A DNA stretch of 64,000 nucleotides from NCBI RefSeq assembly GCF_964204645.1, contig NC_134026.1, positions 620,001-684,000 on the forward strand. Direction: 5' to 3'. The DNA comes from Tubulanus polymorphus. Its lineage: Eukaryota; Nemertea; Palaeonemertea; Tubulaniformes; Tubulanidae. The translations under genes and the position numbers were made by a program. A model generated the notes under the pieces. It was not told the origin of the DNA. It saw only the letters and a program-made list of their open reading frames with translations, and did not search any database. Positions 1-64,000 of this stretch are shown in pieces (position 1 is the first letter of the stretch; each line of letters starts with the position of its first letter).

Positions 1-2793
1 TCTGGCCATCAGAGCGATCACAACTATGTGGACTTTTCTGTCAATGAATATCACAATGATTATGATACTGATGACCAGGTAAGTCAGAGTTTATATTATT
101 CTGAACGAAGTGTTGTTCCTCTCATTAATGGTGATGTCAAGATCTCTCCATTTAAAAAATTAACATTGGATAAATTCATATCAGTAACAAGTTCCATTTG
201 CAAGTCAGAAAATCATGAAAACTGTTCTTGCCCAGAGAAATTAAAAGTTGCTCAATATATCTTACAAAATCAGCCTGTAACCATGGAACAGATTAGAAAT
301 GTTTGTAAAAAGAATTTATCACCCCACAATTTCGATATGTTCTTGTTAAGATTGCCTGTAGTTATTTTGACATTAGGAAGGGATAATCTCGGTGTTGTTA
401 TCAATGGTGCAACCACCAAATACGTAGTAGAAAAAGATCCAGAGATCGATTACTCCAAGCTTTATTTAACACTAGAAAAACTAGGGCTGATACAGAGGCA
501 GAAGCCAACATCCTCGTTTACTGGTCTTACCTTAGAAAAACTAAGAGACTTGAAGGCACTAGCATCTTCAGAAATTGATAGACAACTGATTTCCTATGCA
601 GCCACTGCTGGTCTAGGCACTCGTAAGTCGAGAGAGATTCTTCATGTTACCACTGATAAGAGGCGCATAGATGAAGCCATATTCGAGCATAAGAAATTGG
701 TTGGTATTTATAACAAGTTAGCCATTTGTGAAGACAAAGTATTTCTCAGTGCCAATGGTATCAGTGATGATGAAAACTTACTGTATAATATGGACTCAGA
801 CACAGAAATAGGGAGTATTGTTGATGAGGATTCAGACAAAAATGATGGCAATTTGGAGGACAACTCGTTTCCTTTGGAATTAAGTAGCTCATCATCCGAA
901 GAAGAGACTGTCAACTGGTCAAATATGGAAGGTGTATCAGATCCTACTTTCCGTAGTATTGTTATTAATCATCGTAAGAAGATTAAAGCTAAAATGCAGC
1001 GACGCATTCAGCGCAAAAAGTCCGAAATGAGAACATGTGGGCGTAAATACAGGAGGAAAGCTAAAACAATACTACAGCGACATCCAAACATTGGACAGTT
1101 CATAGAGGAATGCGTCAGAAAATCAGGTGTGGGAGCTGATAAGTGGAGATCCTCCGGAAGCCTTACATGGGAAAGAAAACACGTAGGACAAAAGATGACA
1201 TTCGAGAAACTACGGAAAAAAGTGTCTGAAGAAATTAATGAAAAAATCAGTCATGGGACATTAGTCCAGTTATGTTATCCAAAAAATAGAAGGAATAAAT
1301 CGGCTGAAAGGTATAAAGGGGTGGCAAATATTCGAAGCAGGAGAGCCAGGAAGGGGTTTGACATCAAGCTCAATGTCGATGAAAAATGGTCAAACGCTCT
1401 TTATAAAAGTCTTGACACCCTTCAAAAAAATAACCCCAAGGAAATACTCTACATAAACCGTGACGACACAACTGGTCACCGACTGGACACCTTGACCACA
1501 TCAGCAAAGCACAGATCTTTGATGGTTCAAGACAACGTAGACATGGCAACCAGGACTGATTTTACAAATAAAGAACAGTCAGTAATACAAACTTCATCAT
1601 ATTATTTTGCTGGGCACAATGATTCTACTGTTGATGATCAATATGCTGGTGTGGTCAAGGCTGTCAAACTTACAGCGAAAAATGCATCTCAGCATAGTGC
1701 AGACCTCAGAATGTTGAAAGATCAACCAGAATTTAAAGGCCGTTTCGATAAACCCATTGATTGCATACGCGTTGATGGGGGCAATGATGAAAGTCCTTCT
1801 CACCTAGAGAATCAGTTCATCTGGGCCGAATGGCACTTGGAACAAAGTAAGTTGGTAACCATGGTAACCACTCGCTGTAGTGGAAACAGTTATTTAAACG
1901 AGGTTGAGAGGCTGAATGGAGAAATCGGCAGGGCAGCAACTAATCTATTTATTCCATCCAACATTCTTGGACCAAACAAAAATCCTCAAACAGGAAAGAT
2001 AGATGATGAAATGGTTGCCAGAAATCAACGTGCTGCTGCAGACTATTATGTTGAACGTGTAAATGGTGCTTTATTTAACAACAAGCCTATACTCATGTAT
2101 AATTGTGCCACAGATCAAAGGGCAGTTGATTATCAGGAACGCAGGGATTTACTCCTTAATTTTCTGAAATCTGGAACTGAAGCGAGACAGCGGTTAATTG
2201 ATCAAAGCAATGGCCAAGAAAGCGATTTACTCAACCATTTTGCTGATGTATGTAAAATTATGTCTACACACCAAGTTCAACCTTCCTCCAAGTACACCTA
2301 TATTCTCATGTGCTGTTTCCAAAAGGAATGCATTCATCCAATGTGCAGCAGATATTCAGATAAGAAAATTGAGGACTTCTCTTGGTTCAAAGATGGCCCT
2401 CCTATAAACTTCATACCGTGGCCATTGAAAGATGAGCAACGCTTACCTGAAATGTGCAACAAATGTAAGCCAGTATGCACGGGACACTATCTACAATGGG
2501 ACAAGTTGTATGACATATGGCGTACCAACCAGAAAATAGATCCAAATGATACTTTACCCAGCGAAGTATTGAAAAACTATTTCAAAAATGTAACCAAAAA
2601 GATTCGAGGGCACGCACAGGTGAAACCAGTTGATTTCCAGATAAATGACCAAAAAGCCAAGGAGCTAGCTTCACGCCTCTGTATCAGCGAAGCAATGGTC
2701 AAATATGAAATAGAACATCTCAGGCTTGTAGCTATTTCTAGGTCTCAAGGAGCTATTCAAGCTGCATTAACACGAGCAACTCGTAGGGATTAA
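1..2793 (+). CDS. DDE transposase/integrase-like protein, 5' end outside window
   Basis: A single reading frame runs from the first base of the window to a TAA at 2791-2793 without an intron. No ATG lies near its left end (the first in-frame one is near 283), so the true start is probably upstream and about 930 residues are visible. The N-terminal third is charged, with an acidic/serine patch, then a basic segment near nt 970-1080. A plausible catalytic triad follows: Asp pair at 1462-1467 (motif NRDDTTGHR), Asp at 1774-1776 (motif RVDGGNDE), Glu at 1906-1908 or 1921-1923 (motif EVERLNGEIG). The C-terminal part has a Cys/His-rich zinc-binding-like region (C-x4-C-x3-HPxC, later CxxC-x3-C-x-GHY). 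Intronless structure and this layout suggest a domesticated or recently active transposase. The superfamily is not recognised with certainty, and the DDE assignment is inferred from residue spacing. Confidence 0.6.
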   Translation, partial: SGHQSDHNYVDFSVNEYHNDYDTDDQVSQSLYYSERSVVPLINGDVKISPFKKLTLDKFISVTSSICKSENHENCSCPEKLKVAQYILQNQPVTMEQIRNVCKKNLSPHNFDMFLLRLPVVILTLGRDNLGVVINGATTKYVVEKDPEIDYSKLYLTLEKLGLIQRQKPTSSFTGLTLEKLRDLKALASSEIDRQLISYAATAGLGTRKSREILHVTTDKRRIDEAIFEHKKLVGIYNKLAICEDKVFLSANGISDDENLLYNMDSDTEIGSIVDEDSDKNDGNLEDNSFPLELSSSSSEEETVNWSNMEGVSDPTFRSIVINHRKKIKAKMQRRIQRKKSEMRTCGRKYRRKAKTILQRHPNIGQFIEECVRKSGVGADKWRSSGSLTWERKHVGQKMTFEKLRKKVSEEINEKISHGTLVQLCYPKNRRNKSAERYKGVANIRSRRARKGFDIKLNVDEKWSNALYKSLDTLQKNNPKEILYINRDDTTGHRLDTLTTSAKHRSLMVQDNVDMATRTDFTNKEQSVIQTSSYYFAGHNDSTVDDQYAGVVKAVKLTAKNASQHSADLRMLKDQPEFKGRFDKPIDCIRVDGGNDESPSHLENQFIWAEWHLEQSKLVTMVTTRCSGNSYLNEVERLNGEIGRAATNLFIPSNILGPNKNPQTGKIDDEMVARNQRAAADYYVERVNGALFNNKPILMYNCATDQRAVDYQERRDLLLNFLKSGTEARQRLIDQSNGQESDLLNHFADVCKIMSTHQVQPSSKYTYILMCCFQKECIHPMCSRYSDKKIEDFSWFKDGPPINFIPWPLKDEQRLPEMCNKCKPVCTGHYLQWDKLYDIWRTNQKIDPNDTLPSEVLKNYFKNVTKKIRGHAQVKPVDFQINDQKAKELASRLCISEAMVKYEIEHLRLVAISRSQGAIQAALTRATRRD

Positions 2794-5700
2794 AAGTTTT
2801 ATAAATTTTAAAGGTTAAATTATCAATATATATGTTATTATGATAGTATGGATTTCTATACCATTGACAAAGAAATTCTGTGATTGTGTGCATGGACCCG
2901 ACTTGAATATTTTGGAAAAATGTCAATGTTTTCGGATAGTCCTGAAGATCCTGTAAAAAATATTTTGGATATGTGGAAATTGGTTCATGCATCGGGTCAC
3001 TGAAACCCATCATCCTCTATAGCTTAATAATTGGCGGTAAACTGATGTGATTGATTACTGTCATTTATTTTGATTTCAGACATGGGCATGATGTGGTAAA
3101 CAAAGACCTTTGGAGCCTCGTATCAACCTTAAAAAGTTGTGACTGTCTCAATTTTGTCAGTTGATGGTTCAGAATCACAGATTTATACTATTCTGGCTTA
3201 GGATTAAGCATTTTTGAGCCAAAATGGGCATTTTCTGTTTTGGCGACATATTCGCCTCTCAGGGAACTGCCACCTATACATGTATGTTGTGCAAGGATCG
3301 TGCACTTAATTTTTATTTCCAGCCCAAAATGGATATTTTTTTCTTTTCATAATTTTGGTGACGTAACTTCTCAGGGAACTGTGAGAATACATGTATTATG
3401 TAATGCTCTTGAATTCTAATACTGAGATTAGTGTATCATAACCTTGGATGTGAAATTCTGTATTGTGAAGTGTAGTGTTACCATTGGTTTAATATCCGTG
3501 ATGAACAGTGTGAGGAATCTTATTAATTGTATACTATTTGATATCTCTTTTATATTCTGCATTTGAGCATATGGTAGGGGAAGATGAGTAGAATCGAAAA
3601 AGGGTGATACTTACTCATGACCAAGGATTCAACTGTTGCCTGCCGGAAGTGGGATCTGCTAATTGGGTAAATTTAAAGTTCTTGGTTAAAGTATTATACG
3701 TACTCTTAACATCTATCAAAACAAGTGACAAATTTAAACAGTTTTAGCCTATGCATTTTTCTTGAACTGTGAAATTGTAGATGATAATACGTTCTGGCAG
3801 GAAACAGTTGAAATTTAAATAATTGATAATTTTGCATTTAACCAATTAGAATACAATAAGATTTGTTGAATTTATATTTTAATTTTATAAAAGTAATTTT
3901 ATGATGCCCCAATGGGGATTCATTTTAATAGATGATCAATAAAGTTTCATACGGTAGTTATATTAACTCTAATTTTCTGACAAAGAAATTTTTCATTCTG
4001 CTGACACAATGCAGGAAGTTGTGTCAACCAAAATCGGTTAAAATGAGAAATAATTAACTCCTTGCATTGTGTTTCGGCCCTATTATGATAGAGACATCCA
4101 AAAATTAGAATTAAGAAATTAAATTTGAAATCAACTTTGCCAGAAGCTCTGTAACTTTCTAGAGATTGAAAACTATTGTAGTATAATTTAAATCATTTCA
4201 TGTCTCCATCATAGAAAGGTGGTTAGGGTGCTTCATCGAGCCGTGGGCCAGCTGTACATGCATTAGTATACGCATCTATTATAGTGAAGAGGTAACTATA
4301 ACTAAAATATCATCAAGACAACAATATTCTTTGAATTTTATTATCTATCTAATGGATATACAGCATCATCATCAGAGCAGAATAACTCGATGATTATAGC
4401 ACAACGAAGGTTAGTTTGATGAATGAGATATTATTCTAGTAGCTTTCATCAACTGGTTGTCCAAGCATCTAGCAAGAACAACAAGCCTCTAGGATATATA
4501 TCTTCGTAATGTAGCCTTGTGTTTATCATTTGCCAGAAATAATTCATGAACATTTTGGGGCAATTGTGATAAACACCCACTGAAATGAAGAAATGATATG
4601 TATTAATTGGCCAGACTAGAGCCCCTAGGCTACATCACTGCAAAAATGGATGGATGTTAGTGTTATTAGTAGCATGCTGAAAAGGTAGGGTTTTGTTTGT
4701 TATCTGCTGGAACTGCTGGCATGAAGAATCTAATCAGCTAAGATGCGGCTATGTGCCCCTGCCTCGGGGTCATAGAAGATGATGTCGAATACCTGTAGAG
4801 TATGCCTCTTTAACTGTTCTACTAGGCCTGCTATGATCGCATGACTGTCGAATGGCCTACACAGGTGATTATGATGTTGAGTCGAACCATGAGCGAATGG
4901 CATGTGTAAGTTATATGGCAAGGAATCTTACACTGGTAGAATACCTGACTATTTAAAATCACACTCTGGTGAAGGATTGTCGAATGCCTGACGTATGAAA
5001 ATTATTTATAATCGAATGCCTATATAGGGGGGGTACAGGGATTTCATTGACGGGTGCATAAAGACAAAGCGGGCGAACAATCGGTACCATATCGCTTTAT
5101 GTTTGGCCAAACAATATGCCGTATAGGTCCCCTATCTGAGATTTTAGTCGGAAAATCTTTATGAACCCCTCCTGGAAAAAATCCTGGATTTAAGTAACGT
5201 TCCATTGCACCAACAATACCTTAGATCTATTTGTATAAGCCTATTCGATAATACAGGCGGGATCTACATATATCTAAACCATTTTGGAAATTTGGGGTTT
5301 TTAATACATAATGAAACACCCAACGCGATAAAATCCCACAAAACAATTTTCCTTGATTATTTCGACTTTATCCTTAAAATCATCTTCAGATAATAATTTT
5401 GCTGTAACTTCTGGCTTCACGTCGGATGGTGGAATGTTATTGAATATTGATACTAAAAGGCACGGTTTACAATAAAGTCTCAATAACGAATGCATAGAAA
5501 AATTCACACAAAAAGATAATCCTCGCCTGCCAGGGAATACTCCACTCGACAATCAAGCCAAAGAAGACGAACAACTTATTTTTGCATAAATTTATTCTTG
5601 TCGTCATCTCTTACAGATATTCAAGGATGAACATATTCTATAAATGCATCTGAATTTCAATAACATATTTCAAGTTCTATAAAACAATTGTTATCAATCT

Positions 5701-6978
5701 TATATATACATATATAATATAATATAAACTAATCAAACTATTCCAAGCGTATGGAATGTAAAAATATACAACTTTGAATATTTGACGATCTCTAACTATT
5801 ACTACTAGTTTCATGCTGTCATTTCTCAGAAGATACTTCCATAATTCGAACGCTAAACGATATTTTCAATCTAATAATTCATTTACACATTTATCATTCA
5901 CATGCGCATTTAAAATAATTCCATTCAAAACAATTAACATAAAACACGTGGACTTAGCCGTTTGAATACGGGCACCAGTTTGACAGTTCTGAGTTAAATA
6001 AGTTTCTACGGTTCTTTTACAAATATTTGAATCAGGACTATAGAACTGGGTCCAGTTACAAAATAGAATATTCGTCTCAATTTTCTATACAACACAGAGT
6101 ATTGAAATCTTTAGCAACTGAAGCACGACTAGGAAAAATAATGAATCGAAATTATAAGAGTTCTAAATTTTTTAATTCATTCATCTATGGCACTTTTTAT
6201 CAGCTTGGAATACACAAAGAATTTGGAAAGAAATTCACTTTTTTATCATAAAAATGTCACCGCGAAAGCAACAAAACTCAAAACGTACAACAGTTTTCAT
6301 TTTTTCAATAATGAATGAATAATCATTGTGAAAATATTCGACAATATTCATTAAATTTGACAGCTACAAACATTAAGAGTCAGCTTGCCACAAAGGAAAA
6401 ATATCAAAACGAACACATTTACATTTACATGCAAAAACAGAGACAAAATATTCAAATGAACATCATTCATTTGCACATAAAGAATAAAATAAAAGACAAG
6501 ATTATTCTTTTAACTAAAAAGGCTAATCATACGAAATTCTTGATTTAACTTCAAAATGCTTTCAATTCATACAGTCATTTTAGTTTAGAAAATAACATTT
6601 CCCATAGTATTTTGTCAAAACATTAACACTATTGAGTTAAGTCTCAGTTCAGGGACCAGTAGCACAAAAAAGAAAACCTCAAAATTTCGGTTTAATTGCT
6701 ATTGGTTATTACTTCAGAACAGCAATTCTAGGACCAGGGCTTGGTTGTGTCCAGAAAAGTCATAATTTTGCTTTGCGAAACTGGCCCCATGAATGTAAAC
6801 TGCTATGTAAAACGTTCAAATACAAAATACATATTGATAATAATTAAACAAGAATTGATTGCGAGACACCGTTAGAGGTGGAAGCTCTTACGATATTATA
6901 AAATCACTTGTGAATCATCAATAGATTAAGAGTATCACTGCATTATGTGTCATGGATGATGAATATTATTCTATTTGT
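2794..6978. other. Intergenic, no supported gene
   Basis: About 4.2 kb with only short, low-complexity or unconvincing ORFs. It holds an imperfect tandem duplication (see 3213-3411), AT-rich stretches, and near its right end probably the 3' UTR of the minus-strand ARID5 gene. A minus-strand ORF at 5301-5552 has no recognisable family and no supporting neighbouring exons. Confidence 0.5.
3213..3411. repeat. Imperfect tandem duplication, about 105-bp period
   Basis: Two copies (about 3213-3310 and 3322-3411) share, in the same order, a CCAAAATGG motif, a TTTTGG(C/T)GAC motif, CTCAGGGAACTG and ACATGTAT. They differ by substitutions and small indels, so the duplication is old. Confidence 0.6.
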
Positions 6979-9900
6979 TCATTGTTTAGGGAACAGGTTA
7001 GTTGCCGCAGTCTGTTTCGGTAGGGAAGTACTATGAAACGGTATGTGGAATCTCTCCGGTGGTACGAATCCCATATATGGAAACATCGTGTACATCGAAT
7101 GATGTTGCTGTATCGAAACGTTGTTGTTGTGGTTGTTGTTATTGTTGTGGTTGTTGTTATGGTTACCGGTCTGCGATGAAACAAATGCTTGTGGAAATGC
7201 TGGATGAAGGGTGACCGGAAAATGTGTCGGAGCGATCTGAAAATAGAAATCAATTCATATTACCGGATCGTGCAGTGTTGAGGGGCGACTAGAGCGTTAC
7301 ACTCCGAGTAGCTAGCAGTGTGGGTGATCCACGTTGGGATGTAGTTTCCTCAACTTATCCTCAACTTAAGATATGATATTTATTCTCATTGCCCCTCTCC
7401 ACCAAACGCTGTTAGAAGTTTGGATATTTTACTTCTCTTCAGGTAGAGATGACTGTTACGCAGAGATCTGATACGGATGTTTGAGTATCACGATTATCTT
7501 AACTAAAAAATAAAACAAGCAAGAATCAATTCCATCTTAATTCAATTATCATTTTGATAACTTACCATTTGATGTTGAAGATGATGTGAGACTATCTGAT
7601 TTCTAGTTTGACTAGGTTTTGGATAAGAGCACATAACGCTAGAATCCATCCTCGATACGCCGCGACCGTTCTCTAAACTACCATTTGTAAACTCGTTCGC
7701 GTTCGATTTTAAACTCAAGTTCAACGGCTGATCTCGAACGCCGTCGACAACCGCAGAATTCCTCGATCGTTTCGCATCCATTTCGCGATGAAACATTTCT
7801 CGTTGTTGCATAGGGTTAATATTTACAACGCCATTGTTAAACGGATTTTGTCGTTTACGCGATTCGACGATCGACGACGGTAGATTCGAATGAGCTGGAG
7901 GAGCAGATGGCACCTGCGTCGTCTGCACCTGCGTCGTCTGCACCTGCATCGGCGTTATCGCTTTCAGCGGACTCAGTATTTTTTGTTCCTGTGAATGACA
8001 GATGACCGTTGGACGGGCGACAGCAGCGGTCGGTTGCTCGATGTTATTATTCAGAACGGACGTCGGGTAAAAGTTAATCGTCGGTAAACCTAACGGAATA
8101 TAACATCGAGACGTCGATGAGTCCAGAGTTTGTAACGATGGACTGAGAATCGCCCGTGATTTAGGTTTACTAATTACAGTCACTTCGCCGCTGGATATCG
8201 GTAAACTTGGTAACAATTTATCAGCCATCGGAACAAGACACGGATTTAAAGTTTGCTGCTGCTGCGATTGCTGCTGAACTTGTAACAGTCCTGACGATGT
8301 TGCCAGGTTACTGCTAACACTGACTTGGTCCTGAAATTGAAAATAGAAACATCTATAAGGCATCAGACCACAATTAGGTTAGTAGCTCGAAGATGCGTGG
8401 GGCCGGACCCCAAAAATAGTACCTAGAGTGAAGAAGAGGACCCCCATAAATGTTGCCATAATTTCTGCAAATGGGATAGGTAACGAATTTTGGTTATATG
8501 TATGAAATCCATTGATCCTGAGAGACAGATTGATGATGAAATAAGGGATTCCCTGGACTTTTTTTCCTTGGAGTAAGGGTACCAAACACGGTTGGGGATT
8601 CCCTTAGATATTGGACTCGGATGTACTGGCATACCTGTACTGGGATACCCCTCCTTTCTAAAGGTTTGATTATTTCAAAAGTTAGGTTGGGTATGTGGGG
8701 CGAAAACCACTTCAATGCGTAGCTAAGATGCTGGCCTATGAGCCATAAGCAGGATTTCCCCTGAATTTACGCGCTTATATATGAACTAAACTCTCGAATT
8801 TCTTGTTTTTACTATAGGATATAGAAGATTTTGGAATAGTGGTCTGAGCTCATAATTATTCATCATAAGTTTTTATTCCTGTATTTAGGTCTTGCAGCTA
8901 TGTACTTATTCAATTCGAGACAATGCCATATTGGTTGGCAAACACAATCACTGAGATATACACGACAGACCTCGAAGTTTGTAAATCCCCTGATTATTTT
9001 CTGTCATTATGTAAAGGAAGAGTCTCCACTACAGATGGGCAAACAAAGACAGATATACATTACTTAAAACTTACATGATTTGCCAAATGCTGCTGATTCA
9101 GATTTACTATTGGTTTATTTATGATACTGTTTGTAAGTTTAGCTGCCTCTTGTTCTCGTGATAATTCCGCTATAGTTTTATTCTGAAATTCAAGAAAACC
9201 TCAAATTAATGTTCACCATGAACTCAACAACCGCGAACAAAGTCTCTTTTAATTACACTACTTATTGACCACGAAAACATCAAACCAAATATTGCTGACT
9301 CAAGATTATTTCAAGATTTTTCATTTACCTTTTTCTTAACTTTCACAGGAGACACGATAATTTCACTAATGTGATTTTCACTATTGTTGTTAATGCGTTG
9401 TTTCAGTTGTTTAATTTTATCGGCCAATAATTCCTTGGTTTGTTGACCGTTTGTTCTAGGACTATGCGATTGTTGACTTCTCACGTATTTCTCGTATGGC
9501 AATAGAAACCTGTAACAAAAGATAGTATTCAATATTGAGTTAATGTGATAAACTAGCCAAATTTCTTGCTACCGACATCGCTTATCATTAGCTAAATAAT
9601 TTTCCTGCGATTGAATTCTGAAAACCAAACTGATACTTTTAGGTGAATTTGGTGCAAAGACTTGATTCCGCATTTATTTGGTGGTGGTAACAAACTGAAA
9701 GAATTCAGCAATCAACGATTAAACATTTGGTGATAATATCAATCATTTTATCTAACATTGCATCCCTTGGCACGCTATACAAAATTTGGAAAAAATCGAT
9801 TAGCCGATGAAATTCGTTCAGTCTGTCAAAGGTTTAGCTTTTTCTCATATTAAATATAGAGCTCACTTTTCATAATTTCTCCGAGTACACGTAGCTGCGC

Positions 9901-12900
9901 TTGTACTACCCGGATTTCCACCTAGAAGATCGTACAAATGTTTCCACAGACGTTTTTCCGTAATCTGTCGAAAAAGCAATAAAATCATAATGTATAAAGA
10001 ATGGAAAAAAAAAACCATTTTGTGCGGCAATAAACTCGATGAATTATTAGTGGATTAGTTTTACCTTCTCATAACCACCAAGTTTCTGAGCGTAAGTGTA
10101 AAACAAGTGCAGATCAACTAGAAATAAAGAGATAGTGTTTTTATTTGCAATTCCAAACATTAAGAAAGTGTGTTAACAACAGAGGAACAAGTTCTACAGT
10201 CTATATACATGTATCATATATATTCTTAGATTGGTTTATTTCAATTGACCGTCCGTGGAATCAGCACCAATGTTTCGAAAGACAAAAACAAAACAATTCA
10301 AATCATTCAGTGCTCAGAAAACTCCTCATATTCATACATACTCGTTTTAAATCCTAATTTTGGAACGCGCGAGATCGGAGTTCCTCGTTTTCTCATCAGC
10401 GAGTGCAGCTTCGTCAGAAACAGTTTTTCATCAATCGGAGATTTCAGTTGTATTCTCCTCGGTGAACATTTCGTCGATAAATCAGTCTATAAAAAACAGA
10501 ACGTTAACCAGAGTCAAATTTTCCATTTTCCGACGAGAACAGAAGAAATCGACCGAAAACTAATTTTATACCTTTTTATTTGAGATGACTATTTCTGGCG
10601 GTGTTTTAGTGCTGTCCGATTCCGAATCATAATCCCCGCATGATTTCTTTTTTCGACGTCTTCCTTTCAATTTAGGAGCTAAAAACACGAGAAAAAAAAA
10701 ACAATTCAGATGCTGACATTTACCTTTAATACCTATGATATGCAATAGATGGAGTTAAGCACAGCAGACGAGTATTGATTTTCCCCAGTTTATCGCTTAT
10801 CACTACTTCAACATTACTCATGTTGAATGATATCATAAAAAGCTACCATTTGTACACAAACAACTGATAACGCTAGACATAAATAGATTTCAATTCGATT
10901 CATACATTCAGCATTTCTCGATTGATAAATCTACCAGCTTATCAGTAATCTTATTTTTTGCAACAAAAAAAAAAATATGAAGAAAATTCCACGAAACGAA
11001 ACGAAAGTAATTGAAGCAAATCTTCTTCCCGACGAGTTTAATCATAATTACTGGCCTCTAAAATCTTATCAAATGTTAGAAGGTATTTTTCAAGGCGTCT
11101 TTTAAAGCATAGGAGAAAATTCTTAAATAGTCAGTTCAGCATAGTAATGAGAAACTAACAATTATTTGTATTGGCCGTAAAACGGTTGAAATATTATGGC
11201 ACACACATGTGCTGCATTCAGTCGAGTCGATGTATTATGTGTATATGCTAATGTATATATTTATATACATGAAAAGGTTACAATCAAATAGAAATAAGAA
11301 CTGATGATGAATTTGAATAACAATAATACCGACTAGAGACACGGCGAGGAGATAGAACAGAACGAGGCATTAAAAATCCGATAAAATTCTGATCACAAAG
11401 CAACTGACTAGTTATTGAATATGCTTATAGCCAGCAGTTAACTACATAATAATAATAATTAAAGCCTTCGGCCATTGCCTGCATGAGACTAATCATAATA
11501 ATTGTAGTTCATTGTTCAAGTTACGTAGAAACTTTTATGACAAATTGAACATATATAAATACCGCGTAATCATTGAATAGATCTACCTCGATTTATGGAC
11601 TATTCAACATGATACAAGCAATAAAAATAGTACATAAATCAAGACTGTTGTCTTCATGCAGTAAATTCCAAAGGAGTTTTTAAAATGATAACTTGATCAA
11701 TAAACGCAGGCCCCAGCCCGATGTGTACTAATGGTTATGACGCTACAGGGCGGAGCCACTTTCCACCCATTTTATAAATCCTCTGAGTATTCCCTGATTT
11801 TTCCATGTGATTACACAAAATTCCCCGAGTGAATCAAGAGAAATTTCTTGATTTAGAATGTTACAATTTATTCAGTTTCTATGAACGATGTAACATATCC
11901 AAATTGCCTGAGTTTTCCAGGTTTTTGTTAAAATTTGTCAAATTCCCTGATTTTTAACAGGATTTTTTTCTGATATCCAGGGTTTTCCAGGTCAGTGGCC
12001 ACCCCCCCCCCCCCCCCGTGATATCAATCTTCAATCGCTTTCGTTTTCGTCGCTTAATGAAAAATTTAGGTCAACGATCAAATACGAACCTAAATGATCT
12101 AATCTTTGTTCTAAATTATCGAGTTCGGCTGATTCGAAAACATCTCGACAGAACACAACGAACGACGGTCTGCGGATATTGATTCCGCCGAGAGCAGAAA
12201 TCAATGTATTTTTCAACCATGCGTCGGTCATACTGTCTAAACGTTTTATTACTGTACAATATCGGCAATATTGTGAATAACTGAGTATCGTTACGTGAGC
12301 ACCGTTATGATTATCACAGAAACCTACAACAAAAATAATATCATAGCTTTTTTATTACGGTTCTTTTCGCTAGAGTCTATATTTTATTGCCTGTAACCTG
12401 ATTTTTTTCTGGGGGGGGGGGGGGGGGCGGAATGTAATTTAATTTTTTGCTAAGATACCCAGTAGAATTGTGCAGTGTGAATGAATCATTGTTTTTATAT
12501 CCATTTCATACTGTATTGAAGGGTTGCCAAAAATTTTTTATTCACCACAGTTGAATCGTCCCGGAGAAGAGACTCCATTTTTTGAATGTTTAACATTATG
12601 TTTTCAAGCTTCAATCCAAACTTCGATGATTTGAAAATATCTCAGTTTGTAAAGCAGAGAAAGCTCATTGTTAAACTCGATTTATCTAAAAAAAATTGAG
12701 AAATTTTTTTCCATTCCAATTGAGTAAAAGAAACTTTTAGGCAATCCTTCAATACAGTGTAACATATGATTCATACTGGTCATTCTAACAACTATTTGAA
12801 GAGTTTTCATGTACACAAAAATCAAGCCAAATATCCTCAAAACAGGCTGCAGGCAATATAATATCTCTATAGGAATAATAATCAATTCTTTGACCTGGAT

Positions 12901-13167
12901 TTTGATCTAATCTTGACATTATTTATTAGTCTACAGTCAAATTGTACTTTAATGTAGGTCGTGATTTTTAATACTCATTTCTCATAAAAAACGATTGGAT
13001 TTCATTTGGTCCCGAAAGATTCAGATTTAACGAGCTATTACGTTATTACATTGGTTAATTAAAGTTTATCTTATTAATTAGATTAATCCAATTAAGACAA
13101 ATGGAATATGATTTAGTGAATTTATCAGTTATGCACTCGTATGTGGTAGTGTATGAGAGAGACAGAG

Positions 13168-13201
<34 letters not shown>

Positions 13202-15328
13202 TCTCTATGCATAAATAATACATCACAAAGTGAATCAATAGAAATGATTAATTAATGATATAAAATCAATAATTTCAGGTTCCATTATTAAGAATTCGAC
13301 GACAATAGAAGAAAACATGAATCTGATATTTCGAGCCCGAAATACGAGACATCTCTGTATTACAGTATATCAGTGCTTGTTTTCCATTCAATAACAATTG
13401 CTGACATTTTCAGAATATGATTGTGTATCAGATGATGAAAGCGCTGCCTCTCTCTCTCTCTCTCTCTCTTCTCACTTCAATCATTAACATAATATATGTT
13501 GAATAAATGAAAAGTAGAAAAACTCTTCTTACTGTTCTGTTCGATTTGGTCAGATTTACTGACGGAGGAAAAGTCGGGATTGTTCGCTATGAACTTATTT
13601 TCAATGGATGAGTAATTTAGCGATGGCGGCGACGGTGTCGCTGCTTTCAAGCCGTAGTCCCACGACGATGGAAATTCTACGACCCACTGTAGTAAATCTA
13701 GCAGATTGAGCACCATTTTCTCTGATAAAGCGAGCACTTCATCCTGTAATATACAACCGAAACCCATTCATCATATAATTGAGGCCAAACAAAAATAGAG
13801 ATTGAGTAGTTGAAACCATGCGATCTGTTACAACTCTGTACACAATCTTAATTTTAGTCATGACTCTTCAACAGACAGTTTTTTGGCACAATACCATTAA
13901 ACAGACAGTGACTATTTCCTGTTTCTATTGAATATGAAAATGTTTAGTTTTTACATAAGTCACATGTTTAAGTCATAGATAATGCGCTGTTCACTGCCTG
14001 ACAAGGAAAACATTCATACAAAAATAGCCTAGCTATTTATAGGCTTCGAGTTATCCACCGATGAAATGGGCGAGGTTTTAAAAATATCTTTCAAACTATT
14101 TTGCATCTAATGATTTTCAATCATTAAAATTTGAGACAAAATTAATTTCACCTAAAAACTAGAAGAAATTAACATCAAAATATCAAATGATTTGAAAAAA
14201 CTTCTTTCGATCAAATTTTCTTAAAGAAATAAAATTTATTACAACCCCCCCCCCCAACAAAAATCCAAAAAATATTTTCATGCACATGTTTTCCCCAATG
14301 AAAATGAATTGCGAATGGTTTTGGCAGTACAATAATTATGGAGTAAAAACATATAATTGACCTGTAATTCATGAATGTAGTTAAAGATATTGAGGTCACG
14401 TGTTGATCCTATGATATATTACTGACATAGGTTTAGCACTGAGATAAAAATAAAACATTTTCTTTTCTATTTAGAACTACTAGGATACAGAGCAATAATG
14501 AAAGAACTTGATTTTTTTTCACAAGCATTCTTTCACTTCGAAAGGTAAAAAGACCCTCTATCAGTTGTTAGTAAATCAAATGCATTTCTTCAAGAAATCT
14601 AGAATTTAGCAGAAATTGAAACTAGGTCAAAATGACATCATATGACAAAAATAAATTCAAAATCAGCGCCTACCTTTCCATGTTCAGCCATTCTACCATC
14701 CGGCGTATTTTCAGGAATGAAATAAAGCCTTACGCTGCAAAGACTCGCGCCGACCACATTTTTATCAGTCCATATTAACTGCAACTCTCCGAGGCAGGCC
14801 GGTATATTTTTTGACAGTTTCATGAAGAAGAACTCGCCCAGCGATATCACTTGAGGTGTTCTTTCCGGTTTTGAAAGTTTCACTGATTTATAAAATGTAT
14901 AAGGTCCATGCTCCCCAATGGTGGGTCCAACAATCTAAAAGAAAAAATTTCAAACATTTGAATCAGTTCAGTTAATCAAACATTTAATTTAATCAGGCTA
15001 ATTCATTGAATCTGCAAAATTATCAGATCTAAACACCTTAGAGGTCTATAACTATCACGGACAATATGCGTAAGCTTATAAGACTTCTATGGCAATTTTA
15101 TCAATCTATTAATTTCATTTTTTGGGAGCGAGATTACGGGATTCGAACCCGTTTACTGCCAAGATAAACAGATGAGTCGGAAACAATATTTGGGTCAGCG
15201 AAATAGCGCTATAAAATACCTCATAAAAAATGAACGAGACGGCGAAATTTAAGGCATTCATAAATGAAATGAGCACAAATAGTTCATAGAAATATTGCAG
15301 ACATTACCTGAATTTTGGAGCCCTCCAT
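6979..15328 (-). CDS. ARID5: ARID5-type AT-rich interaction domain protein, 12 exons
   Basis: Coding exons (minus strand, in transcript order): 15308-15328, 14674-14934, 13533-13743, 12090-12323, 10572-10678, 10342-10486, 10065-10117, 9867-9964, 9329-9509, 9075-9182, 7566-8330, 6979-7236; about 813 residues, stop TGA at 6979-6981. The first ~280 residues match the conserved ARID5A/B N-terminal region (GEHGPYTFYK, SLGEFFF, LSYSQYCRY, KLKGRRRKKKS). Residues ~294-386 form the ARID DNA-binding domain (RGTPISRVPKLGFK, LGGYEKIT, LWKHLYDLLGGNPGSTSAATCTRRNYE). A CtBP-binding-like PLNLSLK lies near residue 665. The C-terminus is Gln/Asn/His-rich. ARID5B is known as a DNA-binding coactivator acting with PHF2 in chromatin; the same role is inferred here. 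The start has a good context (GCCGATGG). Exon 4 uses the GTTCGT donor at 12088-12089, which joins to the RRRKKK exon; reading on past it reaches a stop. Confidence 0.88.
7911..7951 (-). repeat. 15-bp coding tandem repeat in ARID5
   Basis: Three consecutive copies of a unit like CACCTGCGTCGTCTG within ARID5 exon 11 encode repeated VQTTQ-type residues in a low-complexity linker. Confidence 0.7.
11770..11995 (+). repeat. Dispersed repeat, copy 1 (ARID5 intron)
   Basis: Contains CCTGAGTTTTCCAGG, GTCAAATTCCCTGA and AGAATGTTACAATTTATTC. The same motifs occur in reverse orientation in a NUP153 intron at about 36335-36485. No terminal repeats or coding capacity were seen, so this looks like a degenerate non-autonomous interspersed element. 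Confidence 0.65.
12002..12017. repeat. Poly(C) tract, 16 nt
   Basis: Uninterrupted C run beside the dispersed repeat in an ARID5 intron; its exact length may be unreliable because homopolymers are error-prone. Confidence 0.9.
12411..12427. repeat. Poly(G) tract, 17 nt
   Basis: Uninterrupted G run in ARID5 intron 3, about 90 bp upstream of exon 4. With 12002-12017 and 21465-21478 it is one of several long G/C homopolymers in an AT-rich background. Confidence 0.9.
13169..13198. repeat. (CAG)10 microsatellite
   Basis: Ten perfect CAG units in an ARID5 intron; not coding in the gene model. Confidence 0.95.
13449..13469. repeat. (TC)n microsatellite
   Basis: About ten TC units in an ARID5 intron just downstream (minus-strand sense) of exon 3. 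Confidence 0.9.
14245..14255. repeat. Poly(C) tract, 11 nt
   Basis: Uninterrupted C run in ARID5 intron 2. Confidence 0.9.
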
Positions 15329-16835
15329 CGGCGTGAAATTTGAATGAATTCACCGAACTTGTTGCACGGAATCCTGACAATACTCTACATGGGTTCTTAA
15401 TTAGTGACGTCACGATGCGAGAAGATTGCACGAAAGTCGATACTAAAATGAGAACTGATAAAACAATTAAAAATATTTATTATATTTAAAAAATTAGCGC
15501 GTTTAATTAAAATCTTTCTCCGGACATGCAGATCAGCTATGGGTTCTTTGTATACGGTTTCATTTCTCTAAACAACAACATGAAGAGGGCTATTTTTAGA
15601 TGACCGGTACGTGCTACCGTAAATCGGAATATGTGTACCGAGTACAGATAAGTATAGATGGCGCATTGGTGAACTGGTGGAATCGACCGTTGTGCTGAAG
15701 AAATCCTCACTATGAATACCATTCCCCGGACAAAATCCTCAGAATAAGAATAAAAAAGAAAAAATCTGTCATTTTTTAATAATGAATGTTATGTTTTTAA
15801 TCGAAATGTTTCAACACAATAGATAATAGAGATATAACATCAACTGATCTATACAAATTTACAGGAAAAATTAAAGGATCACAAGTTTAAATTGGAATAC
15901 ATTCTTGGTGGTAACCAGAGATGAAGCTAACCTCTAATCATATCGGGGGGAATATAAATAGCACAGCCATCGTACTGAATCACACTTATCATGAAAAATC
16001 CCTCCTATTCCAAGTTGTCGGGTTAAAATTGACTCTTGAGTCAAAATTAGCACATTGAATCACGCAGAGTCAAATTAACAACAACTACATTGGATTTGAG
16101 AGTCTGAAACTATTCTTAAACATCTGAAAATATCGACCCGTTACAATCGTTACATCGTCAATCTCCCTAAACACTTCATTCAGCGTGTAGACAAATTTTA
16201 TTGACAACAACAATTAAAGACCTCAATAACATCGAAAATCCAATAAAAATCTTCCAACTCAGAATCATCGAGTATTGATGATAAAATTGAGAAAAAGAAC
16301 ATTTCGAAAAAAGTGATATCAAAACGTTGATGATCGCTTTCTGCAGATTTATGCGTTTAAAACGTCCCTCGTCAAGATATCGGGATACGTTCTACCGGAG
16401 CGTACAAGATGAAATAGATGAATTTGAAAATACAACTCGCCAACTGATTGCATTTATTTTGGTAACTACTGAAGGGATGTTTCGTGTAAATCACGTAAAA
16501 CTAGTGGGTATTGGAACTTTTTAACTTCCCAGATATATATGGCCCAGATATCACAAACATTAGACATTTTTTGGTTATTTTTGTTTTTGAACTGCACACG
16601 AGTTATTGTTATAGTTCTCACATTAAGATCATTGAAATTAATGCATAGATCTTTTTCGATGTGTTGGTACTCATAATGTTTCATTTGTGATCGAGATTCA
16701 CCGCATTGTCACAACATGAAATGTATACATATTTCAAAAGCAACCGTAATCAGTGATGTTTTGTATATTTGTCAGAAAATGACGAAAAGCAGCTATGATT
16801 CAAACGGCAGAGCGGGTTCGCTTCAAAAATCTCGC
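15329..16835. other. Intergenic: ARID5 upstream region and Ly6 downstream region
   Basis: No supported coding exon. The left part holds the presumed ARID5 promoter/5' UTR. The right part follows the downstream alternative last exon of the Ly6-like gene. Short ORFs here (for example 16327-16524) show no family resemblance. Confidence 0.5.
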
Positions 16836-19567
16836 TTACGAAAACGTGATCCACGTTAGGATCAAAAATAAAATTGACGAAGATAAAATTCTGGATGAGA
16901 ATCCTAATGACGTCGCAGTGTTACAGCCATCAGACGCGCACGCTAGCACACAACCTCTCATATCTTGATCGTTCAATCTGAGCTCTCGTATCCATCCGCA
17001 GTGAGATTCCCGACCTATTTCAGTCTCGGATGTGGTTCCACCGTCGTCCACCACACATCTACGCGACATTATTGTATAATTTTCTCCGACTGTTTCAAAA
17101 GAGAAGTAAAATATAATATTAGGCTATCAAATAAATTAACAATACCAGTCCACCCTTTAGAAACTATAAATTGTTAAAAAGGTCCCCTAATAGTCTATTC
17201 CTATGAAAACCTCATCCGTATCAAGGATCGGTGAAGTGTTCGTGAATTTTCGCTCAAGGACACTTTTAGACCCCATTGCGACAGCTATCGAGCGTGGAGC
17301 AATCATTATCAGAAACCTTGTCGTGTCGAGCTTTCCCCGCAGCCATTAGTGACAGCAGTGTGCTGCTAGTTACTTTGCTAGATTGATGACGAATTGAGCG
17401 AGATGAAAATTAATCAGATTTGGTTGTGATGCATGTGTATAACTAATCTAGAGCTGATGTAAAATCCAGAGTTATGAATAAATATGGTGACGTACACGAT
17501 CGACATCGTCTCAAACAAGATATCATGGAGTGAAAAATACTAATCAACTAACATAGTCTAATCTATGTCTAATTATTCTTAAAGATGCCTATTTTGTGAA
17601 ATAAACCAGATTGAATAAAGTATGCATGGTTTCGATTGTGAATGTGATTTTACTGTAAGAGTATTATTACAGAGCTCAGCTGCAAATAAGTCCCAGCATT
17701 CTGGGTTTAGATACTACGTAACTTACATCATTGACGACAGAACTTGAACTTGTAAATTATGAATTTATCCGTCGCCCAAAGCTCGCAGTAAATAACACAT
17801 AATGTCGGCATAAATAATTTCCACATATTCAAATTCTAAAAACTAAGCTTTATTTAAAGTAATAGAATTGAAGATCCGCTCATCGAAATGATGATAGGAA
17901 TTGTAAGCGAGGGTGGTATGATTCTAGAGGCGCCATTACAGCCATCGTAGTCACAGGCGAGCAGGCACCCGCTCATGTCTACCCCATCGATCGACACCAT
18001 TCGGACCCAACCACAGTGGTCTTGACGACCCATTTCACTATCGGATGTCAATCCACCGTTATCCGTGACGCAACTTCGCGTAATTATTGAATAATTTTGA
18101 GAAGCTAAAAAACAATGGAAAATTTGCCGCTAGATTTCAGATCGAGCATATATGTAAACATGGAAGTTCCAAAATATTGGCCCTAGACTTTTATGGATGC
18201 AAAGGTATTGGCGCGCTTTCCACAAGTTTAAATCATACGGTTGTAAACAATCATAGAAATCAAGAACGAACAACATGCACGAATGTTGAGGGGAGAGATG
18301 AGAGGATAATGGCACGATTAAAGAGAAGCAATAGATGGAAAATATCAATTTGATTTTTTGCTGAATTGACAGAAAAATGATGAAAGCGATGGGTGATGCT
18401 GAAAATAAGAGTTTATACGCACTTGAAGCTTTCAGTTTTATACACTGAGTCGCCGGAAATAAGCCAGCTCGATTCTTTCTACCAGCCCAACATTCGCTTT
18501 GATAGTAACTTCTTTTCGTGCTGTTGAATGTATCTTCGCATTGCGGATCGCTGTGGTTGATCGACGTACAAACATAACATCCTATACCGTTCGCTGAAGA
18601 TTTAAACAATTTAAAATTTATATTTCGACTCGTGTTTTCCTTTCCGTTCTTTATTCATGCGAAATTCCAGAATTAAAAAAAACTGAGTGTTGGAAAATGT
18701 TGGAGGCTTTTTTGGCTATTAATAGAGGAAGTACCGAAATGTATCGTTCATAGGCGTCAAATATTATTGGACATCCAATGGCCGTCAACCTTGGCTTTTT
18801 ACTGGAGTCAGCAGCTTTAGACAAGGCACTCATTTCATACAAGGCACTCATTTCATCTCATTTCGTGATGTAATATCTACTTTATTATATATGAGATATT
18901 GCTGAGTAACGCAGTATAAACACACTGATGACCGCGCGATCACCGGCTTATGACGTATGAAATGACGGTTCACTCGTATCGAATGATATTGACCCAGGCT
19001 GATATTCAAATATATAGAAACATAACATATTGTGGACCGAAAAACGGCTGCAGGGTTTGGATTTCCCAATCGAGGACCGTTTATTTATTTATCCAGTTGT
19101 CACGTTTCGATCGGTTAGATATCGAGAATAGATTTACGATGTATTTTGAGACTATTAGTGCATATTTCAACATCGCGCGGTATGTTTCCCTCCATTACAA
19201 AAATCGAAGATAATTCTAACGGTAGCATATCATGGTTATATGTAAACGGTTTTTGCTCTTTAAAATCGTTATTTGGAGCATTTAAAAGCCTATTTCGTAA
19301 ATGAATCAGCTCAGGCGTGTAACGTCGAACGGAGGGCTGCAACCGTGCAGCAACCCGTTAAATCAGCCTCCTCAGCTCGGGGCGGGCTTCATAGCATCAT
19401 CACATTCAATTCTCGCAGTATAAAATTTGCGTGTCGATTTGTTTCTTTTTGCGTATTTCATGCATCGGTTCATGTGTCGGCGGAATTGATTTACCTTCAC
19501 TAACACACAGTAGAATCACAAATAAACCCGTCAAGCAAATATTTGCCGTTTCCTCTCCCGAACGCAT
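16836..19567 (-). CDS. Ly6/Quiver-like protein, isoform B (alternative last exon)
   Basis: Uses the same exons 1 and 2 (19495-19567, 18423-18593) but could splice to a second terminal exon at 16836-17089, giving 165 residues. This exon enters in the same phase (two bases completing a split codon) as the exon at 17854-18104. It encodes a homologous but diverged second half (NYTIMSRRCV, SHCGWIR, GCVLACASDGCN) plus another hydrophobic GPI-type tail. No separate signal-peptide exon or first-half Ly6 exon was seen between 17090 and 17853, so alternative last-exon use is favoured over a separate gene. Transcript data would be needed to prove it; the exon could also be a relic. Confidence 0.6.
17854..19567 (-). 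CDS. Ly6/Quiver-like GPI-anchored protein, isoform A
   Basis: Exons (minus): 19495-19567, 18423-18593, 17854-18104; 164 residues. Exon 1 encodes a signal peptide (MRSGEE then a hydrophobic core ending CVSE). Exon 2 has the first half of a three-finger Ly6/uPAR-type domain (GCYVCTS..., ...QSECW..., QCIK). Exon 3 has the second half (TRSCV, DHCGW, GCLLACDYDGCN) followed by a hydrophobic tail typical of a GPI-attachment signal. The CxxD-GCN ending is characteristic of the fold. The closest known style is insect Quiver/Sleepless proteins, which modulate channels and receptors at the cell surface; the actual target here is unknown. An AATAAA on the minus strand overlaps the stop codon by one base (17849-17854), which supports this as a true terminal exon. 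Confidence 0.75.
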
Positions 19568-19698
19568 CTTGTGGCTATCGACATCGGAACAACTGAAACG
19601 AGAGTAACGTCATTTTCTAAACGTTTTTTTTCACATTTTCTAAATGTAATTTTTAATTACTAATTACTTGTCGATATTTTGACTTTGTCTGAAGTAAC

Positions 19699-19724
19699 AT
19701 ATATATATTATATATATATATATA
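19699..19724. repeat. (AT)n tract
   Basis: Alternating AT with one interruption. Confidence 0.8.
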
Positions 19725-21464
19725 CGTATATTACTGTGATCAATACATATAAAGTCGCCCTGATGGTTAGTCGAGTCGAGTTATACCAATTAAGCCATCC
19801 TGTGAATGGTGCTCTGAGAAGTTGCTAATTACAATCGTTATCCGGGGCTTCGAACTGACAACGATCTGACGAACCAGTTGCTAAGATACCGACCAAACAA
19901 GAACGATGTATTCAGGAATGAACTCGATATTTAGGCTCAGATCAAATAGGTAGTGTGTAATCTATACATTGTTTATTATATGGTCTGTCTCTCTGAAATG
20001 ACAATTTCCGATTAACTACTGCACTGTACTGAAATCATATCCTGCGGATGCAGAATCAATTATTTAATCGCGTGAGTTCATCAGCCTGAAACAATCGGCT
20101 TATTGATCAAACGTGTGATGCTTTTTAATGTTTACAGCAATGGGTATAAATTAATGAGGCATTCACTATAATAAAACACGAATTGAAATTGCACTTTTAG
20201 CGCATAATTCTGTCGAATTTTGCATAGAAGTGATAACTATAATTATCCGTTAAACCTCGTTGATACTGTTCTGTTTCAAACGATATTCTGTGATGAAACC
20301 GTTTATTGCAATGATTTCCAGCATGTCCCAGCTTAAAGTGTCCCAGCTGAGATATTTATATCAATCAAGATTTTGGATAATACGAAATATTACAATTATA
20401 TATGACAATTTCACTTTTACCCACGAGACGAGGTTCAACTGTATATTAAAGTTGTTATTTTTCGGATCAGTAAAAATCGGCTCCGACTGTGTAATGGGCC
20501 TAACCGTCGCGATGATGATGACATTTGAGAGAATTCCAAACATCGGGACCGGATAAAGCTATCATCGATAACGTGGTATTCAATACAATTTCGATGATTG
20601 AAATTCCACGCAGTGTATGTACGGAATACAGTGAGATCTGTCTCAGATTCTACAGTTTCAACCTCAGCAGTTAAATCTTGCTATCTATCATGCAGTACAT
20701 TAATTACATATAACATCATCATTTTCTTATCATGATCAAATACATGATATTTACACGCAATATATGATATTATCTAGATGATATTTTTCTGTGCATAGAC
20801 TTCATTCGTCAGAAATGTTGTCAAATCGATTTTCTATTTTGTTATTATATAATCAGTTGAACTTACCATCGTGTTTGATCGGTTTATGTCTTGGTTAGAC
20901 GTTATAAAAAGGGAAAATCTCTTTGGTAATCGTTTCCGTAACTACAACAGGTTTATATCCTGACGATTTGCTGAATAAATATGGCGACGTTGGGAAAAAT
21001 TGATTATTCTGGTGGATGGTGGTTTCAGCAGTGTGAACTACGCTACTGGCGCCAGACGTAGCATCAGCTCAGCGCTTCATGCGTAACAGCGTTACGTTTA
21101 GTTATCAGTCTAACCACCTTTATCATCACCTTAGTCCTTCCTTAAAGTAATCATTTGAACTCAAAGGTCCTTTTATACCATGAATTCATAATAGATCTTT
21201 GGGCTCACTGTCGGATCATAGAGACAAAAACCTTCGTTCATCGCCAAATTCGAAGAACATCTCTCAATTTACGACGAAACAGCATATTTCACAAAATCAT
21301 TTCGAAAAACTTTATTTAATAATATTTCATCTATATCTCTCTATACAATACGATCCAATATTGCAACATCTGTGACAGACAAATATAAAATTAGTCACAC
21401 GGATTCGATTCTATGATCGAATTAACTGACACCATAGCTAAAAGATTGATTCTAACAACACTAC

Positions 21465-21478
21465 CCCCCCCCCCCCCC
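21465..21478. repeat. Poly(C) tract, 14 nt
   Basis: Uninterrupted C run in the intergenic region downstream of HOGA1. Confidence 0.9.
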
Positions 21479-22032
21479 GAGTTTGTCGACAGTTGTTGGA
21501 AATTTTGAGAAGATCAAAATGATTGATTCAAACCAATGCGTCAAACATTATTCACATATTTGGTGGTCACTGCTCAATTCAAAAGCCACCATTACATATA
21601 CATAAATATATACCAGTAATGGATTTAACATAAAAACGATAAATGAATGAATACAGATAGATATATAATGAAAATTTCATATGCATCATATATTGATTGC
21701 AACGTTTTTGGTTTAGCATCATTTATCATCATTTGTAACGACGGAAATGCATTAAAACGATTGTATTTATATAGCACCAGTTTTATATATAGGCATACAG
21801 CGTAACAAACTCAGTATATTCAGATCTATAATACAACATCAACAGGTGTTTGATAATACATAATTGTAAACATTTGGTGCACGTTAATAAACTCTGACAT
21901 ATATCAACTTACGGCATATACAATAGACTGCACTTTTTATATGTGTTTAAAATATTTCATCTTCATCAAAAATATTGACTGATATAGAAATATCTCAAAA
22001 ATAAATCTCAATGTCGAGGTTTTCATATTTCT

Positions 22033-23664
22033 TTACAAGAATTTATTCTGACGAAATATGGATTTCAATTGATTGATTTCATCTTCGGTGATAGGAGTCA
22101 ATGGGCGACGTGTAGGACCTCCGTATAAACCGTACCATTCCATGGCAGTCTTTAAACCGGGAACTCCAAAACTACGAGTCACCTACAATGACAATATAAC
22201 AAGATCTCAGATCTACTTCATTAAAAAGTTCATTAACACGCAACATCCTTCTATCATAGATTAACAATTGATCAGTGTTGATTGTTTATTCGTACCGCAG
22301 TATTTGGAGCTATAAGTCTGTGTTGTAATTTGACGGCTGCTTCAATATCACCTTTATGATACAAGGTGTGTAACTGACACACCTGTTCACCTAGTACATT
22401 AGCTAGCGCACAAACACCACCAACGCAACCTACAAATAATCAGTTTTTTTCAGTTTTTTATCAAATGCACAATTAATACGTGTGAAAAAGTTTTTCAATA
22501 GATTTTCATTCAGCATTGCTTCATACCTAATTCATAAGATGGCAATAGAAAGCTAGCAGATCCAGCCAAAATTTGAAAGTCTTCATCTTTGGTCCTGTAG
22601 CACAAGTACCCAATCTTCGAAATCTATAAGAACATCGCCGGACTATGTGGTTAAATATACATGTGTAATTAGATCTATACATTCAGAAAGAAACGACTGT
22701 AAGACTATTATTACTTACATCACCTCCACTGTCTTTCAATCCAATAATATTTGGATGTTTACATAAACTGAGGATAACCTCAGGTGCTAGGTCGATTCCA
22801 GTATTTGCGGGAACACTGTACAAAATAACAGGAACTGGGCTTTTGTCAGCAACCTAACATGCAAGAAATAAAAGAATTTAAAAATTCTAAAATCAGCACC
22901 AGTATTTTATAAGTAATATTTTTCCCCTGCAATCTAAACACATTTTATTGTTCATAGATACTAATTCCACGTTGTTACTTACCATTTTGTAATGTTTAAT
23001 GAGCGATGTATGGTTCATTTTTCCTTTATAGAAACACGGCGTACAAACAAGTACAGCATCAGCTCCAGCTTCAGCCATCTTTTCACTCATAGTGATTGTC
23101 TCTCGAGTTGCTATATCGAAATTAAACAAATTGATAATCAGATAATTAATCATTAACAAGTTATTAGTTCAAATGATTAAGATAATGAACTTAATAGAGA
23201 ATTATTGAACTACATTCACATCCTGATCCAGCAATGATAAGTTGTTTATCACTGACTTTGCGTCGCACTTTATCAACCATTTGAATTCTTTCATCGCGAG
23301 TAAGATACACATATTCCCCATTGCTTCCCTGCACCACAAAACCTATAAATGAGAAACAAAATTTAAATAATTGAAGGTAGGCTAAAATACGCTATCGAAA
23401 TCAATCCATTCGTAATCGAAATCAATTAGGCAACATACCTCGGAATGGCATTCGTCCCCAAATTTCCAAGTTGCTCTCAAGTTTGCCCCAATTAATATCT
23501 TCATTTTCATGGAAAGGAGTTGTGATCGGCGGGTAAATTCCTGTTAGATCGATAGACGATCTTGAGCTGCTACTCAAACATCGAGTCAGTAAAGATGACA
23601 CTGTTCGGTTTACTGGCCCCAGGGCCATCAAAGTGCGAGTTAGCTGCCCAAAATTTGCCAACAT
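22033..23664 (-). CDS. HOGA1: 4-hydroxy-2-oxoglutarate aldolase, mitochondrial
   Basis: Exons (minus): 23439-23664, 23214-23342, 22983-23110, 22719-22853, 22527-22623, 22296-22429, 22033-22182; 332 residues, close to the human length. It cleaves 4-hydroxy-2-oxoglutarate to pyruvate and glyoxylate at the end of hydroxyproline breakdown in mitochondria. The first ~35 residues are rich in Arg, Ser and Leu without acidic residues, as in a mitochondrial targeting peptide. The DapA/NAL-type (beta/alpha)8 barrel follows: [26 protein letters not shown], the proton-relay tyrosine in LYSVPANTG (Tyr ~173) and the Schiff-base lysine in [10 protein letters not shown] (Lys ~201). Later [24 protein letters not shown] and [15 protein letters not shown] match HOGA1 rather than bacterial DapA. 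It is divergent from ARL3, start codons 161 bp apart. Confidence 0.95.
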
Positions 23665-23825
23665 TACACCGGTGCGTACGTCGAAGCGAACCAGGAGGTG
23701 TCGCCGTCTAGAGTTGAAGAAATCCTACGTACGAGGTTTAGGGAAACTTGAGTCCAGTGTCCGACGCTTAGGGAATTCCAAATACCATTTCTCTGACGTC
23801 ACGACATAGTTACTAAATTCTAGAA
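23665..23825. promoter_or_regulatory. Divergent promoter region HOGA1/ARL3
   Basis: 161 bp separate the HOGA1 start (minus) from the ARL3 start (plus), so 5' UTRs and promoters of both must lie in or overlap this segment. No TATA box is evident; the left part is relatively GC/CpG-rich. Shared regulation is inferred from spacing only. Confidence 0.6.
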
Positions 23826-25759
23826 ATGGTGAGTTTTTTGGGTGTTTTTTATCAGTTACTGGTGCTTGTTTTATCAGATTTATTGTAAATAATGTTCAGA
23901 TTCAGTTATTCTGTATTTCATTGAAGCTGTTTTTTAATATTTCGTTCATAAGATGCTTAAATTGAGGAATTTGAGCCAGCAAAACGTCAATACAAATCAA
24001 TTTATTTGTAATTCTGTTAATAATTGGTTTCCCAACTATGTTGATTGGATGATGCCTTCTGTTTAAACTTGTGAATGTGATTTCTGATGATCAGTTTTAC
24101 TACAGTTCATTCAGACCATGAATGTTTTTCATGTTGGCTTCAACATGAAACAGAACCATAGCCTCTACTTTGGTCTCTAGGCCTAGTCTTGTAAAAGGTT
24201 TTGCCAACAAGGTTTAGTAATCAGATGGGCTTGTACCACAACCGATAGTAGGGTTACTGGAGTTAAGTGTTGGCAAATTCAACCCCAATTTGCGAATCGA
24301 TGAAACATTTCCGTCTCTTTTATTAAACCAGGGGCTGCTTGCGTTGTTGCGAAAAATGAAAGCGAGTCCTTCTAAGGAACTCAAAATTCTTCTGTTGGGA
24401 CTCGACAATGCCGGAAAAACTACACTGCTTAAGAAGATCGCTTCAGAAGATGTCAGCCATATCACACCTACTCAGGTATTACCACTTGAAAGCAAGTTTC
24501 AGAATTGACTGCTCGTTTTTGGTTTAATGAGGCACCATAAAAACACCTGTGGACCGATCAAAGTTTCTGATTATATAAGAAAGTTAATTGAAGTTTGAGT
24601 CCCAGAAAAATGTTCGCTGTTCAAAGTTCACTAGAGATAGGTGTTCACTTCAGGAGGTTTTAGTGTAGTATTCATCGACATATGAATTGCTCTTATTTCA
24701 AGAAATTGTATGTTTTTTTATTTCTAGGGGTTTAATATAAAAAGTGTGCAATCGAATGGAATTAATTTGAATGTATGGGATATAGGTGGCCAGAGAAAAA
24801 TACGTCCTTACTGGAGAAATTATTTTGTAGATATTGATATGTTAGTAAGTATGATGAGTCTCCACAAACTGTCTCTCAAAACCTTTATAAAAACCAAACT
24901 GTTCTGTTCCTCATTTCAACCTTTAATCCCAGGGAGCACTGAACTTTTTTTTGTACTCGGAAAACTGCGCTTTACAAATGACTATTATTATTATTATTAA
25001 GACAAGTACAAAACATTTAGATCAAGGAATTTGCATACACGGTCTGTAGATATTATAGTGATTTTTCCAGAAAACTAAGAGTGTAATTGTATTTTTTTCG
25101 TTATTAGGTGTTTGTGATCGACAGTTCAGATAGAAAACGTTTTGAAGAAACAGAATTTGTAAGTAGGAAATATTTAGGAGCCATATTGATATAGCGCTTA
25201 GCAATACAAATAAACACTGACGCAATCGTTTGTTTTTGTAGGAGTTGAGTCATTTATTAGAAGAAGAAAAGTTATCCGGAGTCCCTATTTTAGTGTTTGC
25301 CAATAAATCGGATTTACTTACGGCTGCAACACCTAGTGAAATAACCACGGCCTTATCGCTTTCATCAATCCGTGATCGAAGCTGGCAAATTCAACAGTGT
25401 TCCGCTCTGAAGGGAACCGGGCTCAAGGTGAGAATACACGCAGAATGGGGACGCTATGTCTGACTGGCAATCGAGGATCCACCAGGTGTCGCTAATGTGC
25501 TTTCAGACAATGATTCCAGATTTCTTCTTTGATGATCAATTAAATGTGTCTTTGATTTCTTGAAGTCTACAGATTATGAATCGCTTATTTATGAACACTT
25601 CAGATCAATGAGAGTTTATCGGCAAGATTTGCCTAATTTCTCATGTGGGAGGCTTTTAAAGATCAAATGATCTCCTGAATATATTCAGTTCTTAACTTGA
25701 TTCTTTTCTTCTTTCTCTAGGAGGGCTTAGAATGGCTTGCAAAAATGGTTAAAAAGTGA
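23826..25759 (+). CDS. ARL3: ADP-ribosylation factor-like protein 3
   Basis: Exons: 23826-23828, 24332-24475, 24728-24844, 25108-25158, 25242-25427, 25721-25759; 179 residues against 182 in human ARL3. A small GTPase that, in its family, releases lipidated cargo from UNC119 and PDE6D in cilia. Visible: P-loop GLDNAGKT (24-31), switch [15 protein letters not shown], switch [15 protein letters not shown] with the catalytic Gln 71, NKSD (NKxD) and SAL. The [14 protein letters not shown] and RKIRPYW stretches distinguish ARL3 from ARL2. The first coding exon contains only the ATG (ATG|GTGAGT); the next exon then starts with GLLALLRK, as in the family. The C-terminus is slightly shorter than in vertebrates. 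Confidence 0.94.
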
Positions 25760-28450
25760 TCTAAGGACATTGTTTGATACAAAAAAAACTCAAGAAGAAA
25801 TTAACGACTCAATAACTGTGTATGTGAAATGCGTTCTAGTGAATCTATTTTGGTATCTACACAAGGGCTACCAATCTACGATGCACTCACTGAGAGACTA
25901 CCTACTGGATTAGTGGAAGTTGGCCAATGATGCTGGTTCATCACTTTAGATACAATTTGCCCCATTTTTTTTCAAAAATCCATAGAGCTAATTGAATGAA
26001 GAATAGAATAGAAACTTAAAAATAAATTGTCAAATAGAATTTTCCTAAGAAAACATGTTTTAGAAATCCATTATGCTGCAATTGTATCGAAAATGCTGCA
26101 GGATTATTCAAAAATTTCTTTGTTTCCTATAAAGGAAAGTTAAGGGAGAACATTGAATAATAATTATTTTAGTTTAAAGAGAAGATATGAAAAGAGTTTC
26201 TGCTGCATAAATCTGATTACAGGGGTGAGATTGATGTAGAAAATATGAATAGAAATTTAAATTTCTGTGAAGAAATATGGAAATTTTCAAAAATGCTGAT
26301 GATTTTCATGTGCTTTTCTGAATTTTCTCACTGTTTTAAGAAGCACCTTCATTTAGGCCTTTTGTTTTTGAACTTCCAAAGTCTATCAATTTCATAGACC
26401 ACAAGTGTCTTTGCTTCTTGTCATTGTGGCAACTAAGCACTGTTTCCTGTTGCAAGATCAAAGGCTTATTTGTATTCATATTTTGAAAAATTCTTGTGAA
26501 AGATTAAAAAATGGCAAAAAAATGACAATGAGAAAATTCTACTTTACACCAATCTCATCTGTGTGATTGTGGAATGTGAAATGGATGAATGTTTGTGTCG
26601 ATTCTTGAATAATATACTTAAGGGTGTTGTAAAATAAATGTGCACCAAATCCTGTCTTATCACGTGTTCTTATATAATACAATACTTACCACGACCACCG
26701 TTCATAATCAAACCTACACGAAATCGAAATATTTTTTAAAGTATTTACCTTCATTTTTGTTTGCTGGTGAAACATTTCCTTTTGAGATTCGTCGAAATGA
26801 TTTCGTATTTCTGAAATATTTTACTTCAATTTATCATCCGTCCAGGTTGGAGTTTATATCAATAAGAATCCATATGAAAACAATATTTTACAAGATTTGA
26901 AATAACCATCTTCGTGAAGTCCATATCCTCGATGAGATTTATCCGTTATTTTTTAATCTGCAACGTTTACTGTAGAAATTACAATTGTTTTTTTTTTTTC
27001 CTAGTATATGTGCTTGAGAAATCTTCCCACCTTCGTCGAAATTTTAAAGTTTTGAATATTACGTAGAGGTTTTTTGCCTCAGTTCAGTACAAATGTAAGT
27101 AGTATACAGTAGACTCTGGTTATTAGGCAGCCGATTGCCTCGGATTGTCATTGCATGCCTCGAACAAAATATTTAAAATTTGCTTATTCCAATTCTTGCA
27201 ATGACAATCCATTGTTGCTGCGACTCCTCTGAGAAAATTATTCTCGCTACATCTCGGACGTGTGGAGTCTTCTGTTGTATGCTGTGCCTGGAAAATATGT
27301 AGCCGTCCAATACTATTAATGTGTTCTATCTGTGAGGATGGTTTATATTCATCAACTCATTGTACTTATTTATTTACAGTTTAGAACTCTGTTCAGATCA
27401 GAATTAATCATGAGCTGCAGAGTTAAACATTTTATCAGAGTCCGAGAGGATTTAGGATATCCAGTTGACCCTATCCTCATCCTAATTATGTTGTCCTAAA
27501 TGATTAAATATTGATTGTTGAAATAAGCCTGTGACTTATTTGTAGAGAGGACAGAAAGGTTCCTAGCTATCTGACCTGCCCTTATGTACTTATTCATTTC
27601 TGATTTTTTGTTCCTTTAACACAATTACCAGTATTGTGCAGCGATACATCACTCTTTCTCAGACATTGTAACTTGTCAAATTCCTTAATGTTTATATTTG
27701 ACTGAATAATAAACAGGAAAAGTCCTAATTTGTGATATGCAGCTCTGATGTTTTCTTTCTTGTTGTTCTCCATAAAGTTGTGCATCATTGAGGGATGACC
27801 TCTTCACCGTGATAACTGACTACAGAAATAAACTCGTGTCATCCTAGGAAAATTGAAGCGAAGCCCTAGCACTACAAAAATGGAATTCTGCAAAGGAGCT
27901 GATTCTCCATTTGAGAATTTAAATTGCAGCGGAAACTTTATATTTTGTAACAACATTTTTATTGGTAAAATTAAAAACAAATATAGCAGGTAATAATAAC
28001 GATGAACAAAGTAGTTCTTCACAAATTCAATACATGTACAATACAATACTTTGCCGTTGCTAATAATAGATTTCAATAAAGTTTCATAAAATGCTATTTG
28101 GACAGAACATTAACGTAGAGCAGTGTTGTTTCAATTCAATGAATTCTACTAAATTTCACTGTTAACGATATCAAAAGCAGACGGATATGAAACGTTTGAA
28201 ATACACGTAACCTAGAAATAGGTCAGCCTATAACTTATGGCGTTTAACAATTAATATATAGGTGGACAAATTCTCTAGAAATGTTTGAGTTTCTTTTTGA
28301 TACAAATACTATTCCCCATAATTTCACAATACACATTGAAAGATGGTTGGTTCTATAACATATAAATACCTAAAGGTTTTACGAAGAGAGGGGTGCAGAA
28401 ATTCTCTATAGAAATTGATTCAGGATTTTTTGGTTACGGTAGTTGAATAT
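25760..28450. other. Intergenic/3' UTR region
   Basis: Downstream of ARL3 on + and of IDH3B on -, with no supported gene. It contains a solitary TACAGTAGACTCTG end of a pogo/Tigger-like element at 27105-27118 and AT-rich sequence. ORFs such as 26640-26900 and 27804-28076 have no domain features. Confidence 0.5.
27107..27118 (+). repeat. Solo pogo/Tigger-like terminal motif
   Basis: CAGTAGACTCTG preceded by TA, identical to the left terminus of the element at 30018-30181. No matching inverted end was found in the following kilobase, so this is a truncated copy or chance match. Confidence 0.4.
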
Positions 28451-31400
28451 TTAGACAGATAATTCGTCGACTATAGCTAGTGTATAATCCGTAGTAGTTG
28501 AATAGCCTCCCATATCTGGTGTTCTCACCTACAAAACAAACAAATCATATATTCAACTTTATGTCCCTGCAGTGCATGCTACAATGTATATCTGTTGAAA
28601 TAAATTAAACATTTCATAAAAGCGCTGAAATATTGGTTGATGCTGCATCTATTAAATTAAACTGTGCAAAGATTTACACAACTGTGAATGGAGCATCATT
28701 TCTTTTCAGAGAATAATTTGATTCTGAGAACCTCAGCTAAATCATAACAAAGCATCTCTGAAACTTATATTCAATGGTATGAAAACATGGACCGGGTAGC
28801 TATAAATACCTAATAGGTTTATTTCATAATATTCCAATTTCTGCTGGTAAATTTGATAAAGACAGTTCGGCTAATGCAATCATATTTGTAACCAAAATTG
28901 ATTAGGTTTAAGCCAATCACGCGCAAGCTTATCGAATAGTCATTTCAGGCAGATGTGAATTCACAAACAGAAAGCTAAATCATGAATGTAACTGCTAAAA
29001 TGGTGCAGTCATATTGGTCTCATTTTATACAAGATTTTCCTCAAAGTCCGGTTCGTAATTTCAACCGTAGATTATTTCTGTACGGATTCCCGTTCGTATA
29101 TATATGCGGTTACACGGGGAACTGTTTATCGGTAATTGTCATTTTGCGTCGGAGAATTCGCAGACGATCGTACGCGGTTTACATGACGATGTTAGCGCTC
29201 TCCGACTCGTATTGTCTGACCGGTAAATTCATGGGTTGGATCAACGTAGCGTCGTTTGCTCGCCGAGGTAAACCGACCATCACGTTCCATAGTTACGCCG
29301 CCTGCGTCCTACTGGAATATCCGCTGAACGTATTCTTCAACGTCAGCATTTTTATGATAGTCGCGATCACCGTAGAACGTTTGGTTATTATAAAATGGCC
29401 GTTTTTAGGCCGTAGAATTTGTCAACCCAGGTCAGCGCGAGTGATCACGCTGGTTATGTTCGTCGTAGCGCTCGTATTAAACTGTATTCAATTCTTTACG
29501 ATAAACTACGACGTAAAACACGGTTGCCACGCGACGAACGTAACGAATCCCGTACGCTATATTTTCGCGTTGTCGTTCGCGACTCTAGCGACTTACGGCC
29601 CGCTTATAATCATTCTAACAATCAACGTAATAATCGTTGTTTCTATCATTCGCAAAAAGTCGATCGGAACGGGTGAAATTCAAACGATCAACGCGACTAA
29701 AGTAACAATTACAGTCGTTATCGTATCGTTCACGTTTCTAGCGTTACTATTACCGGAAACTATACTCGTTATTTACCAATCGACGAATCCTCATTTAGCG
29801 CCGATTCTGTCGGCTATATTCGAAACGACGATGCTTCTATTTTCAATAAACTACGCTTGTAACTTTTATCTGTACGTTTTAGTCGGGAACGAAATACGCA
29901 AAGAATTCATCGAAATGATCGCGAATATGATGAAATAAATCAATGATACTGACGTAATTAGATTATTCAGATCTAAGTACGTATCAGATTAAACTAACGT
30001 GTATCAGATACTTGATACAGTAGACTCTGCTTGCCTCATATCTCACAGGACCAATAGATACTTAGAGGTTAGAATTGTGGGGCAGTTGGAACAAAGATGG
30101 GTCGATCACAATGAATTGAATGAGGAGTAAATTTGTAATATATTGTCAAACAATCAACTCCACCATAAACAGAGTCTACTGTATGTACTTCACAGCTCTG
30201 AGTATTGAGCTTTCCACTATCAGATTTCATACAATTTGGAAGCTAATCCCACAAAGACAACTTCAGGTTCTAGTCAAACGAAACAAACGCATAAAACACA
30301 CCGACATAAGCGCAATGGAAAATTAGGAAATAATACATTACCTTTCCGGCTTTGATGACTTTCATAATAGAATTCACAATCATATCACTATGAAACTCTA
30401 GATGCATATGTTTCAACATGCTAGCAGCACCTAACAACATCGCTGTAGGATTAGCGATATCACGACCTACAGCCTGAGCGTATGGATGTCTGGCACCCTA
30501 AATAAAAATATCATTTCATTACATTAAAATATTTGAAGATTTTATCATCGAATGTTTTTTCATCTAATCAATTCAGATGAACACTTACCGGTTCAAATAT
30601 AGCTACATCGTGACTGTAACTTTCTCCCGGCACTACACCAGCGCCCCCTACCAGTCCTGCTGCTAGATTGTCCACGATATTACCGTATAAATTGGGCATC
30701 ACCATGACATCAAACTGACGAGGGTTTGAAACCAACTAGAAAATAAACTGTGTATGAATGATCATCATATCTCGAGGCAAATTATCTCCAGAATTATATT
30801 ATCAATAATCATTACCTGCATACAACAATTATCAATAATCATTGACTCAAATTCTATAGTTGGGTACAACTTAGAAACCTCAGAACAACATTCCAGAAAC
30901 AGACCATCACCCAGCTTCCTACAAAATCAGAAATATCCATGAAGCAATCCAAAAATAATTGTTTGCTTGCAGTAACACCTTACCAAGTTTTCAGGCAGGT
31001 AGTTTTTTTGGCCAAATTTCATAATAACGAGTAAAACTTACATGATGTTAGCTTTATGTACAGCGGTGACCTTCTTACGGTCGTGTTTAGTCGCAAAATC
31101 AAAAGCGAACTTGGCGATTCTCAGTGAGTTCGCGCGTGTGATGATCTTCAATGATTCTACAACTCCTTTAACACTCTACAAAACAATCGAACGAGTTGTA
31201 AAATGTCAATATCATGAAAGTTGAAAAACATTTGGAAGAAATGATGATAAACGCACTTGATGTTCGAGAGCGCTGTATTCTCCTTCAGTCTGTTCACGTA
31301 TGATGACAAAATCTAGATTCTTATGTCGTGTTTGAACTCCTGGGAGACTCTTGATTAAAACTACATTCGCAAATAAATCAAGACTTCGCCTGGAAGTAAA

Positions 31401-33051
31401 ATATAATGAGTGTGAAGCAAGGTCCAATTGATACACAATCACAGCAAACTAAGCATCCTTTGTCAGAACAAAGATTATAATTCTTCTGACAATATTTACC
31501 TTAATTTCATGTTTAAAGTTTCTAGGATTCCGCCCTGAAATCCTGATGGTGTAGCTATAATACCCTTTAAACCGACTCGGTTCTTTTGAAATGATTCGAC
31601 TGCAGTATCGACTTCAGCGCTCTGTACATGCTGTACTTCACTGCAGAAAAAAAGTCAACAGTCAAATACAGTCCAACTTACGTAAGTCCTAGCTCTTGTA
31701 TGATACCTAATAATTTACGTGCCTTACGGCAAATGTATTTTTTTATATACTAGAATTTTGTAAAACTAACCTCAAGAAAATCTCTTCAAAGTCGACAGGG
31801 ACACCGGCTGCCGTGAAAACTGTTCTTACACAGTTCATCAATTCGGATCCGATACCATCACCGGGTACCATGGTAACCGTCTGACGACCTTCCGGTTTAG
31901 AAACGGGTTGAGTTGTCGGCTGAATGAAGATGAATAAAAAATTAATTTTCTTTTTCGCAAACTAGAATATTTGAATGATAGGTAAAATTTTCTAAAAATA
32001 GAAAGAAAAACCATGCTCTAGAATAGAAATATCAGAAAACAGGCCTTAGTTCCACATTTCTGAATTTGATAGTCAGAATTTTTATCTCAAGTGAAAATAT
32101 CGTAAGACGAACAAATGTTAAACCAATGTCTGTGGAAGTGGGTCCTGAATAGATGGGGAACAAGAGGAGAAAAACACTATCTGGATTAGTAATACTACAA
32201 ACAGATCTATAAATCAAAATATTTGAAATGACACGATAAAATATTGATACTGAATTGACAGCTTCTCAGGACGAGATATTGACAAACAAAAATAAACTAA
32301 AAACAAATAGATTAGTAGGATGACTGTTTATATATATATATATATATATATATACATACGAAAACAAATATTTAATGATTCTATATTTAACATATTTTTT
32401 TACTTCACCTTATCTTGAACCTGATTTATTTAGAAAAATAAACAAATCACAAAATATCAATTTTCAATTGAATCTAGCTACACATTACAGAATTGAATGA
32501 TTTCCTGTAGTAGTTTACTTACAGATGGTGATGATTGGATTGATGATATTGATAAAACACGTGTAGCTACATTTTGAATCTGAAAAGAAATGAAAAGTCA
32601 CAATAGGCCCTATGTCAAAATCATCAGGATGTCAAAATAACACTTCGCTGATTGGCTTTTTGGGATACATTGATAGTTCCTGGGGATCTTGCAATCATAT
32701 TCATGTTGCAAGAAAGAAGCAATCAGTAAATGATGACAATGAGCCCTATTTAAATTGTTGTAACGGAAATTTACGGTTTTGGAAAGCGGGCTCGAAAACG
32801 TATACTAGTCTAAGGGGCTAAATCACACAATTATTGATCGGTTTTTTTCGGTACATAGTTTGACTTCTCAACTAAAACAGCTCTTTTTGTACCAAATTCA
32901 ATGACGTCATGGCAATTCTAAACGCATTCTTAGTTTAGAGCTTGATGGGTGTTTTTCAGGGTGTCACTAATTCTACTATAATCGATGTCCGTACCTGGAT
33001 ATTCTTAGATAAAAGGCGAAAACCTCGAAACATTGGAAATAACGACGCCAT
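28451..33051 (-). CDS. IDH3B: Isocitrate dehydrogenase [NAD+] subunit beta, mitochondrial
   Basis: Exons (minus): 32995-33051, 32523-32579, 31771-31919, 31500-31640, 31257-31389, 31042-31175, 30816-30918, 30589-30735, 30342-30497, 28451-28528; 384 residues (human IDH3B 385). A structural/regulatory subunit of the TCA-cycle enzyme oxidising isocitrate to 2-oxoglutarate. Residues 1-38, spread over two tiny exons, are Arg/Ser-rich without acidic residues (transit peptide). Diagnostic stretches: [100 protein letters not shown]. The ending [16 protein letters not shown] follows IDH3B rather than IDH3A or IDH3G. The last intron (28529-30341) is the largest and contains a GPCR gene on the other strand. 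Confidence 0.95.
28982..29938 (+). CDS. Class A (rhodopsin-like) GPCR, intronless, nested in IDH3B intron
   Basis: 318 residues in one exon from an ATG. Seven hydrophobic segments are visible: TM1 ([13 protein letters not shown], with the GN motif), TM2 ([13 protein letters not shown]), TM3 with the disulphide Cys then [14 protein letters not shown], so ER-L replaces DRY, TM4, an ECL2 Cys (KHGC), TM5 ([11 protein letters not shown]), TM6 ([11 protein letters not shown], lacking the usual CWxP) and TM7 ([10 protein letters not shown], lacking the Pro of NPxxY). The style is that of lophotrochozoan orphan peptide/FMRFamide-receptor-like GPCRs; the ligand is unknown. The open frame, the matching topology and CpG-richer codon use than the surrounding intron argue for a functional gene. 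Confidence 0.85.
   Translation: MNVTAKMVQSYWSHFIQDFPQSPVRNFNRRLFLYGFPFVYICGYTGNCLSVIVILRRRIRRRSYAVYMTMLALSDSYCLTGKFMGWINVASFARRGKPTITFHSYAACVLLEYPLNVFFNVSIFMIVAITVERLVIIKWPFLGRRICQPRSARVITLVMFVVALVLNCIQFFTINYDVKHGCHATNVTNPVRYIFALSFATLATYGPLIIILTINVIIVVSIIRKKSIGTGEIQTINATKVTITVVIVSFTFLALLLPETILVIYQSTNPHLAPILSAIFETTMLLFSINYACNFYLYVLVGNEIRKEFIEMIANMMK
30018..30181. mobile_element. Pogo/Tigger-like MITE, 164 bp
   Basis: Perfect 12-bp terminal inverted repeats CAGTAGACTCTG (30018-30029) and CAGAGTCTACTG (30170-30181), flanked by TA on both sides (30016-30017, 30182-30183), as expected of Tc1/mariner-pogo target duplication. It has no coding capacity and sits in the large IDH3B intron just downstream of the nested GPCR. 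Confidence 0.75.
32329..32354. repeat. (TA)n microsatellite
   Basis: About 13 TA units in an IDH3B intron. Confidence 0.9.
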
Positions 33052-33344
33052 CTTGTTTTTGTCAATATAGCTTAATTTGATTTAATTTGTAATAATTTCT
33101 AAAGCGCAATTTATAAGTGATTGTAGCGATAAAATGATATTAAAGCACTGAAGATGATTAACAATATGTCTAACGTTAGCTAGAAGCTACTAGAATAAGC
33201 AGAAAATATAGAAATTCAGAATAAATATATTCAATTCAATTCATGGCCGGAAGTGGTGTCTCCGCCATCTTTGTGTCGCGGAGTTGCATGTGAGCGCTTT
33301 TTCGGGAATCATTTGGGTCCTCTGCTTAATACCCGTGTAAAATC
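33052..33344. promoter_or_regulatory. Divergent promoter region IDH3B/NUP153
   Basis: 293 bp separate the start codons of two housekeeping genes on opposite strands. No canonical TATA box at a sensible distance was seen for either; the NUP153-proximal part (33241-33344) is richer in CpG. Co-regulation is inferred from layout. Confidence 0.6.
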
Positions 33345-36300
33345 ATGTCAGACGATGGAGTTGGTAAAATGAAACAGAAGAAGTCGCACGGTCACAGCAG
33401 TGCTTCAGCTAAACCTTACGACCGGAATAGACACAACAAGGTAACTTTGTTTTTACGATTCAAATTTCAAAACCACAAACCCGCGACTTTTTCCGGTCGG
33501 CCCGCTTACACCAGCAGGACAGGATCAACACGCATGGGATTCAATGCTAGATCGTTCCATTTTAACTCCATTTGTAGTCGCTGTAGTTTGTTTACAGGTT
33601 TCACGAATTCTTGTGGAAATCAGTCATGTCAAATAGGATGTCAATGCATCATGTCAGAGAGATGAGATGCCACCGGCCACGGCACCAGCACTCAGCAGGC
33701 TCTGTCCCTCTCTGCTCTACTTGGCCCTGTCTGTGTGCCTCCCTAGATAAACCCTATAATATGCAGCCCCCTGAAATACCAGCATAAAGTGAACATTTCA
33801 ATTTTCATATTTCAGTCGTTCTTGGGAAGAGTATCTGATACAGTGAGGGATATACTATCACCGTCATGGCTTTTAGACGCGGTCAGTTCATTAAAACCGG
33901 CAAACATTCCACAACAAACTACAAATAGTCTGCAATATTCAGTAAGTATTTCAACTATATTCAATGTAACAGGGTGTGTAACGGCGTTCCTACTAGGTCA
34001 GCTAGCGGAAATATTCCCTCACTCATGGCTCAGCGGTAGAGCGTCTGCCTTGGACGCCAATAGTTCGAACGTCGGGAAGGACAGATATTTCTTCCTGTTA
34101 CATTCACAATGTAGGCTGGGTTCTTTAGAGAATTATAGAATTCAGCGAATTGCCCCGGCCTCCTGTAAGATTCAGGTTATTTGACTAACTTTTTAAACTA
34201 TTTTCAGCAATTCAATCCTAGTATAGATGTGACAGCTCCGGCTACAACTGCTTCTAAATCATCAGCATTTCCTTCTACATCGACTGCACTCTCATCACAT
34301 TCGAGTTTATTGAATCATCGAAATGCTGGTGTATTTTCTGGCAGTAGTTTCTCTCCATATCAGCCGCGTGATTTCGGTTCTTTCAAACCACGAGGTAAGA
34401 GGAGAATATAGCGCGTCATTATTTACTAAACTAGATGTTCTAAGTTTGTTTTTCTAATAAAATTGTGCCTTTAATATTTGATAACTGATACAAACATTAA
34501 ATATAAATGGTTTGCTTAGATACATTAAGTACATTATTAGCAATACTTTATAAATACGTTGTAAATGAATGTTCTAAATAAGTCCATATCAATCTAGAAA
34601 AGGACAAGCAAAAAATAATCTCTGAATCGGTTGGTTGTTACATCAGGACCATTTTTCTGCTTTGATTGCCTGTCAATCACGGCAGTGTGTCTAGCTGGAC
34701 CTGTGATAACAGTTGATTCAAAAATGTGTGTGATAGCACTGCATTTATTCAGTCCATTTAAATTAATTGGTTCATTCCAGGTGCTAATTAGAACAGACTA
34801 ATGTTAGGCTTATTGATATGTTTCTCATATATTTCCCTGAATTTCCGTGTTAAATTGTATTTATTCATGAAGCGTAACTAATTCCCATTTCGTATAACTT
34901 CGCTCATTGTTGTGAGTTTATATTATTACTGTTTAGTCTACCCCTATACATAGACCTGCAGTATACGCCGTTAAAACTCATTTTATGGGAAACCATTTTT
35001 CAGTTTCTGCTGAAAGCAGACCTTCGGACCCGGAATCTAGTCGTCCGGTAACTATAGACCAAGCCGATACATCGGATAGTTTTCTATGTCAGAGATCATC
35101 ACAATTCACTGATGAACCATCGACTAGTGACTTAACGTTTGCAGGTATTTGACAGTGGATGTTTATATTGGAATCGATCAAATTAGATTTGGATATTTTT
35201 TTAGTTTGAATATCGATGTATTTTGTAGATAAAAGTCAACATCTAGAAATGAACGGTCCACGTAATATACCAACACCGTACCGTACGCCCGGTCCAGGAT
35301 TTAAATCATCTTTATTTACACCATTTAGAGTAAGTTGTTGCCCCTAAACCCTAACACTACTAACAGTTTCCCAGCTCATATTATTGGAGAAAATCTAGGT
35401 TGACGATGGAAGTACTATCATACTAGTAGTATCATCTACTACTAAACCTTACCCCTAGCAGTGTCATCATAAGTGAATATTTCACGCTATTCAATAGGTG
35501 CTGCTATCTTTCAATAGTGATTTGAGCTAAATTACAAAGATACACTGCTGGTACTGATACTGAACAAACATAGAACCTGTTTTTGTTGTGGACTCAATAA
35601 TAAACAGTTACTTATCTTGCCCTAGCTGTGGTGTATGGTTAGTGAATATTTCACACTATGCTGCTATCTTTGAATAGTGATTTTAGCTAAATTACAAAGA
35701 TACACAGCTGGGTACAGATACTGATAGAACCTGTTTCTGTTGTCGACTCAATGATAAACAGTTTGATTGTTTTTCAGAAAACTGATGAAGATACGAGTTC
35801 CGGATCAATAGTGAATAGTAGTTTAAACGAGATGTCGCGATTATCTCCGTATTATCCGGGTAAAACTGTGTACGGTGGATCTTCAACTCATAGAAAAACT
35901 AGACTCAAACCTAACAGTCCATATCAGGTACGTAGCAGCCGTAAAACTGGCTTAGATACGGGTACATTTATATATAATCCTTATAGATTAAGGAAAATTG
36001 GGGGAATTCTGGCTCTTTTCTTGAAAATGAAGGAAAAGTCAGGAAGGGAATTTTTGTCGTCTTGTTCTTGCTGGTGATGAGTGGAACAATGATCCGTCTC
36101 CACTCCAGAATATATCATACATCATAATTTGATTAGGTAATTTTAGATTTCTGAACCATTTAATAATGATTCACGTTACAGATGGCTGTTCCGTTGAAGC
36201 GTGTTACAGCGCGTCCCACGCGAGCATCATCAAACTCAGTCACCAGTTCAACAGCTAGAAAAATACTAAATACATTAGAAAGCATGTCGTCAGTACTACA

Positions 36301-39300
36301 GGTAATCTATTCATTAAACTACCATAAACATTGCAAATATGCCAGGAAAACTCAGGGAATTTGACACATTTTACCAAAAACCTGGAAAACTCTGGGAATT
36401 TGGATAATGCTATTGACCACATATTTCTTTATCATTACGTGTTTCAATGAAAATGGAATGAATTGTAACATTCTTAACCTAGAAATGTTGTAATTGTTTT
36501 TTAGGATGCGAAGAAAATACCATCGTACTCGGCAACAAATACCTCTTCAGCATTTTCAGTAAGTTACATGTGTATAATTTGAAGTCTTTCTTATTCAAAC
36601 TATCTTCACATGCTTAAATCTGTATTATTTATTATTGCACACTTTTAGGCGGATAGTTATCGTTCCAAGCATACCCCATATAAAAATTTGGTAAGTTCAT
36701 CGTTACCTAGACTGAATGCAAAGTACACGTCGTATCTACCGGTGATGCAGCAAATATCGAGAAAAATAAGAGAATTTGTTTGATAGCTTTGAATGTATAT
36801 TTGTAGGGTCCCCCGGTGAATAGGTTGAACATATCGACTCCTGCATCTCACGCCAAAATGTGGCAACCTCCGACTACTGAAAAGGTATCATTTGACAATT
36901 CAATTAAGATATATTGCAGCGAAGTACGAGACGTTTCAAATCAGTACCGGTAATTGGGACGATGAGATAAATCTATCATCATTGTTCCTGTCACTTTGAA
37001 TCAATGAAATCAAACTGAACCTTCAATAACTGGGACTAATGAGTAATTTGTTATCTACATAATTTGATGTATATTTTGTAGGTATTGTTTAAAGAGACTC
37101 CGCAGTCGTCTAAAGCTTCGAGCGGTAAGATGAGACGAGAGAAAGGTTCTCATTATTCCGCGAAACGACTCGAGGAGGAAGACCAAGAATTAAATTTACC
37201 GGAATTACCAACCGGATTCACTCTGCCTGTAAATAGTAATATCCAATTAAACATCGGTACTCGATTCAATCATCAGGATACGACAGACGATGATACTCCT
37301 CGCAGTCCGACGTTTACGTTCTCGACTCCGATCGAAAAATCAACACCATCGAATTCATCGAAGAAAATATCTGATACTAGTGTGGTAAGTGTCGGTGGAA
37401 ACTTCATTTAACGGTTACTGTTTAGGCTAAACAAAAATGATACCTTGTTTCTCCGCAGCGGCCGGGTCATTTTAGTAAAATATGATAAAATTTGTAAACA
37501 GTTCATTTCTATAGCGGCCGGGTCTGTTATGGGAAAATTGATCACGATTTTTAAAATAGTAATGTATAGGGTAGATAGGCGGCCGGCCGGGTCAACTTTT
37601 AAACTCAGCAGAGCGGAAAAACAAGTTATCAATTTTTTTTAGCCTTATATCAGGGTTCTTACAGATCAGGAATATCAGGGAATTCTGTCTGTATTTTTGA
37701 AAATCGGGTAATTGTTTTGGTGTCTTGTTGTTGTTGGTGACGAGGAAGAAACCGCTGCCATTGAGGATCAGGGATTCAAGGGCCCTAGAAATATCAAAGG
37801 GATTTAGAAAAACTTGATCTATAACTATATATAATATGTATAGAAAACTAATGATGATTTTTGCTGCAGGATTTCAAATTCAGCACACCTATACACGTAG
37901 AGAAAGAGAATGGAAATGAACCTAACAGCGATATTACTGTACCATCTACTAAAACTTCAGGTTTCCTGTTTGGAGCGAAAGGTATGGGCCGTTTCATGAT
38001 AAAAAAGGAAATAATACCATAACTACTGATTGCCCGTAAATTTGGATCGTTTATTTTTGTAGCTAAATCGGTTTTGAGTCCGATATCTTCAGAAACTCCG
38101 TTGATAATGAAGTCTGGTAGTGTATTAGGTGCATTAAAAAGTGAGTATAAATTTACATAAAAATAGTTCTTTTTCGCATCAAGTCAATAACCTATAAATC
38201 ATCTTAGTACAATAGCCCTTACACTCAGACATGGAGAATAGATTATAAGATTAAAAAGCTCAATGTATACGACAAAAAAGATTAAAAACAAAATTTATTG
38301 AAAAATCAAAAGTCAATATTTTCGATTCCTCTCTAGAAACCATCATCTTTGAAATTTGTGTATCTTATAAAATGTATGTAAATCATGTATTCATATTTAA
38401 TTTGTAGCTAATGACAAAAATACTAATGCGATGATGAAACCAGCAAATGAACTAAAGAAGGGAAGTGTTATGGATATTCTTAAGAAAGGTACGAATCAAT
38501 CTCTACCAGTATTCAGTTTAATGTTCCATAGTTTTTGACCTCCTTTGTTTGTGGTTTTAGGAAGCATTGATAATTCATTTGGTGCGAAACCGGCTCAGGT
38601 TATAAAGACATCAGGCAGTGTTATGGATATTCTCGGAGCTGCTTCTAAACCGGTGAGTTATTGAAAATATTTACTTGTTTTAAATGACAACCTTTCCCGG
38701 TAGAAATGACCAAACAATGATTGAGTTCATGAATTAGTTGAATTAATTCAAAATCAATTACTGTGAGAACTAGGGCAAAGTCACCAGGTTTTTTGAACCA
38801 TGAAAATTAGTTTCACATGAGAGTAGTGTCTGTGTAAGATAACAAACATTCGATTGAATGGTTGATAGGTATTTCATTCGATTTTAAAGAAAAAGTTTCA
38901 TTTTTCAGAAATCGTCGACTATGATTTCGTTAGCAGATCAATTTAAGAAACCGGAAGGAAGTTGGGAATGTAATTCATGTTTGGTCGTCAATAAATCAAC
39001 AGATAGTAAATGTGTAGCGTGCACAGCCAGTAAACCAGTCGCGGCTGTAAACTCATCAGTAATCACCAGTAAATCTTCTACCTCGAACAATTCAATATTC
39101 AAAACGAACTCAGACATCGATTTACTCGAGCGTTTTAAACCTCCCGCGACTAACTGGGAATGTCCGGTGTGTATGATCAGTAATAAATCTGAGGCTATGA
39201 AATGTATAGCATGTGAAACGACTAAGCCAGGGGGAGGTGCTAAACCAGGGGGAGGTGCTAAACTACCCAGTCTAGGAGATATGTTCAAAAAACAAACTGA

Positions 39301-42300
39301 AAACAAATGGGAATGCTCCACGTGTATGGTGATGAACGAAAACAGTAAAACAAAGTGCGTAGCGTGCGAGGCTAATAAACCAGGAGCACTCCCTCCATTG
39401 GGGAAAGAGTTCTCGATGCCAGTTGGAAACTGGGAATGCTCCACGTGTTTAGTGCCGAATAAATGCGACGTTACGAAATGCGTGGCTTGTGAAACGAGTA
39501 AACCGGGATTCGAAGCCAGCAATCCGAACAATAAGAAGTGGGAGTGTCTGACATGTATGATTTACAACAAGACGGACGCGTTGAAATGTGCCGCCTGCGA
39601 GTCGCCTAATCCTAATCCGCCTAAACAACAACAGCAGATCGGGTTCGGGGATAGATTCAAACCGCCTGCTGATAGCTGGGAGTGCGATACATGCCTCGTG
39701 AACAATAAACCCACTAGTGAGAAGTGTATAGCTTGCAGTTCTCCGAGAGCTGGTAGTCAGGTCACATCAGGTATTTATCGTCTGTTGTTTATTTGAATTT
39801 GTTTCTAACCTCTTATGAATCAAATTTGAATTGAACAAATGTTACAAAACCCTTCAGGGAACGAGGAATTCTATAACCGATAGTTCATTATATCTTGCAG
39901 GTTTTACTAAACCAGTTGGAGGACCTTTCCAATTCAAACCATCGACGTCTGAGAATAAAACATCATCGCCGTTCGGTGGTTTCACATCTGAGTCGTCCGA
40001 TTCGACCGGGTTTAAATTACCGGCCTCGACGACTGGTGGATTTTCATTCAAACCGGCCGCCGTTGATTCCGCGAAATCGATAAATCCGTTTGCTGCGAGT
40101 CCGACGAATAATACCGGTTTGAAATTACCGGCTGCGACTGTTGATTCGAAACCGGTCGGGTTCGCGTTTAATACAACTACAGATACAGACATTACTGTGA
40201 AACCTGCTGAAACGAGTGCGGTACCGCCCCGCAACGATAAGACACCGTCTGCTGCTGTCGTATCGAGCGACTCGTTTAAATCGAGCGAATCTTCAAAACT
40301 ACCGAGTTATAATGAAGCGGTTAAAACCACGACGACTAAAAACAGCGGATTCTCATTCGGAAATACTGAAAATAAAACTGTATTACCAGTCGCAGGGTCG
40401 GTATTCGGTTCAGTTGATAAACCAAGCGTTGAGTCGTTCAGTTCAGCTAGTAGTAGTTTATTCATGTTCGGGGCGCCTAAAGACACTTCAACGCCGTCAC
40501 TCAGTAAACCGTTAGGGGCTGGCGGTAGTTTTGGAGCCGGTAATCCTTTACTCACCGGTGGATTTAAAGCTGCGACCAGCGAGTTTAAACCCACGTCTAT
40601 CGGAGGATTAGGATCGACCAGTCCCGGTCAGAAGAGGAAAGGTGGAACCGATGATGAACCACCAACTAAAAAACAAGGATCAGGTAAGATCACAGTATAT
40701 AAAACATTAGATAATGAATCAGCGATGTACTTTATGAAAGCACCTTATCAACGGGAAGCTGCAGGTAAATATGTTTTTTGCGTTTTTTTTTTCAGGATTT
40801 CAATTTTCTACCGGAGCGTCAGTTGCTGCCCCCAACACAGGTATGGTAGTCGACCTCGATAATCATATCTGCATTCAATAACTCCTTAACCACTGCATCT
40901 CAGGGAATAGTCAGGGGGGAAAAGTCAAATAAAAGTGGCCATCATCATATTTAAACTGTGTGCTGATATTATATCTGGTATTTAAGGTGGTATTGTGTTT
41001 GGATTACCCTCAGCTGCAGCTAGTTCGACCACCTCCACTGATAAACCCTCAACCGGTTTATTCACGTTTGGAGTTCCTACGAGCAGCGCCCAGGATTCAT
41101 CGTCTAACAAACCATCCACCGGTAAGCCTTCAATTCAGTCTCTTGCAGCAGTTTGAGCAAATCTTATCTGATTTTAACTGCCTGAAATGTTTGTATGATC
41201 TATTAAAGTAATAGAGTTTTAACCGATTGTTGAATGTTTTGCGCAGGATTTGGAAGTTTTGGTTCTGCGAATCAATCCTCATTCACATTCGGTGCTGTCT
41301 CTACGAATGCGGGTTCTACCTCAACGGTTCCAGCTCCGATGTTTGGTTCTACGTCTGGCCAGTCACAGTCGAATACGTTCAGTTCATCTATACCAGCATT
41401 TGGTTCTTCAGCTACTGGATCTACACCATTTGGTTCTTCAGCTACCAGCTCTACATTTGGTTCCTCAGCTACTGGGTCTACACCATTTGGTTCTTCAGCT
41501 ACTGGATCTACACCATTTGGTTCTGCAGCTACCAGCTCTACCACATTTGGTTCCTCAGCTACCGGCTCTACCACATTTGGTTCCTCAGCTACTGGATCTA
41601 CACCATTCGGTTCGTCAGCTACTGCTCCCATATCATTTGGTAACAATTTGACTCCGAGTTTTGGCTCTACTACGACAGCAGGTTCTACTACGCCATCGTT
41701 TGGATCAGCTACTCCTGCGTTCGGTCAGTCATCCACGCCTGCGTTCGGGCAGCAGGCAGCCGTTCCTAGTTTTGGATCGAATTCATCTACAACAACTGGA
41801 TTTGGAGCAGCTGCGCCTTCATTTGGATCAACTGCACCATTGTTTGGACAGCAGCAGACGGCACCTAACACCGGTACGTTTGAAATACTCACAAATACAC
41901 TAATTCATGTGGCGAAATTATTTTTAAACGATTTTGTTTGTGATTCAAAGTTTTGTGATTCATCAAAAAGTATTTTATGAAAATGTTCAGATCTCTGATA
42001 TTATTCTGTTTTCTGACAGGTTTTAGCGCTTCATCTGCGTCTGCTAATCCGGCTAGTATTTTCCAGTTTGGAACACCTCAGGTAATTTGTTCGTAATCTT
42101 CAAAATCATCAAAAATAGTATTTTGTGTATTTAATTCTGTCAATGACTCTTGTGTATTAACAGACAGCTGCACAGCCAGCTGCTGCACCAGCGTCGAATG
42201 CAGGATTTAACTTCGCCGTAGCTGCACAGCAACCGAATACTGGAGGTTTTAATTTCGGAGCTCAGACTGCTGCACCGAACAGCTTCAATTTCTCTGGTTC

Positions 42301-42815
42301 AGCCGCTCCCGCTCAGGCTCCGTCATTTGCATTTAAGTAAGTTATCGTTTACTGGGTTCTAAAACTTCATAAATAATGTCAATGACCGATTTTTGTTACA
42401 GTTATTCTGACTTGAATTAGGTACATTGAAGAATGCTATGAAAATGAATTCATGCAGCGTACACAAAACTTGAGACCATTTTGTCTCTGAACTTAATAGA
42501 ACCAGGGCTGTGTTTCACATAGATGTGGAAGAAAAATAGTCCCTGGGAACATTTTGAAATTTGTCTGTTATAACCATTGTTTCTCATTGTAACTATGGTG
42601 GTTGTTACCCAGATTGAGGATTTACCCCTAGGGATAACTTTGATACTCAGTCTATGAAACCAGCAGGAATTTGGCTGTTTTGAATGGATTTTAAATGGAT
42701 CTTGCTAATGCGTTTTGTTTCTATTTGCAGCGCGACACAATCTACTGCTAATGGCACCGCAACACCTCAACCACGCCGATACAAGAAAGCCGTGAGAAAA
42801 CTATCCCGCAAATAA
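33345..42815 (+). CDS. NUP153: Nuclear pore complex protein Nup153, 23 coding exons
   Basis: Exons: 33345-33440, 33816-33941, 34208-34394, 35004-35144, 35229-35329, 35778-35927, 36182-36301, 36505-36558, 36649-36690, 36807-36884, 37082-37384, 37870-37981, 38063-38140, 38408-38488, 38561-38652, 38909-39770, 39901-40764, 40796-40840, 40987-41121, 41247-41873, 42020-42081, 42164-42336, 42731-42815; about 1537 residues (human 1475). A nuclear-basket nucleoporin. The N-terminal pore-targeting part carries SPYYPGKTVYGG, SSTARKIL and KMRREKG like the vertebrate protein. Repeated SGSVMDIL-type motifs lead into six RanBP2-type zinc fingers (W-x-C-x2-C-x10-C-x2-C), about residues 605-629, 669-692, 720-743, 761-784, 797-820 and 843-866. 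An FG/FxFG-repeat domain follows for the last ~650 residues, and a basic end (RRYKKAVRKLSRK). Vertebrates have four fingers, so six is an expansion. All exon phases join in frame. Confidence 0.93.
34026..34072 (+). repeat. tRNA-like SINE head (candidate)
   Basis: In NUP153 intron 2, TGGCTCAGCGGTAGAGC resembles a pol III A box, and AGTTCGAAC about 25 bp later resembles a B box. The anticodon-loop U33 position is not canonical, so a SINE-derived or decayed tRNA is more likely than a functional tRNA. Confidence 0.4.
35472..35764. repeat. Tandem duplication in NUP153 intron 5
   Basis: Copies at 35472-35609 and 35641-35764 share AGTGAATATTTCAC, AGCTAAATTACAAAGATACAC and ATAGAACCTGTTT in the same order, about 165 bp apart. 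The second copy ends 14 bp before exon 6, so it supplies part of that exon's splice-acceptor region. Confidence 0.85.
35990..36080 (+). repeat. Dispersed repeat family B, copy 1 (NUP153 intron)
   Basis: GGGAATTCTG, CTTGAAAAT and GTCTTGTT(C/G)TTG(C/T)TGGTGA also occur in the same order at about 37672-37745 in another NUP153 intron. A degenerate interspersed repeat; no structure or coding capacity seen. Confidence 0.5.
36335..36485 (-). repeat. Dispersed repeat, copy 2 (NUP153 intron)
   Basis: Reverse-complement match to 11770-11995: AGGAAAACTCAGGGAATTTGAC, CCTGGAAAACTC and GAATTGTAACATTCT correspond to the inverse of motifs there. Confidence 0.65.
37672..37745 (+). repeat. Dispersed repeat family B, copy 2 (NUP153 intron)
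   Basis: Partner of 35990-36080, with the same motif order at lower similarity. Confidence 0.45.
39223..39261 (+). repeat. 18-bp coding tandem repeat in NUP153
   Basis: Two near-identical units encode KPGGGA-KPGGGA in the linker between zinc fingers 2 and 3. Confidence 0.8.
41399..41640 (+). repeat. Coding minisatellite of FG repeats in NUP153
   Basis: About eight units of 27-33 bp, each encoding FGSSATGSTP-type residues, within NUP153 exon 20. Near-identity of the DNA units shows recent expansion or homogenisation of FG repeats. Confidence 0.85.
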
Positions 42816-42895
42816 TCCCGCGCACAATTACATCGTGATGCGTAGAATCCTAATATTCCTTTAGTATTGAAGTTACATTTCAGACTAATAGAATT

Positions 42896-42942
42896 CTACC
42901 ACAAACTGAGGAATGTATATTAACACAAACTGAGGAATGTAT
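42896..42942. repeat. Short direct repeat in NUP153 3' UTR
   Basis: Two copies of ACACAAACTGAGGAATGTATAT-type sequence follow each other directly. Confidence 0.85.
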
Positions 42943-44690
42943 ATATTGGAACAGAGTATGATGTATACAGTAATGATCTGTAGGTATATATCCATTCTAT
43001 AGGCTATTAATTATTGATTAATGAGAGTTTGCGTATTTTTATCCATGATTTTCTGCCACTCTTCAGCGATACATGAGTAGAATAGGTTTTACATTCAAAA
43101 TTCATCGAATCATCGGTGAAAATACCTTTGAAATCAGTAGTATTTTCTTGATGAATTACGAACCCCTGTCAAATAATCTAAAATTACTATAAATATCTCG
43201 CCACATTTAGTTGTATATATTATTGAAAGAATATCAGATTATTTGTAAATAGGTGGCGTTACTGGTCATTTTCACTTGCTTGCGTAGAATTCATCTGAGG
43301 AAACAACAATTATAAAGATGGCGTGTAAAATGTATAAAGTCTATATAGATGTAATTGCTTTATCTCTTGTTAAGAAGAATTATTGTGCATTTTTGAAAAT
43401 GAAAAAGTATTTGTTGGATTAATGATGTTGTATGAGGTATGAATGGAATATTTACTATTCTTCGAGTTGCATCTGTAAATTCTATTCTCATATTGCAAAT
43501 TAAGTGGTCTTCATTACCGGAATTGTGCAGGGCTGCGGTCATATTTAAACAGTATATTTACTTCCTAGAAATCCCTGGAAATCCAGAATCCAGTTCCACA
43601 GTTTTCAGTCTCATGTCAATTGAAAATTAACGAATATAAAACTCTTTAGAAGTGAATAAGATTTAACTGTTGAACTGGACTGTGGCTTCTGAGAAGTTTG
43701 ATGTTTGAGATTCACGTTGTAGTAACTCTGAGATACTCGAACACGTATCAAACACGTATCAAACATGTATCGTGGTTTAATTCATTGAAATATTGATAAT
43801 TTTGTTGTGTTTGTTTTGTGTGTGTGATGCTTCCTTCATTTGACCTGGAAGTCTCAACTGTGATTGTTTATTTGAATTTGTATTAAATATAAAAAGCTGG
43901 TCCTCTTGGCTCATTAAGTATTTCTATCATTCCACATCTGCCTTGATTTTGATAACGAAATTGTTTTTATATACGTGAGAAGTAAATCGAGCTTCTATGA
44001 CCAGCTTATTGTGTAAATTATTGTAAATAGTTTAACAAAGTCGAATCGGCTCATAAATCCTCACCTGCCAGGGTCTGCGTGTGAATATACTTAAATTAAA
44101 AATACCTACTGCATTTCTGGCTGATTAAGAACTGGCAAGTGAGGATGAGACAGGAATGAGAATTAATGATAATGTATTTATTTCCCTTCGAAACGAGTTT
44201 ATATATAAATAAATAGAGCGGGAAAATATCGAGAATTTTCGGAAAATCGTGGGTTAAAGAAAAATACGTTGTCAATAATTGTGGGTTGTTATGATGTGTC
44301 ATCTTTTTTAAATGAAAAAATAAAGAAGAGAATATTACATTTAATTTAATTTTAACCGTTGTCATTCTTTGCGGGCGATGATAGAAGTAAAGACCTACCA
44401 TTTCTCATGATCACCAGCGTAAATTCGAGATACAAGCTTGTACAGGAGCCTGTTCAATACTTGCCCCAGGGAATAAATTTGACTGATTTGAGCCTCATCT
44501 GTTCTACACATTTATCCCTACACAAACCCAACACGATCGATACGGTGGGGGAGGGGTGTGATTTTGAAATCAGAAGCCCTTGAATAACTGCGTGGATTTG
44601 TATCATTAACTTTGGTTTGAGGAGCATCATATTTGATTTTCAAAACAGGAATTAGACTTCATACATAGTCATCATTAGTTATCGATGACT

Positions 44691-44702
44691 GATAAGCTTA
44701 TC
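44691..44702. promoter_or_regulatory. Palindromic GATA site upstream of EMI-like gene 1
   Basis: GATAAGCTTATC is a perfect palindrome made of two opposed GATA-factor sites, about 75 bp before the start codon. A second GATA-type sequence follows at the CACGTG-like stretch only loosely. Binding is inferred. Confidence 0.45.
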
Positions 44703-44773
44703 GCACGTGAATGTCCGGCACTGACATATCTGAAACCTGACCTCACTAAATCTGTCCAGTTTTTCATATCAAT

Positions 44774-45866
44774 ATGATGAAGCTGTAAGTAATTCGCTAG
44801 AAAATTCATCATTCAATTGGAACCTGCTTGACATTACTTTACGTAGATTTACCCAATCATGGTATTGATGATTTTGCGTTGTTTTTTTCTAGATCATTCT
44901 TACTAATCGCACTATCCGCAGTAATTGGATCTGTTGTTAGTCTGGATAAGACGACCTCATCATCCGACAACAACTTCCCTTCGAAACTCGCTAAACGACT
45001 GGCTAACGCACCGATACAGAATCTGCCTAAACCATTGCAATCTGATATAGCAAAAGAAACAAGGTATCATGATATGAATTCGTGCGGATGATTTTTACTT
45101 TATTGCTCCTGATATTCATGCAGTAAACACCGTGTTTGGTTCGGAATTCTTTCCTCAGTTGTTTCAGTTACTTGCGCTGGTTTAATCATTCGTTTTCTTT
45201 TCAGTACATGGTGTTGTGAAATTAACGTAGTGAAGCAGGGTAAACGGTCAATAGGAACCGCTGCTTATTACCGCACTAAACTATCATATACTGTTTACAA
45301 ATCTTGTGGAATAGGATCATGGGGCAGTTGTACTGACTATCTTCAACAATACAAGTAATTTGAAAAACTACTTTAAACGAGCAACATCGAGATCCTTCTT
45401 GATTAAATGTTGTATGGGACCTTCCGAACGTGGCTCATACTTCGTTTTGTTTTACTCCAAAAAACGATGAAGTCTTTTGGATTTTTTTTTAGGTTAAAGG
45501 TGGTCTATGGAATCAAGTATAAATACTTCACGTATAAAGAGCAATGTCCGACAGAATATCAGATATGTTGTTCCGGATACCTGTTAGTGGCTGGTCAATG
45601 CATGTGTAAGTACGATAGAAATCTCGACATCAATCTTTCGTCATTAAATATCTTGCGAAAAAAAAGAACCGTTACATTGTTCCGAAATCATGGACGACAT
45701 TTTGGTCATCTTTGTCACACGAAACGCAACCTCATTAAGGGTCGCACTAATGTTGTTTAAACGAGGAAGGAATTAGTTTATGTCTAATTATCTCATTTCA
45801 GCGCTTGAGTGGGTGAAGAAGAATCACAAGAAATTGATGGAACTCAATCTCATCGGTGCAATCTAA
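44774..45866 (+). CDS. EMI-like secreted cysteine-rich protein 1 (group I)
   Basis: Exons 44774-44784, 44893-45063, 45205-45354, 45493-45605, 45802-45866; 169 residues. Exon 1 is an 11-nt microexon (MMK plus two bases) and the signal peptide (MMKLSFLLIALSAV...) spans exons 1-2. Residues ~25-60 form a linker ending in an amphipathic segment (LPKPLQSDIAKE). The cysteine module has Cys 64, 65, 95, 103, 129, 136, 137 and 147: TWCC, SCGIGSWGSC, CP....CCSGYLLVAGQC. A charged helix-like tail (LEWVKKNHKKLMELN) ends the protein. The Y-x-C-x-W-G..C, repeated Y-x-V-x-Y and CCxGY..C pattern resembles an EMI domain, which in emilins mediates extracellular multimerisation. AATAAA at 45909-45914. It lacks the HWCC His and the CGTWGWSRC consensus of its neighbours, so it is the most divergent of group I. 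Confidence 0.8.
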
Positions 45867-46598
45867 TTATCGATGTCTATCGCATAGAATTCTATTAGTA
45901 TTGACGTAAATAAAGATAATTGTATGTGAACAGAAGAATATTTAGTTATTTGTTTAACTTTTCAAGCGGTTTTTATGACCTATTCACGCGGCGGTGAGAG
46001 TCGTGGTCAAGCGAAAATGCAAAACCGAAGCTGACTACATACCATTTGACGACCAACAGGACCTTACTACCGCATCGATTAGCATGAAAATCACTTAAGA
46101 TTTTCTCACAATATAACGTTAAACAGGCAATATTAAGAGAGGAAAAATCGAGAGAAAAAAATTCGAGAGGTTTATTCACAAAGTTGAATTGCTGTCAAGA
46201 GCTGCACTTATGGCGTGTTTATCATGTATGAGAGTCACCCGTTTCATAAGCTGACAATTAAAAGACCCACCGACCCCGATTGTCATCAGCCTACAGGGTT
46301 CAGACGGATTTTGTTGATGTACACAGGAGACAGGATTTATTAATTTCAAGTGTGCCTCTAACACCTGAAAGTCCTCGCTGTCAAATATCGTCACCATGGA
46401 CCAAGGCGTATCGTATAAACGGTCAATCAATGGTGATAATTTCACAGTTTATTCACATGTCCGACTCAGTGTGACCGAGATAAGAACTTATCTCGACAAG
46501 CAGATCATCGATCGGATAAGCTTTTCTGCGGAGGTGTTATGTCCGGTTCGGATATAGTGCCCCACCTCAATTTCCATATTGAAAATAGACTTTTAAAA
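45867..46598. other. Spacer between EMI-like genes 1 and 2
   Basis: Contains the gene 1 poly(A) signal at 45909-45914 and, near the right end, the inverted GATA sites. ORFs on the minus strand (45973-46179, 46176-46445) have no family features. Confidence 0.5.
46476..46523. promoter_or_regulatory. Inverted GATA sites upstream of EMI-like gene 2
   Basis: CGAGATAAG and CTTATCTCG are perfect 9-bp inverted arms separated by AA (46476-46495), about 105 bp before the start codon. GGATAAGCTT follows at about 46513. The same inverted-GATA design appears before gene 1. Confidence 0.45.
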
Positions 46599-48064
46599 AT
46601 GCAGCTGTAAGTTAGTGTGCGTGTGAACTGAATCGATGTATATTTAGACCTAAAATAACAGATCATCATGATATATTTTTCAATAAGATTGGCTGTAATT
46701 GTTCTCACTGGTTTCGCGTTGATATCGGCTGCTGATAATGTGACCGATGTTGACGCTGGTCAGCAGACGAGCAGTAATTTATTCGGCTGGCTCGCTAAAA
46801 CATCCATAGACGATTTTCCCGCCGAATTACAAAGAGACATCAGAGAAGCCGGAGTTATGTAAGTTTCGCTCAAATAATTAGATAAATCAGTGACGTCCAG
46901 CTATGACGGCGCGACAAATATTCTTTTAAGGATTTCCTCTCTTAATTCTTCATCTCTCTGGGGTCAATAGCTCATTAGTTGGTTAGAGTTAACTGATGTA
47001 TGAATGCTGAAGTATGAATGCTGAAGTGAAGATTGCAATTTGCAATGTAACTATGATTTGTCCACCAGTTAACTCTAATACCAACTTTTGAGCAACTGTA
47101 TCCAGAAGAGAAGTATAGGCTGGGACCTTTTTGATACTAGCATCGATTCAGCTAAATTATTGTAATATTTCAGATCTCACTGGTGTTGTTCGTTGAAACT
47201 GGTGAAATATAAACAGAGTAGTTTTGGAGCAGTCAAGTATTACTCGGTGTCGCATAGAAAAACTCATTACGGAAAATGCGGAACCTGGGGCTGGTCGAGA
47301 TGTACCTATCATAAAGTTCACTACTCGTCAGTTCATTTCGAACATATACTTTATTCATAGGCAATCGCATTCTAAACTTTTTCGCTCAATACATTTTATT
47401 TCTATTGATAAATCATTGCTTTTGAGTTGCAAATAATAGCCAGCAATAAAGGCATCATTTAAGCTAAAACAAAAAAGAGACTGACCAAATATTCAAAATC
47501 ACTTGACATCTGATGAATCGAACCCTGGGCCGTCAGCATACGAAGCCAGATGACCAACCACTACGCTACTGAACTGGTGTGTAGGGTGGCCTCTTGTACA
47601 TTCTACTTGACTCGTGGTCAGTGTTGGCGTCACCGCCATTCAGTTGGCGTCACCACCATTCATTCAGACTTGGTCCAGAAACAGAAGACAGGGCTTGATA
47701 AAGAAATCCCCCAAGTCATGTCAGCCTATACAAGAGTTAAGACATAATTTGGCAGGATATGTAATGAATTTAAATTGTGAATATTATTTGATTTGTAGGA
47801 GTAATCACCAATATGTGACCGGGTATTCAAGTGTGAGTTATAAGGAGAAATGCCCAGAGAAACACTATATCTGCTGTTCTGGTTATGTACTGGTAGCTGA
47901 ACAATGTATGAGTAAGTCTTTGTGTACGATCCATTTCAAATACATCCGTAAGCATTTTCTGGAAATATTCATAAAACACCATGAATTATCTTTTTACAGC
48001 CGTCGAATGGGTGAAGGAGCATCACAACGTACTGTTACAATTGAATAATGGTGGACATATTTAA
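46599..48064 (+). CDS. EMI-like secreted cysteine-rich protein 2 (group I)
   Basis: Exons 46599-46606, 46688-46858, 47174-47326, 47799-47911, 48000-48064; 169 residues, the same length as gene 1. An 8-nt microexon gives MQ plus two bases; the acceptor of exon 2 is a weak AAG (46687), chosen because it restores the family's frame, length and signal peptide. An alternative start at the ATG 46668 would also give a signal-like leader. Linker motif: LFGWLAKTSIDDFPAELQRDIREAG. Cysteine module: HWCC, KCGTWGWSRC, KCP....CCSGYVLVAEQC. Tail: VEWVKEHHNVLLQLN. Exon 3 ends at GTCAGT, a slightly unusual donor. The intron after exon 3 holds a tRNA-like sequence and the intron before it a foldback repeat. 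AATAAA at 48160-48165. Confidence 0.8.
46970..47093. repeat. Foldback element, about 25-bp inverted arms
   Basis: Left arm GCTCATTAGTTGGTTAGAG (from 46970, then TTAACTG) is the inverse of the right arm ending ...CAGTTAACTCTAATACCAAC (47065-47084) TTTTGAGC. Between them is a 14-bp direct duplication (TATGAATGCTGAAG twice). The left arm also resembles a tRNA A box. A MITE or SINE-derived hairpin in gene 2's second coding intron. Confidence 0.65.
47512..47574 (-). repeat. tRNA-like SINE head (candidate)
   Basis: On the minus strand, TAGCGTAGTGGTTGGTC (A-box-like) is followed at tRNA spacing by CAGGGTTCGATTC (B-box-like). An anticodon-loop-like TTCGTAT lies between. It sits in an intron of EMI-like gene 2 and most likely marks a tRNA-derived SINE. 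Confidence 0.5.
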
Positions 48065-48398
48065 ACATACCTCCAAACCTACAGAGCTTTGAAACATGAC
48101 GTTATATCATGACTTGATTTACTTTATGACAAACGTCTCTTGTTCTCATTAAAACTTAGAATAAAGTATTTTGAAATCTTGAATGATTTTTAGTTATTCT
48201 TTTGTTTTCTCGACTCCCTTTAGTTGGCTACATGTATATTGATAATTCAATTTATCCCCCATCGAATTCGATATCTATCCTTAATTGGATATGACGTAGA
48301 TATTTATATAAAGTGGTCAGATATCTTATCAGTTATTTCTGCGACCGAATAGGATACTTTTAATGGTGAGAAGATCGTTTGACCAATTCACGTCTAAA
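48065..48398. other. Spacer between EMI-like genes 2 and 3
   Basis: Gene 2 3' UTR with AATAAA at 48160-48165, then the TATA-containing promoter of gene 3. Nothing else seen. Confidence 0.6.
48305..48335 (+). promoter_or_regulatory. TATA box, GATA site and initiator of EMI-like gene 3
   Basis: TATATAAAG at 48305-48313 is followed about 25 bp later by CTTATCAGTTA, which combines a GATA-type site with a TCAGT-type initiator. The predicted start site lies about 70 bp before the ATG. This is the clearest core promoter in the array. Confidence 0.6.
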
Positions 48399-49885
48399 AT
48401 GAAGTTGTAAGTGACGAAGAGCAGTATTGGAATTGGAAGATTTTGAGGATTCTGAACAATTTCCGTTAAGATAATTTTACGGAGCTGAATTTATGAATAA
48501 TTAACGTATTGTAGGTTACTGAGTTTGGTTGTATTTGTTGTGTTTATCTATGTGGTGATTGCGAGTGATCGGGAGGATAGAGAAGTCGGAAATGACCTGG
48601 TCGGGTGGCTCGCTAGGACGAAATTACAAGATTTCCCATTGGATTTACAACGACAGATTCGAGCCGTTGGAGACAGGTTTGTTCAGTTCCAACCGTATTT
48701 TTCTCGCTTTTAAAAAATCAAATAGTTGTATAAGGTATCATTATTCCAGTACTAAATTCCGGGGCTGAATTGGGGGCCAAAATATTCCTAGGTAACGTTT
48801 TGAAATTTTGTTTGAAATATGAAACTCAAGCGCAGTTTATTGATACGTTACAAGCGTTACAATGAAAATCCATCCCTGCCATACGCTATTGTAACAAGTA
48901 GAAAAACCGTGCTATTGTTTTGTTGTTATTTGTTTTTTGTAGCTCACATTGGTGTTGTGCAATAAACGTCATTAAGTACAAGCATAGCACGTACGGTAGA
49001 GTGAGATATTACACGACACGACATCGAAACAAACGTTACAAGAAATGTGGGACCTGGGGCTGGTCTCGTTGTGTCGTCCACGATATAGTTTACAAGTAAA
49101 TTCATCTATATATATATAGAGAAGTTCAATTCTTAGAGATTTATAGTTCATCTGGACATTTTGAACTCAAGCATAGTAGAAATTGTAGAAAAAAGAAACT
49201 GATCTTAGTTAGGCCTATTCGTTTGTAGTATATATCGAAATTCTAAAGAAAGAAATATATTCATACCCTGCTTCCTGGTTTGATGAGATTTAAGAAAAAC
49301 ATCTTGCATTTATTCAAACAGGAAACAAGTCGGATACGCGGTCAAATACTCAGCTGTCAGTTTCAAGGAAACTTGTCCAAATCATCATCATACGTGTTGT
49401 TCTGGGTACATCCTCGTGGCGCAGCAATGTATGAGTAAGTTGAATGTGACAAAATTCATATTTCTACTAATAACCCTGGACATATTGCTGCGAAAAGTAT
49501 ACCGGGATTTTGGTGCTGAATTCGTTAAAAAAACGAGACTTCCCCAGGACCAAAATAAGTCGTAATTTTGCTGGAATTGCTTCAACCACAAGAAATTAAT
49601 AGAAAAAAATCCAATTAGGTTCATTTTCCAAGTATAGATAATGTATTTCATTCCTAAATCACATTGTATTGTAATCCTAAATGCTCCTAAATGTCATATT
49701 TATAATGTACATCGTCATCAGGTCAGATTTTGTGTGATATATTTCTACACTGCAGAAATTGACACTAAAAATGTAATGACACAGATTGAAATCGGTTAAT
49801 GATATTTATTTATTTTTCAGCCGTTGAATGGGTGAAAGAAAATCACAAAATATTAATCGAACTTAAAAATAAAGGTCATATTTGA
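48399..49885 (+). CDS. EMI-like secreted cysteine-rich protein 3 (group I)
   Basis: Exons 48399-48406, 48515-48676, 48943-49095, 49322-49434, 49821-49885; 166 residues. An 8-nt microexon (MK plus TT) precedes the exon encoding LLSLVVFVVFIYVVIAS, a strong signal peptide. Linker: LVGWLARTKLQDFPLDLQRQIRAVGDR. Cysteine module: SHWCC (Cys 61, 62), KKCGTWGWSRC, TCP....CCSGYILVAQQC, with tyrosines and valines spaced as Y-x-V-x-Y before the last part. Tail VEWVKENHKILIELKNKGHI. The module is highly basic (many Lys/Arg before CGTWGW). This is the clearest representative of group I. AATAAA at 49892-49897, immediately after the stop. Confidence 0.85.
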
Positions 49886-50195
49886 TTTGTGAATAAATAC
49901 TGTATTTAAGAAGAATATACACAAAGAATCAATAAAGGTTTATTAAGTATTCTATATTGCGATTGAGGAGGAATGACATTACGCAGTCTGCGCCAGCGTC
50001 CTATTTCAGAATGATTAGTGGCAAAAATATCGACGATGACACAGCTGTAGATTTTCCTATATTTCAGTTCCGATTTACTTGAATTTACAGTTCGTTCGTT
50101 ATCTATCATACACGAAAACAAACAATTGCCGATAAAAAAAACTAAAACTGTAAAATTTGAATTATTCGAAGCAGGCGAATTTTTCAACGGTCAAT
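49886..50195. other. Spacer between EMI-like genes 3 and 4
   Basis: Gene 3 poly(A) signal at 49892-49897 and the presumed gene 4 promoter; a GATA-type TTATCTATC near 50099. A minus-strand ORF (49906-50187) has no features. Confidence 0.5.
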
Positions 50196-51265
50196 ATGTT
50201 ATTTCGGTGTGTATTTTTGTCCTTGTTATTGACCGTGGTCAGTTGTACGGAACTGTCATCTGATCGGGTTGACGAGCAGATTGATGAACTCACCGGTTTA
50301 CCGATAAGACTTGTACGTTACCTGGCCACGGCGGACGTTGAAGAATTACCGGATGAAATACAACGAGAAGTAAGGAAGGCCGGAGATAGGTGAGTTTAAT
50401 ATGTAACAATACAAATCACTAGAAAGAGTAAAATCTAACGGCGACAAAAATGTGTTCGTGCAATTTACACTAGAATAAAGATAGAGTTGATAGCGATATG
50501 TTGAAGAAGATACATTTAAATCTTTCAGAACATTTTGTAATTTCTTTTTTAATTTATTGCGGAAGGAATTTTATTCGCATTAGAATTGAGTAACTGATTA
50601 ACTAAACAGAATGAAATTCATGAAACCCAACACATCAATTAACAATATCTCTTAATATTCGAAAACTTCGGTCGTAAGTCAGAAATGCCTGTTTTCAACG
50701 GCTCATATTTAGGAGTGAAAATATTCAAAAATTCAATTTCAGTTCTCATTGGTGTTGTCAGAAAGACACCACGCAGATCGTCGTGGAAACTAAAGGGGTA
50801 CAAAAATACCACCAAGTGACGCATAGACAGAAACGATACAAAAAATGTGGAACTTGGGGTTGGTCTCGCTGTACCACTTTCAGAGTGCATTATTCGTAAG
50901 TGAATATAAAAAAAGATTATGAAAGTGTTTTTTTTTGCCAAGTATCGTGATTACTGTCATGAATCATTTCAGGCAAGCGACAGCGTACGGAATTCAATAC
51001 AGCTCGAAGGTTATTAGAACTGAATGTCCCAATTCTATGGTGGTTTGTTGTAAGGGTTTCATTCTCGTAGCTGAACAATGCATCGGTAAATATCACCTAC
51101 AAATTCACCGAGTTACACCTGTTTCCATGTTTCCATGCTTCCGTGCATCGTGTGGCTTTATTGATCCAAGATTTATTCAAGAATAATTTCTATTTTCCAG
51201 AGTTAAGTTTGGTTTACAAACACAAAAATGATCTGTTAAGATTATCTCAACTGGGAGCGATTTAA
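50196..51265 (+). CDS. EMI-like secreted cysteine-rich protein 4 (group I)
   Basis: Exons 50196-50389, 50743-50895, 50973-51085, 51201-51265; 174 residues. Unlike genes 1-3 there is no microexon: the leader MLFRCVFLSLLLTVVSC and the linker are in one exon. The linker keeps the group pattern as VRYLATADVEELPDEIQREVRKAGDR. Cysteine module: SHWCC (Cys 69, 70), YKKCGTWGWSRC, ECP....CCKGFILVAEQC. The tail (SLVYKHKNDLLRLSQLGAI) has lost the VEWVKE motif. The reading frame is open upstream of the chosen ATG, but no other in-frame ATG precedes the signal peptide closely. AATAAA at 51309-51314. Confidence 0.83.
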
Positions 51266-51596
51266 GTGGATATGTCTCAATAGTTACGATGTAATTCTAT
51301 TTGAACGCAATAAATAATTGTAACTTGAAACACAACCGAATTTCTGTGTTTGTCTTTCACCGTGATGACGTGCGGTTCGGTTCTATTAGATTAGTACCAC
51401 TGCCGTTGGGTTTAGTTCTATATATGGCTTTATCTTAGACTAATGCTTAGACTCGATAACCACAACCATTAGTGTTTAATCGGTCGGTTCTGATAAAAAA
51501 TGGGTGTTAATGGTATCAAATTCCACCCAACATTTACAGGATCTCGGGGACTGGCATTGTTTCAGCGACTGATCATATTTTAGCTCGTGAATCACG
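51266..51596. other. Spacer between EMI-like genes 4 and 5
   Basis: Gene 4 AATAAA at 51309-51314, a possible TATA box (CTATATATGG, about 51418-51427) for gene 5 and GATA-type sites near 51428 and 51490. Confidence 0.5.
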
Positions 51597-52479
51597 ATGA
51601 TCTTTTTCCCGATTTTCTACACGATTTTGGGCGTCTTCGTTCTGGGCGCGTCACTGAGCGCAGCGGAATCTGAAGAAAGTCTATCGAATGAAATTCTCGA
51701 ATTCCTCGCCTCTGCTGAAGTCGAACAATTACCGTTTGGGCTTCAACGCATGGTTCGAGCTGCTGGAGACAAGTAAGTAGATGTCGGCAATTCGAATCTG
51801 CATTTCAACCAGAAAAAAAACTCTTTTTGATTCACAAATAGTAAAACGACTGAAATTTCTTTTCCTCATTGCCTTGACGGTTGCTGCAGTATGAACGATA
51901 ACTTATTTTCTAAGAGAAAAGTTTGGTTATGATTTCTATATTTCAGTATGCACTGGTGCTGTAGGGTTCCCACTACCAAACTGGTTGTTAACAGTCACGG
52001 TGCACAGAAATATATACACATCAGTCACCGACGGAAATACTACAGAAAATGTGGCACCTGGGGTTGGGGAAGATGCTCTACATATCAGGTGTATTATAAG
52101 TACGTCCTAAGATATCACTTGAATTCAAATAAAGTTAATTAGAAGGCCTAAGGGCTTTATATGACAGTAGTTCCCAAAGTGGTAAAACTATATATTCGTA
52201 CGTTTTTATTTTCAAGCCAAGGCGTTGCATACCATGCTATGTATAGGTCTTCGAGTATAGCTATATCCTGTCCGACTCATCACGCCACTTGCTGTCAAGG
52301 TTACATTCTAGTCGCTAAACATTGTCTCTGTTAGTATTTTCACTTTCTTACCGACCATTTTGATTTCATTACAAACTCATTGATGTTTAATTCTATCCCT
52401 TTTCGTTTCAGCGTTGGTTGAAGTGACCAAATACAAGCAAGATCTGTTAAAACTGCAGAACATGGGCATGCTTGGTTGA
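51597..52479 (+). CDS. EMI-like secreted cysteine-rich protein 5 (group I)
   Basis: Exons 51597-51772, 51947-52099, 52217-52329, 52412-52479; 169 residues. No microexon. Leader MIFFPIFYTILGVFVLGASLSA, linker ILEFLASAEVEQLPFGLQRMVRAAGDK. Cysteine module: MHWCC (Cys 63, 64), YRKCGTWGWGRC, SCP....CCQGYILVAKHC. The acceptor of exon 3 is a weak AAG (52214-52216), accepted because the exon then has the family's exact 113-nt length and phase; the donor after it is GTTAGT. The tail (LVEVTKYKQDLLKLQNMGML) is diverged like that of gene 4, with which it shares the fused first exon, suggesting a common duplication origin. Confidence 0.8.
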
Positions 52480-53846
52480 ATGAACATATATTCCTTCAAT
52501 TCAAAAATGAGCTGAACATCATTTTGCAATGAATAATAAACACATTTTATTCTGGAATCTTAAGTTTTGCTCATTTCATTTCAATTTATTCAAAGACAGA
52601 GATGGATTCACCTCCTATAAAAATGATTCACTGCCAAAGTAACCATTGCAAGACACGAAGAATTGTCCCAACTATACCACGCCCGTTTTCCAAAGATTTT
52701 TCCCAAATTTTCTGCGTTCTTAGAAACAAGACAAAAAAGAATCATCTAGAAATTAATGAATCGAATCTATCGTTATTGTGAGGAACTGTGAGCTATCAGA
52801 CTGCTGTCCTATACCGTTATTTCCTGAAACCATCATTTTTATCAATTTATCTTATCTGAAACATGATATCTGTGGTAAACAGCTGATAAAATCACATGAT
52901 TTTAAATGTCTGTAAAAACTATTAGGTACGTATTAACCATCAACCTTTCGACTGATAGAAAACGTAGTAAAGAACATAGAGACCACCGATCACTTAAACA
53001 TAGCTTTAGACCCTCCTCAATTCTGTGCTTTGAGTCTGTGAAATCGATAATGAAATATCTTTCCCTTTCCTTACTATATTTCACAAGGACCAGTTGAATC
53101 TGTCACTCGTAAATCTAAAATTGAGCCTGCAAATCAAACACTCAAAATCAATGAAATATTGTTTTAAAGTCTATAGTCGCTTCATTCGAAAAGTATTCGT
53201 ATAAAGAGACCTTTGTATGAAGAAGCATTCGATTCAACACAATAATTATAGCTGAAAATGTTGGTTAGTTTCAAAAATATTTCACGAAGAGAATCCTTTG
53301 CTTCAATGTTGTTCGATGCAATTGATGAAAATGGCTTTTTAAATATCAAATACGTCTCTATTAGATAAGAAAGATTACAAACATATACTGCACATACCAA
53401 GCGGTGCTGGGCATATTATAGTTTCATGTTGTTCCCAGATATGAAATAAAAAAGACAAAACATATTCATATGTAACTGAGTTGATATAAATCTAGAGAGT
53501 ATGATGTTATTGGAAAGAATGAAGAAAAAAATGACGAAGGATTTCTACAATATTTAATCCAATATATCCAGTCAGTAGATTTGGCTGGGCCTCATAATGG
53601 ATTTTTTATTAATACTATCAAAAACGTACGACAATAATTCCATTATTGGAGATATAGTTTATAATACTCTTCGTTATCAGATTTACAGGACGAACTTTAC
53701 ATAGTTTTAACTTAATTAACCATAGTGACGATAAGGCTATATCCAGACAGACCGCTAGATTCCCAGATCACAGTTCCGGAAGAATAGCTTTATTGGTCAG
53801 TCTTCAATTCTTGTCTAGATAGTACCATATACTCATCGCCGTTATC
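52480..53846. other. Spacer between group I and group II EMI-like genes
   Basis: 1.4 kb without a supported gene and without a recognisable EMI-like remnant. Opposite-strand ORFs at 52902-53097 overlap and are not convincing. The right end carries GATA-type sequences (TTATCAG near 53674, CGATAAGG near 53728). Confidence 0.5.
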
Positions 53847-54852
53847 ATGAAGTTTATGCTAGCACTTTTTGCCGCTTTTTGTGGCTTCGTCTGGTAAGAT
53901 CTTTTTAGTAAATGAATTAATATTCAATTCACTAAATTAGAAACTAATGAATCAACGTTAATAAAAACATACGAATCGAATCTCACAATGTTTCAATCTT
54001 TCGCTAAGCGCTCATCGTCAGGGTTTACAAAAATAACTATAGATTTTGTATTTTGAATTGATGAGATAATGGTTCATCAAAAAAACACATTTTTGTGAAT
54101 TATTTTAGTTATGAAGCTGCTAATGGATCGGGTCACTGGTGTTGTACCGTTGAAGTGAAACCCGAATTTAAAGAGATGAACTACACAAAAGCTGTACCAG
54201 ACTATAAGCAGATTAAACTAACAGAAACTGTTGGCTATGAAGAATGTTTTGGTGTTGATGGCGAAAGCACCTACTGTCCTGTGACAAATGAAAAAATCGT
54301 GTAAGTTAATTTTGCTGTTTGCTAAAATAGTTCGTATGGTAAAAATTCAATGATAATAATTTACGTATTTTGTGGTTTATTTCTACTGTTTCTAGTAACG
54401 TGACCCGCTATAGAATCAAACACGTCCATGAACTGAGAGAAATGAAAGGATCGTGCCCTCATGATAAACTCGATTGTTGCGATGGATATGTGAAATATAA
54501 GGACAACTGTTACGGTTAGTAAATCTACCGTTATCATCGCATAGAAATACAATAGATTACTGAATTCAAGTGAAATATATATTCGATATCGTAAGAAGTG
54601 TTTTAACACGTTACCAAATCAATATTTGGTCCATCAAAATGTTAGAAAGTAGGGAGATTATAGTAAAACAAGAAAACAATTTTTGTAGACCAACAAAATT
54701 ATTTGGTAACAGTAAATATATATTCATATTTTCATTGTTCTCATATTCGTGATTTCTTAAAAATTGTCACTTATTTTTGTCTTCATTTCATTCTAGGTAA
54801 TGACGAAATCGAACAAGTAAAATTGTTGGACAGCTTGGGTCTTCTCGGATAA
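53847..54852 (+). CDS. EMI-like secreted cysteine-rich protein 6 (group II)
   Basis: Exons 53847-53893, 54109-54300, 54396-54514, 54797-54852; 137 residues. A short leader (MKFMLALFAAFCGFV) is split from the module by intron 1. Module: GHWCC, a longer acidic middle pair ECFGVDGESTYC (nine residues between the cysteines), then SCPHDKLDCCDGYVKYKDNC. The tail IEQVKLLDSLGLLG is typical of group II. The linker of group I is missing, so the cysteine module begins soon after the signal peptide. An extra cysteine created at the exon 1/2 junction (TG|T) may be part of the leader or unpaired. It keeps HWCC like group I, so it may bridge the two groups. Confidence 0.8.
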
Positions 54853-55204
54853 TATGTATTATTTTTTTGAGAAATACACAATATCTACTGGGAAATCATT
54901 ACATTCTTTCTGTTTATCTCTTGTGGTACATCGGAGAAATTCCAACAACTGCGTGACTTATTATACTGCGTTCCTGAGTTGTCTGCATTCTGAACTCCCA
55001 ACTTCCTTCAAATTCAGTGCCGAAATCCCTTTTTACTTTTCGTAGGAATATTTTTGAGGTCATTGTGCGCAAGCTGAAAATGTAAATGCCAAATAAATTA
55101 ATTGCATACCACGGAGTTGTCAAACATAACACGTTTTCAAGATAAACCAAGTGTGTTGATATATTGATGTAAAATGTATGTTGTTGTCAGATAAACAGGT
55201 GACA
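54853..55204. other. Spacer between EMI-like genes 6 and 7
   Basis: The last ~120 bp (from about 55100) resemble the sequence upstream of gene 8: AGTTGTCAAA.ATAACAC and TTGTTGTCAGATAAACAG occur in the same order before both genes. Confidence 0.65.
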
Positions 55205-56078
55205 ATGATTCGAGAAGTCACGATTTTTTTGTTTTTCTGTGGATTTTTGTTGCATTTGTCAAATGCACAACAAAATAAACAGTAAGTTGTTTCTTTTAAG
55301 AGGATTTGATGTTTGAAAAAATGAACTACCCAATATTGCTGTTAGACAGTACCTCTCAGAAAGGTGCATCTCACACCCGTCAGAGTGTCAGAGAAATTTG
55401 ATTGTGGAACAGTTTAACTCAATTACATATCTATTTATCAGGTCGAGAAAGTGGTGCTGCGATACGATACGGCCATCAATTAAGGAACTGAGAGAGTTAA
55501 CATACGCTCTCAAAGTCATGAAAACCGTTATTCTTAAAAAGAAGGTCGGATATAAAAGATGCCCCGGTCGCCTTTTGAAAAAATGTCCTATCTATGAAGA
55601 AGTGAGGAAGTAAGGTTCCAAATTTTTTTTCGTTACACCTGAGGCTGGTTGCAATAATGAGTCAACCTTTTCCCGAGATTTAAGACCATTTTTAGATTAA
55701 GGCTACACCCCAGAATGCTTGCAGAATACTATCGGAATTCCTGCTACGATTTTCATGTTTTCCCTACAGACAGGTTCCTCGTTACAAGTCAATGCCTAAA
55801 ACTGAGCTGACAATTACTCCCGGACAATGTCCTGAGAAAGATTTGATTTGCTGCGAAGGATACGAAATGTACAAGGGCGAATGTTACGGTAAGGATACAT
55901 ACCAAAACACAATCAGTTTCATACGTTATCATTTAGATATAGATAGCCTTTATCCGCACTTTAATTGACTTTTTTGATGTTGTTTTTTTGTTCTTTATTC
56001 CTTTTTTTTCTATCAGATCCTACAGATATGGACAGCGTAAAGACTCTGGAATCGTTGGGTTTGCTCGGTATTAAGTAA
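55205..56078 (+). CDS. EMI-like secreted cysteine-rich protein 7 (group II)
   Basis: Exons 55205-55281, 55442-55609, 55770-55888, 56017-56078; 141 residues. Leader MIREVTIFLFFCGFLLHLSNA, with cleavage likely after SNA. Module: RKWCC (Cys 31, 32), RCPGRLLKKC, QCPEKDLICCEGYEMYKGEC. The middle pair keeps the seven-residue spacing but has lost the tryptophan-glycine of group I. Strongly basic between the first and second pairs. Tail DSVKTLESLGLLGIK. Closest paralogue is gene 8, including promoter and 3' end (AATAAA at 56096-56101). Confidence 0.85.
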
Positions 56079-56345
56079 TTTTGTCAACTATAGAAAATAA
56101 AACACGAACATCATCTCTGAGTTTTTGAGCTTTCGTTACATTGGGATTATGGCAAGCCCCGTTTGCTTGATTTTTTTATGGCTGGAAATATAGTGGAACA
56201 GAATTCACCTACAATCAACAGTCCATATTATTGACAAATGAATTAATAAGTACTATCACGTAGTTGTCAAAAATAACACATGTTCTACAGATATAGAATG
56301 TAGTTATTTAGCAATACATAATTGTTGTCAGATAAACAGTTGACT

Positions 56346-57229
56346 ATGTTTCGTGAAGTCGTAATTTTTTTGTTTCTCGGAGGATTTTTGTTGCATTCGT
56401 CGAATGCGCAAAACACCAGCAATAAACAGTAAGTGGATTTTCAAGGCTATTTCTGAACGATTATAAACTTGAACACTTAACTTTGAAACTTAATTCAAAG
56501 GTAACTGTTTTTTTTTAAATTTTTTATTTCACACTTGACCCATCCATTTGAAAAATCACTGAAACTCTGATAATTGGAATCTGCTCGTCTAACAAAAAGG
56601 ATTTGATTCCTGTATAGAAGATAAACTGAATTGAATTTCATCAACTTGAAATTGTTTGTGTAAGTAGACCCAGTGTTGTTTATGCTTTGTTTCTTTCGTT
56701 TTTAGGGTGAAAAAATGGTGCTGCGCCAAAACACCGAAACCGGTTGAGGAAAAAGTAACGTTAACTTACGCCCATAAAGTCATGAAACTGGTTGTTATTT
56801 ACAACATTAAAGAATATGAAAGATGTCCCGGTCGTCTTTTGAAGAAATGTCCTGTTCTACAAGAAGTGCATCAGTAAGATCAAAATCAATTTTAATGAAT
56901 GCAATTTCTTGGTTTTGCATAGAATACCTTCATAAAAAGCTCCTTATTTTTTCATCTCGCAGATATGTTCCTCGCTACGAGGTGAGGCGTAAAACTGAAG
57001 TGCTGAAATCCGCCGGGGTATGCGCCGATGAAGATTTGATTTGCTGTGAAGGATATGAAATGTACAAGGGTGAATGTTACGGTAAGAACGATTTCAAAAA
57101 CTGAATTTTTCAAGCGCATTAAAAATTCTCCGATGTTGATTTGATAAAGGAATTTTTTTTTATTTGACAGAACCATCAGCTTTGGAAAATGCGAAAGTTC
57201 TGGAATCTTTGGGATTGCTCGGTATCTAG
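56346..57229 (+). CDS. EMI-like secreted cysteine-rich protein 8 (group II)
   Basis: Exons 56346-56428, 56706-56873, 56963-57081, 57171-57229; 142 residues. Leader MFREVVIFLFLGGFLLHSSNA, module VKKWCC, RCPGRLLKKC, VCADEDLICCEGYEMYKGEC, tail ALENAKVLESLGLLGI. It is a recent duplicate of gene 7: leader, middle pair, last motif, exon 2 and 3 lengths (168 and 119 nt) and upstream sequence agree. The third cysteine pair has CAD where gene 7 has CPE, so the usual CP is not absolute. Confidence 0.85.
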
Positions 57230-57876
57230 CTTGAAATAACTTGTCAACTAAATAGAAAATAAAACATTATTACAATATTATCTCTAATAGATCGTTTAAA
57301 TTTGATTTGTTATAAATTCTGGGATTGTGACAAGATCTGCCACAGACGTAGAATGTAACTCGAACTCTGTAAGACCTTGGAGCAGTCTGATTACTCCAAG
57401 GTAAGACGTAGTATCTGTGGAAAACTAGAACGGTATTTAGAATAGGGACAAAGACAATGATTATTTTCCATTCATAAGTGTGGCTTTATGTAAACCAAGA
57501 GGTACAAAGACATTAAGTCACAAATATGCTCTTCAAACTAAATTCCAGTTAAGCCCTGCCAGTTCAGGTAAGATCTGAATCTTACTTAAACCTGATATTC
57601 ACTAATTTTGCCTTTTGAGCATTTATTGTTGTAGGTTTCGGGCTGCAACAACTCTCGAACTTACCCTTACCCTTCTACCGATAAGACATCGAAGTCGTGT
57701 GTTTGATTTATAATCAGTTGTTTTCTTTCTATATCCGTCATGTTGATTTATATATTTGTGTTTGTGCGTCAAGGTAAATATGGAAAATTAAACAATCGAT
57801 ACGTTATCTCATGGGATCTTTTAAAAAGTGAAAAAATGATACTTAGATCGGGAAATTAGATCGAGATTTGTTGACG
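57230..57876. other. Spacer between EMI-like genes 8 and 9
   Basis: Contains a small palindromic element (57340-57420), no gene and no EMI-like remnant. A TTATATATT near 57748 could be the TATA box of gene 9. Confidence 0.5.
57340..57420. repeat. Imperfect palindrome with two nested inverted pairs
   Basis: Outer arms CCACAGA / TCTGTGG at the ends and inner arms CCTTGGAG (57375-57382) / CTCCAAGG (57394-57401). Possibly a decayed MITE; no target duplication recognised. Confidence 0.45.
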
Positions 57877-58603
57877 ATGAGGACACAGATAGTTGTAGCG
57901 CTTTTTGTCTGTTTCGCTTTTGCGGTTATAAACACTGTCACCGCGGGTGAAAGGTTGGTAATCACTTCATAAACATTCTAACGCAACGATCGTGCGGCTT
58001 TTCTTCAGATATCTAACCACCATTCTGATAATCGTTGATTTTTGTTCGTTTTAGCACAAAATGGTGCTGCAATGTGACACCGGAAGTGAAAGAGGAGAAA
58101 CGTGTGATGTACTACGCGCAGAAGGTGATCGACAGGAAGTCTGTTATTAGCACTGCTGAATACTTGAAATGCATGGAAAAACATCGCAATTCAAAAGCTT
58201 ATAAACCATGCGGTACTCCAGTACCAAAATATGTGTATGTATTGGAATTTCTATCGTCTCTTTGTACCCACAACATTCCAGAAATTGAAAAGTTCAATCA
58301 GATACGAAAAATAATCTTGATTGTTCAGCTGAATAATGAATTTCCTCCTTTCTGTTTGAATCCAGAGCATCGATTCGTTACGTTAAAAAACAGAAAGTTG
58401 ACAAGGTGCAAGTAAAAGCAAGATGTCCGGAAGAAAATCTGGTTTGCTGTGAAGGCTATCAGCCACACAATGGCGACTGCTTGGGTAAATAATGAGACTT
58501 CGATGATATCCTTTCCCTTGAACATTTTCAGTTCATTTACATCATGATTGTTTTTCTTGTAGACGCAGAAGAACTCGCTTTAATGTTGGCACTTGGAATG
58601 TAA
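57877..58603 (+). CDS. EMI-like secreted cysteine-rich protein 9 (group II)
   Basis: Exons 57877-57953, 58055-58234, 58366-58484, 58563-58603; 138 residues. Leader MRTQIVVALFVCFAFAVINTVTAG. Module: TKWCC, a middle pair separated by twelve residues (KCMEKHRNSKAYKPC), then RCPEENLVCCEGYQPHNGDC. Tail shortened to AEELALMLALGM. The enlarged middle loop accounts for the 180-nt exon 2 against 168 in genes 7, 8 and 11, while exon 3 stays 119 nt. AATAAA lies just after the stop, near 58612. Confidence 0.83.
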
Positions 58604-59012
58604 TTCTTGACAATAAAAACATATATCAATACGAAACGTTTTCTTTTCTCGTCTTCTTACTTGAAAGGGATGATATTTCTTGTAACTTTCTGCGAGGATG
58701 TGAGAATTTGAGGAACAATCTATCCATGAGATGATTTATCAAATGCGTGGGTATTATATCGCCTATAACTACACGAATGTTTGGTTAATGATACAATATT
58801 CATAGATTGTGGCATTGATAAGAACGTGCCAGGAAGAGCTAGCGACGATTCACTATATTTATATGAAAAATAGAATAATCATTTATTTATTTAATTTCTT
58901 ATCACATTCAATGTGTGTCTACGGCGTAACGGAAACAGCTGTGAGCTATACCAGGGTAGATTCCTGCTATTTTCACAGCTAAAATTCAACCAGAAAAATC
59001 AAAATCTCTGCG
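58604..59012. other. Spacer between EMI-like genes 9 and 10
   Basis: Gene 9 poly(A) signal near 58612; a GATA-type TTGATAAG near 58815 and an AT-rich TATATTTATATG near 58852 that could serve as a TATA box for gene 10. Confidence 0.5.
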
Positions 59013-60047
59013 ATGAAGATCTTTATTCTTGTTTCTCTTATCATCTGCTTCGTGGAACTGCAAGCACAACTGCATAAACTCGAGTAAACCTCATTCTAAT
59101 CATTCCGCTACATTTCATTCGCGGTTTTCTAAATATTTTCCTAAGGCATTTTCTTCATTGTAGTACTGAAAAATGGTGTTGTTCGATTGTACCCGAGGAC
59201 AAGGTGGAAACGAAAACGTATTCGTACGCTAAGAAGACAGAGAAGAAGATAATGATCAAAGTAAAGAAAGGATACGAACCTTGCGAACATGAGTACGACA
59301 TTGAAGGAGAACCTACTGGAATGTCATGTACAGTTTACGAGAACGTACCGCAGTAAGTTTCTGTTCTTATGATGGAAAATTTGAAGAACCAAATTCGCAG
59401 TTGAATTCTCGGTTGAATATGACTCCATTGTTGAAACACATGGGATTTCTTACAACCTTAACCTGACCATTAGCTGTGGAACCGAATCCAGTAAATGCGG
59501 TAACTGCACGTGAATATTTGTTTACAGTACTGTAACAAGGTATAAGATTGACTGGAAAATTGAAGAGGTGAGGAATCCACAGAGATGTCCATCTGACAAA
59601 ATGATCTGCTGCGAGGGATATGAAATGTTCAATGGAGAATGTTACGGTTAGTAGCAGCCCAGCTATACTTATATGTTGGAAAATTGTAACGATGACAAAC
59701 TACTTTGATTTCTAATGTCTCCATTTTCAAACATTTCATCATCAACAATCAGGCAATGACATTTTGAGCTTAGGCTTATAATATCTTCTTATTTTAATAA
59801 TTTGATGAAATACTGTGTCCTTGTTTGAAACTACTCCTACGTTCAGATAGAAAGCAAAAAGAGTCGGAAAAGGTTTCTATGTGTTGATGATTCATTTTCC
59901 ACGATTCGACGATATCCTAGTATAGTTATCATCATTCTCGAATTCATTCAGAGTGTGTTCTATATCATCTTCTGATCTTATTTTGCAGAACCATCAGAAA
60001 TCGAGAACGTGAAACTACTGACATCCCTCGGATTGATGACCAAATAA
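59013..60047 (+). CDS. EMI-like secreted cysteine-rich protein 10 (group II)
   Basis: Exons 59013-59083, 59164-59352, 59528-59646, 59989-60047; 145 residues. Leader MKIFILVSLIICFVELQAQ. Module: EKWCC, a very lysine-rich stretch (KKTEKKIMIKVKKGY), the widest middle pair of the array (fourteen residues between PC and SC), then RCPSDKMICCEGYEMFNGEC. Tail EIENVKLLTSLGLMTK. Its 3' end faces gene 11 on the other strand, with stop codons 97 bp apart. AATAAA near 60118, inside the converging region. Confidence 0.83.
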
Positions 60048-60144
60048 TAACAATGTACACGTCGTATATCTATTGATAAAGTTACTTCATGTATCTGTTG
60101 TATTCATCAAATGCATTGAATAAATCTATCAAATAAACATCAGT

Positions 60145-61216
60145 TTATCCAAGTCCAAGGTTTCCTAACATCTCGGCAATCTCGGCGTCTTCTTTCGCTG
60201 TGGACAGAAAAACGACGACATATGAGGAAATTGAAAAATTTCACGAAAAATTACATGAAGTGTACTTTTTGCCAATCTTAGAGATAAAACATATTTCCGA
60301 TGCTATACGTGACGTCATAGAACTAGTTCCCAAACATCATATTGACAATGGCATGGCAATGGACTGTGACTTTTACTTCAGTTAACCGCTCGCGTTTGAT
60401 GGTCAATATACCGTGACGTGAGTTCGCGTAAAATGACCACGATTATATTTGACTTACTCAGACATTGTCCATTGACGTATTTATAACCATCACAACAATG
60501 TAGATATTGTTTAGGACAAGGAACGTTCAGGTGAACTTGTTTGGTCACGTGTTGAATGACGTAACGAGGAACCTGACTGAAAATAGATACAAGCAGCGTC
60601 ATTTAAAAAAAACCGTTGATAAATGATCGTTGGTGACGATCTTTGAATTAAACGGCTGGTTGACCTGAAAGTCATACTGGTCTCAAAGGTTCAACAATTT
60701 TAACCACGGGACTTCTTAAAATACGGGAATACGATACAAAATATGATTCAGATATAAAAAATGAAAAAAACAACATTCATAACTTACCTGATATACTCCT
60801 TATAAATAGGACAGTCATATTGACCGGGGACTATATCATCTTCACATTCTTTATATCCTATTATTGATGTCCTGGTTATATTTTTCATGATAAGTTTTGC
60901 TTCTGTAATTTGCATCTTCTCAGTTCGTTCCGTCTCGATGCTGCAACACCAGCTCCTGTTAAATAGGATAGAATCATAAGCATTAAGATCATAGAATTAG
61001 CCGTTAGTTGGCTATAAAGTTAATGGCACTAAAGACTAGTAATTCACTTTTAAAGATAGCGAAATGATAGAATTGAAAGATATAAAATGATTTTGAATTT
61101 AACATCTTGACTTACTGCTCCTTTTTCCCATTATTCTTGTTCGGTTTAGCCGATGAACCGAGGCAAACTACCGATGTGAATAGAGCTAAAACTAAAACCC
61201 GCTTGACCAGTTCCAT
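60145..61216 (-). CDS. EMI-like secreted cysteine-rich protein 11 (group II, inverted)
   Basis: Exons (minus): 61116-61216, 60788-60955, 60458-60576, 60145-60197; 146 residues. The only array member on the minus strand. Leader MELVKRVLVLALFTSVVCLGSSA, then an Asn/Lys-rich spacer (KPNKNNGKKE). Module: SWCC, ECEDDIVPGQYDC, PCPKQYLHCCDGYKYVNGQC. Tail EIAEMLGNLGLG. Exon 2 (168 nt) and exon 3 (119 nt) match genes 7 and 8 exactly, so it belongs to group II and was inverted after duplication. Upstream on its own strand are a TTTATATC (about 61296-61303) and a TGATAA site. Confidence 0.83.
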
Positions 61217-61625
61217 ATTCAATCATATAATATGAAGTTTAGATGTTTCTATATAGGACTGTAATTAGACTATCAGTAAACGTTATCAGCAAAATGATAT
61301 AAACGCGAAAAACTAATTGCTGTCCACTCAATTATAGAATATCCATGTCTCGTAATGGCTCCATCCAAATCCATAAATAGGTCAAATATTGCTCATCTAC
61401 TGTTGTTTACCTCAGAAAAGGCAACAGCATTTTGAATAATATGATCTGAAAACGAAGTGAAAATCATAAAAAGTCAATATGATATATTCACGATTTCACA
61501 TGAAACTAGACCACAACTAAATAGCTTTTAACGTTATCTTGGTCATAATTGATATAAGTGATATAGAATCCTTACCTTTTCAACACATTAAACCACTCGG
61601 CGATTTGATGACCAGTGTTCTCAGG
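61217..61625. promoter_or_regulatory. Divergent promoter region of EMI-like genes 11 and 12
   Basis: 409 bp between divergent start codons. It holds a TATA-like TTTATATC for gene 11 on the minus strand, TTATCAG at 61283-61289 and GTTATCTTGG near 61535 for gene 12. Function inferred from position. Confidence 0.45.
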
Positions 61626-62925
61626 ATGCAGTTGTCGTTCTACCTGTTATTGGTAAATGTTTTAAGCGCAGTTGTAGAAGTTGAAGTAACCAGGAGTTTG
61701 TCAGACGATGCTATCGAATTGACCAACCGCAAGTAATCATTACAGATACATCGATTACATTATTTCTGAATATCTCATTTGTTTGTAATAGGATAAAAAT
61801 TTGTCGGTTTGTTTCCGTGACTGAAAGTATGAGAGATAAAGAAATTCATAATAAACTAATTGTGACTAGAGGTTATACAGATGCATCTATGTTTTCGGTG
61901 ACCATCGTTTATATTCGTTATAACCACCTTTCAACCTGATGAACGATCCCACAATTGATGATATCTTTAGTTTTACATTTTAACGGTTTCGATAAATCTG
62001 AATCTTTTCTTCACAGAAAGGGTAATGATCGACATTTTCGATGATCAGCATTTCCGTTTCTCTGTAGCTGAAGTATCATGAATCATAGTAACTGGAAATC
62101 ATTGTGGAATCGTTCATCATACTGAGAATCAGTTTATCACCGTCACCTTTCTACTTAACACTTCTATAAAGTAAAATAAGCTAAAATTATTTTCTTGATA
62201 GATTTCCTTGATGAATCATTTAGTAATTGCTCCTCGTCTATTCAGCGTTGGTGTTAACTACTGCTGTAAGAACAGGCCTGTGAATGCAGTTGAGAGAACC
62301 CGTGTAACTGCGCGTAAGAAGGCTGAACGATCAGAAGTCCGAATCGGTAAACAGGACTGTGGATTGTGGGGAATGAAAAATTGCGATAAATATGACTACA
62401 AATACAGGTTTGTTACAAGATAGACACCTAACTGTCCTTTTCTCGAAATGTATCTTTCTGTGTGTATCATGTATTTGTTATTTGTAAGAATGTAGTATTC
62501 ATATTCATCTAAACTAGGAGACATTCGTGGCCAATCTAGAGAAACTAATGTCCATAAATCTTACATATAGTTGAACGTAGGGTGGAAATACTACCCCATT
62601 TTTCTTTTAACAACTCGCAATTATACATTTAGAATGTCTACGTACTATGAAGTAGAGAGGTACATGGCGACTGTAGACGGTTCATGTCGTAAGGAAGATA
62701 TAGTTTGTTGTAATGGTTATTTACATATAAAAACTGTCAACAGATGCGTCCGTAAGTGAAGCTTCCAGGTGTCATGGTTTACGAAATTGATGCCATATAT
62801 AATCATGGATTAACTATGGATTTCTATCAACTCTTAACATCATTTATCTCATCTTTTATGAATTCTTTTTTCTTTCATATCTAGTGTTGACGGAATTAGA
62901 GAACTTGCTGAACCAACTCGGTTAG
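61626..62925 (+). CDS. EMI-like secreted cysteine-rich protein 12 (group III)
   Basis: Exons 61626-61732, 62246-62407, 62633-62751, 62885-62925; 142 residues. Leader MQLSFYLLLVNVLSAVVEV, followed by a short acidic linker (LSDDAIELTNRK). An in-frame ATG six codons upstream is an alternative start. Module: NYCC (Tyr replaces Trp), then DCGLWGMKNC, which keeps the CGxWG of group I, then SCRKEDIVCCNGYLHIKTVNRC with two more residues in the last loop. Tail LLTELENLLNQLG. The CGxWG motif plus 119-nt third exon combine features of groups I and II. The module is very basic (ARKKAERSEVRIGKQ). Confidence 0.82.
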
Positions 62926-63337
62926 GCCATCGACTGATGTACGTCCATGGTTTGGCACACACTGAACATGCTCGCACAGGGTCTAAAGATGAATTCGTTG
63001 CCGAACAGAAATACTGAATTGCCGAGCCATACAAAATAGTGGAATTCTTTATCATAAATCATTTAATTGAATTCTTAACTGATTCCGAATAAAGTAAATT
63101 TGTTTAAACATGCATTCGATTATTATGACTGAAAGTCAATGCACAATTTCAAACTCTCGAACTGAAGCTTTTTTTATTATGTGAATATGCAACATTGGGC
63201 AGGAAATTATCGTTAAACGTTTTTTGTTTATCTTTATGGTAATTTTATCATGCACTGGTTGTTAAAATTCCCAGCCACCCGTCTACAGTTCAAAACGTTT
63301 TGATACTACATCAAAATAATTCGGCATTTGTGGAACT
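62926..63337. other. Spacer between EMI-like genes 12 and 13
   Basis: Gene 12 3' UTR (AATAAA near 63090) and gene 13 promoter region with a GTTTATCTTTATGG sequence near 63226. No other gene seen. Confidence 0.5.
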
Positions 63338-63930
63338 ATGAAATTCCTCGTGATTTTGGCTTTATTTTTGGCTGTCGCCGTGGCCGAAGAAGATGCTGAA
63401 CGGATGAAACGTTTTCTGTCTTCCAGGCAGTATGATCTCCCATCGGAAGTATTTCAATTAGCCAAAAGAAGCAGGTTCGTTAGAAATGTCAGCCAGAAAA
63501 AAATCAATTTCGTTAACAATTCGTGTCAGGCCTATACTCTTCATGGTCAACGATCATTTCAGCAATGGCAATTTCTGTTGTAAAAATCTACCGGTCACCA
63601 CGGTAACCAAAACACGTCTGGTTAAGAGGGAGAAAGTCGAGAAATCCGAACACAAGATCGGCAAACAGGACTGCGGTTTGTGGGGATTGAAAGATTGTGA
63701 TTTATATGACTTTAAGTACAGGTTCGTTGATATCAGATCAAATCGATTTTTGAAAATTCATTTATTGAAAGATGATAATTATGAAATGATGATTATAATT
63801 GTTTTGTATAGAATGTCGTATTTTTACGAAGTGGAGAATTTCATCACGACAGTTGACGGAACCTGCGCTGAAGAGAACATAGTTTGCTGTAATCAGTACA
63901 TATTTGTGAAACCTCTTACAAAATGTGTCC
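63338..63930 (+). CDS. EMI-like secreted cysteine-rich protein 13 (group III), 3' end outside window
   Basis: Exons 63338-63474, 63563-63721, 63812-63930 are visible; the last coding exon (a short helix-like tail in the paralogues) must lie beyond the right edge, because the third exon ends at a GTAAGT donor. Leader MKFLVILALFLAVAVA, acidic residues, then a linker (LSSRQYDLPSEVFQLAKRSR) like the group I amphipathic linker. Module: NFCC (Phe replaces Trp), DCGLWGLKDC, TCAEENIVCCNQYIFVKPLTKC, so the usual CCxGY is CCNQY here. Closest paralogue is gene 12 (shared KIGKQDCGLWG). The third exon is again 119 nt. The array may continue past the window. Confidence 0.82.
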
Positions 63931-64000
63931 GTAAGTAAAACAACCGAATAAATCTATTTCACAATTTTGCGGAAAATATATTCCTTTCATTATTGCGACG

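Follow-up and report, generated by a model that had tools for sequence, protein, structure and literature searches.

The window, a stretch of 64,000 nucleotides (C2:620001-684000) from an animal genome of 268 Mb in 77 contigs, contains the start of a 25-kb array of 17 related genes. Thirteen of these genes start within the window, between positions 44777 and 63338 (Table 1). The thirteenth, g13, ends at 64122, outside the window, and the remaining four lie past its right end on the minus strand (64337-69716 in window numbering). Gene models were assembled manually, guided by splice sites and reading frames; every array gene (17/17) gave one uninterrupted spliced frame, with GT-AG introns in the 13 genes that start within the window. 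Intron phases are 2, 2, 1 in all four-exon genes of the array; g1 to g3 carry an additional tiny first exon, and the phases of g1 are 2, 2, 2, 1. A sequence-only reading of the window had described 13 tandem genes, each encoding a leader and one module with eight cysteines in the order CC, C, C, C, CC, C. All 13 indeed splice into complete frames, and the cysteine order was found in each. That count was too small: the reading left out four more genes in the array and five copies dispersed in the genome. It also lacked the furin-type sites described below, and the strand of g11, which sits on the minus strand, needed correction.

Table 1. Array genes that start within the window (positions in window numbering)
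Gene	Group	Extent	Strand	Exons	Length (aa)	Remark
g1	I	44777..45866	+	44777-44784, 44893-45063, 45205-45354, 45493-45605, 45802-45866	168	spliced model
g2	I	46599..48064	+	46599-46606, 46688-46858, 47174-47326, 47799-47911, 48000-48064	169	
g3	I	48399..49885	+	48399-48406, 48515-48676, 48943-49095, 49322-49434, 49821-49885	166	
g4	I	50196..51265	+	50196-50389, 50743-50895, 50973-51085, 51201-51265	174	
g5	I	51597..52479	+	51597-51772, 51947-52099, 52217-52329, 52412-52479	169	
g6	II	53847..54852	+	53847-53893, 54109-54300, 54396-54514, 54797-54852	137	sub-threshold Pfam EMI match, E 0.22, 12.8 bits
g7	II	55205..56078	+	55205-55281, 55442-55609, 55770-55888, 56017-56078	141	
g8	II	56346..57229	+	56346-56428, 56706-56873, 56963-57081, 57171-57229	142	g7/g8 is the youngest pair
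g9	II	57877..58603	+	57877-57953, 58055-58234, 58366-58484, 58563-58603	138	
g10	II	59013..60047	+	59013-59083, 59164-59352, 59528-59646, 59989-60047	145	
g11	II	60145..61216	-	61116-61216, 60788-60955, 60458-60576, 60145-60197	146	inverted
g12	III	61608..62925	+	61608-61732, 62246-62407, 62633-62751, 62885-62925	148	
g13	III	63338..64000 in window	+	63338-63474, 63563-63721, 63812-63930, 64079-64122	152	last exon past window

The encoded proteins are small (83-174 amino acids in the array and 83-181 across the family). Each array protein consists of a hydrophobic leader, one cysteine module and a tail, with a pro-segment in part of the family. The module is 85-98 residues long (32 in g17, which has lost the exon part bearing the third and fourth cysteines), and its eight cysteines, numbered C1 to C8 below, are invariant across 19 aligned full-length modules. 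The tail that follows has 14-28 residues and can form an amphipathic helix; in all complete models the frame stops 14-28 codons past the last cysteine, and no family model has a cysteine downstream of the module. The stand-alone architecture claimed from the sequence is confirmed, and nothing similar was found in the literature searched. The family proteins are free of repeats, collagen, coiled coil, gC1q, and mucin-like stretches. Five members (g15 and g16 in the array, and the dispersed copies at C2:23.64, C1:1.12, and C4:18.96 Mb) have a furin-type site, R-x-[KR]-R, which is a proprotein-convertase site pattern; it precedes the opening W or F of the module by 6-9 residues. Groups I and II have no such site, and group II also has no pro-segment. 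While the cysteine frame stays constant, the modules vary in net charge between -3 and +13, and those of group I are strongly basic (+7 to +13).

Searching the genome with five members revealed single relatives at C2:13.01, C2:23.64, C2:28.18, C1:1.12, and C4:18.96 Mb. Four of the five gave complete stand-alone models with phases 2, 2, 1; for the C2:13.01-Mb copy, no first exon could be located. In the paralogue tree, g1-g5, g6-g11, and g12-g14 form contiguous chromosomal blocks, and g15 and g16 group with dispersed copies. The contiguous blocks, together with saturated synonymous divergence (dS) between paralogues, indicate that the array is old and has grown by local duplication.

Several features indicate that the array genes are functional. 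A poly(A) signal (AATAAA) lies within 250 bases 3' of 16 of the 17 array genes, compared to 29% of random 250-base stretches. The three pairs with measurable dN/dS are under selection against amino-acid change, with ratios of 0.44 for g7/g8 and of 0.18 and 0.24 for g4/g5 and g3/g4, the latter two pairs having nearly saturated dS; five other pairs gave no ratio because dS was saturated. The array might instead consist of decaying or nonexpressed duplicates, as the loss of the middle cysteine pair in g17 could imply. However, all frames are intact, splice sites and phases are kept, and both the poly(A) signals and the dN/dS values speak for maintained genes, so we consider decay highly improbable.

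The sequence-only reading had proposed a relationship of the module to the EMI domain, along with a search against Pfam EMI (PF07546). In a scan of 24,736 Pfam models, EMI was the only family to recur among the 19 members, with sub-threshold matches in 8 of 19 modules (best E 0.11), but no family protein reached the cut-off of 25 bits, the best single protein scoring 12.8 bits. The group IV consensus sequence scored 12.9 bits, and the score was not raised by an all-member or group I consensus. A search of NCBIfam gave single chance matches only. When cysteines were fixed and all other residues shuffled, the EMI match appeared in 0 of 39 shuffles, so the family and EMI have more in common than cysteine spacing. 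In a profile comparison, family and EMI scored 18.7, against a mean of 11.4 (SD 2.3) for 200 cysteine-fixed column shuffles, of which one reached 18.7; this comparison is modest as evidence because the EMI profile is thin, consisting of three sequences (one from the same genome and two PDB chains).

Gene structure points in the same direction. The only locus in the genome above the Pfam EMI cut-off, at C2:21.04 Mb, encodes EMI and then collagen repeats. The phases of the two exons that carry its EMI domain, 2, 2, 1, match those of the family (a chance agreement of 1 in 27, taken alone). Intron 1 of this gene splits the codon one residue before W-C, and the corresponding intron of the array genes g1 and g15 and of the dispersed copies at C2:23.64 and C1:1.12 Mb has the identical position. 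Compared to the family, its intron 2 is four residues nearer the preceding cysteine and its intron 3 one residue further from the last cysteine. The same genome has a TGFBI-like gene whose EMI half-exon contains CCSGF, with flanking phases of 2 and 1.

The motifs themselves (W-C start, C/W/C pair, and CC-x-G-[YF] end) follow the EMI order, with W/Y/F-C in 20/20 and CC-x-G-[YF] in 19/20 aligned sequences. W between C3 and C4 is confined to seven array genes (g1-g5, g12, and g13) and two dispersed copies (C2:13.01 and C4:18.96 Mb). The motifs given earlier for groups I and III need adjustment in detail: the group I spacing C-G-x-W-G-x-x-C is C-G-x-W-G-x-x-x-C in most of that group, the Y placed before the third cysteine of group III is carried only by g14, and the ending CCxGY assigned to both groups is replaced by CCNQY in g13.

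The module also departs from EMI in several ways. No member has the second cysteine of EMI, which lies about ten residues beyond the first, and two cysteines are new relative to EMI: one directly follows C1 and the other precedes the CC pair. The family has not kept the proline that follows CC in EMI. POFUT3/4 fucosylate the C1-x4-[S/T] motif of EMI (PMC11949838), a motif that only 4 of 20 family sequences have. Structure prediction was applied to a chain in which the g13 frame was read through an in-frame 90-base intron joining two coding exons, with alignment rows made of exon fragments; several such alignments were dropped, as exon 2 rows had aligned to exon 3. The two resulting models have low confidence (mean pLDDT 53 and 58). 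In their comparison with the PDB, the matches listed were all unrelated (best Foldseek E 1.2, VIA-align Z of at most 4.2), and neither TGFBI nor periostin was among them, which speaks neither for nor against an EMI fold. Sequence searches of the PDB with the family profile found no EMI chain, returning either nothing or chance septin matches.

Cysteine losses provide a further point of comparison. In the C2:28.18-Mb copy, V replaces C1 and P replaces C7 (the second of the CC pair), and the distance to the last cysteine is unchanged. In TGFBI, the first cysteine of the CC pair bonds the last cysteine (C84-C97), and we take the positions of its C49-C85 bond to correspond to C1 and C7 of the family. 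The joint loss of C1 and C7, a single case, is consistent with an EMI-type C1-C7 bond. Similarly, g17 has lost C3 together with C4, as would be expected if these two were bonded, and C2-C5 would then be left; both of these bonds are proposed from single cases.

It could be argued that this is an unrelated eight-cysteine family that converged with EMI on the W-C, C-W-C, and CC-x-G-Y motifs. The Pfam scores below the cut-off, the missing and new cysteines, and the lack of any EMI chain in the PDB profile searches would all fit convergence. Against it, the EMI signal vanishes on cysteine-fixed shuffling, intron 1 falls in the same codon and all three phases equal those of the EMI gene of this genome, and the paired cysteine loss fits an EMI-type bond. 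We therefore consider convergence unlikely. The kinship claimed from the sequence is supported by the sub-threshold Pfam matches, the intron phases, and the paired cysteine loss, but is limited by the Pfam cut-off, the missing second EMI cysteine, and the rarity of the fucosylation motif. Overall, three partly independent tests support distant homology to EMI rather than clear membership, and the module seems to be a relative of EMI that has been pared down and rewired. Because no member reaches the Pfam cut-off, the cysteines have changed, and the proteins end early, we call the family EMI-derived and not a Pfam EMI member.

We conclude that these genes probably encode small secreted proteins built on one free-standing module of EMI descent, and that local tandem duplication was the main route of expansion. 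A path through the secretory pathway to the extracellular space is suggested by the leader, the cysteines, and the furin-type sites. We infer that a family protein enters this pathway and that, in members with a furin-type site, a proprotein convertase would remove the N-terminal segment. The module may fold around four disulfide bonds, of which C1-C7 and C6-C8 would correspond to those of EMI and C3-C4 and C2-C5 would be new, and the short C-terminal helix would pack on the module or pair subunits. The mature module could act as an extracellular binding unit for proteins or acidic glycans, and the charge range of -3 to +13 on a constant cysteine frame suggests that binding partners have diversified. 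In other proteins, cell adhesion by NimA and PEAR1 requires the EMI domain (PMC13076899), and a part in protein-protein interaction and multimerization has been proposed for this domain (PMC11949838). Extracellular binding by a secreted, diversified family is the most likely function. A more tentative proposal, which we hold at somewhat below an even chance, is that this is the first described free-standing EMI family, with some members released by convertase, four rewired disulfide bonds, and a tandem-diversified secreted binding repertoire.

With regard to biological role, the sequence-only reading had named matrix, mucus, shell, adhesive, and defense roles as possible. Recognition or defense borne by a secretion ranks first here, although we would put it at rather less than even. 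Second, and less likely, the proteins may be EMI-derived structural components that assemble through the C-terminal helix into a matrix of mucus, cuticle, shell, or adhesive. EMI domains of EMILIN and multimerin have been proposed to function in multimerization (PMC11949838), and the strongly basic group I modules would suit acidic polysaccharides, but the proteins are short, have none of the repeats or assembly domains listed above, and no EMI protein of invertebrate shell or adhesive was found in the literature searched. Third, and doubtful, they may be convertase-processed signaling ligands, like other cystine-rich growth factors or hormones. The furin-type sites directly before the module in two array genes and three dispersed copies would fit such ligands; yet groups I and II have no site, group II has no pro-segment, and 17 diverged tandem copies of widely different charge would be unusual for a ligand.

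The preferred reading, a free-standing EMI-derived family, would have broader implications. EMI domains head elastic-matrix, platelet, and phagocytic-receptor proteins, in which the domain's own action is hard to isolate. Natural single-module proteins, including variants without defined cysteine pairs, would offer a minimal unit in which structure, disulfides, and binding could be studied. If our reading is true, an extracellular adaptor domain can turn into an independent, duplicating gene family.

The family overlaps only in part with known systems. Literature searches found no stand-alone EMI protein from molluscs, shells, mucus, venom, or adhesives. Nimrod genes form a tandem cluster in Drosophila. 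The insect Nimrod proteins (NimB, NimA, and Draper) resemble the family in the CCxGY motif and in being secreted or surface proteins, but NIM or EGF-like repeats follow their CCxGY, whereas the family has CCxG[YF] only. The EMI domain of TGFBI and periostin shares the CC-x-G-Y-x(5-9)-C ending; those proteins continue into four FAS1 domains, whereas family frames end after the module, and Pfam scans gave no FAS1 match for the family. The EMI domains (PF07546) of EMILIN, multimerin, EMID1, and collagen XXVI have the W-C start, the C-x-x-W-x(3-5)-C pair, the CC-x-G-[YF]-x-C end, and secretion in common with the family, and the EMI-collagen gene of this genome shares the exon phases of the family. 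They differ in cysteine arrangement, EMILIN-type EMI having its second cysteine about ten residues after the first where the family has one next to C1 and another before the CC pair. According to one study, EMI domains in mammalian proteins are consistently single and N-terminal (PMC11949838). In EMILIN, multimerin, EMID1, and collagen XXVI, EMI lies at the front of a long chain that also contains collagen, coiled coil, or gC1q, whereas in the family described here the module stands alone.

Within the tandem array, the group II genes g7 and g8 are 86% identical in DNA across the start and leader, which is higher than the identity across the remainder of the genes. This pair is the array's youngest duplication. 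In the spliced gene model of g13, one of the group III genes, intron 2 spans 90 bases, keeps the reading frame and contains no stop, so its retention would add 30 residues to the eight-cysteine module.

Several other features lie to the left of the array. After the six RanBP2-type zinc fingers come frames with many FG-type repeats, extending to approximately position 42000 of the window, and together they look like a Nup153-type nucleoporin gene. For one of the two cysteine-rich stretches there is a weak match (E 0.0043) to the Ly-6/uPAR-like QVR family. The frame at the left end of the window, possibly a mobile element, had no matches in a Pfam search. Elsewhere in the genome, the dispersed family copy at C2:13.01 Mb is flanked on either side by closely similar frames in opposite orientation, probably a mobile element.

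Positions of features in the window and at two other loci (L066, L040)
Feature	Position	Strand	Pfam match
930-aa frame, open at left window end	window 1-2793		
Two neighbouring stretches coding for similar cysteine-rich segments	window 16836-18654	minus	
Rhodopsin-type 7TM receptor, intronless, 319 aa	window 28979-29938		7tm_1, E 3.6e-20
Six RanBP2-type zinc fingers	window 38888-39796		
g7 start and leader	window 55181-55270		
g8 start and leader	window 56322-56411		
g13 intron 2	window 63722-63811		
EMI half-exon	L066:2216-2338	minus	
Frames flanking dispersed copy	L040:2926-3501	minus	
	L040:9089-9670	plus	

The same genome also holds a TGFBI/periostin-like gene (L066), in which an EMI half-exon has FAS1 frames downstream. 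This half-exon reads CCSGF, and thus the proline of the usual EMI ending, CC-P-G, is absent.
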